A DNA stretch of 64,000 bases from Brachionus koreanus (taxonomy: Eukaryota > Rotifera > Eurotatoria > Ploima > Brachionidae), in assembly GCA_016987375.1 (NCBI GenBank), contig PJRA01000077.1, forward strand, positions 855,732 through 919,731, written 5' to 3'. Position numbers and translations under genes: made by a program. This document shows positions 1-64,000 of this stretch, in pieces. The first letter of the stretch is position 1, and the number at the start of each line of letters is the position of its first letter. A model generated the notes under the pieces. It saw only the letters and a program-made list of their open reading frames with translations, was not told the origin of the DNA and did not search any database.

Positions 1-511
1 TAAAAAAAAAACAAAATTATCCAAAATCGAGTGTTCTATGAAAATTACTAATTTAAAGATAAGTTCAAAAAGATTGCTTATAATATTAAATTCGTGAGTA
101 TTGTTTAACTTTTTTAAAAATTCTTATTCTTTTTTGGAAAAATTGAACCGAAATTTATTTTAACCGACTCAACTAGTCTGCAATTATAATGAGCATTAAT
201 ATGTTGTATCAACTCGATTCAGTTACAGATATAAATAAATTTTCCCTTCTAAATTAGACAGTTGTTTAGGTGGTTGTTTTTTTTTGCTCATAGGTATCGC
301 AATGCTTTCTTAGGAATGCTATTTTCTCTATTACTTCAATAAGTAAAGATTTATTGAGCTATATTATAGCTTCAAAATAACACTAGTTTTTAAAAAAAAT
401 GATAAGCAATTTTGAGACGAAACAGTGAACTGAATGCTGATGGTATTTCAAATGGTCAGTTACGTTTCAAATCACTTAAACAAAATCAGACTTGTTTTTA
501 AATCACAAGTC
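1..511. other. AT-rich intergenic, no gene seen
   Basis: No open frame with protein character on either strand. The sequence is AT-rich with homopolymer runs. A short dyad with agacttg/caagtct character (about 490-511) borders the MITE that starts at 512. Confidence 0.6.
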
Positions 512-734
512 TTAACACTAGAACGCCCGAGGAGTTTTTTAAACCCCTTTTTGAAAAATTGAAACTTGAGTTTTATCACACATAAATAAAATTTAAAAAA
601 ATGGCTTTTATTAGCTAAAAATGTAAATTTTAATTTTTTAGAAAATAAATAAATTCTCAAAGAAAATTTTCAATTTATCTCAATAACTTTATTTTAAATT
701 TTCATGAAAAATCAGCCGGGCTTTCTAGTGTTAA
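512..734. mobile_element. TTAA-flanked MITE, family A (copy 1)
   Basis: A 223-bp non-coding element bounded on both sides by TTAA. The ends are inverted repeats: the left reads TTAACACTAGAACGCCCG and the right, on the other strand, TTAACACTAGAAAGCCCGG. The interior is AT-rich without coding capacity. TTAA target duplication plus terminal CACTAGAA-like repeats is the signature of piggyBac-type non-autonomous elements. Copies of almost the same length lie at 22744-22965 and 25461-25682. Confidence 0.8.
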
Positions 735-1094
735 GTCAGGTCAATGACTTAAAATTTATTTTTTTAAAGCCAAGTTAGTGACTTAGACTTTAAACTGTGA
801 CTAATAAACAAGTCTGAACCAAATCAAAGCTAAGAGATATAGGCTCAAATTCTCAGCTTGGCAGATCGTAATCAAATTAAATAATGGGTGTTGAATAAAA
901 AATTGCTTAAAATTAATTTTATCATAAAAAATTTTTTTATTTAACTGAGGCTTTTAATTTTTTTTAATTATAACTGAACCCTCCTATTTTGAAAAAATAT
1001 TATCACCACAAAGAGATATATTTTTTGATTTTTTACTACTTTTTCAACTGATTCCGAAAAAAATCTTTCTTAATACTAGCAAGATTATTTAAAC
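735..1094. other. intergenic, nothing recognised
   Basis: AT-rich sequence between a MITE and a LINE fragment. No open frame, RNA gene or repeat boundary could be supported. Confidence 0.5.
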
Positions 1095-1628
1095 AAGTTA
1101 CAAGTCTTGTTAGGCCTCACTTAGAGTATGCTATTCCAGTATGGTGCCCATATCTACAGAAAGAAAAAGAATTCTAGAGGCTGTTCAACGAAGAACTACT
1201 CATGCTATCTCCGGTTTTAAACATCTAAACTACAACGATAGACTAAAGGCTCTAAACCTCAAGAATTTAACCGAAAAGCGGATGAGAGGTGACTTAATTC
1301 AAATGTTTAAAGTTAAAACAAATATTGATCATGTCAATCTCCACTCGCTTTTTCAAGCAGAATTACAAGAGGCTATGCATACAAAATTAAAAGAGAAATA
1401 ATCAAAAATTGTGCCCAAAGATACCACTTGTTCACAAACCGTGTAGTAAATGGCTGATGCAGAGTAAAAGGAATAAGTTGGGAGTGGATGCAGTGGAAGC
1501 TCAATCTAGTGATATTTTTAAAGCAAAAATAGACAAAAACTTTCATTATATTTTTTGCACATAATCTGTTGTCAGATTTACGCATTTATGCGTTGCAATA
1601 AACCACTATACTATACTATACTATACTA
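1095..1628 (+). mobile_element. LINE 3' end (reverse transcriptase C-terminus), degenerate
   Basis: Translation gives the conserved C-terminal region of non-LTR reverse transcriptases: LVRPHLEYAIPVWCPYL in one frame, then, after a frameshift near 1150-1170, AVQRRTTHAISGFKHLNY and MRGDLIQMFKV in another, then FTNRVVNG near 1430-1450. Stops and frameshifts show it is dead. The 3' end has a short perfect hairpin (ACGCAT/ATGCGT, about 1579-1594) followed by a (CTATA)n tail ending near 1628, the kind of microsatellite tail made by target-primed reverse transcription. A second 3' end of the same family lies at 5155-5307. Confidence 0.85.
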
Positions 1629-2038
1629 CTAGTTAATATTAGCAAAAATTAAGCTTAAGTACCATAAATATTTGTTACACTTTAACAAACTATGCAATCA
1701 ATAAAAAATAAAGAGCCATATTTTATTTGAATTGCCTTTGGGTCACAGGATGAAATTTTATTTTTAATATCAAAAACTTTTGTAAAAAAGAGCAACTTAA
1801 AATATTTCTATTTGTTATTTAAATCACACCGGTAAAACTCAAATAGAAATTTTGTTTATATTTGACAAAATTATAAATTTTAATAAAATTTGAACATACT
1901 AGTTTCCATGGAAACTAGCAAAAAAACGATTCATAATAATAGAATACGGCATTTGTATTATTTGTGTGTTTGGGAACCGAATTAAGCCGAATTAAAGCGA
2001 TTTTCTATAAAGTCAAAACGATTTAGACATCAAGCTGA
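1629..2038. other. intergenic upstream of CCDC181
   Basis: No coding sequence seen. This stretch presumably contains the promoter and 5' UTR of the downstream + strand gene, but no TATA box or initiator could be assigned with confidence in such AT-rich DNA. Confidence 0.4.
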
Positions 2039-3895
2039 ATGAGTCGCATTATCATATCTAACTTTGGCCTAAACAAATCCGATTTATATGCACCACATAT
2101 AAATGCTTTAAAGGTATGACATGTTTTCTCAATTTCATGTATAACTTTTCAAATTAATGTTAAGTTTTAGAAAATTTTCTAATAAAATAGTAATATTTTT
2201 CTTACATTTTGTGTTTCACGTCTGTAGACGCTTTAGTCCGCTTGCAAACAAGCATACTCTTACCCTAAGCATGAGCTTCCAATTTTGTTAAAAAAATAAA
2301 AAATAACAACAAGTGTTTATTAAAAACTTTCTCTACTAATTTAGGCTATGAATCAAAATCAAAATTTGAGTGACATACTGCACGACGATCAGACTAGTAG
2401 CCCCGATCCAGATCTGTACTTGGATGGCCATAATTATGGCGACGAAGACTTATACGATTTTAGCCATGTGAAGCCGACAATAAGTCTTGGCACCAGCGAT
2501 GACGAGGACGAAGACGACATCAATTTTGATTATGGTTACGGGTACGACTATGAGCGTGTGATAAAAGAACGGCTCAAAATTGCTAACCAGGAGTTCAGCA
2601 ATGAGCCTATAGTCGACAAAGAAAGACCTACCACTGTTTCATTTGATACTGCAGTTAAGGCTGTCGACATTCCCAAGGATGATCCTGATAATGAGGAAAA
2701 AGAAATTGTGGTCGTGCCTCTGAATGACACTGTTGAGAAAAAAGATCCGGACGCTTTCATGAATAAGATCAAAGAAGCCATTCAGAGATACGACGAGATG
2801 AATAAACAAAATGAGCTTAATAATGAATACAATGATGAAAATGATGATATGGATGAGTATTTTAAGATATTGTCAAATCAAAATAATTCAATGGTAAAAA
2901 ACTCAACTCCTTCTCCACCCTCTAGAAACAGTCCAGAAATCGACAAGACAAATCTTGAATTGACAAGCAAAACTGCTGAGGCAAAAGATAGCAGTAGTCC
3001 GACAAAATTTCCCTCACCGATTCCACAACTATCACCACAAATTAATTCACCTGAGCTAAAAAAAACAGAAGACAATGTTTTAATTGAAAAAGACGGAAAA
3101 TTTGAACTAATTAGTGCGGATGAATACACCGCTTTAGAAAATAGCAAGCAAATAATACCTCATCCACCACAAACACCTAAAACATCTACTAATGAATTTA
3201 GAAAGCATAGATTAATTAATGATAAAATAGAAATTCACCGTGTGTCTAGTTTAAACCAAAATAGAGCTAAGAGCCATTCTCCTCAAGGCAAACATTCCAC
3301 ACCTGAATACGCAAAAGATTACAAATCGCCATATCAGGCCACTATCAGGATCAGTAAGCCGGCTGAATCGTAAGTATTTTAAAAGAAAAAAAAATGAATA
3401 AAAAAAATTTTTTTTTCAAAAAGAGCTGAAGCTCGTAGGAAAAGACTTGAGGAAGAAGAGGAAAAAAAAAGACTTAATAAAGAAGTATTTGAAGCTTGGG
3501 TTAAAATGAAAGAAAAACAGCTTTTGGAGCAGAGGCATCATCAGCCGGATGAGAAAAAATCACCAAAAATAATCAAAAATAAAATTTCTTTTGAAAATTG
3601 GCTGCAAAAAAAACGAGAGCAAGTGCAACGGGAGAAGGAGTATCAAAAAAAACTGGAACAGGTAATTATGTTAGATAAGAGAAAGTCAACTCACGAAGAA
3701 CGATCGAGGGCTTTTAAGGAATGGATGAGCAGGAAAATACGCGAAAAAAACGAGATGGTACGCATTGAAAAGTTGGAAAATAAAAAATGGATCTCTAAGC
3801 GTCGTAGATCTCGAAAGCAACAGCGTTTGTCACAAGCGCTCGAAATGGCAAATACATATGCTTACAGTGGTAATTATTTCAATGCCGGCTTTTAA
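2039..3895 (+). CDS. CCDC181: Coiled-coil domain-containing protein 181 homologue
   Basis: Predicted exons are 2039-2113 (tentative), 2345-3369 and 3424-3895. The introns end in AG and begin GTATGA and GTAAGT, and both joins keep phase; the second intron is 54 bp. The protein matches vertebrate CCDC181 in order: an acidic N-terminus, an ERLKIANQEFSNEPIVDKER block, a DGKFELISADEY block near residue 260 (counted from Met 2348), then a charged coiled coil with repeated FEAWVKMK, FENWLQKKREQV and AFKEWMSRKIREKN units. In mammals CCDC181 is a microtubule-associated protein of cilia and sperm flagella, so a ciliary or axonemal role is inferred. The start is uncertain: Met 2039 in a short upstream exon joins in frame, but Met 2348 gives an N-terminus closer to the vertebrate one. 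An AATAAA lies about 20 bp after the stop. Confidence 0.85.
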
Positions 3896-4148
3896 AACAC
3901 AACAAGTTTTTGCAATAAATTTTTAATTGAAAAATGCAACATTTTTCAATCACTTCAAAAACAAATATGTGTCATCAAGTTAACAGTTTAACTGATTATG
4001 AATTATTTTTAAATATATTTTTTAAATGCTTTAAAATAAATTTTATAAAATAATATGATTATGATACTTTTTATTTGAAAAAAAAAATTAAATGTTTTCT
4101 TCAAAATTTATTTTCTTAATTTGGAAAGAAAAATAATAACATTGATCA
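3896..4148. other. CCDC181 3' flank
   Basis: AT-rich 3' flank with AATAAA at 3914-3919. Nothing else recognised. Confidence 0.5.
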
Positions 4149-4272
4149 ACAAATCGAACCGACTAAAACAAACTTAGAAAAAGATTTAGGAATCTTAATC
4201 AGAAACAACCTGAAATTGGCTAATACTGCTAATAAAAGTAACAGAATGCTTGGTATAATGAAGAAAATTTTT
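4149..4272 (+). mobile_element. LINE reverse transcriptase fragment
   Basis: The translation contains TNLEKDLGILIRNNLKL followed by NKSNRMLGIMKKIF. This is the conserved block just upstream of the C-terminal region of CR1/Jockey-type reverse transcriptases (typical form LEKDLGV...NRxLGxIKRxF). It is an isolated fragment, truncated on both sides, and stops abruptly at unrelated C/G-richer sequence near 4273. Confidence 0.75.
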
Positions 4273-4449
4273 ACCGTAAACTCGCGGGTCATTTCCCGGG
4301 GGTAGAAATCGTAAATTCGGTTTTATTCCGGGCATTAAACATGTGTATTGAATATTTTTCAAATATAGTTTTAAGACCGGATTAAAACTGAATTTTCGCT
4401 TTTAGTGAGCCATTAAATGTGCAAAAATTAATTTTTTTTCTTACCCCTA

Positions 4450-4626
4450 ACACCAACAGTTTCAATATCACCATCGACGCCAAATAAACGAAAAACTCAT
4501 GATACTGAACATGAGCTACGAGTTCCTAAAAAAAGAGGAAGAAAACCAAGTTGGAAGAACAAAGAGACATTCGAAAGAGAGGCAGCTGTGAATTCAAACT
4601 ATTTCTTTTATTATTTAAACCAATAA
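4450..4626 (+). pseudogene. piggyBac-like transposase tail, second copy in opposite orientation
   Basis: An open stretch of 58 codons encodes SISPSTPNKRKT, then a basic AT-hook-like KKRGRKPSWK and FEREAAVNSNYF before a stop. The first part nearly repeats the end of the minus-strand frame at 4699-5016, so the two stretches form an inverted pair. It looks like the 3' part of a second copy of the same transposase. Assignment depends on that of its partner. Confidence 0.5.
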
Positions 4627-4698
4627 TAAGTTCAAATAAAGTAATAAAGTATTAGTAAAGTTTTTTTTTAAATTCAATTTTTTTTTATAAATCGCTAA

Positions 4699-5016
4699 TT
4701 AATTTTTTATTCGAACTCGTAGTTCAGGTTCAGTATCAAGAGTTTTTCGTTTATTTGGCGTCGATGGTGATATTGAAACTGCTGGTATATATAACTGAAA
4801 CTCGACAAATTGATCTTCGTTTTCATTACTATTGGTTTGAGATCCGGTTGGAATTTGTAAGCTTAAGTTTATGAGATTGATTGGAAGGCAAAAAATCTTA
4901 TGCAACTCGAAAACAAAATTCGCGCTTGCCTGAGCAATATCGGCCCAAAGGTTGAACAAGACCATGCCAAGAGTTTTCGCTCTAGGCTCGATACTATACG
5001 TCGTCATGAAGTTCAA
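4699..5016 (-). pseudogene. piggyBac-like transposase remnant (C-terminal part)
   Basis: A 105-codon frame reads YSIEPRAKTLGMVLFNLWADIAQASANFVFE, given here in two parts: TYSIEPRAKTLGMVLFN and LWADIAQASANFVFE. This resembles the piggyBac block in which a Y-(T/S) motif is followed by RRWPM-(V/L)-FF-N-(M/L)-(I/L)-DI and NA-Y/F-V. It continues to a low-complexity SISPSTPNKRKT tail. No upstream DDE domain is visible, so it is a truncated copy. It is relevant because TTAA-flanked MITEs, which need such a transposase, occur nearby. The family call is made by eye. Confidence 0.5.
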
Positions 5017-5154
5017 TACCTTAAGTGATAATATTTTTTCAAAATAGAAGGCTTCAGTTATAATTTAAAAAAAAAATTTAAAGCTTTAGTTAAATAAAAT
5101 TTTTTTTATGATAAAATTAATTTTGTGCCATTTTTTTTTCTACATCCGTTAATT

Positions 5155-5307
5155 CAAATGTTTAAAGATTAAAAAAATATTTGTCACGTCAAATGGCAAT
5201 CGCCACTCACTTTTTTTAGGCAGAAGTACAAGAGGCCATCCATACAAAATCATAAGAGAGATAATCAAGAATTGTGCAATAAACCACTATACTATACTAT
5301 GCTATTT
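5155..5307 (+). mobile_element. LINE 3' end, second copy with internal deletion
   Basis: The sequence closely follows 1300-1410 (the codons for FQAELQEAMHTK and the stretch after it) and then jumps, at about 5275, directly to the last bases of the element (gcaataaaccactatacta) and the (CTATA)n tail. About 170 bp present in the 1.1-kb copy, including the 3' hairpin, are missing here. The copy is non-coding. Confidence 0.75.
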
Positions 5308-5484
5308 ATTTAATAACTAAAATGAAATAAATGACATGATTAAAACCAAATTTTCTCTTCTAAATTATAAAAAAACAGGAAATATTCATGCTCTAACTAT
5401 TTTAGAGTAAATTCAATTTTGCTTATATAAAAAAGAAAAATTTCGATAAATTTTTGTAAAATGACTCTAGTAAAAATTTGTAGA

Positions 5485-5878
5485 TTTACGTAAAATTATG
5501 AACCACAAAGAAGCTTGGAATAAAGCACAAAATTAACAAAATTAATTAAATGGACAAACAAAACAAACAAAAAAAAGTAAATAACCAAATAAAATGATAA
5601 AATTTATGAAGTTTAATAAATTTTCCAAAAATTTAGTAGTTTTTACTTTTTTTTACTATTTTTTCTCAAATTTTACTATTTTTTACAAATTTTTACCTAA
5701 ATTAAAATTGAATTTTACGCAAATTTACGTAAAAAAAATTAAAATTTTAAAATATAATCTATTTAAAAGCAAAAATGAAAAAAGTTGAAATTTTTTTTTT
5801 AAATTTGCATTTATTCAGACTTTTTTGGCCTTTTATGGTTTTACAAATATTTACAATATTTACATAATTTTACGTAAA
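5485..5878. repeat. Imperfect inverted-repeat element
   Basis: TTTACGTAAAATTATG (5485-5500) is matched exactly in inverse orientation by CATAATTTTACGTAAA (5863-5878), and similarity continues weakly outward. The interior is dominated by tttttac-type repeats. It is probably an old palindromic MITE; its outer ends and target duplication could not be fixed. Confidence 0.4.
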
Positions 5879-6322
5879 ATTTGGTAAAAATCCTTGTAGC
5901 GAATCACCACTGTACCCTATTTTCTAAAAAAAAACTAAAACGATATAGATAAAATGCTACATTTTCTAGAAGACAAACCATAAAAATAAATTTATTTAAT
6001 TTAATTATAAAAATTTAAAACAATTAGAATCTAAAATTATTTTGACCGGGTAAAAAATTGCACATAAAAAAAATGTTTCTGTGTAAAACACCATCAATCG
6101 TTTTTGAAAATGAAAATTCAAAACTTTAAATGTCACTCAATAAAATTATCGAATTTAATTTAAAAAATAAAACAATTTTTGATTTTATTAAATAAAATAA
6201 AATAAAAAAAATTTAAATATAATTGAATAAAGCCTTTTTTTTAACTCTTTTATATAAACTTAAAATAATGTGACAAACTAAAAAATATACTATTCATTAA
6301 GTGAATAACAGATTTTAATTAT
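5879..6322. other. intergenic, nothing recognised
   Basis: AT-rich region between the inverted-repeat element and the 3' end of the aquaporin gene. No coding frame supported. Confidence 0.5.
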
Positions 6323-7315
6323 TTACAAATTATTTGAAATAATTATAAGATAAAATACTGTACCAATAAATGAACCGACCAAAGGCCCTATGATTGGTAT
6401 CCAAAAAAAGCTATTTCCTGCTTCGAAAACTTGAGAACCCCAACCGGCAAAAAATGTAAATAATCGGGGTCCAAAATCTCTAGCGGGATTGATTGCATAC
6501 CCGCAGTTAAACCCTAACGAACATCCAATTACTATTACCAAAAATGAAATCAAAATAGCACTAATTTCTTTGGAAATATCGTTGTTTTTTTTATCAGAAA
6601 TAGCCATTACAACCATTATGAGGACAGCTGTTCCCAAAATTTGGTCTAAAAACCCGCCAAAAACTCCCAAGACTTCATTAGGATACGTGGCAAAAATTCC
6701 AGCGGTATTCAAAGAATACATTTCATCCCCAAAACTTCTTAATCCGTCTAAATAGACCCAAAAGACTAGAGTTGCACCAAAAAAACCTCCCAAAATTTGT
6801 GCTATCGAGTAAATAAAAAATTTTTTAAATGTCAATTTTCCGGTCAAAGTCAACGAAAAAGACACAGCTGGGTTTAAATGAGCTCCTAGTTAATAAAATT
6901 ATTTTATTCTATCATTATTTTTTTCTGATTTTAAATTACCAGATATTGTTCCCACAAGAAGAATGGCTATCAAAACTCCGAAACCAAATGCTATATTTAC
7001 CGACAAAAGATTGTTCAGGTTTGAATCTTGTTTGTTATTTAATTTGAATTGAGCAACACCAGAACATCCAATGAATATAAATATCATAGTACCAAAAGTC
7101 TCTGCCATAAATTCTTTCACCAAAGGATTACTTATGTTGATAACTTTCTTTAAGCTTTCTTGCAGATTACTGTTTATTAATTCATTTTAATATTTTTGCT
7201 AAAATTCGACCAAATAATATTACAAATTAGATTTTTTCTCTTCGTCATTTGGTATTTCTACACTCTTTAGCAAGCTATCTTCTATCAATATTTGACTATT
7301 TTTTCTCTCAGTCAT
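6323..7315 (-). CDS. Aquaglyceroporin (MIP family water/glycerol channel)
   Basis: Three exons: 7315-7224, 7169-6940 and 6885-6323, with two 54-bp GT-AG introns, giving a 294-residue protein. It starts MTERKNSQ and has a 50-residue cytoplasmic lead before the first membrane span (FMAETFGTMIFIFIG). The first pore motif, GAHLNPAVSF, is created exactly across the second splice junction. The second is GYAINPARDFGPR; the Asp after NPAR is the marker of glycerol-conducting members (GlpF, AQP3/7/9/10 type) rather than strict water channels. Six hydrophobic spans plus the two NPA half-helices are visible and the length is normal for the family. Expected in a cell membrane for water, glycerol or other small solutes. 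Which AQP class it belongs to cannot be decided by eye. Confidence 0.93.
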
Positions 7316-8372
7316 TGAAATTTGATTCTCTTTCTAAAAATTTTTTTCTTTTTTATAAACCTATTTTACTCAAATTTTAAGTTAAAATCAATTACAATTT
7401 CTGATATTTCCATATTATTTAATTCTAAAAGAAGATTTTTGAATAATAGAAATTTTTTAATCTAAATATTCAATGGAAAAATAAATCATAATAGAAAAAA
7501 TTAACTTAAATGTTAAGAGTTAGATTTTTTTCTAAGTAGATCAAAATTAAAGTTGATTCAACCAGTATACATGTAAAAAACAAAGCATTCATTTTTGCAT
7601 CAGCTTTGTGTGAAACTAAAATAAAATAACTAAAATGGATTTTTATTTTCTCTTTTTAAATTGGTACATGGACGCACCGTGGCATCTAAGCTCATTTTCA
7701 AGCCTCTTAAGCTTTATACAAACATTCTAGAATCGAATATCTACTAGGTTAAGTTCGAAATTAAGGCTGCAAATGTTAAAATATTCCTCATTTAACTTAT
7801 ATTGCTAAGAGATAGGATATTAGAACAAATAAAAATGTTTAACATTTTAAAAAATTTTATCTAAATGACACAAAAGCTATTTAAGGTGTAAAAAATCCAT
7901 TTGACTTTAAAATAAAATATTATTTTATTTTTAAAATTCTGATAAAATTAAAATTTTTTGATAGAAAAAATAAAAAAATTAAAAAAACAGCTTATTAATT
8001 ATTTTTTTAAAATGGTTAAGAGTTTTGTATTGAATTAATTATAATGTGCACATTATTTTTTTGATTAAAACGCAAATTTAAGAATATTCAGCTTCATTAT
8101 TACTCCTTTATCATGTGATAAATATTTCATTTATTGCATAGATAATTTAAATTTAGATAGCAAGAAGATTAGAATTTTGAAAATAATATAATGAAATAGA
8201 ATATAATCAATATTTTTATGGTTATGGCTTGAAATTTTAATTGAGTTACCAAAACTAAAGTTTTAAAAATCCACTTTTTTTTTCAAATTATCAAATTTAA
8301 AAAAGAAAAAAATTTTTTTATTTAGATAAAATAAATTTAGTATAAAAATTGTTCTGGTCTATGTTCTAGAGA
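7316..8372. other. intergenic between aquaporin 5' end and p38 3' end
   Basis: No coding frame, RNA gene or repeat boundary recognised. It should hold the aquaporin promoter, since both neighbouring genes run on the minus strand. Confidence 0.5.
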
Positions 8373-9776
8373 CTACACTTCTTCATAATTCGGAGGTGTA
8401 AAACTTTGAATCTCATTAAAAATTAATGCTTAAACAAAAATATTTGATTTAAAAAAAAATGGTTTTTTTTTCTTAAGATTAACTACCTTTCCATTGAATT
8501 AATTCTAAATTTTTTGTTTCAAATTCATGGTCAAAGTATTCTCCATCGGGCTCATCATCTTCATCATGATACGATTCCAAATACGGATGTTTCAAAGCTT
8601 GCTGACAGCTTATTCTTCGACGGGGATCTAATTGTAGCATTTGATCAATTAAATCAATCGCCAGTTGGTCTGGTATTTCATGAAAATATTCTTTAAAATC
8701 AACTCTTTGCTGACGGAGTTGTGTTCTTTCCAAATATTGTCTAGCTTCAGGTGTAACTTCTTTAAGAAACTCATTGGAAGGATAACCTACTACATCAAGT
8801 ATTCTATTCAATTGATTTACATCTAAATAATAAATAAAATTTATTCATCATTTTTTTTGTTAAATTAATTTCAATCTACGATCGGATCCAGGAAAAAGTG
8901 TTTTTTGAATAAACATTTCAGCTAATATACAGCCAACACTCCAAACATCCACTTTGGTTATTGTAATAAATAAAATTTATTAATTTTTTTTATTTTGGAA
9001 TATTTTAAACACCTTCTTTTCCATATTCAGTCCATTTAAGCATTATTTCTGGAGCTCGGTACCAACGAGTAGCAACATAGCCAGTCATTTCGTCACTTTC
9101 ACTTCTAGCCAAACCAAAGTCAATGATCTAAAATTGCTCTATATATTCGAATATTTTTTTTTATAATGTAAAAAATAAACCCTAAGACCGCAGTCTTCAT
9201 TCACAGTCAAATTTCCTGGTTTAAGATCTCGATGTATTATATTTGCCGAGTGAAGGTATTTTAAGCCTCTTAAAATTTGATAAGCAAAAAATTTTATCTG
9301 ATCTTCAGTTAAACGAGTGGTTTTAAGAACATTGTGCAAATCTGAAGTCATAAGATTAGTCACCAAATAACTTTTAAAAATAAAATTAATATTTTTTTCC
9401 TATTAAACTTCTTTTATGTAATTACACTTCTTCCATTGTTTCATGGTTGTTAGCCGGTGTGAAAATATCAAATAAGCGAATAATATTGTCATGTCTTACA
9501 TGTTTAAGAAGTTTTATTTCTCTAAAAGCTCTTTTGCTATGCACTGTACCTAGAAAGGGTTGAGTGAGTTTTTTAATGGCAACTTTCTGATTTGAAACGC
9601 TATCAGAAGCAGAGCTTAAAAGAAGATTGTAATTTTTTCTAAAGATACTTCTAAATATTTTTTTTAAAATACCAGACAAGTCCGTAAGCACCATAACCTA
9701 AAGGATTTAAGTTCGAATAACGTTTCGGTACATTCCAAATCGAGTTATTGATCTCGTATTGATTCCAATCAATCAT
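8373..9776 (-). CDS. p38-type mitogen-activated protein kinase
   Basis: Seven exons: 9776-9673, 9614-9426, 9370-9181, 9127-9013, 8951-8880, 8822-8487 and 8428-8373. Introns are 53-61 bp, every junction keeps phase, and the product is 353 residues, close to human p38 (360). Visible in order: [11 protein letters not shown] lead, glycine loop [15 protein letters not shown] with the ATP-binding Lys, HRDLKPGN catalytic loop, IIDFGLAR, the dual phosphorylation motif TGY in [24 protein letters not shown], the HDEDDEP docking region, and a C-terminal [12 protein letters not shown] encoded by the last small exon. TGY (not TEY or TPY) places it in the p38 stress-kinase group. It would be activated by MKK3/6-type kinases. 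All catalytic residues are intact. Confidence 0.95.
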
Positions 9777-10639
9777 TTCAATAAAATCTTGGACCTATTA
9801 ATTATTCTATTTCTAGTTTTCATACATAAATAAAAATAATAAATAAAAAAAGCTTTTTACATAATTTATTTGATCTTATGAGCAAATTTTAATTATATTT
9901 TATTTTGTTGTTACTTTTATTTGTCTTAATTTTTAAATAAAAAATTTTTAAAACTATTTTTGATTTGAACGCTTGATTTGAAGTTATTATATCTAATTTA
10001 AAAATTTAAACTGTAATGCAACAAAGTATCATTTAAAAAAATCGATCAAAAATTTAAATAAAAATATAATCTTGAATTGTTTGATTTATGAAAAAGTGAG
10101 TAAGTCATTTAAGTTTTGAATATGTGACAATTTTATCAACACATCTAAAAAAATTGTTTGTGAAAATTTTTAATTATATTCAATATTTTTTAATAACAAA
10201 TAAAATAGATTTTACAGTATTTTTAATGTATAAGAATGATTTCTAACTTCTAGTGAAATCTGTCAAGATTAAATTTTCAGCTGCAAAATGCTTAAAAAGT
10301 ATTTTTCACGAACTTTTTAGCTCAAACGAAGCATTATTGTTTTTCTATTTGTTTTCTCTATGAAGCTAATGCTTCTACTTATCTACATTTAAAAATAAAA
10401 TTATATTTAAAAAAACATAGTAAATATAACTTAAAAAAGGAAAAAATAGATAAGTTTTTAAAATAGATAAAATGAAACAGAGAGTAACAGGATATATATG
10501 TTAAATATCTAATGACTCAAGATAGAAATAGAAAATAGTAAACTAGCAATTACACATTGGACTAGGATATACAATATATCTTGATTCAATTATCTTGAAT
10601 AATCTTGATTCGAAACCTGGATTTGTATAGGTTTCCTAA
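9777..10639. other. intergenic upstream of p38
   Basis: AT-rich, with no supported gene. The p38 promoter is expected here. Around 10550-10640 are imperfect repeats of tcttgatt without clear meaning. Confidence 0.45.
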
Positions 10640-10996
10640 TGTTTTTGGTTTTAGACCCCATTTTTTTTTAATAAATTTTTTTTTGTTAAATCTTAAATCT
10701 TCCTTTAATGGACAGCATTAAATCTTCTATCATTGAGCTAAATGAAAGATTTCAGTCTATAGTAATGCCTAAGAATTTAACTTTTTTCTCACTACTTAAA
10801 TTGCTACTGCGAATGTTAGGATCTTAATTGATTTTAATATATAACATGACTTTTCAACAGACACTTTTATATCCATTTTAAAAGCAATTTCTCATCCTCT
10901 TTATGGTACTTATTGATCAAATTTTTTAGATTTCCTTCCTTATTAAAAATAAAAATAGTTTACAAATCGTCTGCAAAAAGAACAGAATATTGACAA
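10640..10996 (-). mobile_element. LINE reverse transcriptase, 3' part (minus strand)
   Basis: Read on the minus strand from 10996 downward, the sequence gives QYSVLFADDL, the catalytic FADD motif of a reverse transcriptase, then NKEGNLKNLINKY, and further on SSEKKVKFLGITID and IEDLMLSIKGRFKI, the thumb region. There are in-frame stops (for example right after FADDL), so it is dead. It looks like the continuation of the minus-strand fragment at 13278-13990, from which it is separated by a plus-strand LINE. Confidence 0.8.
10963..10996. repeat. 34-bp direct repeat, left copy
   Basis: These 34 bases recur at 13244-13277 with only two differences. The two copies bracket the plus-strand LINE fragment, as a target-site duplication would. 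The repeat overlaps the FADDL codons of the minus-strand reverse transcriptase. Confidence 0.75.
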
Positions 10997-11241
10997 AATT
11001 CTGTACATCCCAATAAATCGTCGTTAAGCATTCTACTTGAAATTTTATAAAAAGACTGTATGCGAGGTTACCGATACTCAAACTCAAATTTGTGTTGATT
11101 GGTCCAATATATAAAAAGAATATTATAAAAGTTTTTAACTTTTTTCTTGAATTTATTCAGTCATTTTTCTTAATTTGAAATTTGAAATTTTTTATGATAA
11201 TTAGGTTTTAAATCCTTTCTAATTTCAATTACTTTTTCACT

Positions 11242-13300
11242 ATGAATAAAAATATTAAACTGATCTGTCATTACTACCCAAAAACTTGTATTTCAAAAGG
11301 ATGGTATGATAAACATTTGCTTTCTTTCAAACCGAAAAATAATAAAGTATTTGAGAATGATTCTTCAAAAATAACAGGAGATCTTCTTCCTATAGTAATT
11401 TTAGATAATTTTAGCGAAGAATTTTTCTTAAATAAATATACCTATCATACCCAAATTTTTTGAATGATTTGAAATATTTTTGCTCAGATAATACGAATAA
11501 TTTGAAATTTTTTTAAAGAAAGATGAAGTATTAAGAATTGTTTCACTTCAAATTTTTGATATTATTTCTTTGAATGAAACAAAACTTGATGACTCAATTC
11601 CCTTTTTTTTCAATGATCCTAACAATATAATTAAGCGTATAGATAGATCAAGAGAGGGTGGAGGAATTCTTATTCTTTTAAAAAATGAAATAAATATAAT
11701 TACATGTAGTTATTTTAATGAAATTGAAGCTATTTCGCTTGAAATTCAGACAAAGAGTGAAAATATAAGCTTTCTTTTCTGCTATAAACCGCCTAGTTTT
11801 AAAAATTTGTCCTTTTTAGACATTTTAGAGCAATATATTAGAACTAATAATACCATTAAGAGGATGGTAATTGGAGGAGATCTAAATATGGGTCATATTA
11901 ATGGTGATACCAGGTTTTCAGATTCTTGATAAGAACAATCTTATGAATAAACCATTACTAATAAACCTACCAGGATATGAATCAAATTCATTAGTAGTAG
12001 GATGTCCCTTTAGAGATCATAAATTTCTACTTTATTCTTTTCATGTGTCTACTCATGAAAAGAAAAATTATTTTAATTTTTACCCAGTTTTTTCTAGTAA
12101 AAATATAAACAAAGTTAGAAAATTCTTAGGTAAAATTGATTTTTCAGCTGTTGAAAAGTTTCCAGGACTTGAAAATAAATGGGAATTTATTAAAAATAAT
12201 TTCTTGTAAACAATTGAAGCGTGCTGTCCATTAAAGAAAATTAAGGCGAAAAAATATGAGCAAAGCCCATGTCTCGAGTCTGAATTGAGGTCACTAAAAA
12301 ATAAGAGTGAAACCAATCTGCATGAATATAGGGAAGCTAAAAGAGATTTTAAAAAACTTAACCGTAATAAGATGAAATCTTATCTTGACTCAAAGCCCAA
12401 AAAAGTCAAAGGACTTGAAAAATTCTAAGAAATTCAGGAGATTATATAAATCTTTTGTAAAAAGTATAGAAGATGCTGATTTTGACAGCTTTCCAGAAGA
12501 ACTAGTTTGGGCTGATAAAAAGGCCAATAACATCGTTGATCAAGTGGAGATGTTTAATAGCTGCTTTGCATCTATTGAGTCTTCTTCTTTGTCCGGTGAA
12601 AATGACTCAGCTAAATATACATTTTATGGTTTTTAGGAATTAAGATACAATAAATCCTTTAAAACATCAGGTTTTTCATTCCATGAGTTGACTTTTGACT
12701 ATATTAAAAAGGCTCTGGATGAATTGTCATCCTCTAGCTCATCTGGTTTTATTGGGATACACTCTAAAATTTTAAAAAGTCTTCCAGAAATATTTATTCC
12801 TATTCTGAAATTACTCTTAATGATTGCTTAAAAACAAAGAGTGTTCTAGATGACTGGAAATTAGAAATTGTTATCCCATTATTTTAGAATAAAGGTAATA
12901 TATCAGAAATAATAATAATCATACTTTGTCTTTATTTATTGACTTTAAAAAACTTTTGATGTGATTGATTTAAATCTTCTTCTTTTAAAATTACTTCATT
13001 ATGAATTTGACAATGATTCTCTGGGTCTCCTTTCTAATCATTTCATAAATAGATCACAGATAGTACGCCTTGGTAAAAATCAAAACCTGTACCTTTTAAA
13101 CTAGATGTGCCACAAGGATCTGTTTTGGATTCACTTCTCTTTCTTATTTTTGTGAACGACCTCCCTTTTTTGTTAAAAAAATTTGACATTAAAGTGTTTG
13201 CTGATGACACAACTATTAGTATTTCTGATAAAGATTTAGTTTCCAAATTGTCTACAAAAAGAACAGAATATTGACAATTGGTTTATTTCTTTTTGGTATT
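11242..13300 (+). mobile_element. LINE with endonuclease and reverse transcriptase, degenerate
   Basis: Plus-strand frames, broken by stops and shifts, spell a non-LTR element. The endonuclease has ISLNETKLD (about 11560), SREGGGILILLKN and GGDLNMGH (about 11870), ending with RDHKFLLYSF. A linker contains FNSCFASIESSS. The reverse transcriptase has VPQGSVLDSLLFLIFVNDL (about 13105) and VFADDTTISI (about 13197). The order endonuclease then reverse transcriptase is that of Jockey/CR1-like LINEs. The 3' end is missing after the FADD block. The frame at 11242-11463 may be the element's N-terminal coding part but shows no domain I recognise. Confidence 0.85.
13244..13277. repeat. 34-bp direct repeat, right copy
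   Basis: Partner of 10963-10996 with two mismatches. It lies where the plus-strand LINE ends and the minus-strand LINE resumes. Confidence 0.75.
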
Positions 13301-13990
13301 TCATTAATGAAGATGCTAAAAAAAAGTGGGCTAATTAGTGATCCTTGTGGTAGCCCTTCTTTTAATGGACATGGATCACTTAAGTAAGCCATTTATATTT
13401 ACAATTAAATATAAGGAGTTAAGAAATGATTTCATCCAGTAAAAAAATGATGAGGAAGTTTTATTTTAATAAATTTATATATGTCAAACTTTGTCAAAAG
13501 CTTTAGAAATGTAGAAATAAAGAAAACAGACCTTTTTCTTACCTTGAATAGATTCTACTACCTTTTGAATAAGAAAGCATAGATTGTCTGTCGTTCGCCT
13601 ATGTTTTCTATATCCTGATTTCTCATTAAATAGTAAGTTATTTCTCTCAAGAAAATGATAAATTCTTGAGTAAACAATTGAGACAAGTAGCCAAATTAAG
13701 ATTTAAGATTGTAAATGCTATTTCAGAATCGCTCTTAGATAAAACAAAATCTTGATAGGAACTCAAATTTGTGGCTAAGAAATTTCCAAAGCATTCTAGT
13801 TTGTCTTTATCTGTAGTGAATTCTTTACTATCTATAATTAGCATAGAAAAATACCTAGAACATTTTTTAATCCAAATTTAGTTATTTTTCACCAAAAAGG
13901 CCTACTGGAGAGCGAGTTTTTCCTATTTTATTTATAAATTCAAGTCAATTTCGGTTTTAGAACATTCAATGGGTTCTTTCTTAATAAATA
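13278..13990 (-). mobile_element. LINE reverse transcriptase, 5' part (minus strand)
   Basis: Read on the minus strand: TRSPVGLFGEK and LECFGNFLATNLSS (upstream region), then EKSGYRKHRRTTDNLCFL, ISKAFDKV, FFYWMKSFLN, EGLPQGSLISPLFF and FINEIPK. These are reverse transcriptase motifs in the right order (finger, catalytic Asp of AFDKV, PQGS). The catalytic FADD block is not here but at 10996 and below, so the element is split. Stops show that it is a fossil. Confidence 0.85.
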
Positions 13991-14616
13991 ACATAAAATC
14001 ATCTTTTTTTTTAAAAACTAAAGTTCACAGTTTGAAAAATGGCTCTAATAAATGTATTGATAAAAAAAATCTTTTAAATTAATTAACTAATTTATTTAAA
14101 TTTTTTTTAATAGTTTTTAATTTGCATGATTTTTTTCGTGTAGATTTAATTAAATTATATCCTCAAGAAATATAATATTTTTAAATACTTTTTATTTGTA
14201 TTTTTTTAAGCCCTATAAATATTTGTGTTAATTTCAAAATTATAAAATTATTTTATCTTCTGCTAAATTTTTATTTTATTTTTTCTAAAATAGATAACAA
14301 AATATAAATACTAAAAAATAAATTTTGAAATTTCAAATTTTTAAAATTTATTTTGATTTAAGTTACTAAGTTACAGAATAAATTGATTAAATTTTCGGAT
14401 TTATCACTTTGCTAAAAACAAATTTTGCCCCATATCCTTTATATTTAGAATAAAAAAATTAAAAATTTCGAATTTTTCTCGTAATACTGAACACTAAATA
14501 TTTAATATTAAAAAATTTTATCATTGAAAGGTATGAATTTTAGTCGTGGGCCTTAAAAACACCATTCGATCAAACGAAACATATGGATAGCAGCGTAACC
14601 ATACGGTCTTTGTTTA
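13991..14616. other. intergenic, nothing recognised
   Basis: AT-rich DNA between LINE debris and a mariner remnant; no gene supported. Confidence 0.45.
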
Positions 14617-14930
14617 AATTCAGAATTTCATTCTGAAGAATTAGAACGAATGTATGCTTCACTACAAGAACAATACTCTTCTTTTGTCAACCAAAGCTGG
14701 GATTGTTTCTTCAAGACAATGCTAGACCTCATACAGCTAGACATATAATGGAAAAAATAAAAGAGCTGAAAGTGATCGAACTTCTTTCTCATCCAGAATA
14801 TAGCCCAGATTTTTTTTATCTATTTTCTTTCAGAGGATGACATTAAATTACATTAAAGCCTTTAATGATAAAAGATAGGAATCGAACTACTCGCAGATAG
14901 ATGGCGATAGAGCACAATGGTTTAAAATTT
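14617..14930 (+). pseudogene. mariner-like transposase remnant
   Basis: The translation shows ELERMYASLQEQYSS, FFQDNARPHTARHIMEKI (the DNARPHT box with the second catalytic Asp) and LLSHPEYSPDFFYLFSFRG, where the third acidic residue of SPDxxxxDYHLF is lost. A distant GIELLADRW at about 14880 corresponds to the usual C-terminus. The N-terminal DNA-binding part is absent. It belongs to the same subfamily as the remnant at 61845-62408 (shared YASLQE/YASFQE and LLADRW/LLADKW). Confidence 0.85.
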
Positions 14931-16028
14931 TGAAGATTAGCTAACTATTACTAAATTAAAAAAAATTCTAAAAAAAAATGCAAAATAATAAGCAGTCAAT
15001 AGTACAAGTTAATTATTTTATTCGGTAATATTTTATAAAGCATTATGAGGAAATTTTTTAAAGTCTTTCGGCTTCAGCTAAGTTTAGTAAGAAATATGTG
15101 CTAAAGGGGTTTTCGATTTTTTAATTTTTGATAAATCTTGATTTATTTTTGACTTTGGAATTAAATCTCAAATTGCTTCACAATTTTATAAGATTCAATC
15201 ATAATCTTCTTTATAATAATAATTAATTAATAATAAATATTTATTTCTATTAATTGATAATTCTTCACAATCTTATTTCAATTTTAAATAAGAAATTTTA
15301 GGATGAAATTGTGTTTGATCTAGACAATTTCTTACTCAAGATCTTAATTCATCTGGATTTAATTTTAAAACAGATAATTTTGAATTTAATTTCTTAAATA
15401 GAAAAAAATAAAATTTACATTGAAATTTAACTTAAATTCAAAATTGTATTCGATTATATTATTCTCGGAATTGTCTTTTAAGATCTCACTCATTACTTAT
15501 TCTAAAATCAACTGTTTTCATATAAAATGTTTTGATAAAATATAATTTTGGTCAGGATTATCACTTTTAGGACTGAAATCGCTAAAACTAACTTTTTAAA
15601 ATAGTTTTATAAATTTAGTTTTGGTTAGTTTCGTAATTTCTAAATGATAAATTAAATGATAACCTTGCTGACTTTGTTCTAATTAAATTTTTTTAATTTA
15701 ATTTAATTTAAAGACATATTTAGTTAAGTAAAATTCAGTCATTTAAGCATATACATATCTGAATTCAATTGACATTTAAAATCTAATTAAGTGAAAAAAT
15801 AGTATTTTAAATTTAAATTGAAATATTTAGAGGAAAGAGATAGAGGCTAATTGCATAAGACTCAAAATTTCTTCTTTGTTTTATGGTATTTATTAAATTA
15901 TATTACTCAAAAAGTTTTCAAATGTTCAGACAAAAATTTAGAAAATTCAAATTTAAAAAAAAATATTTTTTATGAAAAAATGTTGATTTCAATTTTTGGT
16001 CATAAATTATTCGAGTCTTCTAGAAAAA
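14931..16028. other. intergenic upstream of HINT
   Basis: No supported gene. A 62-codon frame at 15851 has AT-driven composition and no recognisable features. Several short TTAAT palindromes occur by composition alone. Confidence 0.45.
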
Positions 16029-16115
16029 ATGATTGTTAAGCTTATTAAAAACCCACTTCTTAGAGTAAATAGTTATTTATTTCAAAGTAAATATTTTAGT
16101 CTATCATCAAAAAAA

Positions 16116-16554
<439 letters not shown>

Positions 16555-18769
16555 TTTCAGTCAAATCAAAATTTTCAATAATGAAATTTAGAAATAAAAT
16601 AAAAATTTATAAACATAATTTTTAAGTAAATTTGAATCCATTCTTATAAATTTTTATTTCTTTAGAAATGATTTGCTTTTATTGACATGAGTGAATCGAC
16701 ATGAGTATAAAATAAAGTATCTTATTTTAAGATTAGACTAATTAGACCGTGAAATATTTATTTCTAAGAATTCAAAATTACCAATAACATCTCAATTTGA
16801 TAGATTATTTGGGTCAATATAAACATATCATAATATGTTGGCCAAAACTTTGTCAAATATTTAAACTCTTATTATTCTGTAATTAATGAAAATTTTTTGA
16901 TTAGCTTTACTTTTGTGATAATTAGTTTTTTTCTTTATTAAAAAACAAAGCAAACCATAATAAAAAAGTTATAAATTTGATAAAAAATTTTTTTTGTAAT
17001 CCGATTAAAAAATAAAAACAAAACAGTCTCGATATTTAAATTAAGCAGAAATATGTTAAAAAAAACTAATTTAAATATTAATGTTTTAATTCAAAAAAAA
17101 AATTTTGAAATTTGCTTTCAAAATTTTTATTTTATTCACAATTTGAACTAAATATATGTTTTTGAAATTTATTATTTTGATGTTTTAAATTTAACCTTTA
17201 ATTCAATTTGATCTATTCAGATATTAATATTTTCATAAACAAATTTCAGGAATAATCATGACCAGATAAATTAATATTTTCTTCTATATCCAAACAGTAT
17301 ACAAGTTGGTCGTATGTTATGTTTCTAGTTTAAAAATGAAAGCACTTTACCTTTGAATAAAGACTCAAGTGAATCATCTAAATTAAGAATAAATTAAATT
17401 TTAATATATAATTCAAATTTTTTGAAAATAATACTATAAAAGACGCTACTTTGTTTCTTATTATTATTATAGTATTATGAATATTTATTGTACAATTTTT
17501 TTGTAAAAGTTAATAAAAATAATTCAGAGGTTAAACTCATTGCTTAATATTGTTGTTATGATGACTACTAGTATACTGAAACTAAGGCAACTTAATCGTA
17601 TGGAGTACTTAGAATAAATCTAAATAACTAAATTATAAAAAGACCGTGCTGAATTTGGTCAAGGTAAAGTACTGAAATAAAAAGATTTAGAATGATAAGC
17701 GCAAAAATTTTCAATATACAACTCAAATTTATTTGAATTCAAAAAGGAAAATTAAGAAATAATGTGCTCTACACGTATTTAAAGCCATATTTTAAAATAA
17801 ATATTAAAAATAAAGAATTCTATTTTGCCGTGAGTGGATATTATTCTATTTTCACAAAGGATTCAATCGAATCTTATGAGGGCTTAAAAACCTAAGCAAA
17901 ATAGAATAGTCAAATTCCAAGTTATTTTCATTTGTTGTAATTCGACTAAAAAAAATGAAAAATTTTATTTTGCTTATAATTTGTATTTATTTTTTTTTTC
18001 GTAGCAATAAAACTACTTCGACACACTTCTTCGGATTTTGTTTAAACCAAGAACACTTATATTAAGTTTACATAAAGATGAAACTTAAATTTTGAATTTA
18101 AGCGTGGCCTTTTTAAAACAAAACCTTATTCTTTTTTTTCAAGTATTTGAGTTTTCAGAAAATCTTTGAAATATTGGTCAATTTTCGATTTTGTCTAGTC
18201 GTCGAAAAATCTATTCGATTTTGCTTAGGCTAAATAAATTATTATTAATGATAAAAAATAGATATTATTAATAGTGTTGTTCAAATTTCAAAATTTATTT
18301 AAAGCTAGTTTTATTGCTTGTTTTTCTTAAATAATTTAGTAAAAAAAAAAAGACTTATTTGAAATAATTTATTTAATAAAGAAAAATTTAACACTAAAAA
18401 TAAAATTAATTTTCAGTTTGTTTTTTTTTTTTTATTTTTTCCACTCAAATAGAAAAATTAATTTTGATTAAATAGAAATCATTACATAATGCAAATTGTC
18501 AGTAGGTTAGAAAATTTTTTCTTGTTTATTATCTTTTTTTTTTCTTCTGATAAATTTTATTTTATCATGAAAAAATTATGCGATCAACAACAAAATTGTA
18601 TATACATAAAAAAAATAAAACAAATTTGAATATTTTGTTTTAAGTGTCTAATTTTTTTTGTTTTAAATTTTCTAAAGTTTAATCTCAAGGTACTCTTTTA
18701 TTTTGTTTAGATTTTATAGCTATTAGCTTTTAATCAATGTTTTAAATTTGCAATTAGAATTTTATTTTA
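16555..18769. other. intergenic between HINT and sacsin
   Basis: 2.2 kb of AT-rich DNA. AATAAA-type signals follow HINT (16593-16598). No coding frame, RNA gene or bounded repeat was found. The sacsin promoter is expected towards the right end. Confidence 0.45.
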
Positions 18770-21700
18770 ATGCATTCGAATAGCTCAAGCCATATTTCGC
18801 CATCTCGTAAAACGCCAATATTCAGCTCAAATAATGCGCTTCAATTCAACTCGTCTGTGTCACAACCTTTAACAGGCTCGCTCAATAGTTTGTCAAGCTC
18901 AAGTTTGTTGAAAATTGGGCCTTCATCCGACTCAACATCGCATAATCTCATCTCAAACAAGCTTTATTCAACCTCTCCATACTCAAATTCAAATAAACAA
19001 AATGATTACTACCATTATCCATTAAAAAATGGTGAGATTTTTTTCATTGCACTTATTACCCAAGAAGACAGAGTATATCTTTAGTTTTTGAATCAATTTG
19101 TCAGATAAAACAGGACTATATTTTTTACTTTTTTTTTATTATTTTACACAAATAATTCGGTTTATAAGCTTAGATTAAAATCAAAATTGGATTTTATTGA
19201 GGCTTTATTTGCAAATATATGTTTGTATATTTGTAATTTAGATAACTTTTTTTTTCTAATTTTATATGACCTATTTCTTAATTTAAACAATACGCTTGCT
19301 TTATTTATGTATTTGTTTTGAACTTTTTTAGATTAGATTCGTTGCTAACTTAGATTAATGACTTTAATTGAGATTTTAATTTTTAAGTCAATATTTTAAA
19401 AAGAGAAAAAAAGTAAAGTTTTTTTTTTTTCACTAGAATTATTTTGAGATTATTTTTGTAATAAAGTTATTTATAATTAACATTATATCTTAAAAAATAA
19501 ATGAATAAAAAGTGCGTTTTCCAGGCCATAGTCAATATTATAATAGGTTGTTTTTTTCTTTATATTTACGAGTTTTTGGTCACGTATTAAATTTTTAATT
19601 TTAGAAAGCTTGTTTGTATATTTTTTAATTTTTAAAAGCAAAAAGCAAACAAATTGTTTTTAATTAATTGGATTTTACCTGAATTTCATTGTTTTTATCG
19701 AAAAAAAAAATTGATATTTTCAACAATATTTAATAAAAAAAAAATTAATTTAAAAATATATATATTATTCATTTTAGACTATTTTTGAATTGAAATATAA
19801 TCAAGATTAAAAAATCAATAAATCATTGATTGCCCACCTTAAGCAGTGCTAATTAGAACAAAAAAGTATTGCTATTTTTGTTTAGTCAAAAATTAAAATT
19901 TTTCATTAAATAGGAAATATTTTTGTAGTTAGTAAAAATTTATGTTTATTAATTTAAAAACTGAATAATCCTCAACTCGTAATTTAGAAGAAAAAACCTT
20001 TTATTAAATAGCTTAACTCCAATAAGAATTTCAACAATAAAGACATAAGCTAGAAGAGCAAGCGTTAAATTTTAACCTTAAGTAATGTATCTGGATCAGT
20101 CGAAATTAGAACTTTTCTTTTTGGTTTTGTTTAGTTTGATAAGTTTTTTTTCTTTTTTTATTTTCTAGAAGAATCTGTATTTTAAGTAGGCGCTCAAAAA
20201 TCTCGTTAAGGATTATCATAAATTGATTATTCACATATAAAAGTGAGTAGGTTGTTGAATAAAAATAATTTCATCTTATTAAATAACTTGTTAAAGTGTT
20301 TAAAGATTATTTTTTCGGAAAAATAGCTTTGTTTTAATAAGCTATAAAAATATTTGAAATATTTTTTTTATTGGGCTTAGAAACCATTTTAAAAAGCTTA
20401 AGAATTTTAATAACGTTGTATTATTAAAAGACAAAGAAACGGATGCCTTGATCGGCCCAAAGAAAAAACTAACAGCGACTACTTTTATTCATCAACCCAC
20501 CAATAGTCCGAGTCAAAATTACGGACAGCAACGAACACGCCGCCCGTCACCCTCAACGCCGTCCGTCTATTCAAATTTAGACGATCCATATTCGAACTCT
20601 TCGTTTTTTCTCAAACAAACACCCAGCAACAAAGTGCAGACCAATCGGTACTACTCGACAGGATCAAATCCGTCCGCCAACTCGATAAAAAAATCGACTT
20701 CACTCAAAAATCCAGCTCGGCCAGCAATCATTCAGCCGCCTAATCATACAAACAACATCGTTAATCTTAATGTGGTTAACCCCACGTACACAAACGCATC
20801 CACTATTAAACCGGTTATTCACAAAAGATCACCCAAAACGTTTGTCTCACCAAATCGGTTTGAGTCGGCCCAAATAGATCAAAGCAATTCTAGATTAAAC
20901 ACGTTTGATCAAGCCGAGCCGATTACGAATGAAATTCAGCTTCGAGCTAGATCTAAATCAAAGACGACAGATTTGAATAATTCACAAAATAATTTATTGA
21001 CGAGTTCAAGCTCGATTAAAAAGACACTAGAAAACATTGAGCTCAAAATGCGAATTGTTTCAAGTCCGAGTATACGCATAGCCGATTTGTTCAAATGTTT
21101 TCTTAAAAATGTGCCCAAGTCCACCGAAACCATAGAGGTTTGTGATTATAATTTTTATATTTTTTTTTGTCCCAAGAAATTCAAATGATAAACAAATGAG
21201 AAAAAGTTTAATATTATCTCTATTTAAATTAGTTGAATAAATTGCTTGCGGCAAGTGTCCAAATAAGATTTTAAGTTTTTGATTTATAGATCATTAATGT
21301 CATTTTAAAATATTTTCAAATGACTAGTATAATTATTACTTTGATTATTATTATTATTATAAATTGAATTTCATGATTTTTCTAAGCAACAAATAATAAG
21401 CTATTTGAATAAAAAAAAAAAGGTAATAACTTTCAATATTTAATTATTTATTTCATTCGAAATTTTTTTTTTTTTTTAATATTCAATTTTTTTCTGAGTC
21501 AGATATTTATCATTCAAAATGAGACTGTAAAATAGTCGATAAATTAAAATCTTAAATTTTTAGAATATTCGAAGATTTTTGTTATTTTTTTCGAGCAATA
21601 TATATTTGATATTTTAAGAATTTTCAAATTTTTTTCTTTAATTATTTATTATTCTAGAATTTCAAAAAGATGTTTAAAAGGCTTTAAAATTGTTAGTATT

Positions 21701-24700
21701 TTTGGTCTCAGCAAGCTTAGAGTTTTACACTTACAGCAGAATTTAAATTAGTAATTTTATTTTTACCTGGCTCACTCAGATTTTATCCATTGTTGACGCC
21801 AAGATATATTTAGCATTTCGAATTAAGATAATTTTGCTCTTAATTTTATTGTTATTATAGCTTCATTGAACATCTAGGTCGATCAAAATAATTGTGAAAA
21901 CCCAAAAAGAATAAGTTTTTGAGGTTCGAGTAAAAGTTGATAGTTTTTAGCCAATTGATCTTATGGAAATGTTGGTAGAAACACGATCGAGAAAATGACA
22001 AAATAACTCTATCAATTAAATTCATTTCTTATAATTTAATCCATGATAGTTCAATGTTATTGAAAAACTAAATAGGTCTTTTTAACAATCTTTAGATTCA
22101 AGATTTTAAATCAAAGTAAAATTTCTAATTTTCAAAGAACCTTAGTTACCTATATTGGATATAAACTAGTCTTTCTAGTTTTTTATTTTAATCAATAAAG
22201 AAAAAATTTAAATTTTATTATAGTTAATATGAGCTTAGTTTATCTGTAGAAAATAGTTGAAAGATGAGGACGAACATAGGTTTTTGTATCTAATACAAAT
22301 TATCGTACTTTCTCCTACATTAGTATCTAAAAAATTAATAAAAGAGTTGCGTAGAGAGAAGTTTCTTTATATTTTAAAGTGCAAATGTTGAAATTAAAGA
22401 AATTTTTTGCACAGGCAACTTGCTTTAATTTGAGGAATCATGATCATTTTTTTTAATAGTAAAATGAGTTTAAGCTTTTTTTCTAAAAAAAGGAACTAAA
22501 ATAAAGAAAATTCATTTTGAAAGCTTTTTGTAAAAAAATACAAATCTGTTAGAATAAATTTTCAATTATAAAAAACTAGCAATTATCTTCTATTTGTGAT
22601 AGTCTTTGAATTAAAAACTTAAAAAAAAAACGAAATAAATAGTTTTTATTTCTTATAATTAAAAAAAAAATCAATTTTCTTCAAAATTAGGCTTAAATTA
22701 TGGTGTCTTAAATCATCAATCGTTGTGTCAAGCATGTGAATTTTCAACACTAGAAGTACCAAGAATTTTTTCACGTTTTTTTTTAATTCAAAAATATTTT
22801 ATAAAAAAACTATAACTAATAATTTTATAAAGTAATATCATTTTTTAAAGAAAATTTTAAAATCTACATGCATCAAAAAAGATATATTCATCTGAAAAAT
22901 CTATTCAAAAGATACGAGGATTTAAAAATTTTTAAAAAAAAGTTGTTTTGTGCTTCTAGAGTTAATATATATTGTTAAGGAAGATGTTATAATTGTCAAT
23001 AAATTTATGGGCTTTAAATTCATCAGGAGAGTAATGAAAATTAAAATTTAAATAAGTCTTTTCCTTCGCTTTAAGACTTGGAACAGATTAGAATTTCTAA
23101 ACTAAAAAGGCTTTTAAACTCTAAAAAATTTTAAACTCTTTTCTAAGAAGAATTTTCATCTAAGATTTAAAAAAAAACAAAATTTAATTAATTGATTTAA
23201 ATATTAAAATTTCATTTTTAAATTATTAAAAAATCAGATTTTATTTTCGAGCATCTTAAGCATGCAATGAGTCATTCTATTAGTTAGAATTAGAACAAAT
23301 CGAATTCAGTAGAGTTTAATTTAGCTTTAAAAGTCTGGTTAACTATTTAATCAGACTGTATAGCGATTTAGACCTTAAATATTCTTACAATTTTTTAAAA
23401 GTAAATAAATTAAACTTTTAATTAGATTGGAAAAAATCAAATTTGCTTTAAAAATTTTGAATATTTTTCTTATTCTTTTTTTCTATTAGTAAGTATATAT
23501 AAAATATTCTAAATCTAACAATATTTAAGTAAATATGTTTAATCCTAAAAATGTCTGGCTCAATAGAGCTACTCATACAACATGTGATTAAATAGAAGAA
23601 GCTAATCGAACTTTACATTTTTTATTTAATAGAAAATTTTAGAATTTGTTTGGTTTGTTTGAAAAAGAGCGAGAGCTAGGTTTAATAGGATATTCGAATT
23701 ATTCACGTTTTTCTTTTCACTAGTTTAGCTTTTATAATGTCATCTCTTAATCCAAAAGCTAAATTTAACAATAGCAATTATAATAATCATAATTTAAAAA
23801 TAAATGCAATTAATTATAATAATAATAATTCAAAAACAAAAATTGTAAAAAATACGAATTCCTCGCTTAATTCTTCTCCTACTAGCAATTTATCTGTATC
23901 GAATGGAAATAAATTATCATCTTCTCTATCAATTCAAAACGTAAGTCCAAATTTCAAACCTACAACTAGCAACGCTAGAACTAAAACGAAATCTGCAGCA
24001 AGCACTGCCCAAAAAAACTATTCCCAAGTTCGAACGAACAAATCAGACAATATTTATCTGAGAAAACAATCCAAATTAAACTTTTTCTTAATGTTTAGTA
24101 ATTTACCATTCAACAGTGCACTCCATCCCTTTAATAATTATATTCACAATAATCACTTTTATTTGAACACATTTCAGTCGTTGGTCCATTATGGCGATAA
24201 TATTGGTGCTAAAGTTGTCAAGTGTCTAATAAACGAAAATTCCTATGAGACACAAAATCTCATCACGACCGATTATGACATATACCAAGGGCCTGCTCTG
24301 TGCATAACTTACGATGCAATACTCAAAGATGAGCATTGGGATGAGATATTTGTTAACAACGATGAGGACGGTTCGGTTCCTTCCCAAAACAAGCCGTCTC
24401 ATACACCACGATCTAAACCCCTTCACAAACAAGGCATCAATAGCCAAGCAACTAAATTTATGTCTTTTTTTCATATTTCTGATTTTATAGCCATTCTAAG
24501 TGGCTTTAAAGTTGCGTTTGTCGATCCCTATGAGAGAATATCGACAGACGAACGATCTTATGTCGCCATATTCGATCTAAAAAATGACACTAATGACATT
24601 GAACAATTCGAAGATCAGTTCAAACCTCTGGAAAAAATATTCAATGTTCCATTGTTAAAAAGCAAATTTTACAATGGCACTATTATTCGATTGCCACTAA

Positions 24701-27700
24701 GAACTCAAAATAGTAGTTGCAGTGTATCAAACAAGCTTGTGTATGTTAAAGACATTCTTGTAAATGCCAAAGATTTCATGAAAGAAGCTCATTTACACAT
24801 ACTGTTCTCAAAAAATATATCAAATATACAATTTTGTAGAAGCAAAGATAATCAAAATATTGAAAAAGTAAATTTAAAAAAAATATAAAAAAACTTATTC
24901 AAAAAGTCAAAAATTTTAGTCATCTAAAATTAGTTTTAAAATAATGTTTTAATTTTAAAGCTTATTTAAATTTTAATCCTTATAGGCAAATTGAAATTTA
25001 TGGTTAACAATTATGTTCAAAAATTAATTGTTAAAAAACTCTCTAAGCAATTTTTTTTCATTAATTTTTATTCAATGTTCAATCTATTTTTATATCTGTG
25101 AAATACTGCAAAAAATTTATGCTAATATTAATTATTTTTGTTTAAACATGGTCTGTTAAAATTAAATGGCATAGTGAATTTTGAAACAAAAAACAACCTA
25201 AACTTTAAAAAAAAAATTTGCAAAATAATATATGTATTAGAAAATTATCAGAATTAAAATGAAGAGTTTTTGCAAAGAAAAAATTTTGCCTGATATTATC
25301 TTTGTATCAGTTGTTAAATTTTGTATGATGAGATTTGGGCCTAAACAAAAAAGATTATTTTTTGTTTCAAAATTCCAAAAGTCAATTCCGGTTTTGTGAA
25401 ATTTAGAATAATAGAACAAAAAAAATTTTTAAATTTTTTTTAAAGATCAAAAGCAAGTTTTTAAACTCTAGAAAGTCCGAGGGATTTTTAGACACCTCTT
25501 TAAAACATTGAAAATTAAATATTTTTGAATAGAAATAAAATTTTAAAAAATAGATTTTAAAAACAAAGTTTCTTGCTTTTAATTCTTAAGAAATTTTATT
25601 TATATTTTCAGAAAAATATTTGATTTTTCTACATAATTAAATTTGAATTTTTATTGAAATCTGTCGGGCTTTCTAGTCTTAAATGCAACATGGTGCAGCA
25701 TTCGTCAGGAGAGTAAAACTGCAAATTTTACATTAGTGAATTTGGAAAAATTTGGCTTCAGTGCTCTTTGCATATCATATTGACTATTGATGCTACTTGA
25801 GACAACTTTGAATGTTGCATCAATATTGATAATGCAAGAAATTAGCGTTAAATTCTGTTCTATTTTTTTATTTTTAACCAAAACCCAAATGCCAACATTA
25901 AAATGTAAAAATATATCTAATTAGATTTTATATTTAAAAATTAATAGAAAAACTTAATTTTAATTATTTGGAAATTTAGTTCAATTTTTCTCTTATATAT
26001 GAAATAACATGTCATATTAAAGAGAAAATTTTTATACTAAAAATATCAGTCCAAACCGCAAGCCCTGAACAATAATTAACAAAAAAACAATTTAATTCAG
26101 TTGAAAAATTAATCTATTCAAATACGATTTGAGCCTCAAAAGTGTACAGCTTGACAATAAAAGTTTTTTACTTTACTTAAACTCTTGAAACAGTTTACAT
26201 CCATAGGAATAATCTTATTAATCTACTAATTTTTGACTTTTGAAAAATACTAATTAATTGAATAAAATAAATAAAATTTTTAAAATAATTTTTTAATTAA
26301 TAGATATATAGCATAAATGTGGAAGACTCGTGCATGGAACAATTTAAACATAAATACAAAAAGATAAACGATGCTGTCCAAGAAGGAGAATTTCCACGCA
26401 CTAGTACAATTATACTAACACTTAGGAAACAAATCGAAACCAAAATAGAAAAGACTGAATGGATTCTATCAATATTTGCAGACACAATGCGCTTGTTAAA
26501 TTCAAATTATTTTCTAATGAAATTGGCAATTCCGATTTCGGAAAATTGTGACAAAGACCTTCGTTTTAGTCATAAATCTAATTTGATATCAAGCGACACA
26601 GGCTTCATCAAAACACTTTACTTGTCTAAGCCGATAATTTGCTACATTGAAGACAAAGAAGGAATTCTGATGTCACATTTTTGTCGCTTAAACATAAGCG
26701 ATTCTCTCAAGTTATCTCACTTCAACGATGCCTATGCTCTGATGCTAAAAGATTTGACAAAAATAATTCGAAAAGATCCAACCCTATTGTGGTCCCTGAT
26801 GCCTGATATGGGCAAAAATACTGAATTTTCCGAACTACTAGGAGAAATATGGCAAGAAATAGCCAAACATGAACTGTTTTACTCCTCTACTGAAGGATGG
26901 GGTTATGTAGCTATCGAGGACATGATTATCAATGATGTTGATGACAAATCTATTCTACAAGAAATATTGACAAAGATCTACTCTGAGACCAATTATCCAG
27001 TTGTGATCATGCCTCCACATGTTTTAAATGCGCTACAAAAATTTAGTCCCAAAGACAGTCTACAAATAATGAGCCCATCGCAAACAAGCGATATATTACA
27101 TAATAATGTAATGCTGATTGAAACACTCAAGCCAAATCAAAAGATAGAGCTTTTAAGATACTTAATTAAAGAGCCTGTTGTTAATAATCAAAATTCTTGG
27201 CCGAGTGCAGCCGCAAGATATGTTTTAGATCTGCCTTTATTGTTACTTTCAAATCAAAAATTTGTCAAATTTCAACCTGCCAATAAGGCAAAATCGGTCT
27301 ATTTGGTCGAAAAAGAATATTTAAAGCTATTCAATTTAAATGATCAATCAAACATGCAATATATAAATCCAGATCTGCCCAAGGACATATTGAACATATT
27401 CAAAAAATTTGAATTTCAACGTGAGTATAATTGATTATTGAATATTTTTATTTATTTTTTTCTCTGTGACCCGGTTCGTTTTATTTTAATGAAATAAATA
27501 ATACAAAAAGTGCTCATAAACATACAGAAAAAATTTTTTTACTAAAAAATGCCATACTATTAAAATAAAACGAGAAAGGTAAAGAGGCTCATAAAAAAAA
27601 AAAAATTTTTTAAATTCAAGAACAACTTTTTCTTCAAAGAGAAATAAAGAAAGAAAAGAAAATAATTATTGTTGTTATTAGTATTAAATTAAGCAATTTC

Positions 27701-30700
27701 CATTTGAAATTTTGTTTTATATCTTTACCTTTTGTTGAATTAAGCTTCGTTGTTTTTTTTTAGACTTCGTTTCTTATTTGAAGAGAAAAAAAAAGGTTCA
27801 CCTAGCAATAAGTTTTATTGAATTTCTTTGTATTTTAGGTTCTTCTGTTAGTATGCCTTTTCTCCTTCCAAAATTAAGTCTCCTCTATTAATTTTTTTTA
27901 ATTCTGAATAAACATTTTCCACCAACTCGTCAGAAATTAACAACCTAATTAGTTTAATATATATGATTAAGATAAGCTTTTAGTGTAGGATTTTGCATAC
28001 GATAAATATAGAAAATAAATTCTTCTAATTAACTTTGATATGATAGCAATTATTCTTTAAAAATCACTTGTGTATAAAAGGATAGAGTAATTAATCGAGA
28101 TTTTGAGAGAAACTCAATCATCCGAATTTAGATTTATGCTAGTTTCACGCAGAAAGTAAGTTTGAAATTTAAATGCTTTGTTTCGCAGTTTAAAATAAAA
28201 ATATGCATTTCTAAATTTGTTCAATATTCACTCGTTTATTTCTCAAGTTATATCTTGATTTTCTTTTTTTGATTAATGCAGAATATATTTTTTTAACTAA
28301 GAGACACAAAAAAATCAAGTTTGCTAACCTCTAAAATGCCAAAAAAAATAATAAGCTTGATGATAAATATTAAGGTTGTCTAAAAATTAAAGCTACAAAA
28401 ACAAGATACTTAGCAAAGTTAAATTGGGTTTAAAAATTGACAATCGACCATTATGTCGAAATTTTAATACTTAAGCAGCTCTAAACATAGATAAGTTATA
28501 TAACTAGCTAGCATACAATTCAATTAGTTTTCTTCTAAGCAAATAGAAAAAAAATGAGAAGACAATATTTGTCTCGATAGGAGTTTTTATTTTCTAATAA
28601 AAATAAAAACGTAAATTTATTTTAAAATAAAAACGAAAAAACTCAGCATTTTTGTTAAATTTCAAGTGCCTTAATTTACGTAATAATATTCATATTTTAA
28701 TTTAGGTTAAAAAAAAGTATTCTAAAAAATTTTATTCAAGTTTAATCAATCAATTTTTTAATTAAAATAGAAATAAAAAAATAAAAATAAACACTAGAGG
28801 TTTCCGATCACTTTTAGAGCTTAGCAATTATAATTTGATTAATAGTCGTGAATTTAATCGATAAGAATCATGTTACTAATTTACCTCAGCTCATTTATTC
28901 GCGCTCTTGATCAGCATTTAACTGACTTGAACAAATGAAAATTTGTTCTAAAGCTTAGATTTTAATCTAGCAAAAATAATTATAATTTTTTTCTACTTTT
29001 CTCTCAAAGGGAGCCAATGCTCACCACTGTTTTTCACATAAATAAATAAATAAAAAATTTAAAAAAAGTCTAAATATTTTTTTTATCAATAAAAAAAGGT
29101 TTAACTCAACTTCAAATGATATCTGACTCTGAGTTAAGCGAGCTGATCAGCGTGCCTAAAGAATGGCGATGTGGCGAAGAAAAAATTCAATGGCCACGCA
29201 GCAATGACAAGTATAACATAGTGTGGCTGGAAACTTTATGGAAATATTTGAATGAAAATTTTCCAAATAATCTTTCGATTGTGGAAAACATGAACATTAT
29301 ATTCACAAATCAGGCTCATTTAAGCCAACTTAGTCTTTACAAGCTATCCAACAACTCTAATTTAGTCTTTACACCTGGTTATGTAAGCTCAGACGATTCG
29401 ATTAACATTGAGCTTTATGATAATTTGGTGCGCATAATGAAAAAATTAAACTTTCAATGTATTGACTCATTGCCGGACATAGTGCTTTCTCATCCTTTGT
29501 TTTTCAACTATGTGCCTAATTTAAGAAAGACAAGACTCGGTCTTTTGCAAGCGTTCAAAAACAAATATCGACATGCATCTACTATTAAAATAATACAAGA
29601 TTTCAATGCGCTACTAAACGAATTGGACATAAAATTGATACAAAAATATCTTTCTAAAATAGAATTGAGCTATTCGAATTCAAATCTTGATTCGAATCAA
29701 CGCGAATTGCTCGAGTTTGTTAAATTTTTGCCCATGTTCGAAAACTCGGCTATCGAATGCATGGATAAATTTATACCTATCAAAGAGTGCTTATATGTCT
29801 ACTACGACACACAAATTCGTCTACCATTTGAACTTCCCGGAGTCGAGTCATTCATTTTTGTTGACTCGTTGGACACTAAAACTTTAATTCAAGACAAGCT
29901 TGGTCTAAACATATGCAAAGAGTTTACACTTATACTACAAGAAATAATCAATTATCTTCACGACCGAGAGCGTAATTCGCTTAACTCGATAAAAATTCAT
30001 CTCCTAGGCAAATGGCTTCTATTGAACTGTTCAACTTATGTTCTAGGCTCAAACGATCTAAACGAATCCATTCGAGCTACTAAATTGTTTTTGAATCAAA
30101 ATCAAGAGCTTTGTTCACCAAGTCAATTTATAAATCCTGGAAAGAACGAAAAATACTTGCCCATTTTGGATGCAAAAATTTTGCCCTCTCAAGACATATT
30201 ACAAGACGACAAGTGCATCAATGTTCTCAAAGAGCTCAAGATGCGCTCCTATACCGAGCTAAAAATTGACGAAATCATAGATCTATATGAACAATCGATT
30301 AAGTCCATGAACGAGACAAATAGACGTTTGTTGGCCGAATTAATTATTGAAATTCTAATAAATCGTTACGAACAAAATGAATCGTTGCTAGTCGAGTATT
30401 CGCCAAGTAAGGCGGTCAATTTACGCCACTATTTAACGTCTGTTAATTGGATTCCGTTGAAAAAAGACCGGCCACAGTCGTATCCTCAGTCGTTGACATG
30501 GAAAGGCGCTGATCCAGCAATGAACAACCGATTTTCGTCACCCAAAGACTGTGTCGACCAGTCGTACTCGTACTGCGTCGGCTCTGTTAACTGCATTTCC
30601 GACATAGACATACCCAATCAGCTAAAAGACTTTCTAGACTTGAAAAAAGTCTATTTAGATCAAGTAGTTCGACATTTGAAAATAACCACTAAATGCTTCG

Positions 30701-33700
30701 AGTCGTCGGCACTAAAAATCGAATGGTACGACTATTTGACAGTGGCCAAAAAATGCTACGAGTTTATGAGCGTTCACGAGCCGGCCAACATTAACCGCGA
30801 GCTAAAAGCAAACGATTTGACTGAATGGGTCTGGACAGGATCCGGATTTTCCTCAATTTGGTCAGTTTATCTTTTGAATGACAAAGATCACCCGCTGAGC
30901 TCTCATTTGGACACACTGCCCTACGAGTTGTATCCATATTTGGCTTTTTTTGAAACACTCGGCATGAAAAAAACTCCCGATGCCAAACAATTGGAATCGA
31001 TTATTCTAAAATGTGTCAAAAATACTCACAAGTTGATCAATAGTGCCAAGCTTATGTCAAAAGATCAAATTTTAGAGAATGCAGCCAAAAACTATCCGCT
31101 CATAAACTACATTAAGCTAAACTATCCGAATGAAGCAAAATTGATCAACAATATTAAAGACTATGAAGAATCACTGATAAGTTTGAGCTCTTCTATTAAT
31201 CCATTCGTTAGTCAACCAGTTAGTGCATCAACGATGAACTCAATAAACGAAGTTTCCACTGATTTAATTTACTTATACTTGCCAGATGTGTACAAATCTG
31301 TTGATATCAAAGACAATTTGATCAATTCAGTAATGAGCTTAATTAAGACAAAACATTTTAAACTGTTGGATGAAGAAGCCTACTTGATCAAAAAATCACA
31401 ACATTGTACCAATTTGTACGACCATTATCGCGTCTACAATGAAATAATTCTTCCAAATTTGAATAATTTGTCCAAAAATGTCAAGGACTCAGTTGTTTTG
31501 TTCGCTTTGGATCATGCTGATACAAAAATGCTCGAAATATTAAAAGATCATCCATGCATACCAGTCAGTCCGTATGGCAGACGCATCAAAAAGCCGAATA
31601 AATTAATTCATCCAAATGGAAAATTGGCTCCGTTGTATGCTGAATCGGACGAAAGATTTCCCTTTGGTTCCGAACAAGCCTATATCAGAGAGGACAGACT
31701 ACAGATATTGAAAATCTTAGGTATGAAGTGTGATCAGCTCACTTGGAATGAACTCATTGAACGAGCTGAGTCGGTATCAAAAATAAGAGAGTATGATCAA
31801 GCAGTTGAGAGGTCAATAGCTATTTTAAATATACTTAACGAAATGCTCATTAGTCAAGAGGAAATTTTGAGAAGAAGTAAGTTATTTTATTAATTTAAAA
31901 AATTTATCTCTTATTTTTCAATCAAGAAATTTTTCTATATTATTCAAATTTTGTATGCACAAATTTTCAAATTGAAAGAAATTGAAAGAAAAAGTTTTTT
32001 TTTTCTAAATTTTAATTAGAAAATAAGATTGAATTAAATTTTTGATTGAATTTTATATTTTCAACTTGAATGTTGTTCAAAATTTGTTTGTTTTATTATC
32101 TTTATTCTCACAAAGTTAAACTATGACTTGGAAACCTTTGAAAATAATAGTATTTAAATGAATTCAATCGAATTTAAATGCGCATTTAGGAACAATGATT
32201 TACTTAAAATTAATTCGATTCAGGTTAAACAGAAGCATTCTGTTTTATGATTTATAAAAAAAACAGAAAATGATTGATAGAAATCTTTAAAAATCGAGTA
32301 TAGTTCTATACTTAATCATATTTTTATTATTATTTTATCATTATTTAAACGATAATAAAGCTAAATTAATAATTTAAACTAGAATTTAATTTTAAGACAA
32401 TTATTTATGTATTAATTTTGTTCTTATAAAGAGAGTAATAATTTTAAAACATGCCAAATTAAATATTCCGAGTTATATAGATTCAATTTTCAAATGATTA
32501 AGTTTTGTTGCTTCATTCAAAATCTTCAGCTAATTTTTGTTTTTACTTGTTGAATAAGATTGTGTGATCAACTGGTTTTATTTACCTGACTTGCTTTTTA
32601 AAATAAATTTTGTGATAAAAAAATATTCCAACTCGATCTGAAATATTTTTTGGTTGTGTTTTTGATCAAGAATAATGTTCATGTAAAATAGGAATATTTT
32701 AGTCTGTACTGATGTGCCAATATTTTGACCAGATCAAACATTTTTGTATACTAATAAGTTTTTTAGGATAAATAAATTTACATAAAACATACTTAAAATT
32801 TAATTAATATATCGAAAAATTCTTCTTTTAAATAAAAATACCAAAATTTAAATCTAATTGACTGAATTAGTCGGAATGCTATCAATAAAATAATTATTAT
32901 TCCTTCATTTTTAATCGAAAACTGGTTAAAATTTTTAAATGTGTTGAATTGAGATTTGATGTAAATTAAAAATAATTGTGACATTTAACTAAGACTTAAA
33001 TAGATCACTCTAAAAAAATCCTGATAAATTACTTAATAATAATAATACTTTTTGATTTAATTAATTATTAGAAAAAATAATCAATTCTAAATAGATTACC
33101 GTATTCCCTTGCAGATAAGTGGGCCCTAAATTGTCTCTTTATTGAAAAATTTAGGACTCTTGGTTCAAATATGATATGTATTGAGATCTTAGATTGGCCA
33201 TCACGAAAATGCAGCGATGAAATGAGGTTTTTATGAGGGAATACGGCAAAAATTTCTTTGGAGTCTAAGAATGGATTTTTGAATTTTCAGCTTTGTTATT
33301 TGTCTTAGATCAAAATTTTAACCAGTAATGATATTAGAAGCACATTAAAGCCTTATTAGGGTTGCCTTAATTTTTTCTTTATTTTATTCGCACTAGAAAA
33401 GCAAAAAGAAAAACTGAATATTAATATTGTGTTGGTTTCACTTTTTTTTTTACCTAAAATAATTTTTTTTTAATCAATCAAATCAATAATCAAATTCAAT
33501 CTTATTGATATTTTAATTTTTGTCTTTTTTCAACAACTGTTATGTTTCCGAAATAACAAGATTTTTCGCTCCTTTTTTTAAAAGCACTAAAAACATGAGA
33601 ATCAATTAAGTTGATAATTTATTTCGTCTGGTGCTTCTAGTATTTAAAATTTATATTTTTATTAAATTTTTTTCTAATATTTTAGCTAATCAAACTGAAA

Positions 33701-36700
33701 GCCAAGAATTAAAAGAAATAGCTGAAACTTTAAAAGAAATTAGTTTTATACCCGTAAAACAAAAGCCATATCAAAAGTTAAATGTCTACTGGTTTGGCGA
33801 TAGATTCAAGTATCGATTTGCAAAGCCCAAAGAGTTGCTATCAGCTCAGTACGAACTAATCTCATCAAGTATAGTTTCCATACCATTAAATGAGTATAAA
33901 AAGAAAGAAAATTTGATTACAAAATCAGTTGAAAAATTTTTATCTATTGATGACTGGGAAACCAAGCTTACATTCAAAGATGTACTCAAGCACTTGGAAG
34001 AATTGTCAAAATCAAATTTATCGGATCTGGATGATGCAAAAGAAGTCAAACTCCTAAACGACATGGTCTATCAAGTTTATGAATACATTCAATCTGAATG
34101 TCTTAAAACACCTCAATTGCATGAATACATTCGCTTATTTTTCCATGACAAAAAACTTATACTTATAAATGACGATTTTGTTTTAGTATCGCAAGTTATT
34201 CTTTCTCTAAATTTCAATCTAAAGCCTATTTATTACCAATTGCCGCAGCAGTATCAACGTTCATTCAAATACTTGTTTAGTCAAGTTTTGCCCATAAAGC
34301 CAGATCTTGACTTGAACGATTTGCTGCTTATAGTCGATGTAGTCAAGCGCAAGTACAAAGACTTGCCAATTACAAACAAAGAAGATTTTAATCTAATACT
34401 AAACGTATACTCGCTGATAATCGATCACGGCTACAAGTCCATAAACAATTTGTATTTGCCCAACATAAATTCTGTCCTTTTGCCCGGTAGGCTCTTAAGC
34501 GTAAGCTCTATTGAGAACAAGACAGAAAATATGTCCGATTATGTACATCCGTCAGTCGATCGCAGAGTCTGCCTTGTCGCTGGATGCAAATTTACCGATT
34601 CAAATTTGGCTCTAGTGGCCGAACAGCGCGTTTTTCCGAGGGGCTTCGGCAACAAACGTCTCGAAGGTATACTAACTCGTTTGGACGACGAACGCATTGA
34701 TGTTAACCTAATGTCATCGTTGGACGAAGGAAATCCCTTAGTTGTCCTCGAATATTTGCTCGAGTGCAACCGAGTTCATTCGCTGAGCCAATTTTTGAGT
34801 GATGACGACATTTTTGTCTTATTGAAATACTTCAACGACTTTTTGGCTCGCAATTATCAGCAATCTCAATTCACTCGTCTTAAAGAGCTAAAAATCTATC
34901 GTCCTCTATGGAGCGAAAAATACATAAGTTTGCATGTTTATTCGCCATCGACTACTTCAATCTATCTGATAAACGAAGAGCTATTCAGCCTAATCAAACG
35001 ATCGCTGTTTAAACAACAGCAAACATTCAACGAAACAAACATTATTTTGATAAAGAGGAACGAACTTCTAAAGCTCTACGCTCATTTGGGTCTGAACAAT
35101 TTGAACGATGTAGAAAACTATCTTAACATTTGTTTACCTCTATTTCCGCAAATAGATGCCAAAACTCAGAACAATTTTCTCAAATATCTGTATGAAGAAA
35201 TACTGGAAAAAATTTACTCACACGAAAAAGAAAAATGCTTGAAAATACTCCGCGAACGTTTGTTTATACAAACACGTTCAGGCGAACACAAACTAATAAC
35301 AGACCTGTACGATCTTAAGTCCGAGTGTTTGACCAACATTTTGAATGAGTCCTATTTTCCGGACGAAGTGTTCGACTCGCCATTGTGCATACGCTTCTTA
35401 AAAGAGGCCGGTCTGCGTACCTATCTGCCGTCGGAGTTGTGTAAACGATGCATGAATGACATTGAGCAAAAAGTGACCGAATCGGGCTGGTCCGACGAAC
35501 TGCGACTAAAATCAAAGTACATTTATCAACATTTGATTGAAAATTGGCAACGATTCGACGACTCAGTGCTGCAGCAGCGCTTCCTCGAGCCATATGCTCC
35601 GCACACAAAATTCATCAGTCTCAAAAAACCCTTCGAATATGATCAATTTAAAAACAGTTGTCTTAAATTATCCGACGCCGAATTGCACTCATACGAAATG
35701 CTTGTATGGAGCTCGAGTTTCATATTGCCAAAGTTTGTCGACACAAACACCTTGGACATAAACACAATCGAATTTCTAAAGCTAAATAAAAAGCCATGCT
35801 TTGCCCTAGTCAATGTACATTTAAACAATATTTGTGCCGAAAGTGAATCGATAGACGAAAAGTGCCTAATTGAAGCGTTGTGCCACATTTACAAATATTT
35901 AAATGAAATGAATTTGACCGAGGCCGACAAGGACATACTCAAACAATTGGAAGACAAGGAAATTGTGTGGAGCTCAACCACCCGTAAGTTCGTAAGTCCG
36001 AATAAGTTGTGCGTCAATTTGGAGCCTAGTGACGAGTGTCCGCCATTTTTGTACTCGTTAAGCAGCGATTTGCACGACTATAAAAATTTGTTTATTCGCC
36101 TAGGTGCCAAAGACAAGCCGTATGCGATGCTGTACGGCGACATTTTGAGAAAAATGGCCAAAGTATGCGCTAGCGACTACTTGAATTCGAACGAGCTGTG
36201 CAAAGCGCTCAAGGCAATGGAGGGATTTTTCAAATATTTGAAACAAAATGCCGACACAATAAGCCCGCAGTTCAAGCTGCCCGGTCTTTACTTTGTCACC
36301 ACCGAGCTAAAGCTGGAGAAATCCTCAAATTGTGTCATTGTGGACAGTAGAGACAGCCTGGACGATCTGGCTAAGCTTACTCATGACAAATTTGTGTTCA
36401 ATCCGGGCGAGAGATGCTTCAAAATGTCGACTAGCGAAATAAAGCCGCTTATTGACAAAATATTCATATCACAGAGGCCGACTTTGTTCACACAAAAATA
36501 CGAGTCAACCTATGACTACACATTGCCCGACGATCCGGACTCGCAGCGACAAAATTTGCTCACCTCTCTCGAGCGAAAATATCAGCAAATATTCACCAGT
36601 CGTCAATTGCATCGTTGTTTGGCTCGATGCATTTCAAACGAGGAGGCGCGTCGTACATCGCCCAAGCATTTGGCTATCGACGAAGTCGAAAAAGTAATCC

Positions 36701-39700
36701 GCGATCGTTTGAGCTCAATTAAAGTAACATGTGTCGAGTACTTGGAAACCTCTTTGTCGTATAGAAAATTGTCCAATCAGCAAAAAATTGAGCAAACTGT
36801 CGAAGAAAAAGCATGCTATTTGACCAGCGAAAATCATCAATTTTCAACACTTTACGTGTCCAAAAAGCACATCGAACAAGCCTATTTTTCTCTATGCCTT
36901 GCTCGCAGTCTTCAGCCATTGCTAATCGATTTGCACTTTGACTATTCGATATTTACATCGCTAATCGCCACTAGTGTAAGTCTAATGAATCGCCTATTGC
37001 AGTTGGTCAATGTGGCAACCGAAGAGAACATTTTGTCAGTGATTAAACTTCAATATGTGCCCTCTAGCGGCAAGTTGTACGGCGACGATGTTCAACTGCT
37101 GGCTCCGTACGATCCCAAGCTTCACTCGGTGCTCATTGGCGACCTATGCGTATTTCAAAACGAACAAGGCGCATATTTGTACTGTCAAATAGTGAAAATT
37201 CTCGACCAGGACTTTATGGTCCTGGTGTCCGACGAGCCGACTCAAACGCTCAATGTGAACAAAAAAGATTTGTTTGTGCTGGAAAATTGGCACCGAATTT
37301 ACGATGCTATGCAAGCAAAGCCTCCGGACGAGCGCGAATCGTTCAAGTATTCGGACAATTTTAGCAATGACAGCAAATCGAAACAGAACAATCAACAGTC
37401 GTCGAACAATTCGAATGATTCGAATTTTGACGAATCGAGCAATGCGTCCGACACCTCCGATGTCAAATCGGAGACATCGTCAAATTATGACGGAAGTTCG
37501 GAGAACATACCCAACGCTTTCGAATTGGAACAAGCCAAAAATGAAGTTAACAATGAGCTGCGTCTATTGTGGTCGTTAGAAGAGAATGAACGTAAAAAGA
37601 AAATAAATCGTTTATTGCTTAAATGGCATCCGGATAAAAATACCGGCAAGGAAAAATTTGCCAGCGAAGTATTTAAGCATTTAAAAAAACAGATTGAATT
37701 GTATAAAAACGATCCGTTTTTGGCCGGATTCAATTATCGTTCATCGTATTCGTCGTACACACCGGGATTCTCATCTGGCGGGTACAGTTCGTCGACAACT
37801 GGTGACGATTACAGATCAAGACACTACAATTCGTTTGAGAATTTGAATCGAAAAGGAAGTCCCGGTGCAAGTGCAGGTCACTCGCCTCATTCGAGTCCGA
37901 GTCGTGACGGCGCATCGGCCGGCACTGGCTTTGACTATGATGCTAAGGGACCTGGTCCTAGCAATTTGGGACGAGCTGGCAGCTTTAGACAAGAGTGGGA
38001 GAGACGCAGACAACAAAAAAGACAAACTGGAACCGGAACTGACTCGAGTAATTATTTTTTGTTTTTTTATTAAATAGAATTTTTATATTTTTATGCTAAA
38101 TAAATTATTTTATTTCCTGCAGACTCAACAGAAAATGGTTTGTTAAGTTTTTTTCAATTGAGATTTTGTTCGATTTAGAGCTCGTTTATGATGAGTCGTT
38201 TTTTTTTTGTTTTTGTTCGAGTTGTATTTGAGGAAAAAAAATTTTAACTTAAGAAAAAAAGGTGCTTAATCGAATATATGAAATTAATTTTGAATTGGAC
38301 TTCAAAAAATTCTTTTATCACTTTTTTTAAGACTTTTTTTTTTCATCTCCCAGTAGCTAGTTCCTAACTGAATTCCAATTCAATTAGGGTTAAATACAGA
38401 ATTTTTCTCAAAGGTGTCAAGTCAAAGACTTTAAATTTCTATTAAATGTTAGTTTGAAATGAAAAATGTTGAATTGAAAAGAAAATTTATTTTTTAATTA
38501 AAATATTTTTCGGCATTTTAAATAACTGAACTAGAAAAAACAAAAATTTAAATTTTTTTCTTTTTGTCGAAAATAGAACTGATCAAAATGTTAAAATTTT
38601 TATAACTTTTTCTTTGAAATCAAAAGCAAGCTATGTAATATGCAACATGGTTCAACATTCTCAGTTGAATTTTTAAGATCATTCTGATAAAATTCTACAA
38701 ATTTAGCTAAATTTAAATTTGGACAAATTTTGATTTTGCAGAGATTTTAAAGATCAATGGTATTGATGTAACTGTGAATTCTATGTTGCAGTTACAAAAT
38801 TAGTAAAAAACTTTAAAAAAAAGTTATAAGCTTTTTAGCATTAATTTTTGTTCTATTTTTTTCAGTGTTGGTTATCGGCAGTGACAGCCATTGGCAGCTT
38901 TGATGGCCGTGTACAGAAATAAAAATCTAAAAATTTTCAAAAATATAAATTAGATAAATAAATTAATTGAGAATGAAAAAAAATTTAAACTTAGAAATAA
39001 AAAGTTTTTTACCCAGCAACCATCAAAGACGGCAAAAACCAATTTTTGCACTGACGGCATCTAACAATCATTTTTTTCATTTTTTACCAATTTTTGTTTT
39101 CACTTGCACCATGATACCGGCTTTTTATTTGCAAAGTTAATTTTTGACCGAAACAACAAAAGCTACTTCAATATTAAATTATAGGATTATTTTAGTCCAA
39201 AAATTCACAGTGCCATATTTTAAATTTGATTAATAATTTTTAAAAAGTGAAATGCAAATTAAATTTAAAAATTTGACTTGAAAACATAATAAAAGTCGAT
39301 TTGATTCTAATTAAAAGTTTGGAAAAAATTTTTAAATCAGACAGATATTCAGGTTAAAAGTTCTTAAGCTCTTATTTAGTTATTAAATTCATTTTAGTTA
39401 CGTATTTGGCTTATTGTACATAAATTTTAAGCTTCAAATTGACTTTTTTTGTGCAAAAAAAATCAAAATGAAAAAAAAAATCCTTTATTCAATTTTATTT
39501 CTTATAAAATTCTTTCTAGAGATTTTTTTCTAACTTTTTTTTTTCACAACTATTTGATAAATTTAATGATAGTTAAAACAAAAAAGAAAATCGCCTAATT
39601 AAGATGCAAATATTTTTACAATTTTTTTGTGTTCTTCTGAAATTTATTTAAGTCAATAAAATTCCCTGGCAATCAAAGAAAAATTAATCTATTTCATTAT

Positions 39701-41008
39701 TATTAATATTATCTCCACTGCATAGATATTACAAAAAATCATTTTTACTAAATAGGAAAAAATAAAAAGAAGTTACCTTCTCTAAAGATATTTATTTAAA
39801 ATTTAACTTTAAATTGAAATTAGTTAAAATTTTAAAATAATTATAATGCATAAACTGGTAATTTAATAATTGTCACTTTTGTGTTTCTAAAACTAACTAA
39901 AGTTCCTCTAAATTTATTTATTTAATTAAAGTTTAAGTCCTATGGACAAATTGAGATAAGAATATTGGACAGTTAAATATCCATTTTACAATTAAGTAAA
40001 AAATTCAGTTTGTTTTATAAAAAAAAATGATTAAGATTATTCAATATACAATATTCTATTAAATAAAAATAGTATTTTATCGAGTCGGTTAGTCAAGAGT
40101 TGCTACGTTGATTCATACATAAATAAATCATATCAATTGAAAAATTTACTAATATGTTATTTCATTTTAGTAAATTAAAATCAAACAACATCAAGAAATT
40201 AATTTTATTAATTTTAAATCACTTATAATCATTAATTTGCTTTTATTTATCACTAAAAAAATTTTGAAACGAATCAATACAACTCGATTTTAAATGCATT
40301 TACACACTAAATTAATTTTGACTGAATTAATTTTTTTTTTTACTAATTTGATAGATCGAAGATATAGATCATTTTCAAGAGATTATTATATGGGTAATTG
40401 TTTTACTCCGTGTTTGTTAGAGTGGCTTTTTAAATTCTTCCCTCTTAATTCAAATCATTTTAATTTGATTTAATAAATAATTTTTTTTTCAAAGGAGATC
40501 GAAGCAGTCCGTCGTCGGCAAGACGCCGCGGAACTGATTTCACACAAATGGATGCAAGTCTCTGGTTTACTCAAGCAAAAGCAGATCTTGAATCGGCAAA
40601 TAACGACATGCACCCGCTGACTGGCAAGCCAGCATACGAATGGGTCTGTTACAAGTGTTATCGAGCAGTTGAGAAAGCGTTGCGTGCATATCACTATTTT
40701 AAGGGAAACGGTAAGCTGCCTGCTAGTGATATTCACGGTCTACTGCTTGGAGTTGATACAAATATTAGAGACATAGCGTTTAGGTTTTGTAATTTTATTG
40801 GCAACGAGGCTAATTCTATGCAATATCCTGGAATCGCAAGATTCGGAAAAACACCAAATGAAGTCTTCCCATTGAGTAAGTTAAATGCTTGTTAATATCA
40901 ATTTAAAGTTAAATTTAATCTCAATAATTTTAAGCTAAAGCCGAGCAAGCTTTGGAATATGGCAAAGAATTGTTAAAGCTAGTTGAAGATATTATTTATG
41001 CAAGTTAA
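18770..41008 (+). CDS. SACS: Sacsin-like giant co-chaperone (Hsp90-like repeat, J-domain, HEPN)
   Basis: Nine exons join in phase: 18770-19031, 20431-21137, 24178-24867, 26304-27420, 29099-31876, 33686-38047, 38123-38137, 40495-40875 and 40935-41008, giving 3461 residues (human 4579). Residues 1-300 are Ser/Asn/Pro-rich. An Hsp90-like sacsin repeat starts near 310: YQGPALCITYDAI, HISDFIAILSGFKVAFVDP and GTIIRLPLR match human sacsin, but the ATP-site residues are not conserved. A long alpha-helical region with LISVPKEWRCGEE follows. A J-domain has WHPDKN near 3165, then a Ser/Gly linker, then a HEPN domain (WFTQAKADLESANND, EWVCYKCYRAVEKAL). Known role: sacsin links Hsp70 chaperones to intermediate filaments and mitochondria. 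No N-terminal ubiquitin-like domain is visible and only one repeat is recognised. Introns 1 (19032-20430) and 4 (27421-29098) show nothing bounded. Confidence 0.92.
22744..22965. mobile_element. TTAA-type MITE, family A (copy 2), in sacsin intron 2
   Basis: A 222-bp element with ends TCAACACTAGAAGTACC and, on the other strand, TTAACTCTAGAAGCAC. Length and termini match the elements at 512-734 and 25461-25682. One flanking TTAA has decayed to TCAA, indicating an old insertion. No coding capacity. Confidence 0.7.
23737..23940 (+). other. Possible alternative first coding exon of sacsin
   Basis: An ATG-initiated open stretch begins MSSLNPKAKFNNSN and is Asn/Ser/Thr-rich like the known sacsin N-terminus. 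It lies just after a pyrimidine tract and AG (23726) and ends at a perfect GTAAGT at 23941 in phase 0, the phase needed to join exon 24178. The same frame in fact remains open through 23941-24177 into exon 3, so a longer form is also possible. If used, the product would lack residues 1-323 of the long form. It cannot be an in-frame internal exon after exon 2 because the leader contains a stop. Confidence 0.35.
25441..25855. repeat. Dispersed repeat family B (copy 1), split by a MITE
   Basis: TAAAGATCAAAAGCAAG (25441 onward) and ATGCAACATGGTGCAGCATTC (from about 25683) are adjacent in the copy at 38614-38806 but are separated here by the MITE 25461-25682. Further similarity (aaatttggcttcagtgc, ctttgca) is shared with 41455-41606. 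It lies in sacsin intron 3. Confidence 0.6.
25461..25682. mobile_element. TTAA-flanked MITE, family A (copy 3), in sacsin intron 3
   Basis: 222 bp, bounded by TTAA (25461-25464 and 25679-25682). Ends: TTAAACTCTAGAAAGTCCG and, on the other strand, TTAAGACTAGAAAGCCCG. The interior is AT-rich and related to that of 512-734. It is inserted into an older repeat, which gives an internal empty-site comparison. Confidence 0.8.
33099..33246. mobile_element. Short MITE with CCGTATTCCCT ends, in sacsin intron 5
   Basis: CCGTATTCCCT (33099-33109) and AGGGAATACGG (33236-33246) are perfect 11-bp inverted termini around 148 bp that are GC-richer than the surrounding intron. No coding capacity. No convincing target duplication could be fixed, so the superfamily is unknown. 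Confidence 0.6.
38123..38137 (+). other. 15-nt microexon of sacsin
   Basis: Between a strong acceptor (TTTCCTGCAG) and a GTTTGT donor lie 15 bases that join exon 6 (phase 1) to exon 8 (phase 1), adding five codons (N-S-T-E-N region). As both neighbours are phase 1, skipping would also keep the frame. Failure to splice at the donor would add about 13 residues and a stop, removing the HEPN domain. Confidence 0.6.
38614..38806. repeat. Dispersed repeat family B (copy 2), in sacsin intron 7
   Basis: Contains AATCAAAAGCAAG followed nine bases later by ATGCAACATGGTTCAACATTC, the uninterrupted arrangement of the repeat found at 25441-25855. Right end not defined. Confidence 0.5.
38864..39069. repeat. 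Palindromic repeat (possible MITE), in sacsin intron 7
   Basis: The left arm (38864-38913, with CAGTGACAGCCATTGGC and TTTGATGGCCGT) is imperfectly repeated in inverse orientation by the right arm (39014-39069, with ACCATCAAAGACGGC and GCACTGACGGCATCTAAC). A related single arm is seen at 47894-47972. The GC-rich arms contrast with AT-rich surroundings. Confidence 0.5.
39912..39945. repeat. (ATTT)n-AAAGTTTAAGTCCTATGG repeat
   Basis: A short (ATTT)n run is followed by AAAGTTTAAGTCCTATGG. The same arrangement with one base changed ends exactly at the assembly gap at 57434. On the minus strand it reads as a unique sequence followed by an (AAAT)n tail, as at the 3' end of a LINE or SINE. Confidence 0.45.
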
Positions 41009-42522
41009 GTGTAGAGTTTAGAAGTCTCTAAGAGAAGAAATTGTTTGCTAAAAATTGTAAAATTTTCAAAATTTCATAAAATATTGTTTGAATTGATTAT
41101 ATATTTTTTTTTCATTCAATTGACAATTATTAATTTATATTCTATGCTAAATAAAAGTAATTCTCTTTGAAAATTTGTTTTTTATTATGAACTATCAATT
41201 GTTAAAATTTAACAAATAATATTAACTTAAATACTGAATAAATTATTTATAAAGAATTTTTTTTCACTTAAAATATTTAAATCTTATTAATAAAAAATCA
41301 ATGATTTGAAAAGTAAAAAATATATAAAGAAATACACCTGATAAAGAGTCAAAAAATTAGCCATGAAGTATTTACGCAGAAATTAAAATTTCAGTAGCAA
41401 TTATTTATCAGAAGTTTAATAAACTTTTAATTTATATTTTTTGTTTTCCAGAAAATAGAATTTAAAATTTAGCATAATTTGAATTTTGACAAGTTTGGCT
41501 GAAGTGCATTTTGCAGTGACTTTGAACATCATAGTAGACTAAAACAATTGATGCAATTGTTCTATGTTGTAATAATTTGCATTTATGGCATTTGCTTTTG
41601 ATCTTTAAATTAAAAGTTTAAAGAATTTTTAATAATGATTATTAATTGATAATTAATGTGTAGCGACAAGTTGGATCCGAATGCCAACTTTCGGTTTACT
41701 CATTGTGGCTGTGGTGTCACCAAATAAGTAAACTTTTATTTGCTAAATGATGATATGCTACTACTTATATAATGAAAATGTTAAAGAGGAGAAAAACAAA
41801 TATCTAATAGTTTGAGACTCGTTTCTAAGCTTAGTTTTCTTTTTCGATTTTTATTTTATTTACTTTACCAAAGCATAGAACGGCCGTTTTCCAAATAATT
41901 TTCCATTTAGATTTAAATAAAGAATTATTTAACTTATAAAACTCTTCCTGGACTTACTGAACACAATAATATTCATTGAGTAATTGTATATTGAAGTATT
42001 TATTGCAAAAACATATTATGAAAGTTGACATTTAATGTTATAATTTATTTTTTATGTCTGCAAATTCAAAAAAATTCTAAATGCAAAAATATGCACAATA
42101 CCTGGCTATAGTTTTACATTTTATGCCTTACATGAAAATATTTCTTTGCATTAATTTTTTCAATTAAAAATTTCTTGTGTAAAATAAGTTTTTATCCGGA
42201 TATTAGGTACCAACAAGGTTGTTTACCATGTTAAGATAAGCCAATAAATTTTCAAACAAAAAAAAATTATTTTTGAAGATATGCTCTTTTCCAGGAAAAA
42301 ATGCCTCAAACAGAATTTTAAGAAATAAAATCTCTTTTTTGATAGCTTCTGCAAACAAGACGTAATATGATCAATAAATCTATTTAGCTCAAATAAGTGA
42401 AAATTATCCTATGTTAATTTAATTCAAATAACTTAATATTTTTAATCATAAACTAATTTCACAATCAAATTCGTTTAAAAATTTTAATTTCAATTTTAAT
42501 TAAGTTTCTATCTTTTATTTAA
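41009..42522. other. intergenic between sacsin and DUSP
   Basis: AATAAA at 41150-41155 may end sacsin transcripts. A repeat B copy lies at 41455-41606. Around 41665-41685 is a small hairpin (AAGTTGG/CCAACTT) in GC-richer DNA of unknown meaning. No gene seen. Confidence 0.45.
41455..41606. repeat. Dispersed repeat family B (copy 3)
   Basis: Shares AAGTTTGGCTGAAGTGCATTTTGCA with the 25.7-kb copy and ends TTGCTTTTGATCTTTA (41591-41606), the exact reverse complement of the left end of that copy. The family therefore has inverted termini and is probably a MITE. Confidence 0.5.
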
Positions 42523-43026
42523 ATGTCAAGCTCTAAAATTTCTATAAAGTCTTTCGATTATTCTGAAATAATCAAAGATTTTTTATTTATCGGAAGTCAT
42601 CAATCATCTAGACATTTAGAGGGGTTAAATGCATTAGGAATTACTCATATTCTTGTTTTATCAGGAAAATGTCAATATCCATCCGAATTTATTTATGGCA
42701 TTTTTCATTTAAAAGATGGCTTAGTATCGGAAGAAATAGATGAAAAATTTCTAAAAATATCTCAATTTATTGAAGAAGCTCGGCAAAATTCAATCAATCG
42801 GATTTTTGTACATTGCAGCGCTGGTCTCAGTCGTTCACCATACATTGTAATCAAATATTTAATCAAACATTTTGGCTTAAATCTTAATTCTGCATTTGAA
42901 TTAGTTAAAAAGTCAAGACCTCAAATCCGTATGCATGAATGCTATTGTAGTGATTTAATTAAAGTGGATACAGCAAATACATGTTCATTGGAAAAAATTT
43001 CAAATAGGAAAATGAACTTTAAATAA
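42523..43026 (+). CDS. Dual-specificity protein phosphatase, atypical small type
   Basis: Single-exon gene of 167 residues consisting of little more than a DSP catalytic domain. The substrate-binding lead YSEIIKDFLFIGSHQSS and GITHILVLSG are followed by HLKDGLVSEE with the likely general-acid Asp, and the P-loop HCSAGLSRSPYIVIKYL (HCxxGxxRS) at about residues 105-121, with catalytic Cys and Arg intact. RPQIRMHECYCSDL ends the domain. There is no rhodanese/CH2 kinase-docking domain, so it is not a classical MKP. Substrates cannot be told. It would hydrolyse phosphotyrosine and phosphothreonine in protein (or other phosphoesters, as some atypical DUSPs do). The start ATG is the first in a long open frame. 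Confidence 0.92.
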   Translation: MSSSKISIKSFDYSEIIKDFLFIGSHQSSRHLEGLNALGITHILVLSGKCQYPSEFIYGIFHLKDGLVSEEIDEKFLKISQFIEEARQNSINRIFVHCSAGLSRSPYIVIKYLIKHFGLNLNSAFELVKKSRPQIRMHECYCSDLIKVDTANTCSLEKISNRKMNFK

Positions 43027-43589
43027 ACTATTGAAGATTTTTCTCAATCTTCATTATTTTCTCTTAAGTTAATAAAATATTTTTTAGATGTTTTATTTGT
43101 AAAAAAATTAGATCATTCAAATTTAATTTTGTTTATTTAAAACTTTTAGCAAAGAGTTTCTAAAAAAAGGCTAAGGGGATATTTTCTAAGAAATTTTTTC
43201 CCTTCTCTTTCTAGGATCTAGATTGGTAGCCATATCAATCGCATTATCTAATTTAGTTAAAATATAAAATATAAAATTAATGATCTGATCTTTAAAATTT
43301 TATTTTTTAAAATTTTATTATAAAAAGTAAAAATCTGAAAAATACAAAGTGAATATTTGATAAATTTATACAGTAAAGTTAAGTAACTTCTAGATCGTTT
43401 TTTCTTATTCAATATACATTATCAAAAAATTATTTTAAAAGAATTCAAAAAAAATTTATTTTTATAAATCGTGTCTTTAAAATTTTCAATTAATTTATAT
43501 TTTTTTAATTGTTTAAAAAAAATTTAAATGCTATTATTTTTGTATTCATATTGGTAAAAAAAAACCCTGCCTTGATTAGACAATTTATA
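43027..43589. other. intergenic, nothing recognised
   Basis: AT-rich, without supported features between the DUSP and LINE fragments. Confidence 0.45.
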
Positions 43590-43885
43590 ACAGATATGGG
43601 ACAAGAAAACTAAAAAAAATCTTGAAAACGATCTAGGAATTTATATTCAAAATGATTCAAAATAGCGAAACCACTTGTGGAAATCGTATTTTGGGTATGA
43701 TAGTTAATAAAAAGTTCAAGAAGTTGAACATAGACTAATTAAGAATGCTTTACACAGCACTAGTAAGACCTCATTTAGATTTTGCCATAAGTTCATGGTG
43801 TCAATTTCTTGAAAAAGATATTTCAGTAATCGAGAAGATACAAAGAAGAGCAACCAAGATTATTCCTTAACATTGGACATATGAT
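43590..43885 (+). mobile_element. LINE reverse transcriptase fragment (C-terminal), degenerate
   Basis: The translation across frames gives LENDLGIYIQND, then TALVRPHLDFAISSWCQFL and EKIQRRATKIIP, the same region of the reverse transcriptase as seen at 1095 and 4149. Stops and shifts are present. It precedes, in the wrong order, the palm fragment at 44038, so it belongs to a separate insertion. Confidence 0.75.
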
Positions 43886-44213
43886 TTAACTTAACCGAAT
43901 TAGGCGCTTGGGTGGTGATTTAATTTAATCATTTATAATAATTAATGCACATGAAATTATTAATTCTGAGAATGGTCTAAATTTTTCTTGTAATTTCTTC
44001 TAATTCCCTAAATTATTTAATAAATAATTTAGTCTTTTTTAGATTTCTCGAGGCACTTGATCGCGTTTCGCATAAGCTACTAAAGATCAAGTTAAAGAGC
44101 TATGGATTTACCGGTAAGCTTTTGGTGTGGCTAAAAATATTTCTCCAAGATAGGAAACAGAGAGTAGTAATAGGTCAGTATGAATCTGATTGGGTTGATG
44201 TGCTAAGTGAGGT

Positions 44214-44932
44214 NNNNNNNNNNNNNNNNNNNNNNNNNNNNNNNNNNNNNNNNNNNNNNNNNNNNNNNNNNNNNNNNNNNNNNNNNNNNNNNNNNNNNNN
44301 NNNNNNNNNNNNNNNNNNNNNNNNNNNNNNNNNNNNNNNNNNNNNNNNNNNNNNNNNNNNNNNNNNNNNNNNNNNNNNNNNNNNNNNNNNNNNNNNNNNN
44401 NNNNNNNNNNNNNNNNNNNNNNNNNNNNNNNNNNNNNNNNNNNNNNNNNNNNNNNNNNNNNNNNNNNNNNNNNNNNNNNNNNNNNNNNNNNNNNNNNNNN
44501 NNNNNNNNNNNNNNNNNNNNNNNNNNNNNNNNNNNNNNNNNNNNNNNNNNNNNNNNNNNNNNNNNNNNNNNNNNNNNNNNNNNNNNNNNNNNNNNNNNNN
44601 NNNNNNNNNNNNNNNNNNNNNNNNNNNNNNNNNNNNNNNNNNNNNNNNNNNNNNNNNNNNNNNNNNNNNNNNNNNNNNNNNNNNNNNNNNNNNNNNNNNN
44701 NNNNNNNNNNNNNNNNNNNNNNNNNNNNNNNNNNNNNNNNNNNNNNNNNNNNNNNNNNNNNNNNNNNNNNNNNNNNNNNNNNNNNNNNNNNNNNNNNNNN
44801 NNNNNNNNNNNNNNNNNNNNNNNNNNNNNNNNNNNNNNNNNNNNNNNNNNNNNNNNNNNNNNNNNNNNNNNNNNNNNNNNNNNNNNNNNNNNNNNNNNNN
44901 NNNNNNNNNNNNNNNNNNNNNNNNNNNNNNNN
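44214..44932. other. Assembly gap (719 N)
   Basis: A run of N inside the LINE. Long open frames reported through it are artefacts. Confidence 1.
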
Positions 44933-45031
44933 CGGTTGTCACAGCTAGTTCGATAAACCAGTTCAAAAACAGACTGGACAATATCGGTAGAAATAAAAAA
45001 ATGAAAAGTCTACTATAGCGGGATTACTATA

Positions 45032-45064
45032 ACGGTCAAGTTTAGTTAAACTAAACTTGGCCGT
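45032..45064 (+). repeat. 3' stem-loop of the LINE
   Basis: ACGGTCAAGTTTAG and its near-perfect inverse CTAAACTTGGCCGT form a long hairpin directly before an ATT microsatellite; the one mismatch becomes a G-U pair in RNA. A 3' hairpin next to a microsatellite is typical of the RNA end recognised by LINE reverse transcriptases. Confidence 0.6.
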
Positions 45065-45404
45065 AGAATATTAACTATTATTATTATTATTCTGTCTGTT
45101 CCTGACAGAAGTACAATTTGAGGAGACATATTAAATGTGTTGCTAGGAAAGAAGTAAAAAACTGCATGCAACGATAACAGTCAAATTTACTACCATAGCT
45201 TCAAGGAAGCTTTAGGCATTAATAGTAGATTTGAGAAATATTAATTTTAAAATAAATAAATACAGCTATTAGCTATAATCAAAACTTTATTTTAAAAAAA
45301 TCTCGATTTTATATATTTTAATATTGAATCAAGAAAAATTTAGCTTATTTCATAAAAAGAGGCCTAAAAATTTAAATTTCACAAAATATTTTGAATTTAA
45401 TATT

Positions 45405-47156
45405 TTAAAAATTAATATAAATTTTTTTATAATTCATTATGAAAGAAACTATAAGCCAAACAACAACCCAATAAAAAGAATTAGACAAAAGCAAAAAGTG
45501 AGAACTCCCAAAATAAAAATTAGGAAAATAGTTTCCAAAAACGATATGACCAATATAGACCACTATTGAATTTCTGCCCATATACAAAAAAGGAGCACCT
45601 GAATACCAATCGAGCATATCGATAAAAATAAATAATATACTCAAACCTAAAAGTCCTCCTGATGCCATTACAAAAATAAAACTTAATGACCATAAATTCT
45701 TATTTATTGGAATCCATCCATCATTTATACTAAACTTGCACAATATTAAACCTAGTAATCCAAATAAAACTGCAAAAAAAATAAATCTTGCAATCATTTT
45801 TATTTTTTCCTCATAGTGCAAAATGATATGTCCAGTCATGACACCAAAATAAGTAAGCACGCAGCTAGTCAAGCATCCAAGTAAGCCCTCGGGGTCGTAA
45901 GGTACTGTATTTTTGTAAACAAATTTACATGTCGGGTCTTGATACATGTGCTTTGGGCCTAAAATTTTACGATCTATGAATCCTGCGGCTCCTCCTGTAC
46001 AATCAAAATGCGAACCATTTTCGTGTAGTCCACCAGGTCCTAAATAACCAGTTTGACAATTGTCTAATGGCAAAAAAAAACTGACAAAAAGCCACAAAAT
46101 AGCCAAGAATGAAATAACCAACCATTGAATCCAATAACTAAATATTTCGATAAATTTTTTTTGGTTATTATATAAAGTTGTAATGTATTGGTAATTGTTT
46201 AATTTCATGCTTAAAAGTTCTAAAAGAGCCATAACAAAATAAGAAATTGAAAATCGTTGTAAAACTCCCATTATTCTTAATTCATTTAGTTTCAAATCTG
46301 ATGAATTTGATGTAACCAGGCCAAAAAAAAACAGTAAAAGTGTTCTTCTAATTATTTTGATTACAACCAAGAATAGTTTAATATCATTTTGTCGAAAAAT
46401 GCTTTTAAATGAAAGAGGAATTGAAACTCCCATAAGAAATATAAATAAAGGAAATACAGTGTCAGCCAAATTTAGTCCGTTCCATACTGAATGATCCAAT
46501 ACTGAATAGCCACCAGCGCCAAAATTAACAAATATCATGATACTTAGACATAAACCGCGTAATACATCAATGCTTTTTATTCTATTTGATCTTACGCTTG
46601 GTCTCAAAACACCCTCTTGGTCTTCATTTATTACAATACGATCCGTTTCTGTTTCTGGTTGATTAATCAAACGATTTTTAAACTTAATCAAAATAAATTT
46701 GATTAGAAAATAAAAAATGTATAGAAATAATAAAATGCTTGGTAAGGTAATTAGCGGCTGATATTTCTTTTCATTTCCATCAACTATCGTTTCCAAATAG
46801 CAGTCTAATTTATCGTTTAGAGCATCAATACGAATTTTAATTAAAGAATTTTCGTTTAATAAAATTGATTTTTGGGAAAGTGATTGACACACAAGTTCAT
46901 TTGTAGCAATCAATTTGAAGAAAAAAAAATAATCTGGATAAAAAGTATCTAAATGCACTGTGTTGTTTAACAGATGATTGAAGCGGCCAAAGTTAGTTGG
47001 TTTACACTTATGACATTCACTATTTCTAATGCTAACACTTATGGTGCTTGTTGAGTTTGTTTCAAAAATAATCGTAGAATTGATGCTGTTTTCTGTCAAT
47101 ATAAAATTTCCATTCAAAAAAATAAGAATTAAAATGATCATTAACAAAGAATTCAT
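45405..47156 (-). CDS. HGSNAT: Heparan-alpha-glucosaminide N-acetyltransferase
   Basis: Single-exon gene, 583 residues. A signal-like hydrophobic start (LLMIILILIFLNG) leads into a luminal domain with a CHKC motif, then a first membrane span near 135-160. The family block RIKSIDVLRGLCLSIMIFVN then GYSVLDHSVWNGLNLADTVF contains the conserved His expected to accept the acetyl group. FPLFIFLMGVSIPLSF, ELRIMGVLQRFSISYF, GYLGPGGLHENGSHFDCTGG and DPEGLLGCLTS match the family, with about eleven spans in total. HGSNAT carries acetyl from cytosolic acetyl-CoA across the lysosomal membrane to heparan sulfate glucosamine. It has no intron here, while neighbours of similar size have several. The 3' end is close to a LINE. 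Confidence 0.94.
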   Translation of the reverse strand: MNSLLMIILILIFLNGNFILTENSINSTIIFETNSTSTISVSIRNSECHKCKPTNFGRFNHLLNNTVHLDTFYPDYFFFFKLIATNELVCQSLSQKSILLNENSLIKIRIDALNDKLDCYLETIVDGNEKKYQPLITLPSILLFLYIFYFLIKFILIKFKNRLINQPETETDRIVINEDQEGVLRPSVRSNRIKSIDVLRGLCLSIMIFVNFGAGGYSVLDHSVWNGLNLADTVFPLFIFLMGVSIPLSFKSIFRQNDIKLFLVVIKIIRRTLLLFFFGLVTSNSSDLKLNELRIMGVLQRFSISYFVMALLELLSMKLNNYQYITTLYNNQKKFIEIFSYWIQWLVISFLAILWLFVSFFLPLDNCQTGYLGPGGLHENGSHFDCTGGAAGFIDRKILGPKHMYQDPTCKFVYKNTVPYDPEGLLGCLTSCVLTYFGVMTGHIILHYEEKIKMIARFIFFAVLFGLLGLILCKFSINDGWIPINKNLWSLSFIFVMASGGLLGLSILFIFIDMLDWYSGAPFLYMGRNSIVVYIGHIVFGNYFPNFYFGSSHFLLLSNSFYWVVVWLIVSFIMNYKKIYINF

Positions 47157-49567
47157 TTTTTAGCTATTTTTTTAAAAACGATAAGATAATTTTGAAAAAT
47201 TTTAGATCAAAATTTCATATTAATTATTTTTATAAAGATATTAAAGAGGCTATCAACTAAAATTATAGTTTATTTCGCATTGTGATAATTTTTTGCATTA
47301 CTGTATTTTAGAATTAATGAACTAGTGCCTAATATTTTTATCCAGAATCTCTATTCTTTGAATATTTTTGTAGACCTAATCAAATTGCCACAAATATGTT
47401 ATTTATTGAATTTTATTAAATTAAAATTATGAAAATTAAAAATATAATTTACATTTTTTCTTATGATAAAAAAGCTTTCCATTTATCTTTTTAAAATATT
47501 TTTCATCATTAAAATTAAAAAGTTATTCTCATAAATTATTGAGTCCTATTTCAAAATTTCATTATTTGTGACGCATATCGATCGATTTCTAAATTAAAAT
47601 TACATAGATATTTTTATAAATGAATCAAACACATTAGTTTTTTGAAATTTAAGCTGAGATAAGATTTTTAAGTAAAAAAATTTGGCTGCTTAAACTTTTT
47701 AAAAATAATAATTTTTAATTTTTAAATCAGTTAAAAAAAACATTCAAAAAACAAATTGAATTTTTTCAAAAATAAATTTAAAAAAGTAAAAATAATTTTT
47801 TTAAAAGCTTTTGAATTTTTAAATTTCATATACTCAATTCTTTGATCTATCGAATTTTTTTATTTGAAAATTTTTAGAATTTTATTATATTTTACATGGC
47901 CATCAAAACAGCCAACACCAAATTCTGGCGGTCCAGTGGCGGTCACTGACGGTAGCCAAAACTAAAAAAAATTGCCAAATAATTAGTAACCAAAATTAAC
48001 AGATAAAATTTATTCTAATTTTTTTAAATGTTTTTTTAAAATTTTTTTTATTCAAGAAAAAATCATCAAGATAGATATAACATCTAGAGCCTAAAAACTG
48101 TCTAGCTTTTGCTTATAATTTGAGGTACATTAATAACTTAAGTTAAGAGAATGAATCACATTTTTAAAGTATTTTTAATAATTAGTGAATTGGTTTTAAA
48201 ATTATTAGTGGAGATGATTTTAAGATTTATCAATAAAAGTTTCGTAAAAAATCACAAAAAATATTTTAAAATAAAAAAGAAAAATTCACATCATTTAAAT
48301 TTTTAAAATGCATTTAAAGGGCATTCATTGAAGGTAAATTTTGTTCACAATCATAAATTATTTATTCCCTTAGAAATAAAATGTATTATCTTTATCTATT
48401 GTACAGCCAAGATAATTAATAGTTTCTAGGTTCAAATTGATAAGAAATGCTCAAATAAAATCCATAAGTGCGCCAATAACTCTAATCACAAAATTCAATT
48501 TTGCGAAAACTAAACCGTAGAAACACTGATCTTACTCGTGTGTATTACACAGAGAAGAGTTGTTTTCAATCTTTTATTTTTTTTAAGGTAAAAATTGTTG
48601 AAATTATTATATTAATTTTTTGTTTTAATTAAAAAAATTTATGGGCAAATATTTTTTTTCTTAATTTTCTCATTTCATATTCTTTATCTAACCTTTTTGT
48701 TTTTATTTTTAAAATGTATTAATAATAAAAAAAGAAGCACTAATTGTTAACAAAAAATTTAAATAAATTACTAATAATGTTATGTTTGTCATTATTATTA
48801 AATTAGCTAATAAATTCGTCTAAATTTTGAACTTGAAATCAAAAAAATTTTAGGTATAAATTAATTAAAATAAAAAGTTTTATTTGAAAAATTTAACTTA
48901 TCATTTTTTATTAATAATATTGAATCTTTATCTTTTAAAAGTGTCCCAAGTGATAAACCATAGTCTCAGACATTATAATTTTTAATATTTTTGGAATTTA
49001 AAATCAGATATTTTAAATTATTAAAGAAAATTTTTCCCAATAACTTTTAACTAAACTATCAGCTTTAATTTAAAACAAAAATCATTTAAGATTGATGGAA
49101 TCCGAAGGAGGTTTGAGACTTAAAATTTGACATATCTTATTACAATTTATGATTTGAGGCACTAAAAGTTTTTTTTTCTTAAATCGAGCACTATTAATAT
49201 GTACTAATATTAATAATAAGTTTAATAAGCATTTTACAATACCTTTTCCAAACAAACAATCGCATTTTATAATTCATTTAAATTTCATTTTATAAATTCT
49301 AGTTTTAAATTTATTTTTTATGCAAATATTATATGGTTAAATGAAAAAAGATTTCTTGTAAAAAGAAATTTTTAATGCCAAGGTTTAGTAAGCTTTAACT
49401 CGATGGGATTGCAGTATTTTTTACTACTACCATTAGTACAAATATGATCATTTTTTATTAAAAAAAAACTGAAAAAAAATTCATTTAATTTATTTCTTTT
49501 TATATAAAAGCAAAAATCTAATATACTAGACTAATAACATTGCCATAGGAATAATTTCCTATTTGTT
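47157..49567. other. intergenic between HGSNAT and the filament gene
   Basis: 2.4 kb of AT-rich DNA. One arm of the palindromic repeat seen at 38864 lies at 47894-47972. No gene or RNA supported. Confidence 0.45.
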
Positions 49568-51513
49568 TTACTTAAAGGCTGGAGACTTCATCAAGCGACA
49601 AAATTCTAAAATAAAAAAAATATAAAATTTTTTCAAAATTTTAATTTATGATTAAAACCTTGAAAGTTCAATCTTCCATCAAAATTGGAATCAACCTTTC
49701 TTATCATGGTTTCAATTTCATATTCACTAAAATTTTGTCCAATATTTCCCAAAATTTTCTTTAGCTCTGACACTGTTATATACCCGGATCCATCCAAGTC
49801 AAACTTATTAAAAGCATACCACAAGTCGTTGTCATCAAATTTTCCCGTGAACACTGGTAACATAAGTCTGCAAAACTCGTTGAAATCCAAATCTCTGCTT
49901 CCGTTCCTATCAACTTCACGCATCAATTTCTGATAAGCATCTCTGCTTAGTCTAACATTAAGTCTTTCCAAGATTCTATCTATTTCTGAAACATTAATTG
50001 TTCCACTCTTATCAGCATCAAAATATTTGAACACTTGCCTCAAGACTAAAATATTTAATCAAAGATTTATTTAATCTAATTAAAATCGTTATCTTACTGC
50101 TGATAGATTCAGATTCAGTATTTGATGTTGTAGTAGTTGTTGTTTTATTCAAATAAGTTTCATAGGAAAGATTCGAATTTTGCATAAGTTTTATTTGACA
50201 GTTAAGAATACTGCGATATGTTTGAATTTCAGACTCCAATTTGGTCCTAGTAACTGTGTCCCAATACTCAATATCGTTTGCATAAGAATCATTTTCTTGT
50301 ACTAGTTTTTCAATTTCATTTTGTAATCTCTCCAATTTTTCTTTATTTTTCAATTTTATATCCATTAAGCCTAAAATATTTATATAAATATATATATATA
50401 TATTTATTTTTTTTAATCCCAAATAAATATTTAGAAAATAATTTTTTTTTTTTGAAATTTACCATTTTCTAGACTAGCCAATTTTTTAACTAGATCATTA
50501 TTTCTTTGATTTAACATAGAAATCTCGTTTTTGGATGAATTAAAAGTTGAATTCAATTCAGAAACGTTGTAATTTTCAATGTCAATGGAAGCCTCTAATT
50601 TTGATTTAGCTCTTTCGGCCATTACTTTTTCATATTCAGCCGCTTGAGAAACAACAGACAATTCATTTTCTTTATGCTCTCTGTAGTCTTTCAATTGCTG
50701 ATCACTTAATTGTTTAAAATCAGATCTTATCTCTTTGACTGCAGTTACAAGTTCATTTTTATAAAAATTGCTCAAATCAACTGGATTTAATATGGTTCCA
50801 GTAGGTCTAGATCTTAAATCAGTAACTTCTTCGTTATAAACAGCCTTTCGGAAAGACAATTCATCTAGTAAAGTCTGAATTTCGAATTCAAGGCTTTTGT
50901 TTTTAAGTCTACTATCCTTTAGTGATACTCTAAGGTTTTCCAAATCTTTTTCAGCTTTAAAATGCTTGGTCTGTTCGCGAGCAATGTCATCTTCGGCGAC
51001 CAGAGCCGAACGAACCAGACTTTCGCGTTGATCTTTAAATGTATCCAATTGATTTTGTAAGGCCGCTATTTTTTGCCGTTGAGACTCGGATTCAACTTGA
51101 AAAAATTTTATTCTTTGATTCAATTCTTGTGATAGTGCTTCACTTTCCAGAATTCTTGTCTGATGTTTTACACAATCATACGACTCGGATTCTAGTTTTG
51201 TTCGAACTTTTTCAATATCTTGGTCCATGGAGTTCTTATTAACCAAAGTTGGAAAGTGGAATCCTTTTGCTCGGTCTACTTCAGCAATTAAGTGCTTGTT
51301 GAGCGCCTCTAGTGCTCGCACATTTTCCAAATAGTTGTGAAGTTGGGCATTTAATTTTTTTAATTCATTTTTCTCTGTTATGTTACTATTTTTTAATTTA
51401 AGAACAGCATTTTTTGTATACTGCTCAATGGCGGTAAAACTTTCAACTTCTGGTTTGGAAGCTGTTACCAAAGCGGCTGCAGCTCTCAATGACTGGGCAG
51501 TAAAATTTGACAT
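49568..51513 (-). CDS. Intermediate filament rod fused to a calmodulin-like four-EF-hand domain
   Basis: Four exons (51513-50463, 50370-50098, 50045-49659, 49605-49568), introns 92, 52 and 53 bp, all phase 1, give 582 residues. A short head is followed near residues 45-85 by the filament coil 1A motif (EKNELKKLNAQLHNYLENVR, ALEALNKHLIAEVDRAKGF). A long coiled coil ends with the coil 2B termination motif RTKLESEIQTYRSIL (about 392-406). Instead of a lamin tail there is a Thr/Ser linker (about 426-441) and four EF-hand loops: DADKSGTINVSE (451-462), DRNGSRDLDFNE (487-498, Arg for the usual Gly), DLDGSGYITVSE (524-535) and DSNFDGRLNFQE (560-571). The EF-hand exon has no ATG before its first loop, so it cannot easily be a separate gene. 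Inferred: a cytoplasmic filament protein whose tail binds calcium. Confidence 0.88.
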
Positions 51514-53187
51514 GTTTTTATTCTTCTTCTATTAATCTCAAATCTAATTCAAATAAAAAAAAAATCTTTTTTTTAAATAAGCTTTATAATCCTAATTTAA
51601 GTATTTTAGAAAATAGAAAATATGCTTTCAACTTTTGAAATTCTAAAATCTGGCAACTTTTTAAGCCTAATACATCTAAATTATAGTAAAGCTAAAAGTT
51701 GTTCTTTTATATGGCACAATTTAAATATTAGTAAAACAAATAAGATTTATTTGTAACTTAAGCTAAGATAAGATTGAATTGCTTTTAATCGCAACTCATA
51801 AGAGAGCCATATTCGCTATTGCAATTCAGGGTACCGAGGTAAACGCTATAAAAAAATTCTTTAATCTTTTTTTTTTTTTTTATTTTAAACAGGTAGATAA
51901 ACATTATTATTAATAGCTAAGTAATAAATTTTAGTTTTAATTTTTAAATTAGATATTCAAGTTTGAATAAGCCAGGATTGTCAAGACTTTAAAGAATAAA
52001 TTTCGAAAAAGTACGGTAATTATTTGAATCTAAATTTAAAAAAAAATAAAAACTTTTAAGGTTGTCTATTTAACATGCAAATAAACCTTAGTTACTCTTA
52101 TTTAAATATTTAATCAACATTTATGAAGTAACAGTGATTTATTTTTCTTAAAATGGAAACATTCGAATATGTGGGAGATTCAATTTTATCATCTAAACCT
52201 AATTTATTTAATATTTTATTTGGTTATTTCATTAATTTTTAATTTGATGCTTTAATACGAAAAAAGTGTCTCAATACTTGAGTTTTTTTTAAAAATGAGA
52301 ATTGAGAATTTTAAAAAATGATTTTGATTTTTTTATTGACAAAGAAAATTTAAAATTAATTCTATCTAGATAAATTTTTTTATCGTTGTTACATTATTTG
52401 AATCTAAGAGGCTTCAAGTATTTTAATGCTAAATGTTAATACTCTATTTTATCAGAAACCTTTCAAATTAGAGTGTTTTCAAAAATTGTTTAAAATTGAT
52501 CACAATTTTATTGATCACAATTTTGTTACGTTTCTATAGCCAAAACCTTAAATTTTAAATAAAAAAACCCATATAATTTGATTTATTATATAGCAACAAA
52601 TAAATTTAATAATCAATGTAGTTGCTGGATTGACTTCTTTGGCAACATACCTTATATTTTTATCTAACATTTAATTCTGTACCATATTTGCATAATCAGA
52701 TGATGCTAATTACCATCCTGATAATATTCCATAATCATTAGTTCTAGTCGTTTCTTAATACAGCTTCCAAGGTAGACATGCTGATTGACCACTAAACTAG
52801 GTAAAAAATATAGTTCGCTTATTCCGCGTTGTGAAATAGCCAATCAAACTATTAATTTTTCTTCAAATATTTAACTTACTTGGTCTTTAAACTCTTCTGC
52901 TTCCTGCTAACGTTACTGTTATAAAAAACATCATTCCCTGGCAGAGTGGTTTTGCCAAGACTGAAATATGATTCATCATCAATTATAAATTCATATCTGC
53001 TATTATTTTATTTGACTCGTTTTTTTAATTTTTTTTAAATGAAAACAAAATTATTTTGTAATAAAAATTAAATAAATCTATAATATTTTATTTAAAGAAT
53101 ATGATTAGAAAATAAAATTACAAAAAATGATTAAATTTATTGAATATAAAACAAATAAAGGAAGTAAAAAGGGAGTTTTAAAGACCC
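51514..53187. other. intergenic upstream of the filament gene
   Basis: AT-rich, no coding frame supported. The promoter of the filament gene is expected near 51.5 kb. The last part (about 53000-53187) may be the interior of the family A MITE that the solo LTR interrupts. Confidence 0.4.
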
Positions 53188-53444
53188 TGTGGTGTTCACC
53201 ACAGATACTTATCTTTATTTATTTATTATGTATGTGAGCGTTAAGTTACTTATGATATTTACTTATATTTTATTTTTGTACTATTTATTTTTGCATGTTC
53301 GAGAGTTGTAGGACTCTCGATAAAATAAGGGGATAAATAGAGAGGCGAGAGCGGAATGTGGGGATTCCGTCTTTTTTTCTTTTGGCTTAAGCTTAAAAAA
53401 TAAAGATTTTGAAAACAACTGCACTTTTGATTAACAATTTCACA
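53188..53444 (+). mobile_element. Solo LTR of an LTR retrotransposon
   Basis: 257 bp beginning TGTGGTGTTCACCACA and ending TTTCACA (TG...CA), flanked on both sides by the same five bases, GACCC (53183-53187 and 53445-53449). Inside are a TATA-like GATAAATAG (about 53331) and AATAAAG near 53400, in the order expected of U3-R-U5. No internal region (primer binding site, gag, pol) is next to it, so it is a solo LTR left after recombination. Orientation is taken from the TATA and polyadenylation-like signals. Confidence 0.8.
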
Positions 53445-53469
53445 GACCCGTCCGGCCTTTAAGTGTTAA
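53445..53469. mobile_element. End of a family A MITE, cut by the solo LTR
   Basis: On the minus strand this reads TTAACACTTAAAGGCCGG, then ACGGGTC, and continues after the LTR as TTTAAAACTCCC. It resembles the family A termini (TTAACACTAGAA..GCCCGAGGAG). The opposite terminus could not be located. Confidence 0.45.
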
Positions 53470-54411
53470 AAGCATTGGATGACATTTTGGCCAGGCTGCC
53501 TTCTCCTGGTTAGTATTTAAATGAGGTCTTAAGTGTTTTTTATACTTATTGATGTTTGTATACTTCTTTTAAATATTTCCGATATAGATATAGTGGCAGT
53601 TTAATTAGTTTCATCGCTATTTAAACAGGTCTACCTCATATTTTTTGTAGCTTGAAAGTTTTATCTTTTTTCTATAATATTTAGCCAACGATAAATAAAA
53701 CATTATTTGTATCCAAGACCAGTGAAACACCTTGAATCTTTTGCAAATTTTGGTTACTTATTTTAAAGTTGTACAAATCTTTTTGATGGTTTTGTTCAAT
53801 TTTTATCAACAACTTATCGAAAATTAAACTTTTTGAAATAATTTTATTTTATTTAAAAGCAAGGATCAGTTTGATTTTAAATTTTGAAAAAATTGGGAAA
53901 GGTCTTGTGCCATCTTAACTTTTGTGCCATTTTAACCCGTTAGTTCCTGTGATACAGTGCTCTATAAGGCAGCGCAAATTTGCGTTAAGTCATTACGGCT
54001 GTTAAAGGTCAGTCTATAATTCTTTATCAATTTGTGCCTTGAAATTGTTAACTTTCCTTGCTGATATTGTTTCTTTATAATATGAGACTGAGTCAAAAAA
54101 TTTGATTAAATGAATTGTTCAAAGGCTAGAATTTACTTGGTCATTTATCTTTGATAAGAATCAAAATGATTAATTCATACTCTTTTTATATTATTAATTT
54201 GAAATAAAATTTTGAAACAAAACTACGCTTATTTTTATGAGTAATTTAGGAATTAACAGAATATTTTCTAATAATAAAGAATAAAAATTTTTTTTATAAA
54301 GATAATTTAGGAAAATTTATTTTAATTAAAATGATTGCATAATTCGCTATTTACTAAAAATTTGAATTCGATTTTTAAAAAAGGAAAATTTGACTAAAAA
54401 AACAAATTGTT
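53470..54411. other. intergenic downstream of SOD
   Basis: No gene supported. It contains a twofold near-repeat of TTGTGCCAT.TTAAC (about 53905-53935) and a perfect palindrome CGCAAATTTGCG (53973-53984) of unknown meaning. Confidence 0.4.
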
Positions 54412-54999
54412 TTAAATTGAACTGACTATTCCAATAGTACCACATGCGATACGACTTCCGCTATTTCCGCTTTTCAAACTTTCTGGATGATTACCCATTC
54501 CTTGATCATCACTCCTTTCGTGAAGAACAATTGAACGACCAATAATTGAGTTTGGTCCTAGTAATTGTAGTTTAGCGCTTCTAATTGTGGTAACGATTCT
54601 TCCATTAATAGTTTGTACATTACCCAAATCTCCAGCATGACTGTTCATGCTCATAACTGATCCATGTCGAGTTCCAGTTGGATTCCAGTGAGGGCCAGCA
54701 GTGTTGCATACTTGAGAAGGGTCAAGCATGCCACCAGAGATTCCAAATGTATGAATGTGAACTCCGCGGACTTGGTTCACAATCGGGCTATTAGCTGGCA
54801 TAAAAGTAACATTTAGTCGAACTACAACTGGATCTCTTGGTGAAAGCTGAGAAAATTTGGCATCTCCAAAAGCCATTACTGGCTCGCGCATACCGGGATT
54901 CATTATACCACCGCCAATTATTGCCACGGCATTGATTGGAAATTTTTGTCCATTAGCATAACAAAAAACTGCAAACAAAAAAACTGCCAATTTTAACAT
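54412..54999 (-). CDS. Secreted Cu/Zn superoxide dismutase
   Basis: Single exon, 195 residues. A typical signal peptide (LKLAVFLFAVFCYANG) is followed by a complete SOD_Cu domain. Copper ligands are in GVHIHTFG (two His), the bridging His in AGPHWNPTGTRHG and the His of IVLHERSDDQG. Zinc ligands include the His of TRHG, and the His and Asp of HAGDLGN. The disulfide cysteines are in QVCNTAG and RIACGTIG, and the electrostatic-loop Arg is in GNSGSRIACG. All catalytic residues are present, so the enzyme should convert superoxide to oxygen and peroxide outside the cell. Loop lengths are slightly larger than in cytosolic SOD1, as in extracellular forms. No intron, and the start is the only Met before the signal peptide. 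Confidence 0.96.
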   Translation of the reverse strand: MLKLAVFLFAVFCYANGQKFPINAVAIIGGGIMNPGMREPVMAFGDAKFSQLSPRDPVVVRLNVTFMPANSPIVNQVRGVHIHTFGISGGMLDPSQVCNTAGPHWNPTGTRHGSVMSMNSHAGDLGNVQTINGRIVTTIRSAKLQLLGPNSIIGRSIVLHERSDDQGMGNHPESLKSGNSGSRIACGTIGIVSSI

Positions 55000-55239
55000 G
55001 ATTCTATTAAATTCAAAAAGCTTAATTTAAAATAAAGTCTTCGTTAAATAAAGCTAGTATTTCTTTTTATAGTCAATTTTAAATCTATTCAAAAAGTTTT
55101 AGTAATAAAAAGCTTTTTTTTTCTAGATTATTCTTATAGTGAATAGTGATTTTTGAAAAAAAAAATTATTCTTTATAAAATTTTATTTAAAAAAAAATCA
55201 AAATGGCTTAAAAAAATCATGCGCTTTACACTGTACAAG

Positions 55240-58200
55240 TCATAATTTTTTGAATTTAGTCAAATCACAGTATGTTTCGATCAAATGTTCACATTTTGTA
55301 TACGAGGCTCTTTTCAAACAGCTACATGACTCCAAGTCGAAAAAATAATTCGCTTGGCATTTTAGCGCTTTAGTCATGTTTTTTCCACTAATGCTTGCCT
55401 CATCACAAAAATAGTATTTAGAACAATCCAAAGGATCCCTGTAGAGACCTTTCTTTTTGTATGCACAATTGAACGATTCGCTCAAACTTAAAGAAAAAAA
55501 TTTCTCCGGCTGCTGACTAAGAAGCAACAAAAGATCGTTTCTGATACGATTTTGCTTTACTAATTCAAAATCAGCATCGGACTCGTCCAGCAAATTGACT
55601 TCTTCTTTCAAAACATAGAAAACATTAGCATTAACTGAGGTCTGTATTCTGGAATTTTTTAGCATTATTTTTTCTTTCTTGTTCACATTGGACGAATACC
55701 ATTCAGGCAAATAGTCCATGAGTAGAGACATGCTATTCTTAATTAAAGGATAAGAACCTTGGTGGCAAAATTTCCCACTAAAGTCGTCCATGTCTATAGA
55801 CCAAATAAATATTCCTCCCAACTTTTTAGCCACCACATATGCGGTCTTTAAGAAAGATTAACATTTTTCAAAAGAATTAAATATTTTTTCATAAAATACT
55901 CTTAATTGGAAGCTTTTGATATCATCATAACTAATCCAATCAAAATCTTGATATAGATAATGGCTTTTGCTTTGAGGCTGCCATTCCTGGGTCCAGTTTT
56001 TATTCTTTTTTAGGTCACATATTTCGTAAAAGCTCAAAAAGCCAGCTGTTTGTGTGTAGCTACCAGAAAGCGCATCGTTCTGAATTGTTTTAGATAACAG
56101 ACCAGATTTTTTTTTGTCTTTTAAATGAAAAGATCGGCCATAAGCAGGAAGACCTTTTAAAAATATCGAAATTAGTTTCAATTTTAAACAAGTAAATTTT
56201 TAAAAACCCAAAACAAGTTTGTGAGGTGGACAGCCATTTTTAATCCTTAAAAATTTTCTATTAATACAAATATATGATATTTGAGATAAATTTTACCAAT
56301 ATGTGACAGCCCAGTCTTGATTAAATTGCGTTTCGGTACCAGTAGCATTTTCATGGTTGTACAAAGGTGCATTCATACCTGTCTTATCATCCCTTTTTGA
56401 AAGAAAAATAAAAAATGAAAATAAAAATTAAATTTATTTACCAATTTCCATGAAAATCAAACCTTTTTAAAAAAAAAATTAGCTTAATTGATTAATAAAA
56501 ATTCAAATTTTTGTTAAATTTACGCCATTAAATTTATAAAGTCTAACTCAGCAGCTATTTTTTTTATTTCATATCCTTGATCAATTCTTTTTTTCCCAGC
56601 TGCAGCTGCTATCGATAAAATAAGCTGATCCTGGTCTTGATTAATTGACTCATATATAATTGCCTTTCGGAATTCTTTTATCAATCTGGTGAAATTTGGT
56701 TTGTCCGCTAAATCACCTCCTCTATCCCCAGGAAATTCCCAATCTTAAATTCGAAAAACTAAATATATCTGAAAATTTTATTGAAAAAAAATTAACGAAA
56801 AATTTACAATATTTTACATATTTTAATTATTTAGAAAAGGTGATTCTAATAATTTGATTTTTTCTCACAGATTTTATGAGAATTAAATACTAAAGTTAAA
56901 ATTAATTACTTACCTTTTATTTTAAATTTTAATTTTTTATCATTTTAAATAAAATAAATCAAAACAACTAGTTATTTTTATTTTTAATTTTTTTAAATTT
57001 ATTGCAAATCATGTAGAATAAATTTAACTTAATTTTTTTATCCTTGTGCATGTGACAATTAGACTCAAGGGTCGATTATTGTGAAGTCCTCAATTTTAAT
57101 ATCTCTAATTGTACACAATATTTGGTAGCGGAACAAAAATTTTATTTATTTAGATAAAATGAAGTTTAAGATTAAATTAAAAGTGATCATGCTGAAAAAC
57201 TCTCAGAAAAAATAGGTTTTAAATATTTTTTGAGTAAGAAATTTATTGCAGAAGTACATTTTCAAACTCAATAGTCAATATTAAGCTTAATTTTATACAT
57301 CTGCAAGCTTCTAAAAAAATTATATCATAAAAAATTATAAGTATGCATAACTTTACATGGCTATGATTTTTCATCTATTACTAAACATTTACTTTATTTA
57401 TTTATTTATTTATTTAAAGTTTAAGTCCCATGGNNNNNNNNNNNNNNNNNNNNNNNNNNNNNNNNNNNNNNNNNNNNNNNNNNNNNNNNNNNNNNNNNNN
57501 NNNNNNNNNNNNNNNNNNNNNNNNNNNNNNNNNNNNNNNNNNNNNNNNNNNNNNNNNNNNNNNNNNNNNNNNNNNNNNNNNNNNNNNNNNNNNNNNNNNN
57601 NNNNNNNNNNNNNNNNNNNNNNNNNNNNNNNNNNNNNNNNNNNNNNTAAACTTTGATAATAAGCTTCAATATGCTTTATTAAGCTGTTTTTTTTTTAACT
57701 TTTTAGTCGTTTTGTTTTGTAACAAGGAATTCAAAAACAAATTTTGAAAATTCTAATCTCATTTAATTCAACATTAAATTTGAATAAAATTTTTAATTAA
57801 GACAAAACATTGTCGTTTTTAAAAACAAATTTTACTTGAAAATTAGTAGTTTTTTTCGCTGAATATCTTGGCTGATTAACCTTTAATCATTTAACCTTTA
57901 AATAAACCAAATAATCGAAACGTAAATTAAAATTTTTATGGATAAAGTCTAAATTTCTATATGAAAATTATAAATCAATTAATTAATTCATTTTCTTTTT
58001 GTAATTATAAATGAAAGATTTTTTAAATGGAAAATACTAAATCTTGTGACTAAATGTAAATAATTGTTCAATTTTGTTTCCTCAAATTTCTATATTTTCT
58101 AGTATTTTTTAAATTTTTTATAAAAATATGAAGATACAAAAGTGCAAAATTATTTACATTTTCCAATCTAAATAATAATTTTCAAAATAAAGAACAAAAA

Positions 58201-59387
58201 AGACTAATTACCTAGATCAATTCCATCAAAATTGTAAAAACGTAAGAATCTAATAGCATGAGTAATAAAATTTTTTCTTGTTTGTTTTAACTTTACCATT
58301 GCACTGAATTCTTCACTGGCCATACTTAATAAAATTTTGAATAGATTTTATTTAGAATAGCAAAGAAAAAATTGAATACTTCCAACCACCAATAGCTAGC
58401 ATAGTTTTAAGCTTAGGATTTTTGTATTTTAAATCATTGATTCTTTTATACATTTCTTCATCGTTTTCCTCAATGGTTCGTATTGTAAGCGTATTTTTAT
58501 CTATGTAAGCAAATGCAAAAATAATGTGCGTACATAGGAATGGATCAACATTTTCAGGAAGAAATCGTGCTGAACCTGGCCTGTATTGACTCCAATTAGT
58601 AACATAGCATACTTTTTTATATTTGTATAATTGATCCAAATCGACAACAGGTTTTCGATTTTTATATTTTCGGTTTTTTTTTTTCGATTTTACTTTTGGT
58701 ATATTTATATTCTCATTTCTATTTAGTTTTATTGGAACAACTATGTATGCATATTCATTTTGATCATTATTTATCAAATCATAGCTGTCATTTGATGAGC
58801 GAAATTCTCTAATTTTTTCTGGAAAGTCTTTTGCAAATAAAGTTACTAGTTTTTTTTCTCCGGGACGAAATTTCAACTTTTTGGTAACTTGAAATGAAGT
58901 AGTCATTGCATTTGTAGATGCATTTACCATTTTTGTCTCTAAATTTGATTGACACGGATGCCAAGGAAGCGACCAGACACACTTTTGAATTTTCTCATCA
59001 AAAATAAGACCACGAGCACATTTAAATATTTTGCTAGTTGAAGATTGCATATATGGATAGCATAGCTGGTAGTAACACGGTCCTGCTTCGTTGATGCACA
59101 TTAAACTTTTCGACTCAGATTCTTTATTCATAATAAAAAACATTTAGCTTTTTCAAGAAGAGTAAAATAAAAATAAAATTATTAATAAATTCTTTTTAAA
59201 ACTTATGAATCAATATGTTTCAATATTCATTTTAAGAAATTAAAAAATGGTTGTAAGTGTCTAGTTGAAAAATTTTCTCCTACTTACCAAGGTGCTTTTG
59301 AAGATAGAATGTGTTGAATTTATGTTGGGCTGCAGCATAAATTAATAGATATACAAATATAGAGTATAATTCGAACAAGTGTTTCAT
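55240..59387 (-). CDS. GH18 chitinase with chitin-binding domains at both ends
   Basis: Nine exons, all in phase: 59387-59288, 59121-58380, 58324-58212, 56743-56524, 56462-56442 (21 nt), 56392-56297, 56245-56208, 56153-55900 and 55845-55240; 729 residues. A signal-like start (FVYLLIYAAAQ) precedes a Cys-rich peritrophin-like module (FKCARGLIFDEKIQKCVW). A basic linker leads to the GH18 barrel: VCYVTNWSQYRPG, LKTMLAIGGWN, catalytic DGIDLDWEFPGDRGG with the acid Glu intact, MAFDFHGNW, LVLGLPAYGRSF and FIWSIDMDDFSG. The C-terminus is a second chitin-binding module (YRDPLDCSKYYFCD). It hydrolyses chitin outside cells; substrates here are probably cuticle, jaws or egg shell. Intron 3 (56744-58211) holds an assembly gap. 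Confidence 0.93.
57394..57433. repeat. (ATTT)n-AAAGTTTAAGTCCCATGG repeat at gap edge
   Basis: Same arrangement as 39912-39945, broken off by the assembly gap. Confidence 0.45.
57434..57646. other. Assembly gap (213 N)
   Basis: A run of N in chitinase intron 3, starting inside a repeat. Confidence 1.
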
Positions 59388-61109
59388 GCTACTTCAAAAA
59401 TTAAATCTAAAATTTAAATGAAATATTTTTTAAATTATTAGTTATCAATATGAAGCCTAAAAATTCTAAATTGTTTTGAGAAATGAAGGAAACAAAGTAA
59501 ATATTTATACAAGGAAAATCAGGTATTAACTTAAGTATTTTAATCAATTAATTAATTCAATTGTAAATACTTAAGAGCCTGGTATAGTAGATTGCTAACA
59601 TCCATGTAAATTTTTTTGCTAAATCTCGAGTGCAAATAGCTAATCTTTCTGATCACTCTTAATAAATGAAAACTCGTCTTCTTGTCCATTTGATCTTTTT
59701 GCTAAAACTAAAAAATTGATATTTAGAATTTTAATTAAGAAAGAATTGATTTAAAATTTTGAAAAGTACTAATCTTTTATATGCATCGCATGGACTTATT
59801 AAAGTGAATAATATTTTTTTGTGATTTAAGCACTAAACTAATCTTTGAATTTTATGTAATTCAAATGACTCAACAAGAAAATTTATTAATGAATAAGTTT
59901 CATTGTCACACATAAATAATTAGAGATTTATTAAATCTTCAAATTATTCAATTCATTTGATAAGTTTTAATATGAGAGTGTAAATCCAATAATTTTTTTT
60001 TATTAGATATTACAAAAAATTTTATCTAAATTTGTATGTTTTGAAGATTAGTAAAAAAACTGTATCCAAATTGTTTTATTCAAGTATTGTGAAACACAGC
60101 TTAAAAAAAACATTATACAAATATTAAGTCTCTTTTAGATTTTATTCTTTCTTAGATTTACTTATTTTTTCGAAAACTTTAAAATCTGAATTAAAAAAGT
60201 TTAATTGCAGATTTATACTAATTAATTTAGAATAAAATTTTTCAAACCATTTTATTATTCTGTTACATGTTTATTATTTTCTAAACAATTTCAATTTAAA
60301 ATTAATAATTCATTTATTTTTATTTAATTTTTCATATTAATAAAATTAAAAGACGACTTAACTTAAGGGAATTAAATATAAGATTTGTACTGTTGCTTTG
60401 AAGTTTTTTTTTCACAAACTATGTAAATTAAGTGCTGTTGAACTTAATAAGAATATTTGCTTTGAATTGTTTAATGTGAAAAGCAGATTTTGGATTGCAT
60501 GAAACATGTCTTTGAGCTGTGACAAAATAAAAATAACTAATAGAACATGAGTGATTAATCAATATTTGATTTAACCAATATCATGAAATTCAAATAACCG
60601 AATCAATTCGAATCACTTTAATTCAATTGATTTCAAGAACAAATATTTATCTAGAGCATAAGAATTTATTCTAAATTAAAATAAAACATAAGCAATGAAT
60701 AAAGTTTTCTAAGTTTTAATAAATTTGTCCTAAGTAAATGAAAACAAGAGTAAACACAATATTAATGGTTATTTAACAAGTTTTGTGAAATTCGGTGCAA
60801 AAAAAAAATAAATACTAAAAAAGCTTATAATTTTTTTTCTGAAGGCCTTTGATTAGTTCTGTAAGTGCAACAAAGTGTAACATACTTAGTTGGACCAAAA
60901 GTTAAAGTCTGCTAATATGTGCAAAGTCTCTGGTTTCAACTTAAGGAATCTATCTATCTTCAAATGTTATTTTTCTTGTAGGTTTGGTTAATTTCGTTGT
61001 ACTCTTTCAAGAGTTGACAATAAATAAGCATAATTCTGCATTCAATAAATTTTTTCAAAGGGGTTTAAACATGCGCCCCGTATTGCAGATATATTTTGAA
61101 GATTTTTCC
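59388..61109. other. intergenic between divergent chitinases (left part)
   Basis: AT-rich, no coding frame or bounded repeat recognised. The promoter of the minus-strand chitinase should be near 59.4 kb. Confidence 0.45.
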
Positions 61110-61181
61110 ACCCTTAGTGGGTTTTGAACCCTCGATCCTCTGCTTGCATGACTAACACACAAACCGCTCGGCTATACGGGC
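61110..61181 (-). mobile_element. tRNA-like SINE head (pol III A and B boxes)
   Basis: On the minus strand from 61181: GCCCGTATAGCCGAGCGG contains an A box (TAGCCGAGCGG), and 61131-61119 reads GGGTTCAAAACCC, a B box and T-arm. Spacing is tRNA-like. The 3' acceptor strand, which should read TACGGGC, is replaced by ACTAAGGGTGG, so no functional acceptor stem can form. It is therefore a tRNA-derived SINE head or a tRNA pseudogene, not a working tRNA. The type II-like D-arm suggests a Leu or Ser origin. Confidence 0.55.
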
Positions 61182-61338
61182 TCTTATTTGTAAATATGCT
61201 TCTTCTTCTTCGGTAAATTTTTATCAAAAAAGTACTTAAAAAACTTATATTAATGAAAATTTTTGAGCACGATTATTTTTAATTTAATGTTTTTTTTTAC
61301 AAAATATTGTTAAAAAATTTAACGGTGTAATTTTCGTG

Positions 61339-61552
61339 TTAACACTCAAAGGACCGGCAGTGAACACTTTTTCAAAAATTCAAATTTAATTTTTTAATTA
61401 ACTATCAATCATACATACATTTTTAATATTTATTTTAAAGCTTTGAAAATGATCTTTTAAATTTAGTCTTTTACATGTTACAGACTTTTATGGAACTAGT
61501 GTAACATTTAAACAAATTTTTTGACAAAAATAGCCGGTCCTTTGAGTGTTAA
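61339..61552. mobile_element. TTAA-flanked MITE (family A-like, second subfamily)
   Basis: 214 bp bounded by TTAA. The ends TTAACACTCAAAGGACCGGC and GCCGGTCCTTTGAGTGTTAA are perfect 20-bp inverted repeats. Size and TTAA-CAC-start match family A, while the rest of the terminus differs. Perfect ends suggest a younger insertion than the copy at 22744. Confidence 0.88.
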
Positions 61553-61844
61553 AGAAAAATAAAAAAAAAAACAATTTTTAATTACGTTAAATCAAAATAA
61601 AAATTTAATAAAAAAAATTGATATTTTATGCACATATAAAATTCTTGTTATGATTCAAAAGAGTAAAATGTTTCTAAAAATTGTCTAAATTTCAAATTTT
61701 TGATTCATAAATTTATCAATGTTATATAATTGAACATCAAAATAACTTTTTAGAAAAAAAAAATTATTTTTTTTAAACTTATTTCTAAATTTAATAAATA
61801 AAAAGCATTAATAAGCTACTATTCAAAATACAAAATACAGTCTA

Positions 61845-62408
61845 AAGCCATTTATCAGCGAGCAGTTCGATTCTTTGGTAGCATTCACGACTTTTAGAAC
61901 TTGGGGCACTCTTCTTCAACTTGGTCTTCTTCAGTAAAATGCCATCATCTATAAGAAAATGAGCCATCGAACGAAAAAAGATGATAATCAGAAGGAGAAA
62001 GATATGGGCTATATGCTGCATGTGGAAGAAGTTCGTTCGTAGTTTTTCGAGCAACATGAGGTCTAACTTTATGTTGAAGTGACAAACTCAGCTTTCGGTT
62101 TCTTGAAATGAAGCATAAACTTGTTCCAATTGGTCATTATAAAGCTTTGTATCTATAGCACAACTTTCTGGAACTAGCACAAGTTTATTACCCCTTAGAA
62201 ATTCGACCAAACAAATAACATCATCTTTTTATCAAAACGTCCTTTTCACGACTGGCTGAGTTGGTCGAGATTATTCGAACCACTTATTTCTGTCATCATA
62301 AATTTGAAAATACATTCATTTCTCATCAGAAGATCATTTATAATTGGCAAATACAAAGCTTGGGGTTGCTCTCAATAGCAGTACGCACAGCTTTTTGATC
62401 GATAATAG
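61845..62408 (-). pseudogene. mariner-like transposase, degenerate
   Basis: Read on the minus strand across frameshifts: DQKAVRTAIESNPKLCICQL (helix-turn-helix region), MMLFVWSNF, VLVPESCAIDTKLYNDQLEQ, VYASFQE, RPHVARKTTNELLPHAAYSP and YLSPSDYHLF with the third catalytic Asp, then YQRIELLADKWL at the C-terminus. The first catalytic Asp and the QDN of the second box are lost or frameshifted. It is nearly full length, and kin to the copy at 14617. Confidence 0.85.
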
Positions 62409-63497
62409 GTCTAACTGAGGCTTTCTTCTTCTGAAGGTTTGTATTATCAATATAAAATTTTAAAATTATTAAGAATTTAATATTGGTAACTTATAATTCA
62501 ATATGAATTATTAATAAATGCAAAAAAACTAATTAATTTTGGAACTGAAGGTTTTAAATAGAAGTATTTTTAGTCATAAGTAACAATTTTTTTAGTTTAA
62601 AAAAAATGATTTCAAATAATATGAAATTGTGGTATTCTTAATTTATTTAATTTATTAAGTTTTAGAATAACAATGTTGCTAAAATCATAAATATCTAACA
62701 TTTTAAAAAATGTAAATGTATTTTATTCATTTGATTTATTTTATTTTGAAATTAAACTTCAATGTTTACTATTTTAAAAATTTAGTTAATTTTTTTTTAT
62801 TATAATAGACACAGAATACAAAAAAATTTATTTTAGAATTTTTTCGTGTTCTAGATCTAAATTTTAATTCACAAAACATTCTTAAGGATTAATTAGCTTT
62901 TATTTTATTTTTTCAGATTATCTTTCAAAAAATCTTGCTCATAAATAATCTTCTTTGTATAAAAAAAGTTTTTGCTTATTTTTTTTAAGTACTAATAAGG
63001 TTTTTTTGACCATGTAGAAAAAAGCCAACATTTATTACTGAACAATTAGCTATGATAAGTCTATATTTGAACAAAAGATACAAATAATCAAGTTTTTTCT
63101 TTACCGAACAAGTAAAATAAAAGATTAAGAGTTTGCCTTATCTAATCCTTACCAAAATAGGTCTGTACTTCGATGATTTTAAATTTGCATAAAAAACATT
63201 TACAAATAAAAATTAATCCCGATTTTGAACTAAACAAAAAAATAACAAGATCGAAAGACCGCTGTGTTTGTAGAACAACAGCGTCCTTTATTTACTTATT
63301 TTGAACAAAAAAATTCTTTTTTTTTTATTTCCAATATGATTAAACAAAGAGAAGATTGGGACAAGCTTAAACTATTAAATCATTAAACTTAATGTTTGCA
63401 CTATTTTATTATTTGACCAAACCAAAAAACAAAAGATAAAATTTCAATTAAATATTTGCAAGACTTTATTTTACACTAAACTAAACGCTATTTAATA
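62409..63497. other. intergenic upstream of second chitinase
   Basis: AT-rich, nothing recognised apart from a hairpin near 63260-63290 (GACCGCTGTGTTTGTAGAACAACAGCGTC) of unknown meaning. Confidence 0.4.
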
Positions 63498-64000
63498 ATG
63501 ATGATAAAACTAAAGAGACAAAACCACATGAATATCAGTAAACTTTTGTTTATTATTTTGCTGCCAATTGCTTTGTCAAAAAGTAAAATAAATTTATTTT
63601 AATTGTCATGTAATAAGCCTTTTTTAGGAAATTCAAAATTATGCCGTGACCCATTTAATTGCCAGGTATTTACATCTTGCACTGATGGACAAGAAGATGT
63701 CGGAGAATGCTCAAATAATTCAGTTTTTAGTGAAGACTTTCAAAAGTGTGTTCCAGCTGTTTCTATAGAAGATTTTCAGTGTATCATTTTGGCAAAATTT
63801 TTATCCGATCAAAAAAATAAGAAAAAATTTTCTTCTCTGGTTCATTCGCGGAAAAATAAAACCCAGAAGACAGAGTCTAGTGAATACATAATAGAAGACA
63901 CTACTGATGATGGCAACGCTTATAAGCGAATGTGTGTAGTTACAAATTGGTCTCAATTTCGGCCTGGCCGTGGAAGATTTAGCTTTGATTTCATAGATGC
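63498..64000 (+). CDS. GH18 chitinase, second gene, 5' part (runs off the window)
   Basis: Exons 63498-63582 (Met 63498 or 63528) and 63628 to the window end, joined in phase 1 over a 45-bp intron. A signal peptide (ISKLLFIILLPIALSK) is followed by a Cys-rich peritrophin-like module (LCRDPFNCQVFTSC, VFSEDFQKCVPA), an acidic/basic linker, and the start of a GH18 barrel, RMCVVTNWSQFRPGRGRF, very like VCYVTNWSQYRPG of the gene at 55240-59387. Same architecture and opposite direction, so the two are divergent paralogues. The catalytic Glu lies beyond the window. Confidence 0.9.

Follow-up and report, generated by a model that had tools for sequence, protein, structure and literature searches.

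A filament rod joined to a calmodulin-like tail in the rotifer Brachionus koreanus: an apparently undescribed subfamily of intermediate filament proteins

Intermediate filaments are usually viewed as passive, slowly remodelled cables under phosphorylation control, and the rods of their proteins usually end with the consensus TYRKLLEGEE. EF-hands are tied to intermediate filaments in the S100-fused proteins profilaggrin and trichohyalin, but in these an S100 domain with two EF-hands makes up the N-terminus, and they associate with filaments rather than being filament proteins themselves. No animal filament protein is known to have a built-in calcium sensor. According to the main text of PMC4448529, cytoplasmic filament proteins are conserved in architecture within subtypes, and neither "EF-hand" nor "calmodulin" occurs in the main texts of this survey and of PMC10125929, which both treat lamins and filament proteins. 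The original prediction, that no family with a Filament domain and EF-hands in one chain had been described, agrees with the literature matches listed: judged by titles and the beginnings of abstracts, in a search that covered few subscription journals, this architecture does not appear there.

The window analysed here is a stretch of 64,000 nucleotides from B. koreanus (C35:855732-919731 of the 83-Mb assembly with 92 contigs which was also used for the genome searches). It contains a gene, here called the rod-EF gene, on the minus strand, whose exons were joined from the sequence (Table 1). The predicted model of four exons with GT-AG borders and phase 1 introns throughout could be reproduced, as the joined exons give one open frame of 582 amino acids.

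Table 1. Features of the rod-EF gene (window positions; residue numbers refer to the joined protein).
Feature	Position	Strand	Basis or remark
Exon 1: head (SLRAAAALV motif), coil 1A, coil 1B, linker, start of coil 2	50463..51513	-	Filament profile from residue 47
Intron 1, 92 bp, GT-AG, phase 1	50371..50462	-	position same in second copy
Exon 2: coil 2 end (ESEIQTYRSILNCQ), then Ser/Thr-rich linker	50098..50370	-	helix and linker predicted in B. plicatilis relative
Intron 2, 52 bp, GT-AG, phase 1, rod/EF boundary	50046..50097	-	also in second copy
Exon 3: calmodulin-like part, EF loops 1-3, most of loop 4	49659..50045	-	sequence, Pfam
EF loop 1, DADKSGTINVSE, residues 451-462	49984..50019	-	loop pattern, alignment
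EF loop 2, DRNGSRDLDFNE, residues 487-498, Arg at position 6	49876..49911	-	loop pattern, alignment
EF loop 3, DLDGSGYITVSE, residues 524-535	49765..49800	-	loop pattern, alignment
EF loop 4, DSNFDGRLNFQE, residues 560-571, Glu-12 codon completed by exon 4	49659..49692	-	sequence, loop pattern
Intron 3, 53 bp, GT-AG, phase 1	49606..49658	-	also in second copy
Exon 4: last helix EFCRLMKSPAFK, stop	49568..49605	-	C-terminus nearly identical in P0001-P0003

The full filament rod was found as predicted: the Pfam Filament profile matches residues 47-408 with 83.1 bits (cut-off 40), and the motifs of coil 1A and of the coil 2 end (ESEIQTYRSIL) are present. The rod has 353 residues, and its length is nearly constant in the family (351-354 residues in all eight proteins compared); the type is the long one of lamins and protostome filament proteins. 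The start motif of the helix and the rod-end TYR are shared with these proteins as well. The rod-EF protein differs from them in its four-EF-hand domain, in the missing match to the lamin tail domain PF00932 in the Pfam search, in having SILNCQ for LLEGEE, and in a rod clade of its own. At the rod end the kept TYR is followed by SILNCQI, and TYRSILN is invariant in the nine fused proteins aligned (alignment A1). The hydrophobic a/d pattern of coil 2 is weak (0.44 vs 0.32 elsewhere, one register only). Because of the altered rod-end motif and this weak heptad signal, self-assembly into filaments is not certain. A head motif like SLKAATSLV, which occurs once in the window protein and two to three times in P0004, P0012-P0015 and P0018, could perhaps be an assembly or docking motif.

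All EF-hand matches of Pfam lie after the rod (residues 421-577), the N-terminus being without any, and EF-hand_7 scores with 101.2 bits (E 4e-29), far above chance. The predicted protein therefore has a filament rod and EF-hands in one chain. The loops follow each other with a spacing of 36/37/36 residues, which is that of calmodulin; the alignment to a calmodulin is gapless, with 43 of 134 tail residues identical. Ligand positions 1, 3, 5, 9 and 12 are acidic or polar in all four loops of the window protein. The original prediction of four loops, one of them with Arg at position 6, holds, but its count of three canonical loops does not: loop 4 deviates too, with a Phe at its position 4; this is no ligand position, yet the PROSITE-like pattern used for loop scoring excludes Phe there. 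The Glu-12 codon of loop 4 is split by intron 3, and retention of this intron would change the protein end to NFQGFNHKLKF, with loss of the Glu-12 ligand. Four whole EF sites thus require the removal of intron 3, because exon 4 completes the last ligand of loop 4.

Like calmodulin and troponin C, which both are among the best fold matches to the B. plicatilis relative P0001, the tail has four EF-hands. The nine calmodulin Met positions that could be mapped are occupied by Met, Leu, Ile or Phe in all nine EF modules compared; in contrast to calmodulin, six of the nine have Leu or Phe and the domain is the covalent tail of a filament protein. The conserved segments LPVFTGK and LWYAF are also unlike calmodulin and troponin C and belong to the rod-EF tail itself; LWYAF, a Trp-Tyr helix, is found in seven of the nine EF modules. 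Beyond its own two copies, the next best-scoring match of the EF part in the genome is 34% identical. The position of the EF-hands, four of them after the rod and none at the N-terminus, sets the protein apart from the S100-fused proteins.

The AlphaFold2 model of P0001 has helices at residues 45-86, 93-233 and 251-416, then a linker of low confidence and eight EF helices between residues 438 and 577. The mean pLDDT is 72.9, and the pTM is low (0.22). The input, alignment A2, comprised 22 of the 25 whole-protein matches (P0005, P0024 and P0025 left out, P0028-P0030 not included). The best PDB match of this model in Foldseek is calmodulin (E 1.6e-9, probability 1.00), with a poor superposition of the whole domain to PDB entries (rmsd about 8-16 A, TM by target about 0.4-0.5). 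The profile of the rod-EF family matches five chains of vimentin or lamin A/C with E-values up to 1e-5. In NCBIfam P0001 has no match above the cut-offs.

Searching with the whole protein reveals P0001 as the best match. It is 88% identical to the window protein and is listed in public databases only as 'calmodulin', a label which is affected by the fusion. In total 25 matches were obtained, eight with Filament and EF-hand, 15 with Filament only and two with EF-hands only. With the rod end and tail of P0001 as query, 11 of 13 matches have both parts; three ids are new, two of which represent one sequence with two starts. The fused relatives therefore amount to 11 ids and 10 distinct sequences, and a profile search (26 matches) added no further fused member. 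In the whole-protein and the profile search, scores were computed for the 7994 and 7995 candidates with the most words in common, so that distant filament proteins of other phyla possibly went unscored. For seven ids (P0002, P0003, P0004, P0006, P0028-P0030) the unbroken frames measure 1.73-2.72 kb and the longest contigs 1.77-2.92 kb, and we infer that these near-contig-length frames are spliced mRNA. In P0010 and P0012, with contigs of 4.3 and 7.6 kb, a single frame covers the rod and continues into the first EF-hand. Both domains in one chain, for which the original prediction proposed a search, are thus present in relatives, and this speaks for the predicted single gene. The reading as two separate genes was rejected, since rod and EF-hands share one frame in the relatives.

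Among the 15 Filament-only matches, six (P0005, P0008, P0017, P0019, P0020, P0022) end at about the border of exon 1, and the ends of the remaining nine lie in the tail region; EF-less members of the rod-EF family may exist. The relatives with a complete tail keep four or eight loops. Eight are found in P0004 (906 aa), in which two complete calmodulin-like modules, 60% identical to each other, follow a long proline- and arginine-rich linker; one of its eight loops misses the loop pattern.

In a tree of the rods with 33 rows the 27 rows of the rod-EF type form one clade (100/100), separate from the six further filament genes found in this genome. A fused protein served as the query for collecting the rows, so that fused members are favoured; P0029 repeats P0028 and was dropped, and P0024-P0027, P0031 and P0032, having no rod, were left out. 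The stem of the clade is very long (3.17 changes per column), and because of this and of further long branches (L001, L009, L005) the branching order of the remaining filament genes is uncertain. EF-bearing proteins are present in every branch of the clade with at least five rows, three in number, and as two single rows. Rows in which no EF-hands were seen are the pair P0009/P0011 and the single rows P0021 and P0023. Of the six filament genes outside the clade, four carry a lamin tail domain, which for L003 lies in a separate downstream frame, and no second domain was seen in the remaining two. The scanned frames of these six genes contain no EF-hands, and the 58 EF matches in the genome all lie away from them. 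The lamin of this genome ends with AVQKFLGLWKSQP, which matches the end KFLGLWKSQP printed for B. koreanus in Table 2 of PMC10125929, where other ends are given for seven other monogononts.

Conservation of the two parts was compared for the window protein and seven of the 10 distinct fused relatives, without P0007, P0010 and P0012, whose sequences end inside the EF part. Each of these seven relatives is closer to the window protein in the tail than in the rod: identities of tail and rod are, for example, 65% vs 49% for P0006, 65% vs 52% for P0028, 58% vs 44% for P0030, and 55-57% vs 48% for P0004. Among the pairs without the window protein there is one tie, P0030 with the first module of P0004 (41% for tail and rod). 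Invariant in all eight proteins are 48 of 140 tail columns vs 84 of 354 rod columns. As far as can be judged from sequences, rod and EF parts are inherited together and both are conserved. The rod-EF proteins appear as a distinct subfamily of cytoplasmic intermediate filament proteins in Brachionus and further relatives, in which a calmodulin-like domain with four EF-hands on a short Ser/Thr-rich linker is predicted to replace the lamin-type (Ig-like) or unstructured tail. Apparently this real and conserved filament subfamily is undescribed.

The whole gene is found again on contig C21 (L008) with 95% DNA identity and gives 582 residues when joined likewise. Window gene and L008 differ at 59 of 1749 bases, of which 46 are third codon positions. 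Only six residues are changed, none of them within residues 442-582; the two EF exons have 14 base differences and not a single residue difference. An assembly artefact of a single contig was rejected, because the C21 copy and the other sequences have the same fusion. The similarity extends beyond the gene: about 49 kb of the window (1628-64000) aligns with C21:382423-447718 in 25 pieces of at least 150 columns each. The pieces are collinear, with one small piece inverted, and 80-97% identical, the long ones mostly 92-94%. This is either a very divergent haplotype that was left uncollapsed or a segmental duplication of large size, and paired EF-hand matches on both contigs suggest that the pairing may run on past 200 kb. 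The lamin gene was found at a single place in the genome by DNA search.

We favour, as reasonably probable, an explanation in which a calcium sensor tethered to the filament would control cross-linking or the binding of partners. The rods would pair and assemble like those of other filaments, so that the calcium sensors stand out along the filament. Binding of calcium would open the EF lobes and expose the conserved Met/Leu/Phe face together with the Trp-Tyr helix, and the exposed face could grip a partner or a neighbouring filament. Calcium would thereby switch the cross-linking or the attachment of the network. Such calcium-responsive filaments would fit the conserved ligands and the hydrophobic face. 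The proposed action resembles that of alpha-actinin, in which a rod likewise ends in a calmodulin-like domain; here, however, the rod is that of an intermediate filament protein, and the 12 Pfam families listed for the rod-EF protein include neither calponin-homology nor spectrin domains (for alpha-actinin see PMC5775757).

Some features of the tail could also be read as those of a constitutive structural or targeting module of the same fusion, whose EF-hands would serve to fold the domain or would keep calcium bound at all times, without switching. Loop 2 with its Arg and loop 4 with its Phe deviate at normally restricted positions, as does the one P0004 loop from the pattern, and a rod-borne EF-hand tail can be insensitive to calcium, as is that of muscle alpha-actinin. 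However, the window protein keeps the acidic or polar ligands in all four loops, complete tails keep their full set of four or eight loops, and the mapped hydrophobic positions for target binding are kept too, so that we regard this module as rather unlikely. If instead the filaments were a scaffold for storing or buffering calcium without signalling to partners, abundant filaments would presumably offer very many sites, and the eight EF-hands of P0004 would suit this function. We think a mere buffer improbable, since a target-binding sensor fits better with calmodulin Met positions that are hydrophobic in nine of nine modules and with LWYAF in seven of nine. The changed rod-end motif, the very long clade branch and the weak heptads of coil 2 would suit a coiled coil which no longer forms 10-nm filaments and serves as a dimeric calcium-regulated linker. 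Against this the rod has kept its length in all proteins compared and the family profile matches the rods of vimentin and lamin; we give such a linker a small chance at best.

The gene model itself could be an artefact, either of two adjacent genes or of an alternative transcript only. It is built from the genomic sequence alone, and retention of intron 2 would yield a rod-only protein. In the second copy, however, the read-through of intron 2 differs and meets a stop after SKIRI; a conserved rod-only form made by intron 2 retention was therefore thought unlikely. The EF exon frame has, as predicted, no ATG ahead of EF loop 1, the first Met following this loop. Together with the unbroken frames in the relatives, including P0010 and P0012, this leaves an artefact with a negligible probability.

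Returning to the filament with a tethered sensor, a conserved filament subfamily with calmodulin built in would couple filament mechanics directly to calcium signals, and protein designers would have a natural calcium-responsive filament. It would also be a candidate for the unusual intracellular layer in the epidermis of rotifers. More tentatively, calcium-switched filaments might make up an entire class, an old subfamily of rotifers with a calmodulin on every subunit, and calcium would directly determine how stiff or how firmly attached the network is; this network could possibly be the intracytoplasmic lamina of the syncytial epidermis or a muscle-linked scaffold. For the intracytoplasmic lamina no protein identification was found among the literature matches listed, nor in the available part of PMC13403294, and for this reason the tissue role of the rod-EF protein is a conjecture.

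Several other genes are recognisable in the window. On the minus strand a frame at 45408-47159 is weakly similar to the transmembrane glucosamine N-acetyltransferase NagX (96.6 bits, under the cut-off of 480) and perhaps resembles animal HGSNAT. The region 54415-59143 (minus strand) contains a frame for a Cu/Zn superoxide dismutase as well as frames with a chitin-binding domain and a partial GH18 chitinase. On the plus strand, 29074-40892 is occupied by large frames, one of which has a J domain near its end, and then a HEPN domain follows. The best PDB match of the J domain is 1iur (KIAA0730, E 6.7e-12), which we take to be sacsin, and the region is probably a sacsin-like gene. Vertebrate sacsin acts on intermediate filament networks, and the closeness of this putative gene to the rod-EF gene is curious and perhaps due to chance.
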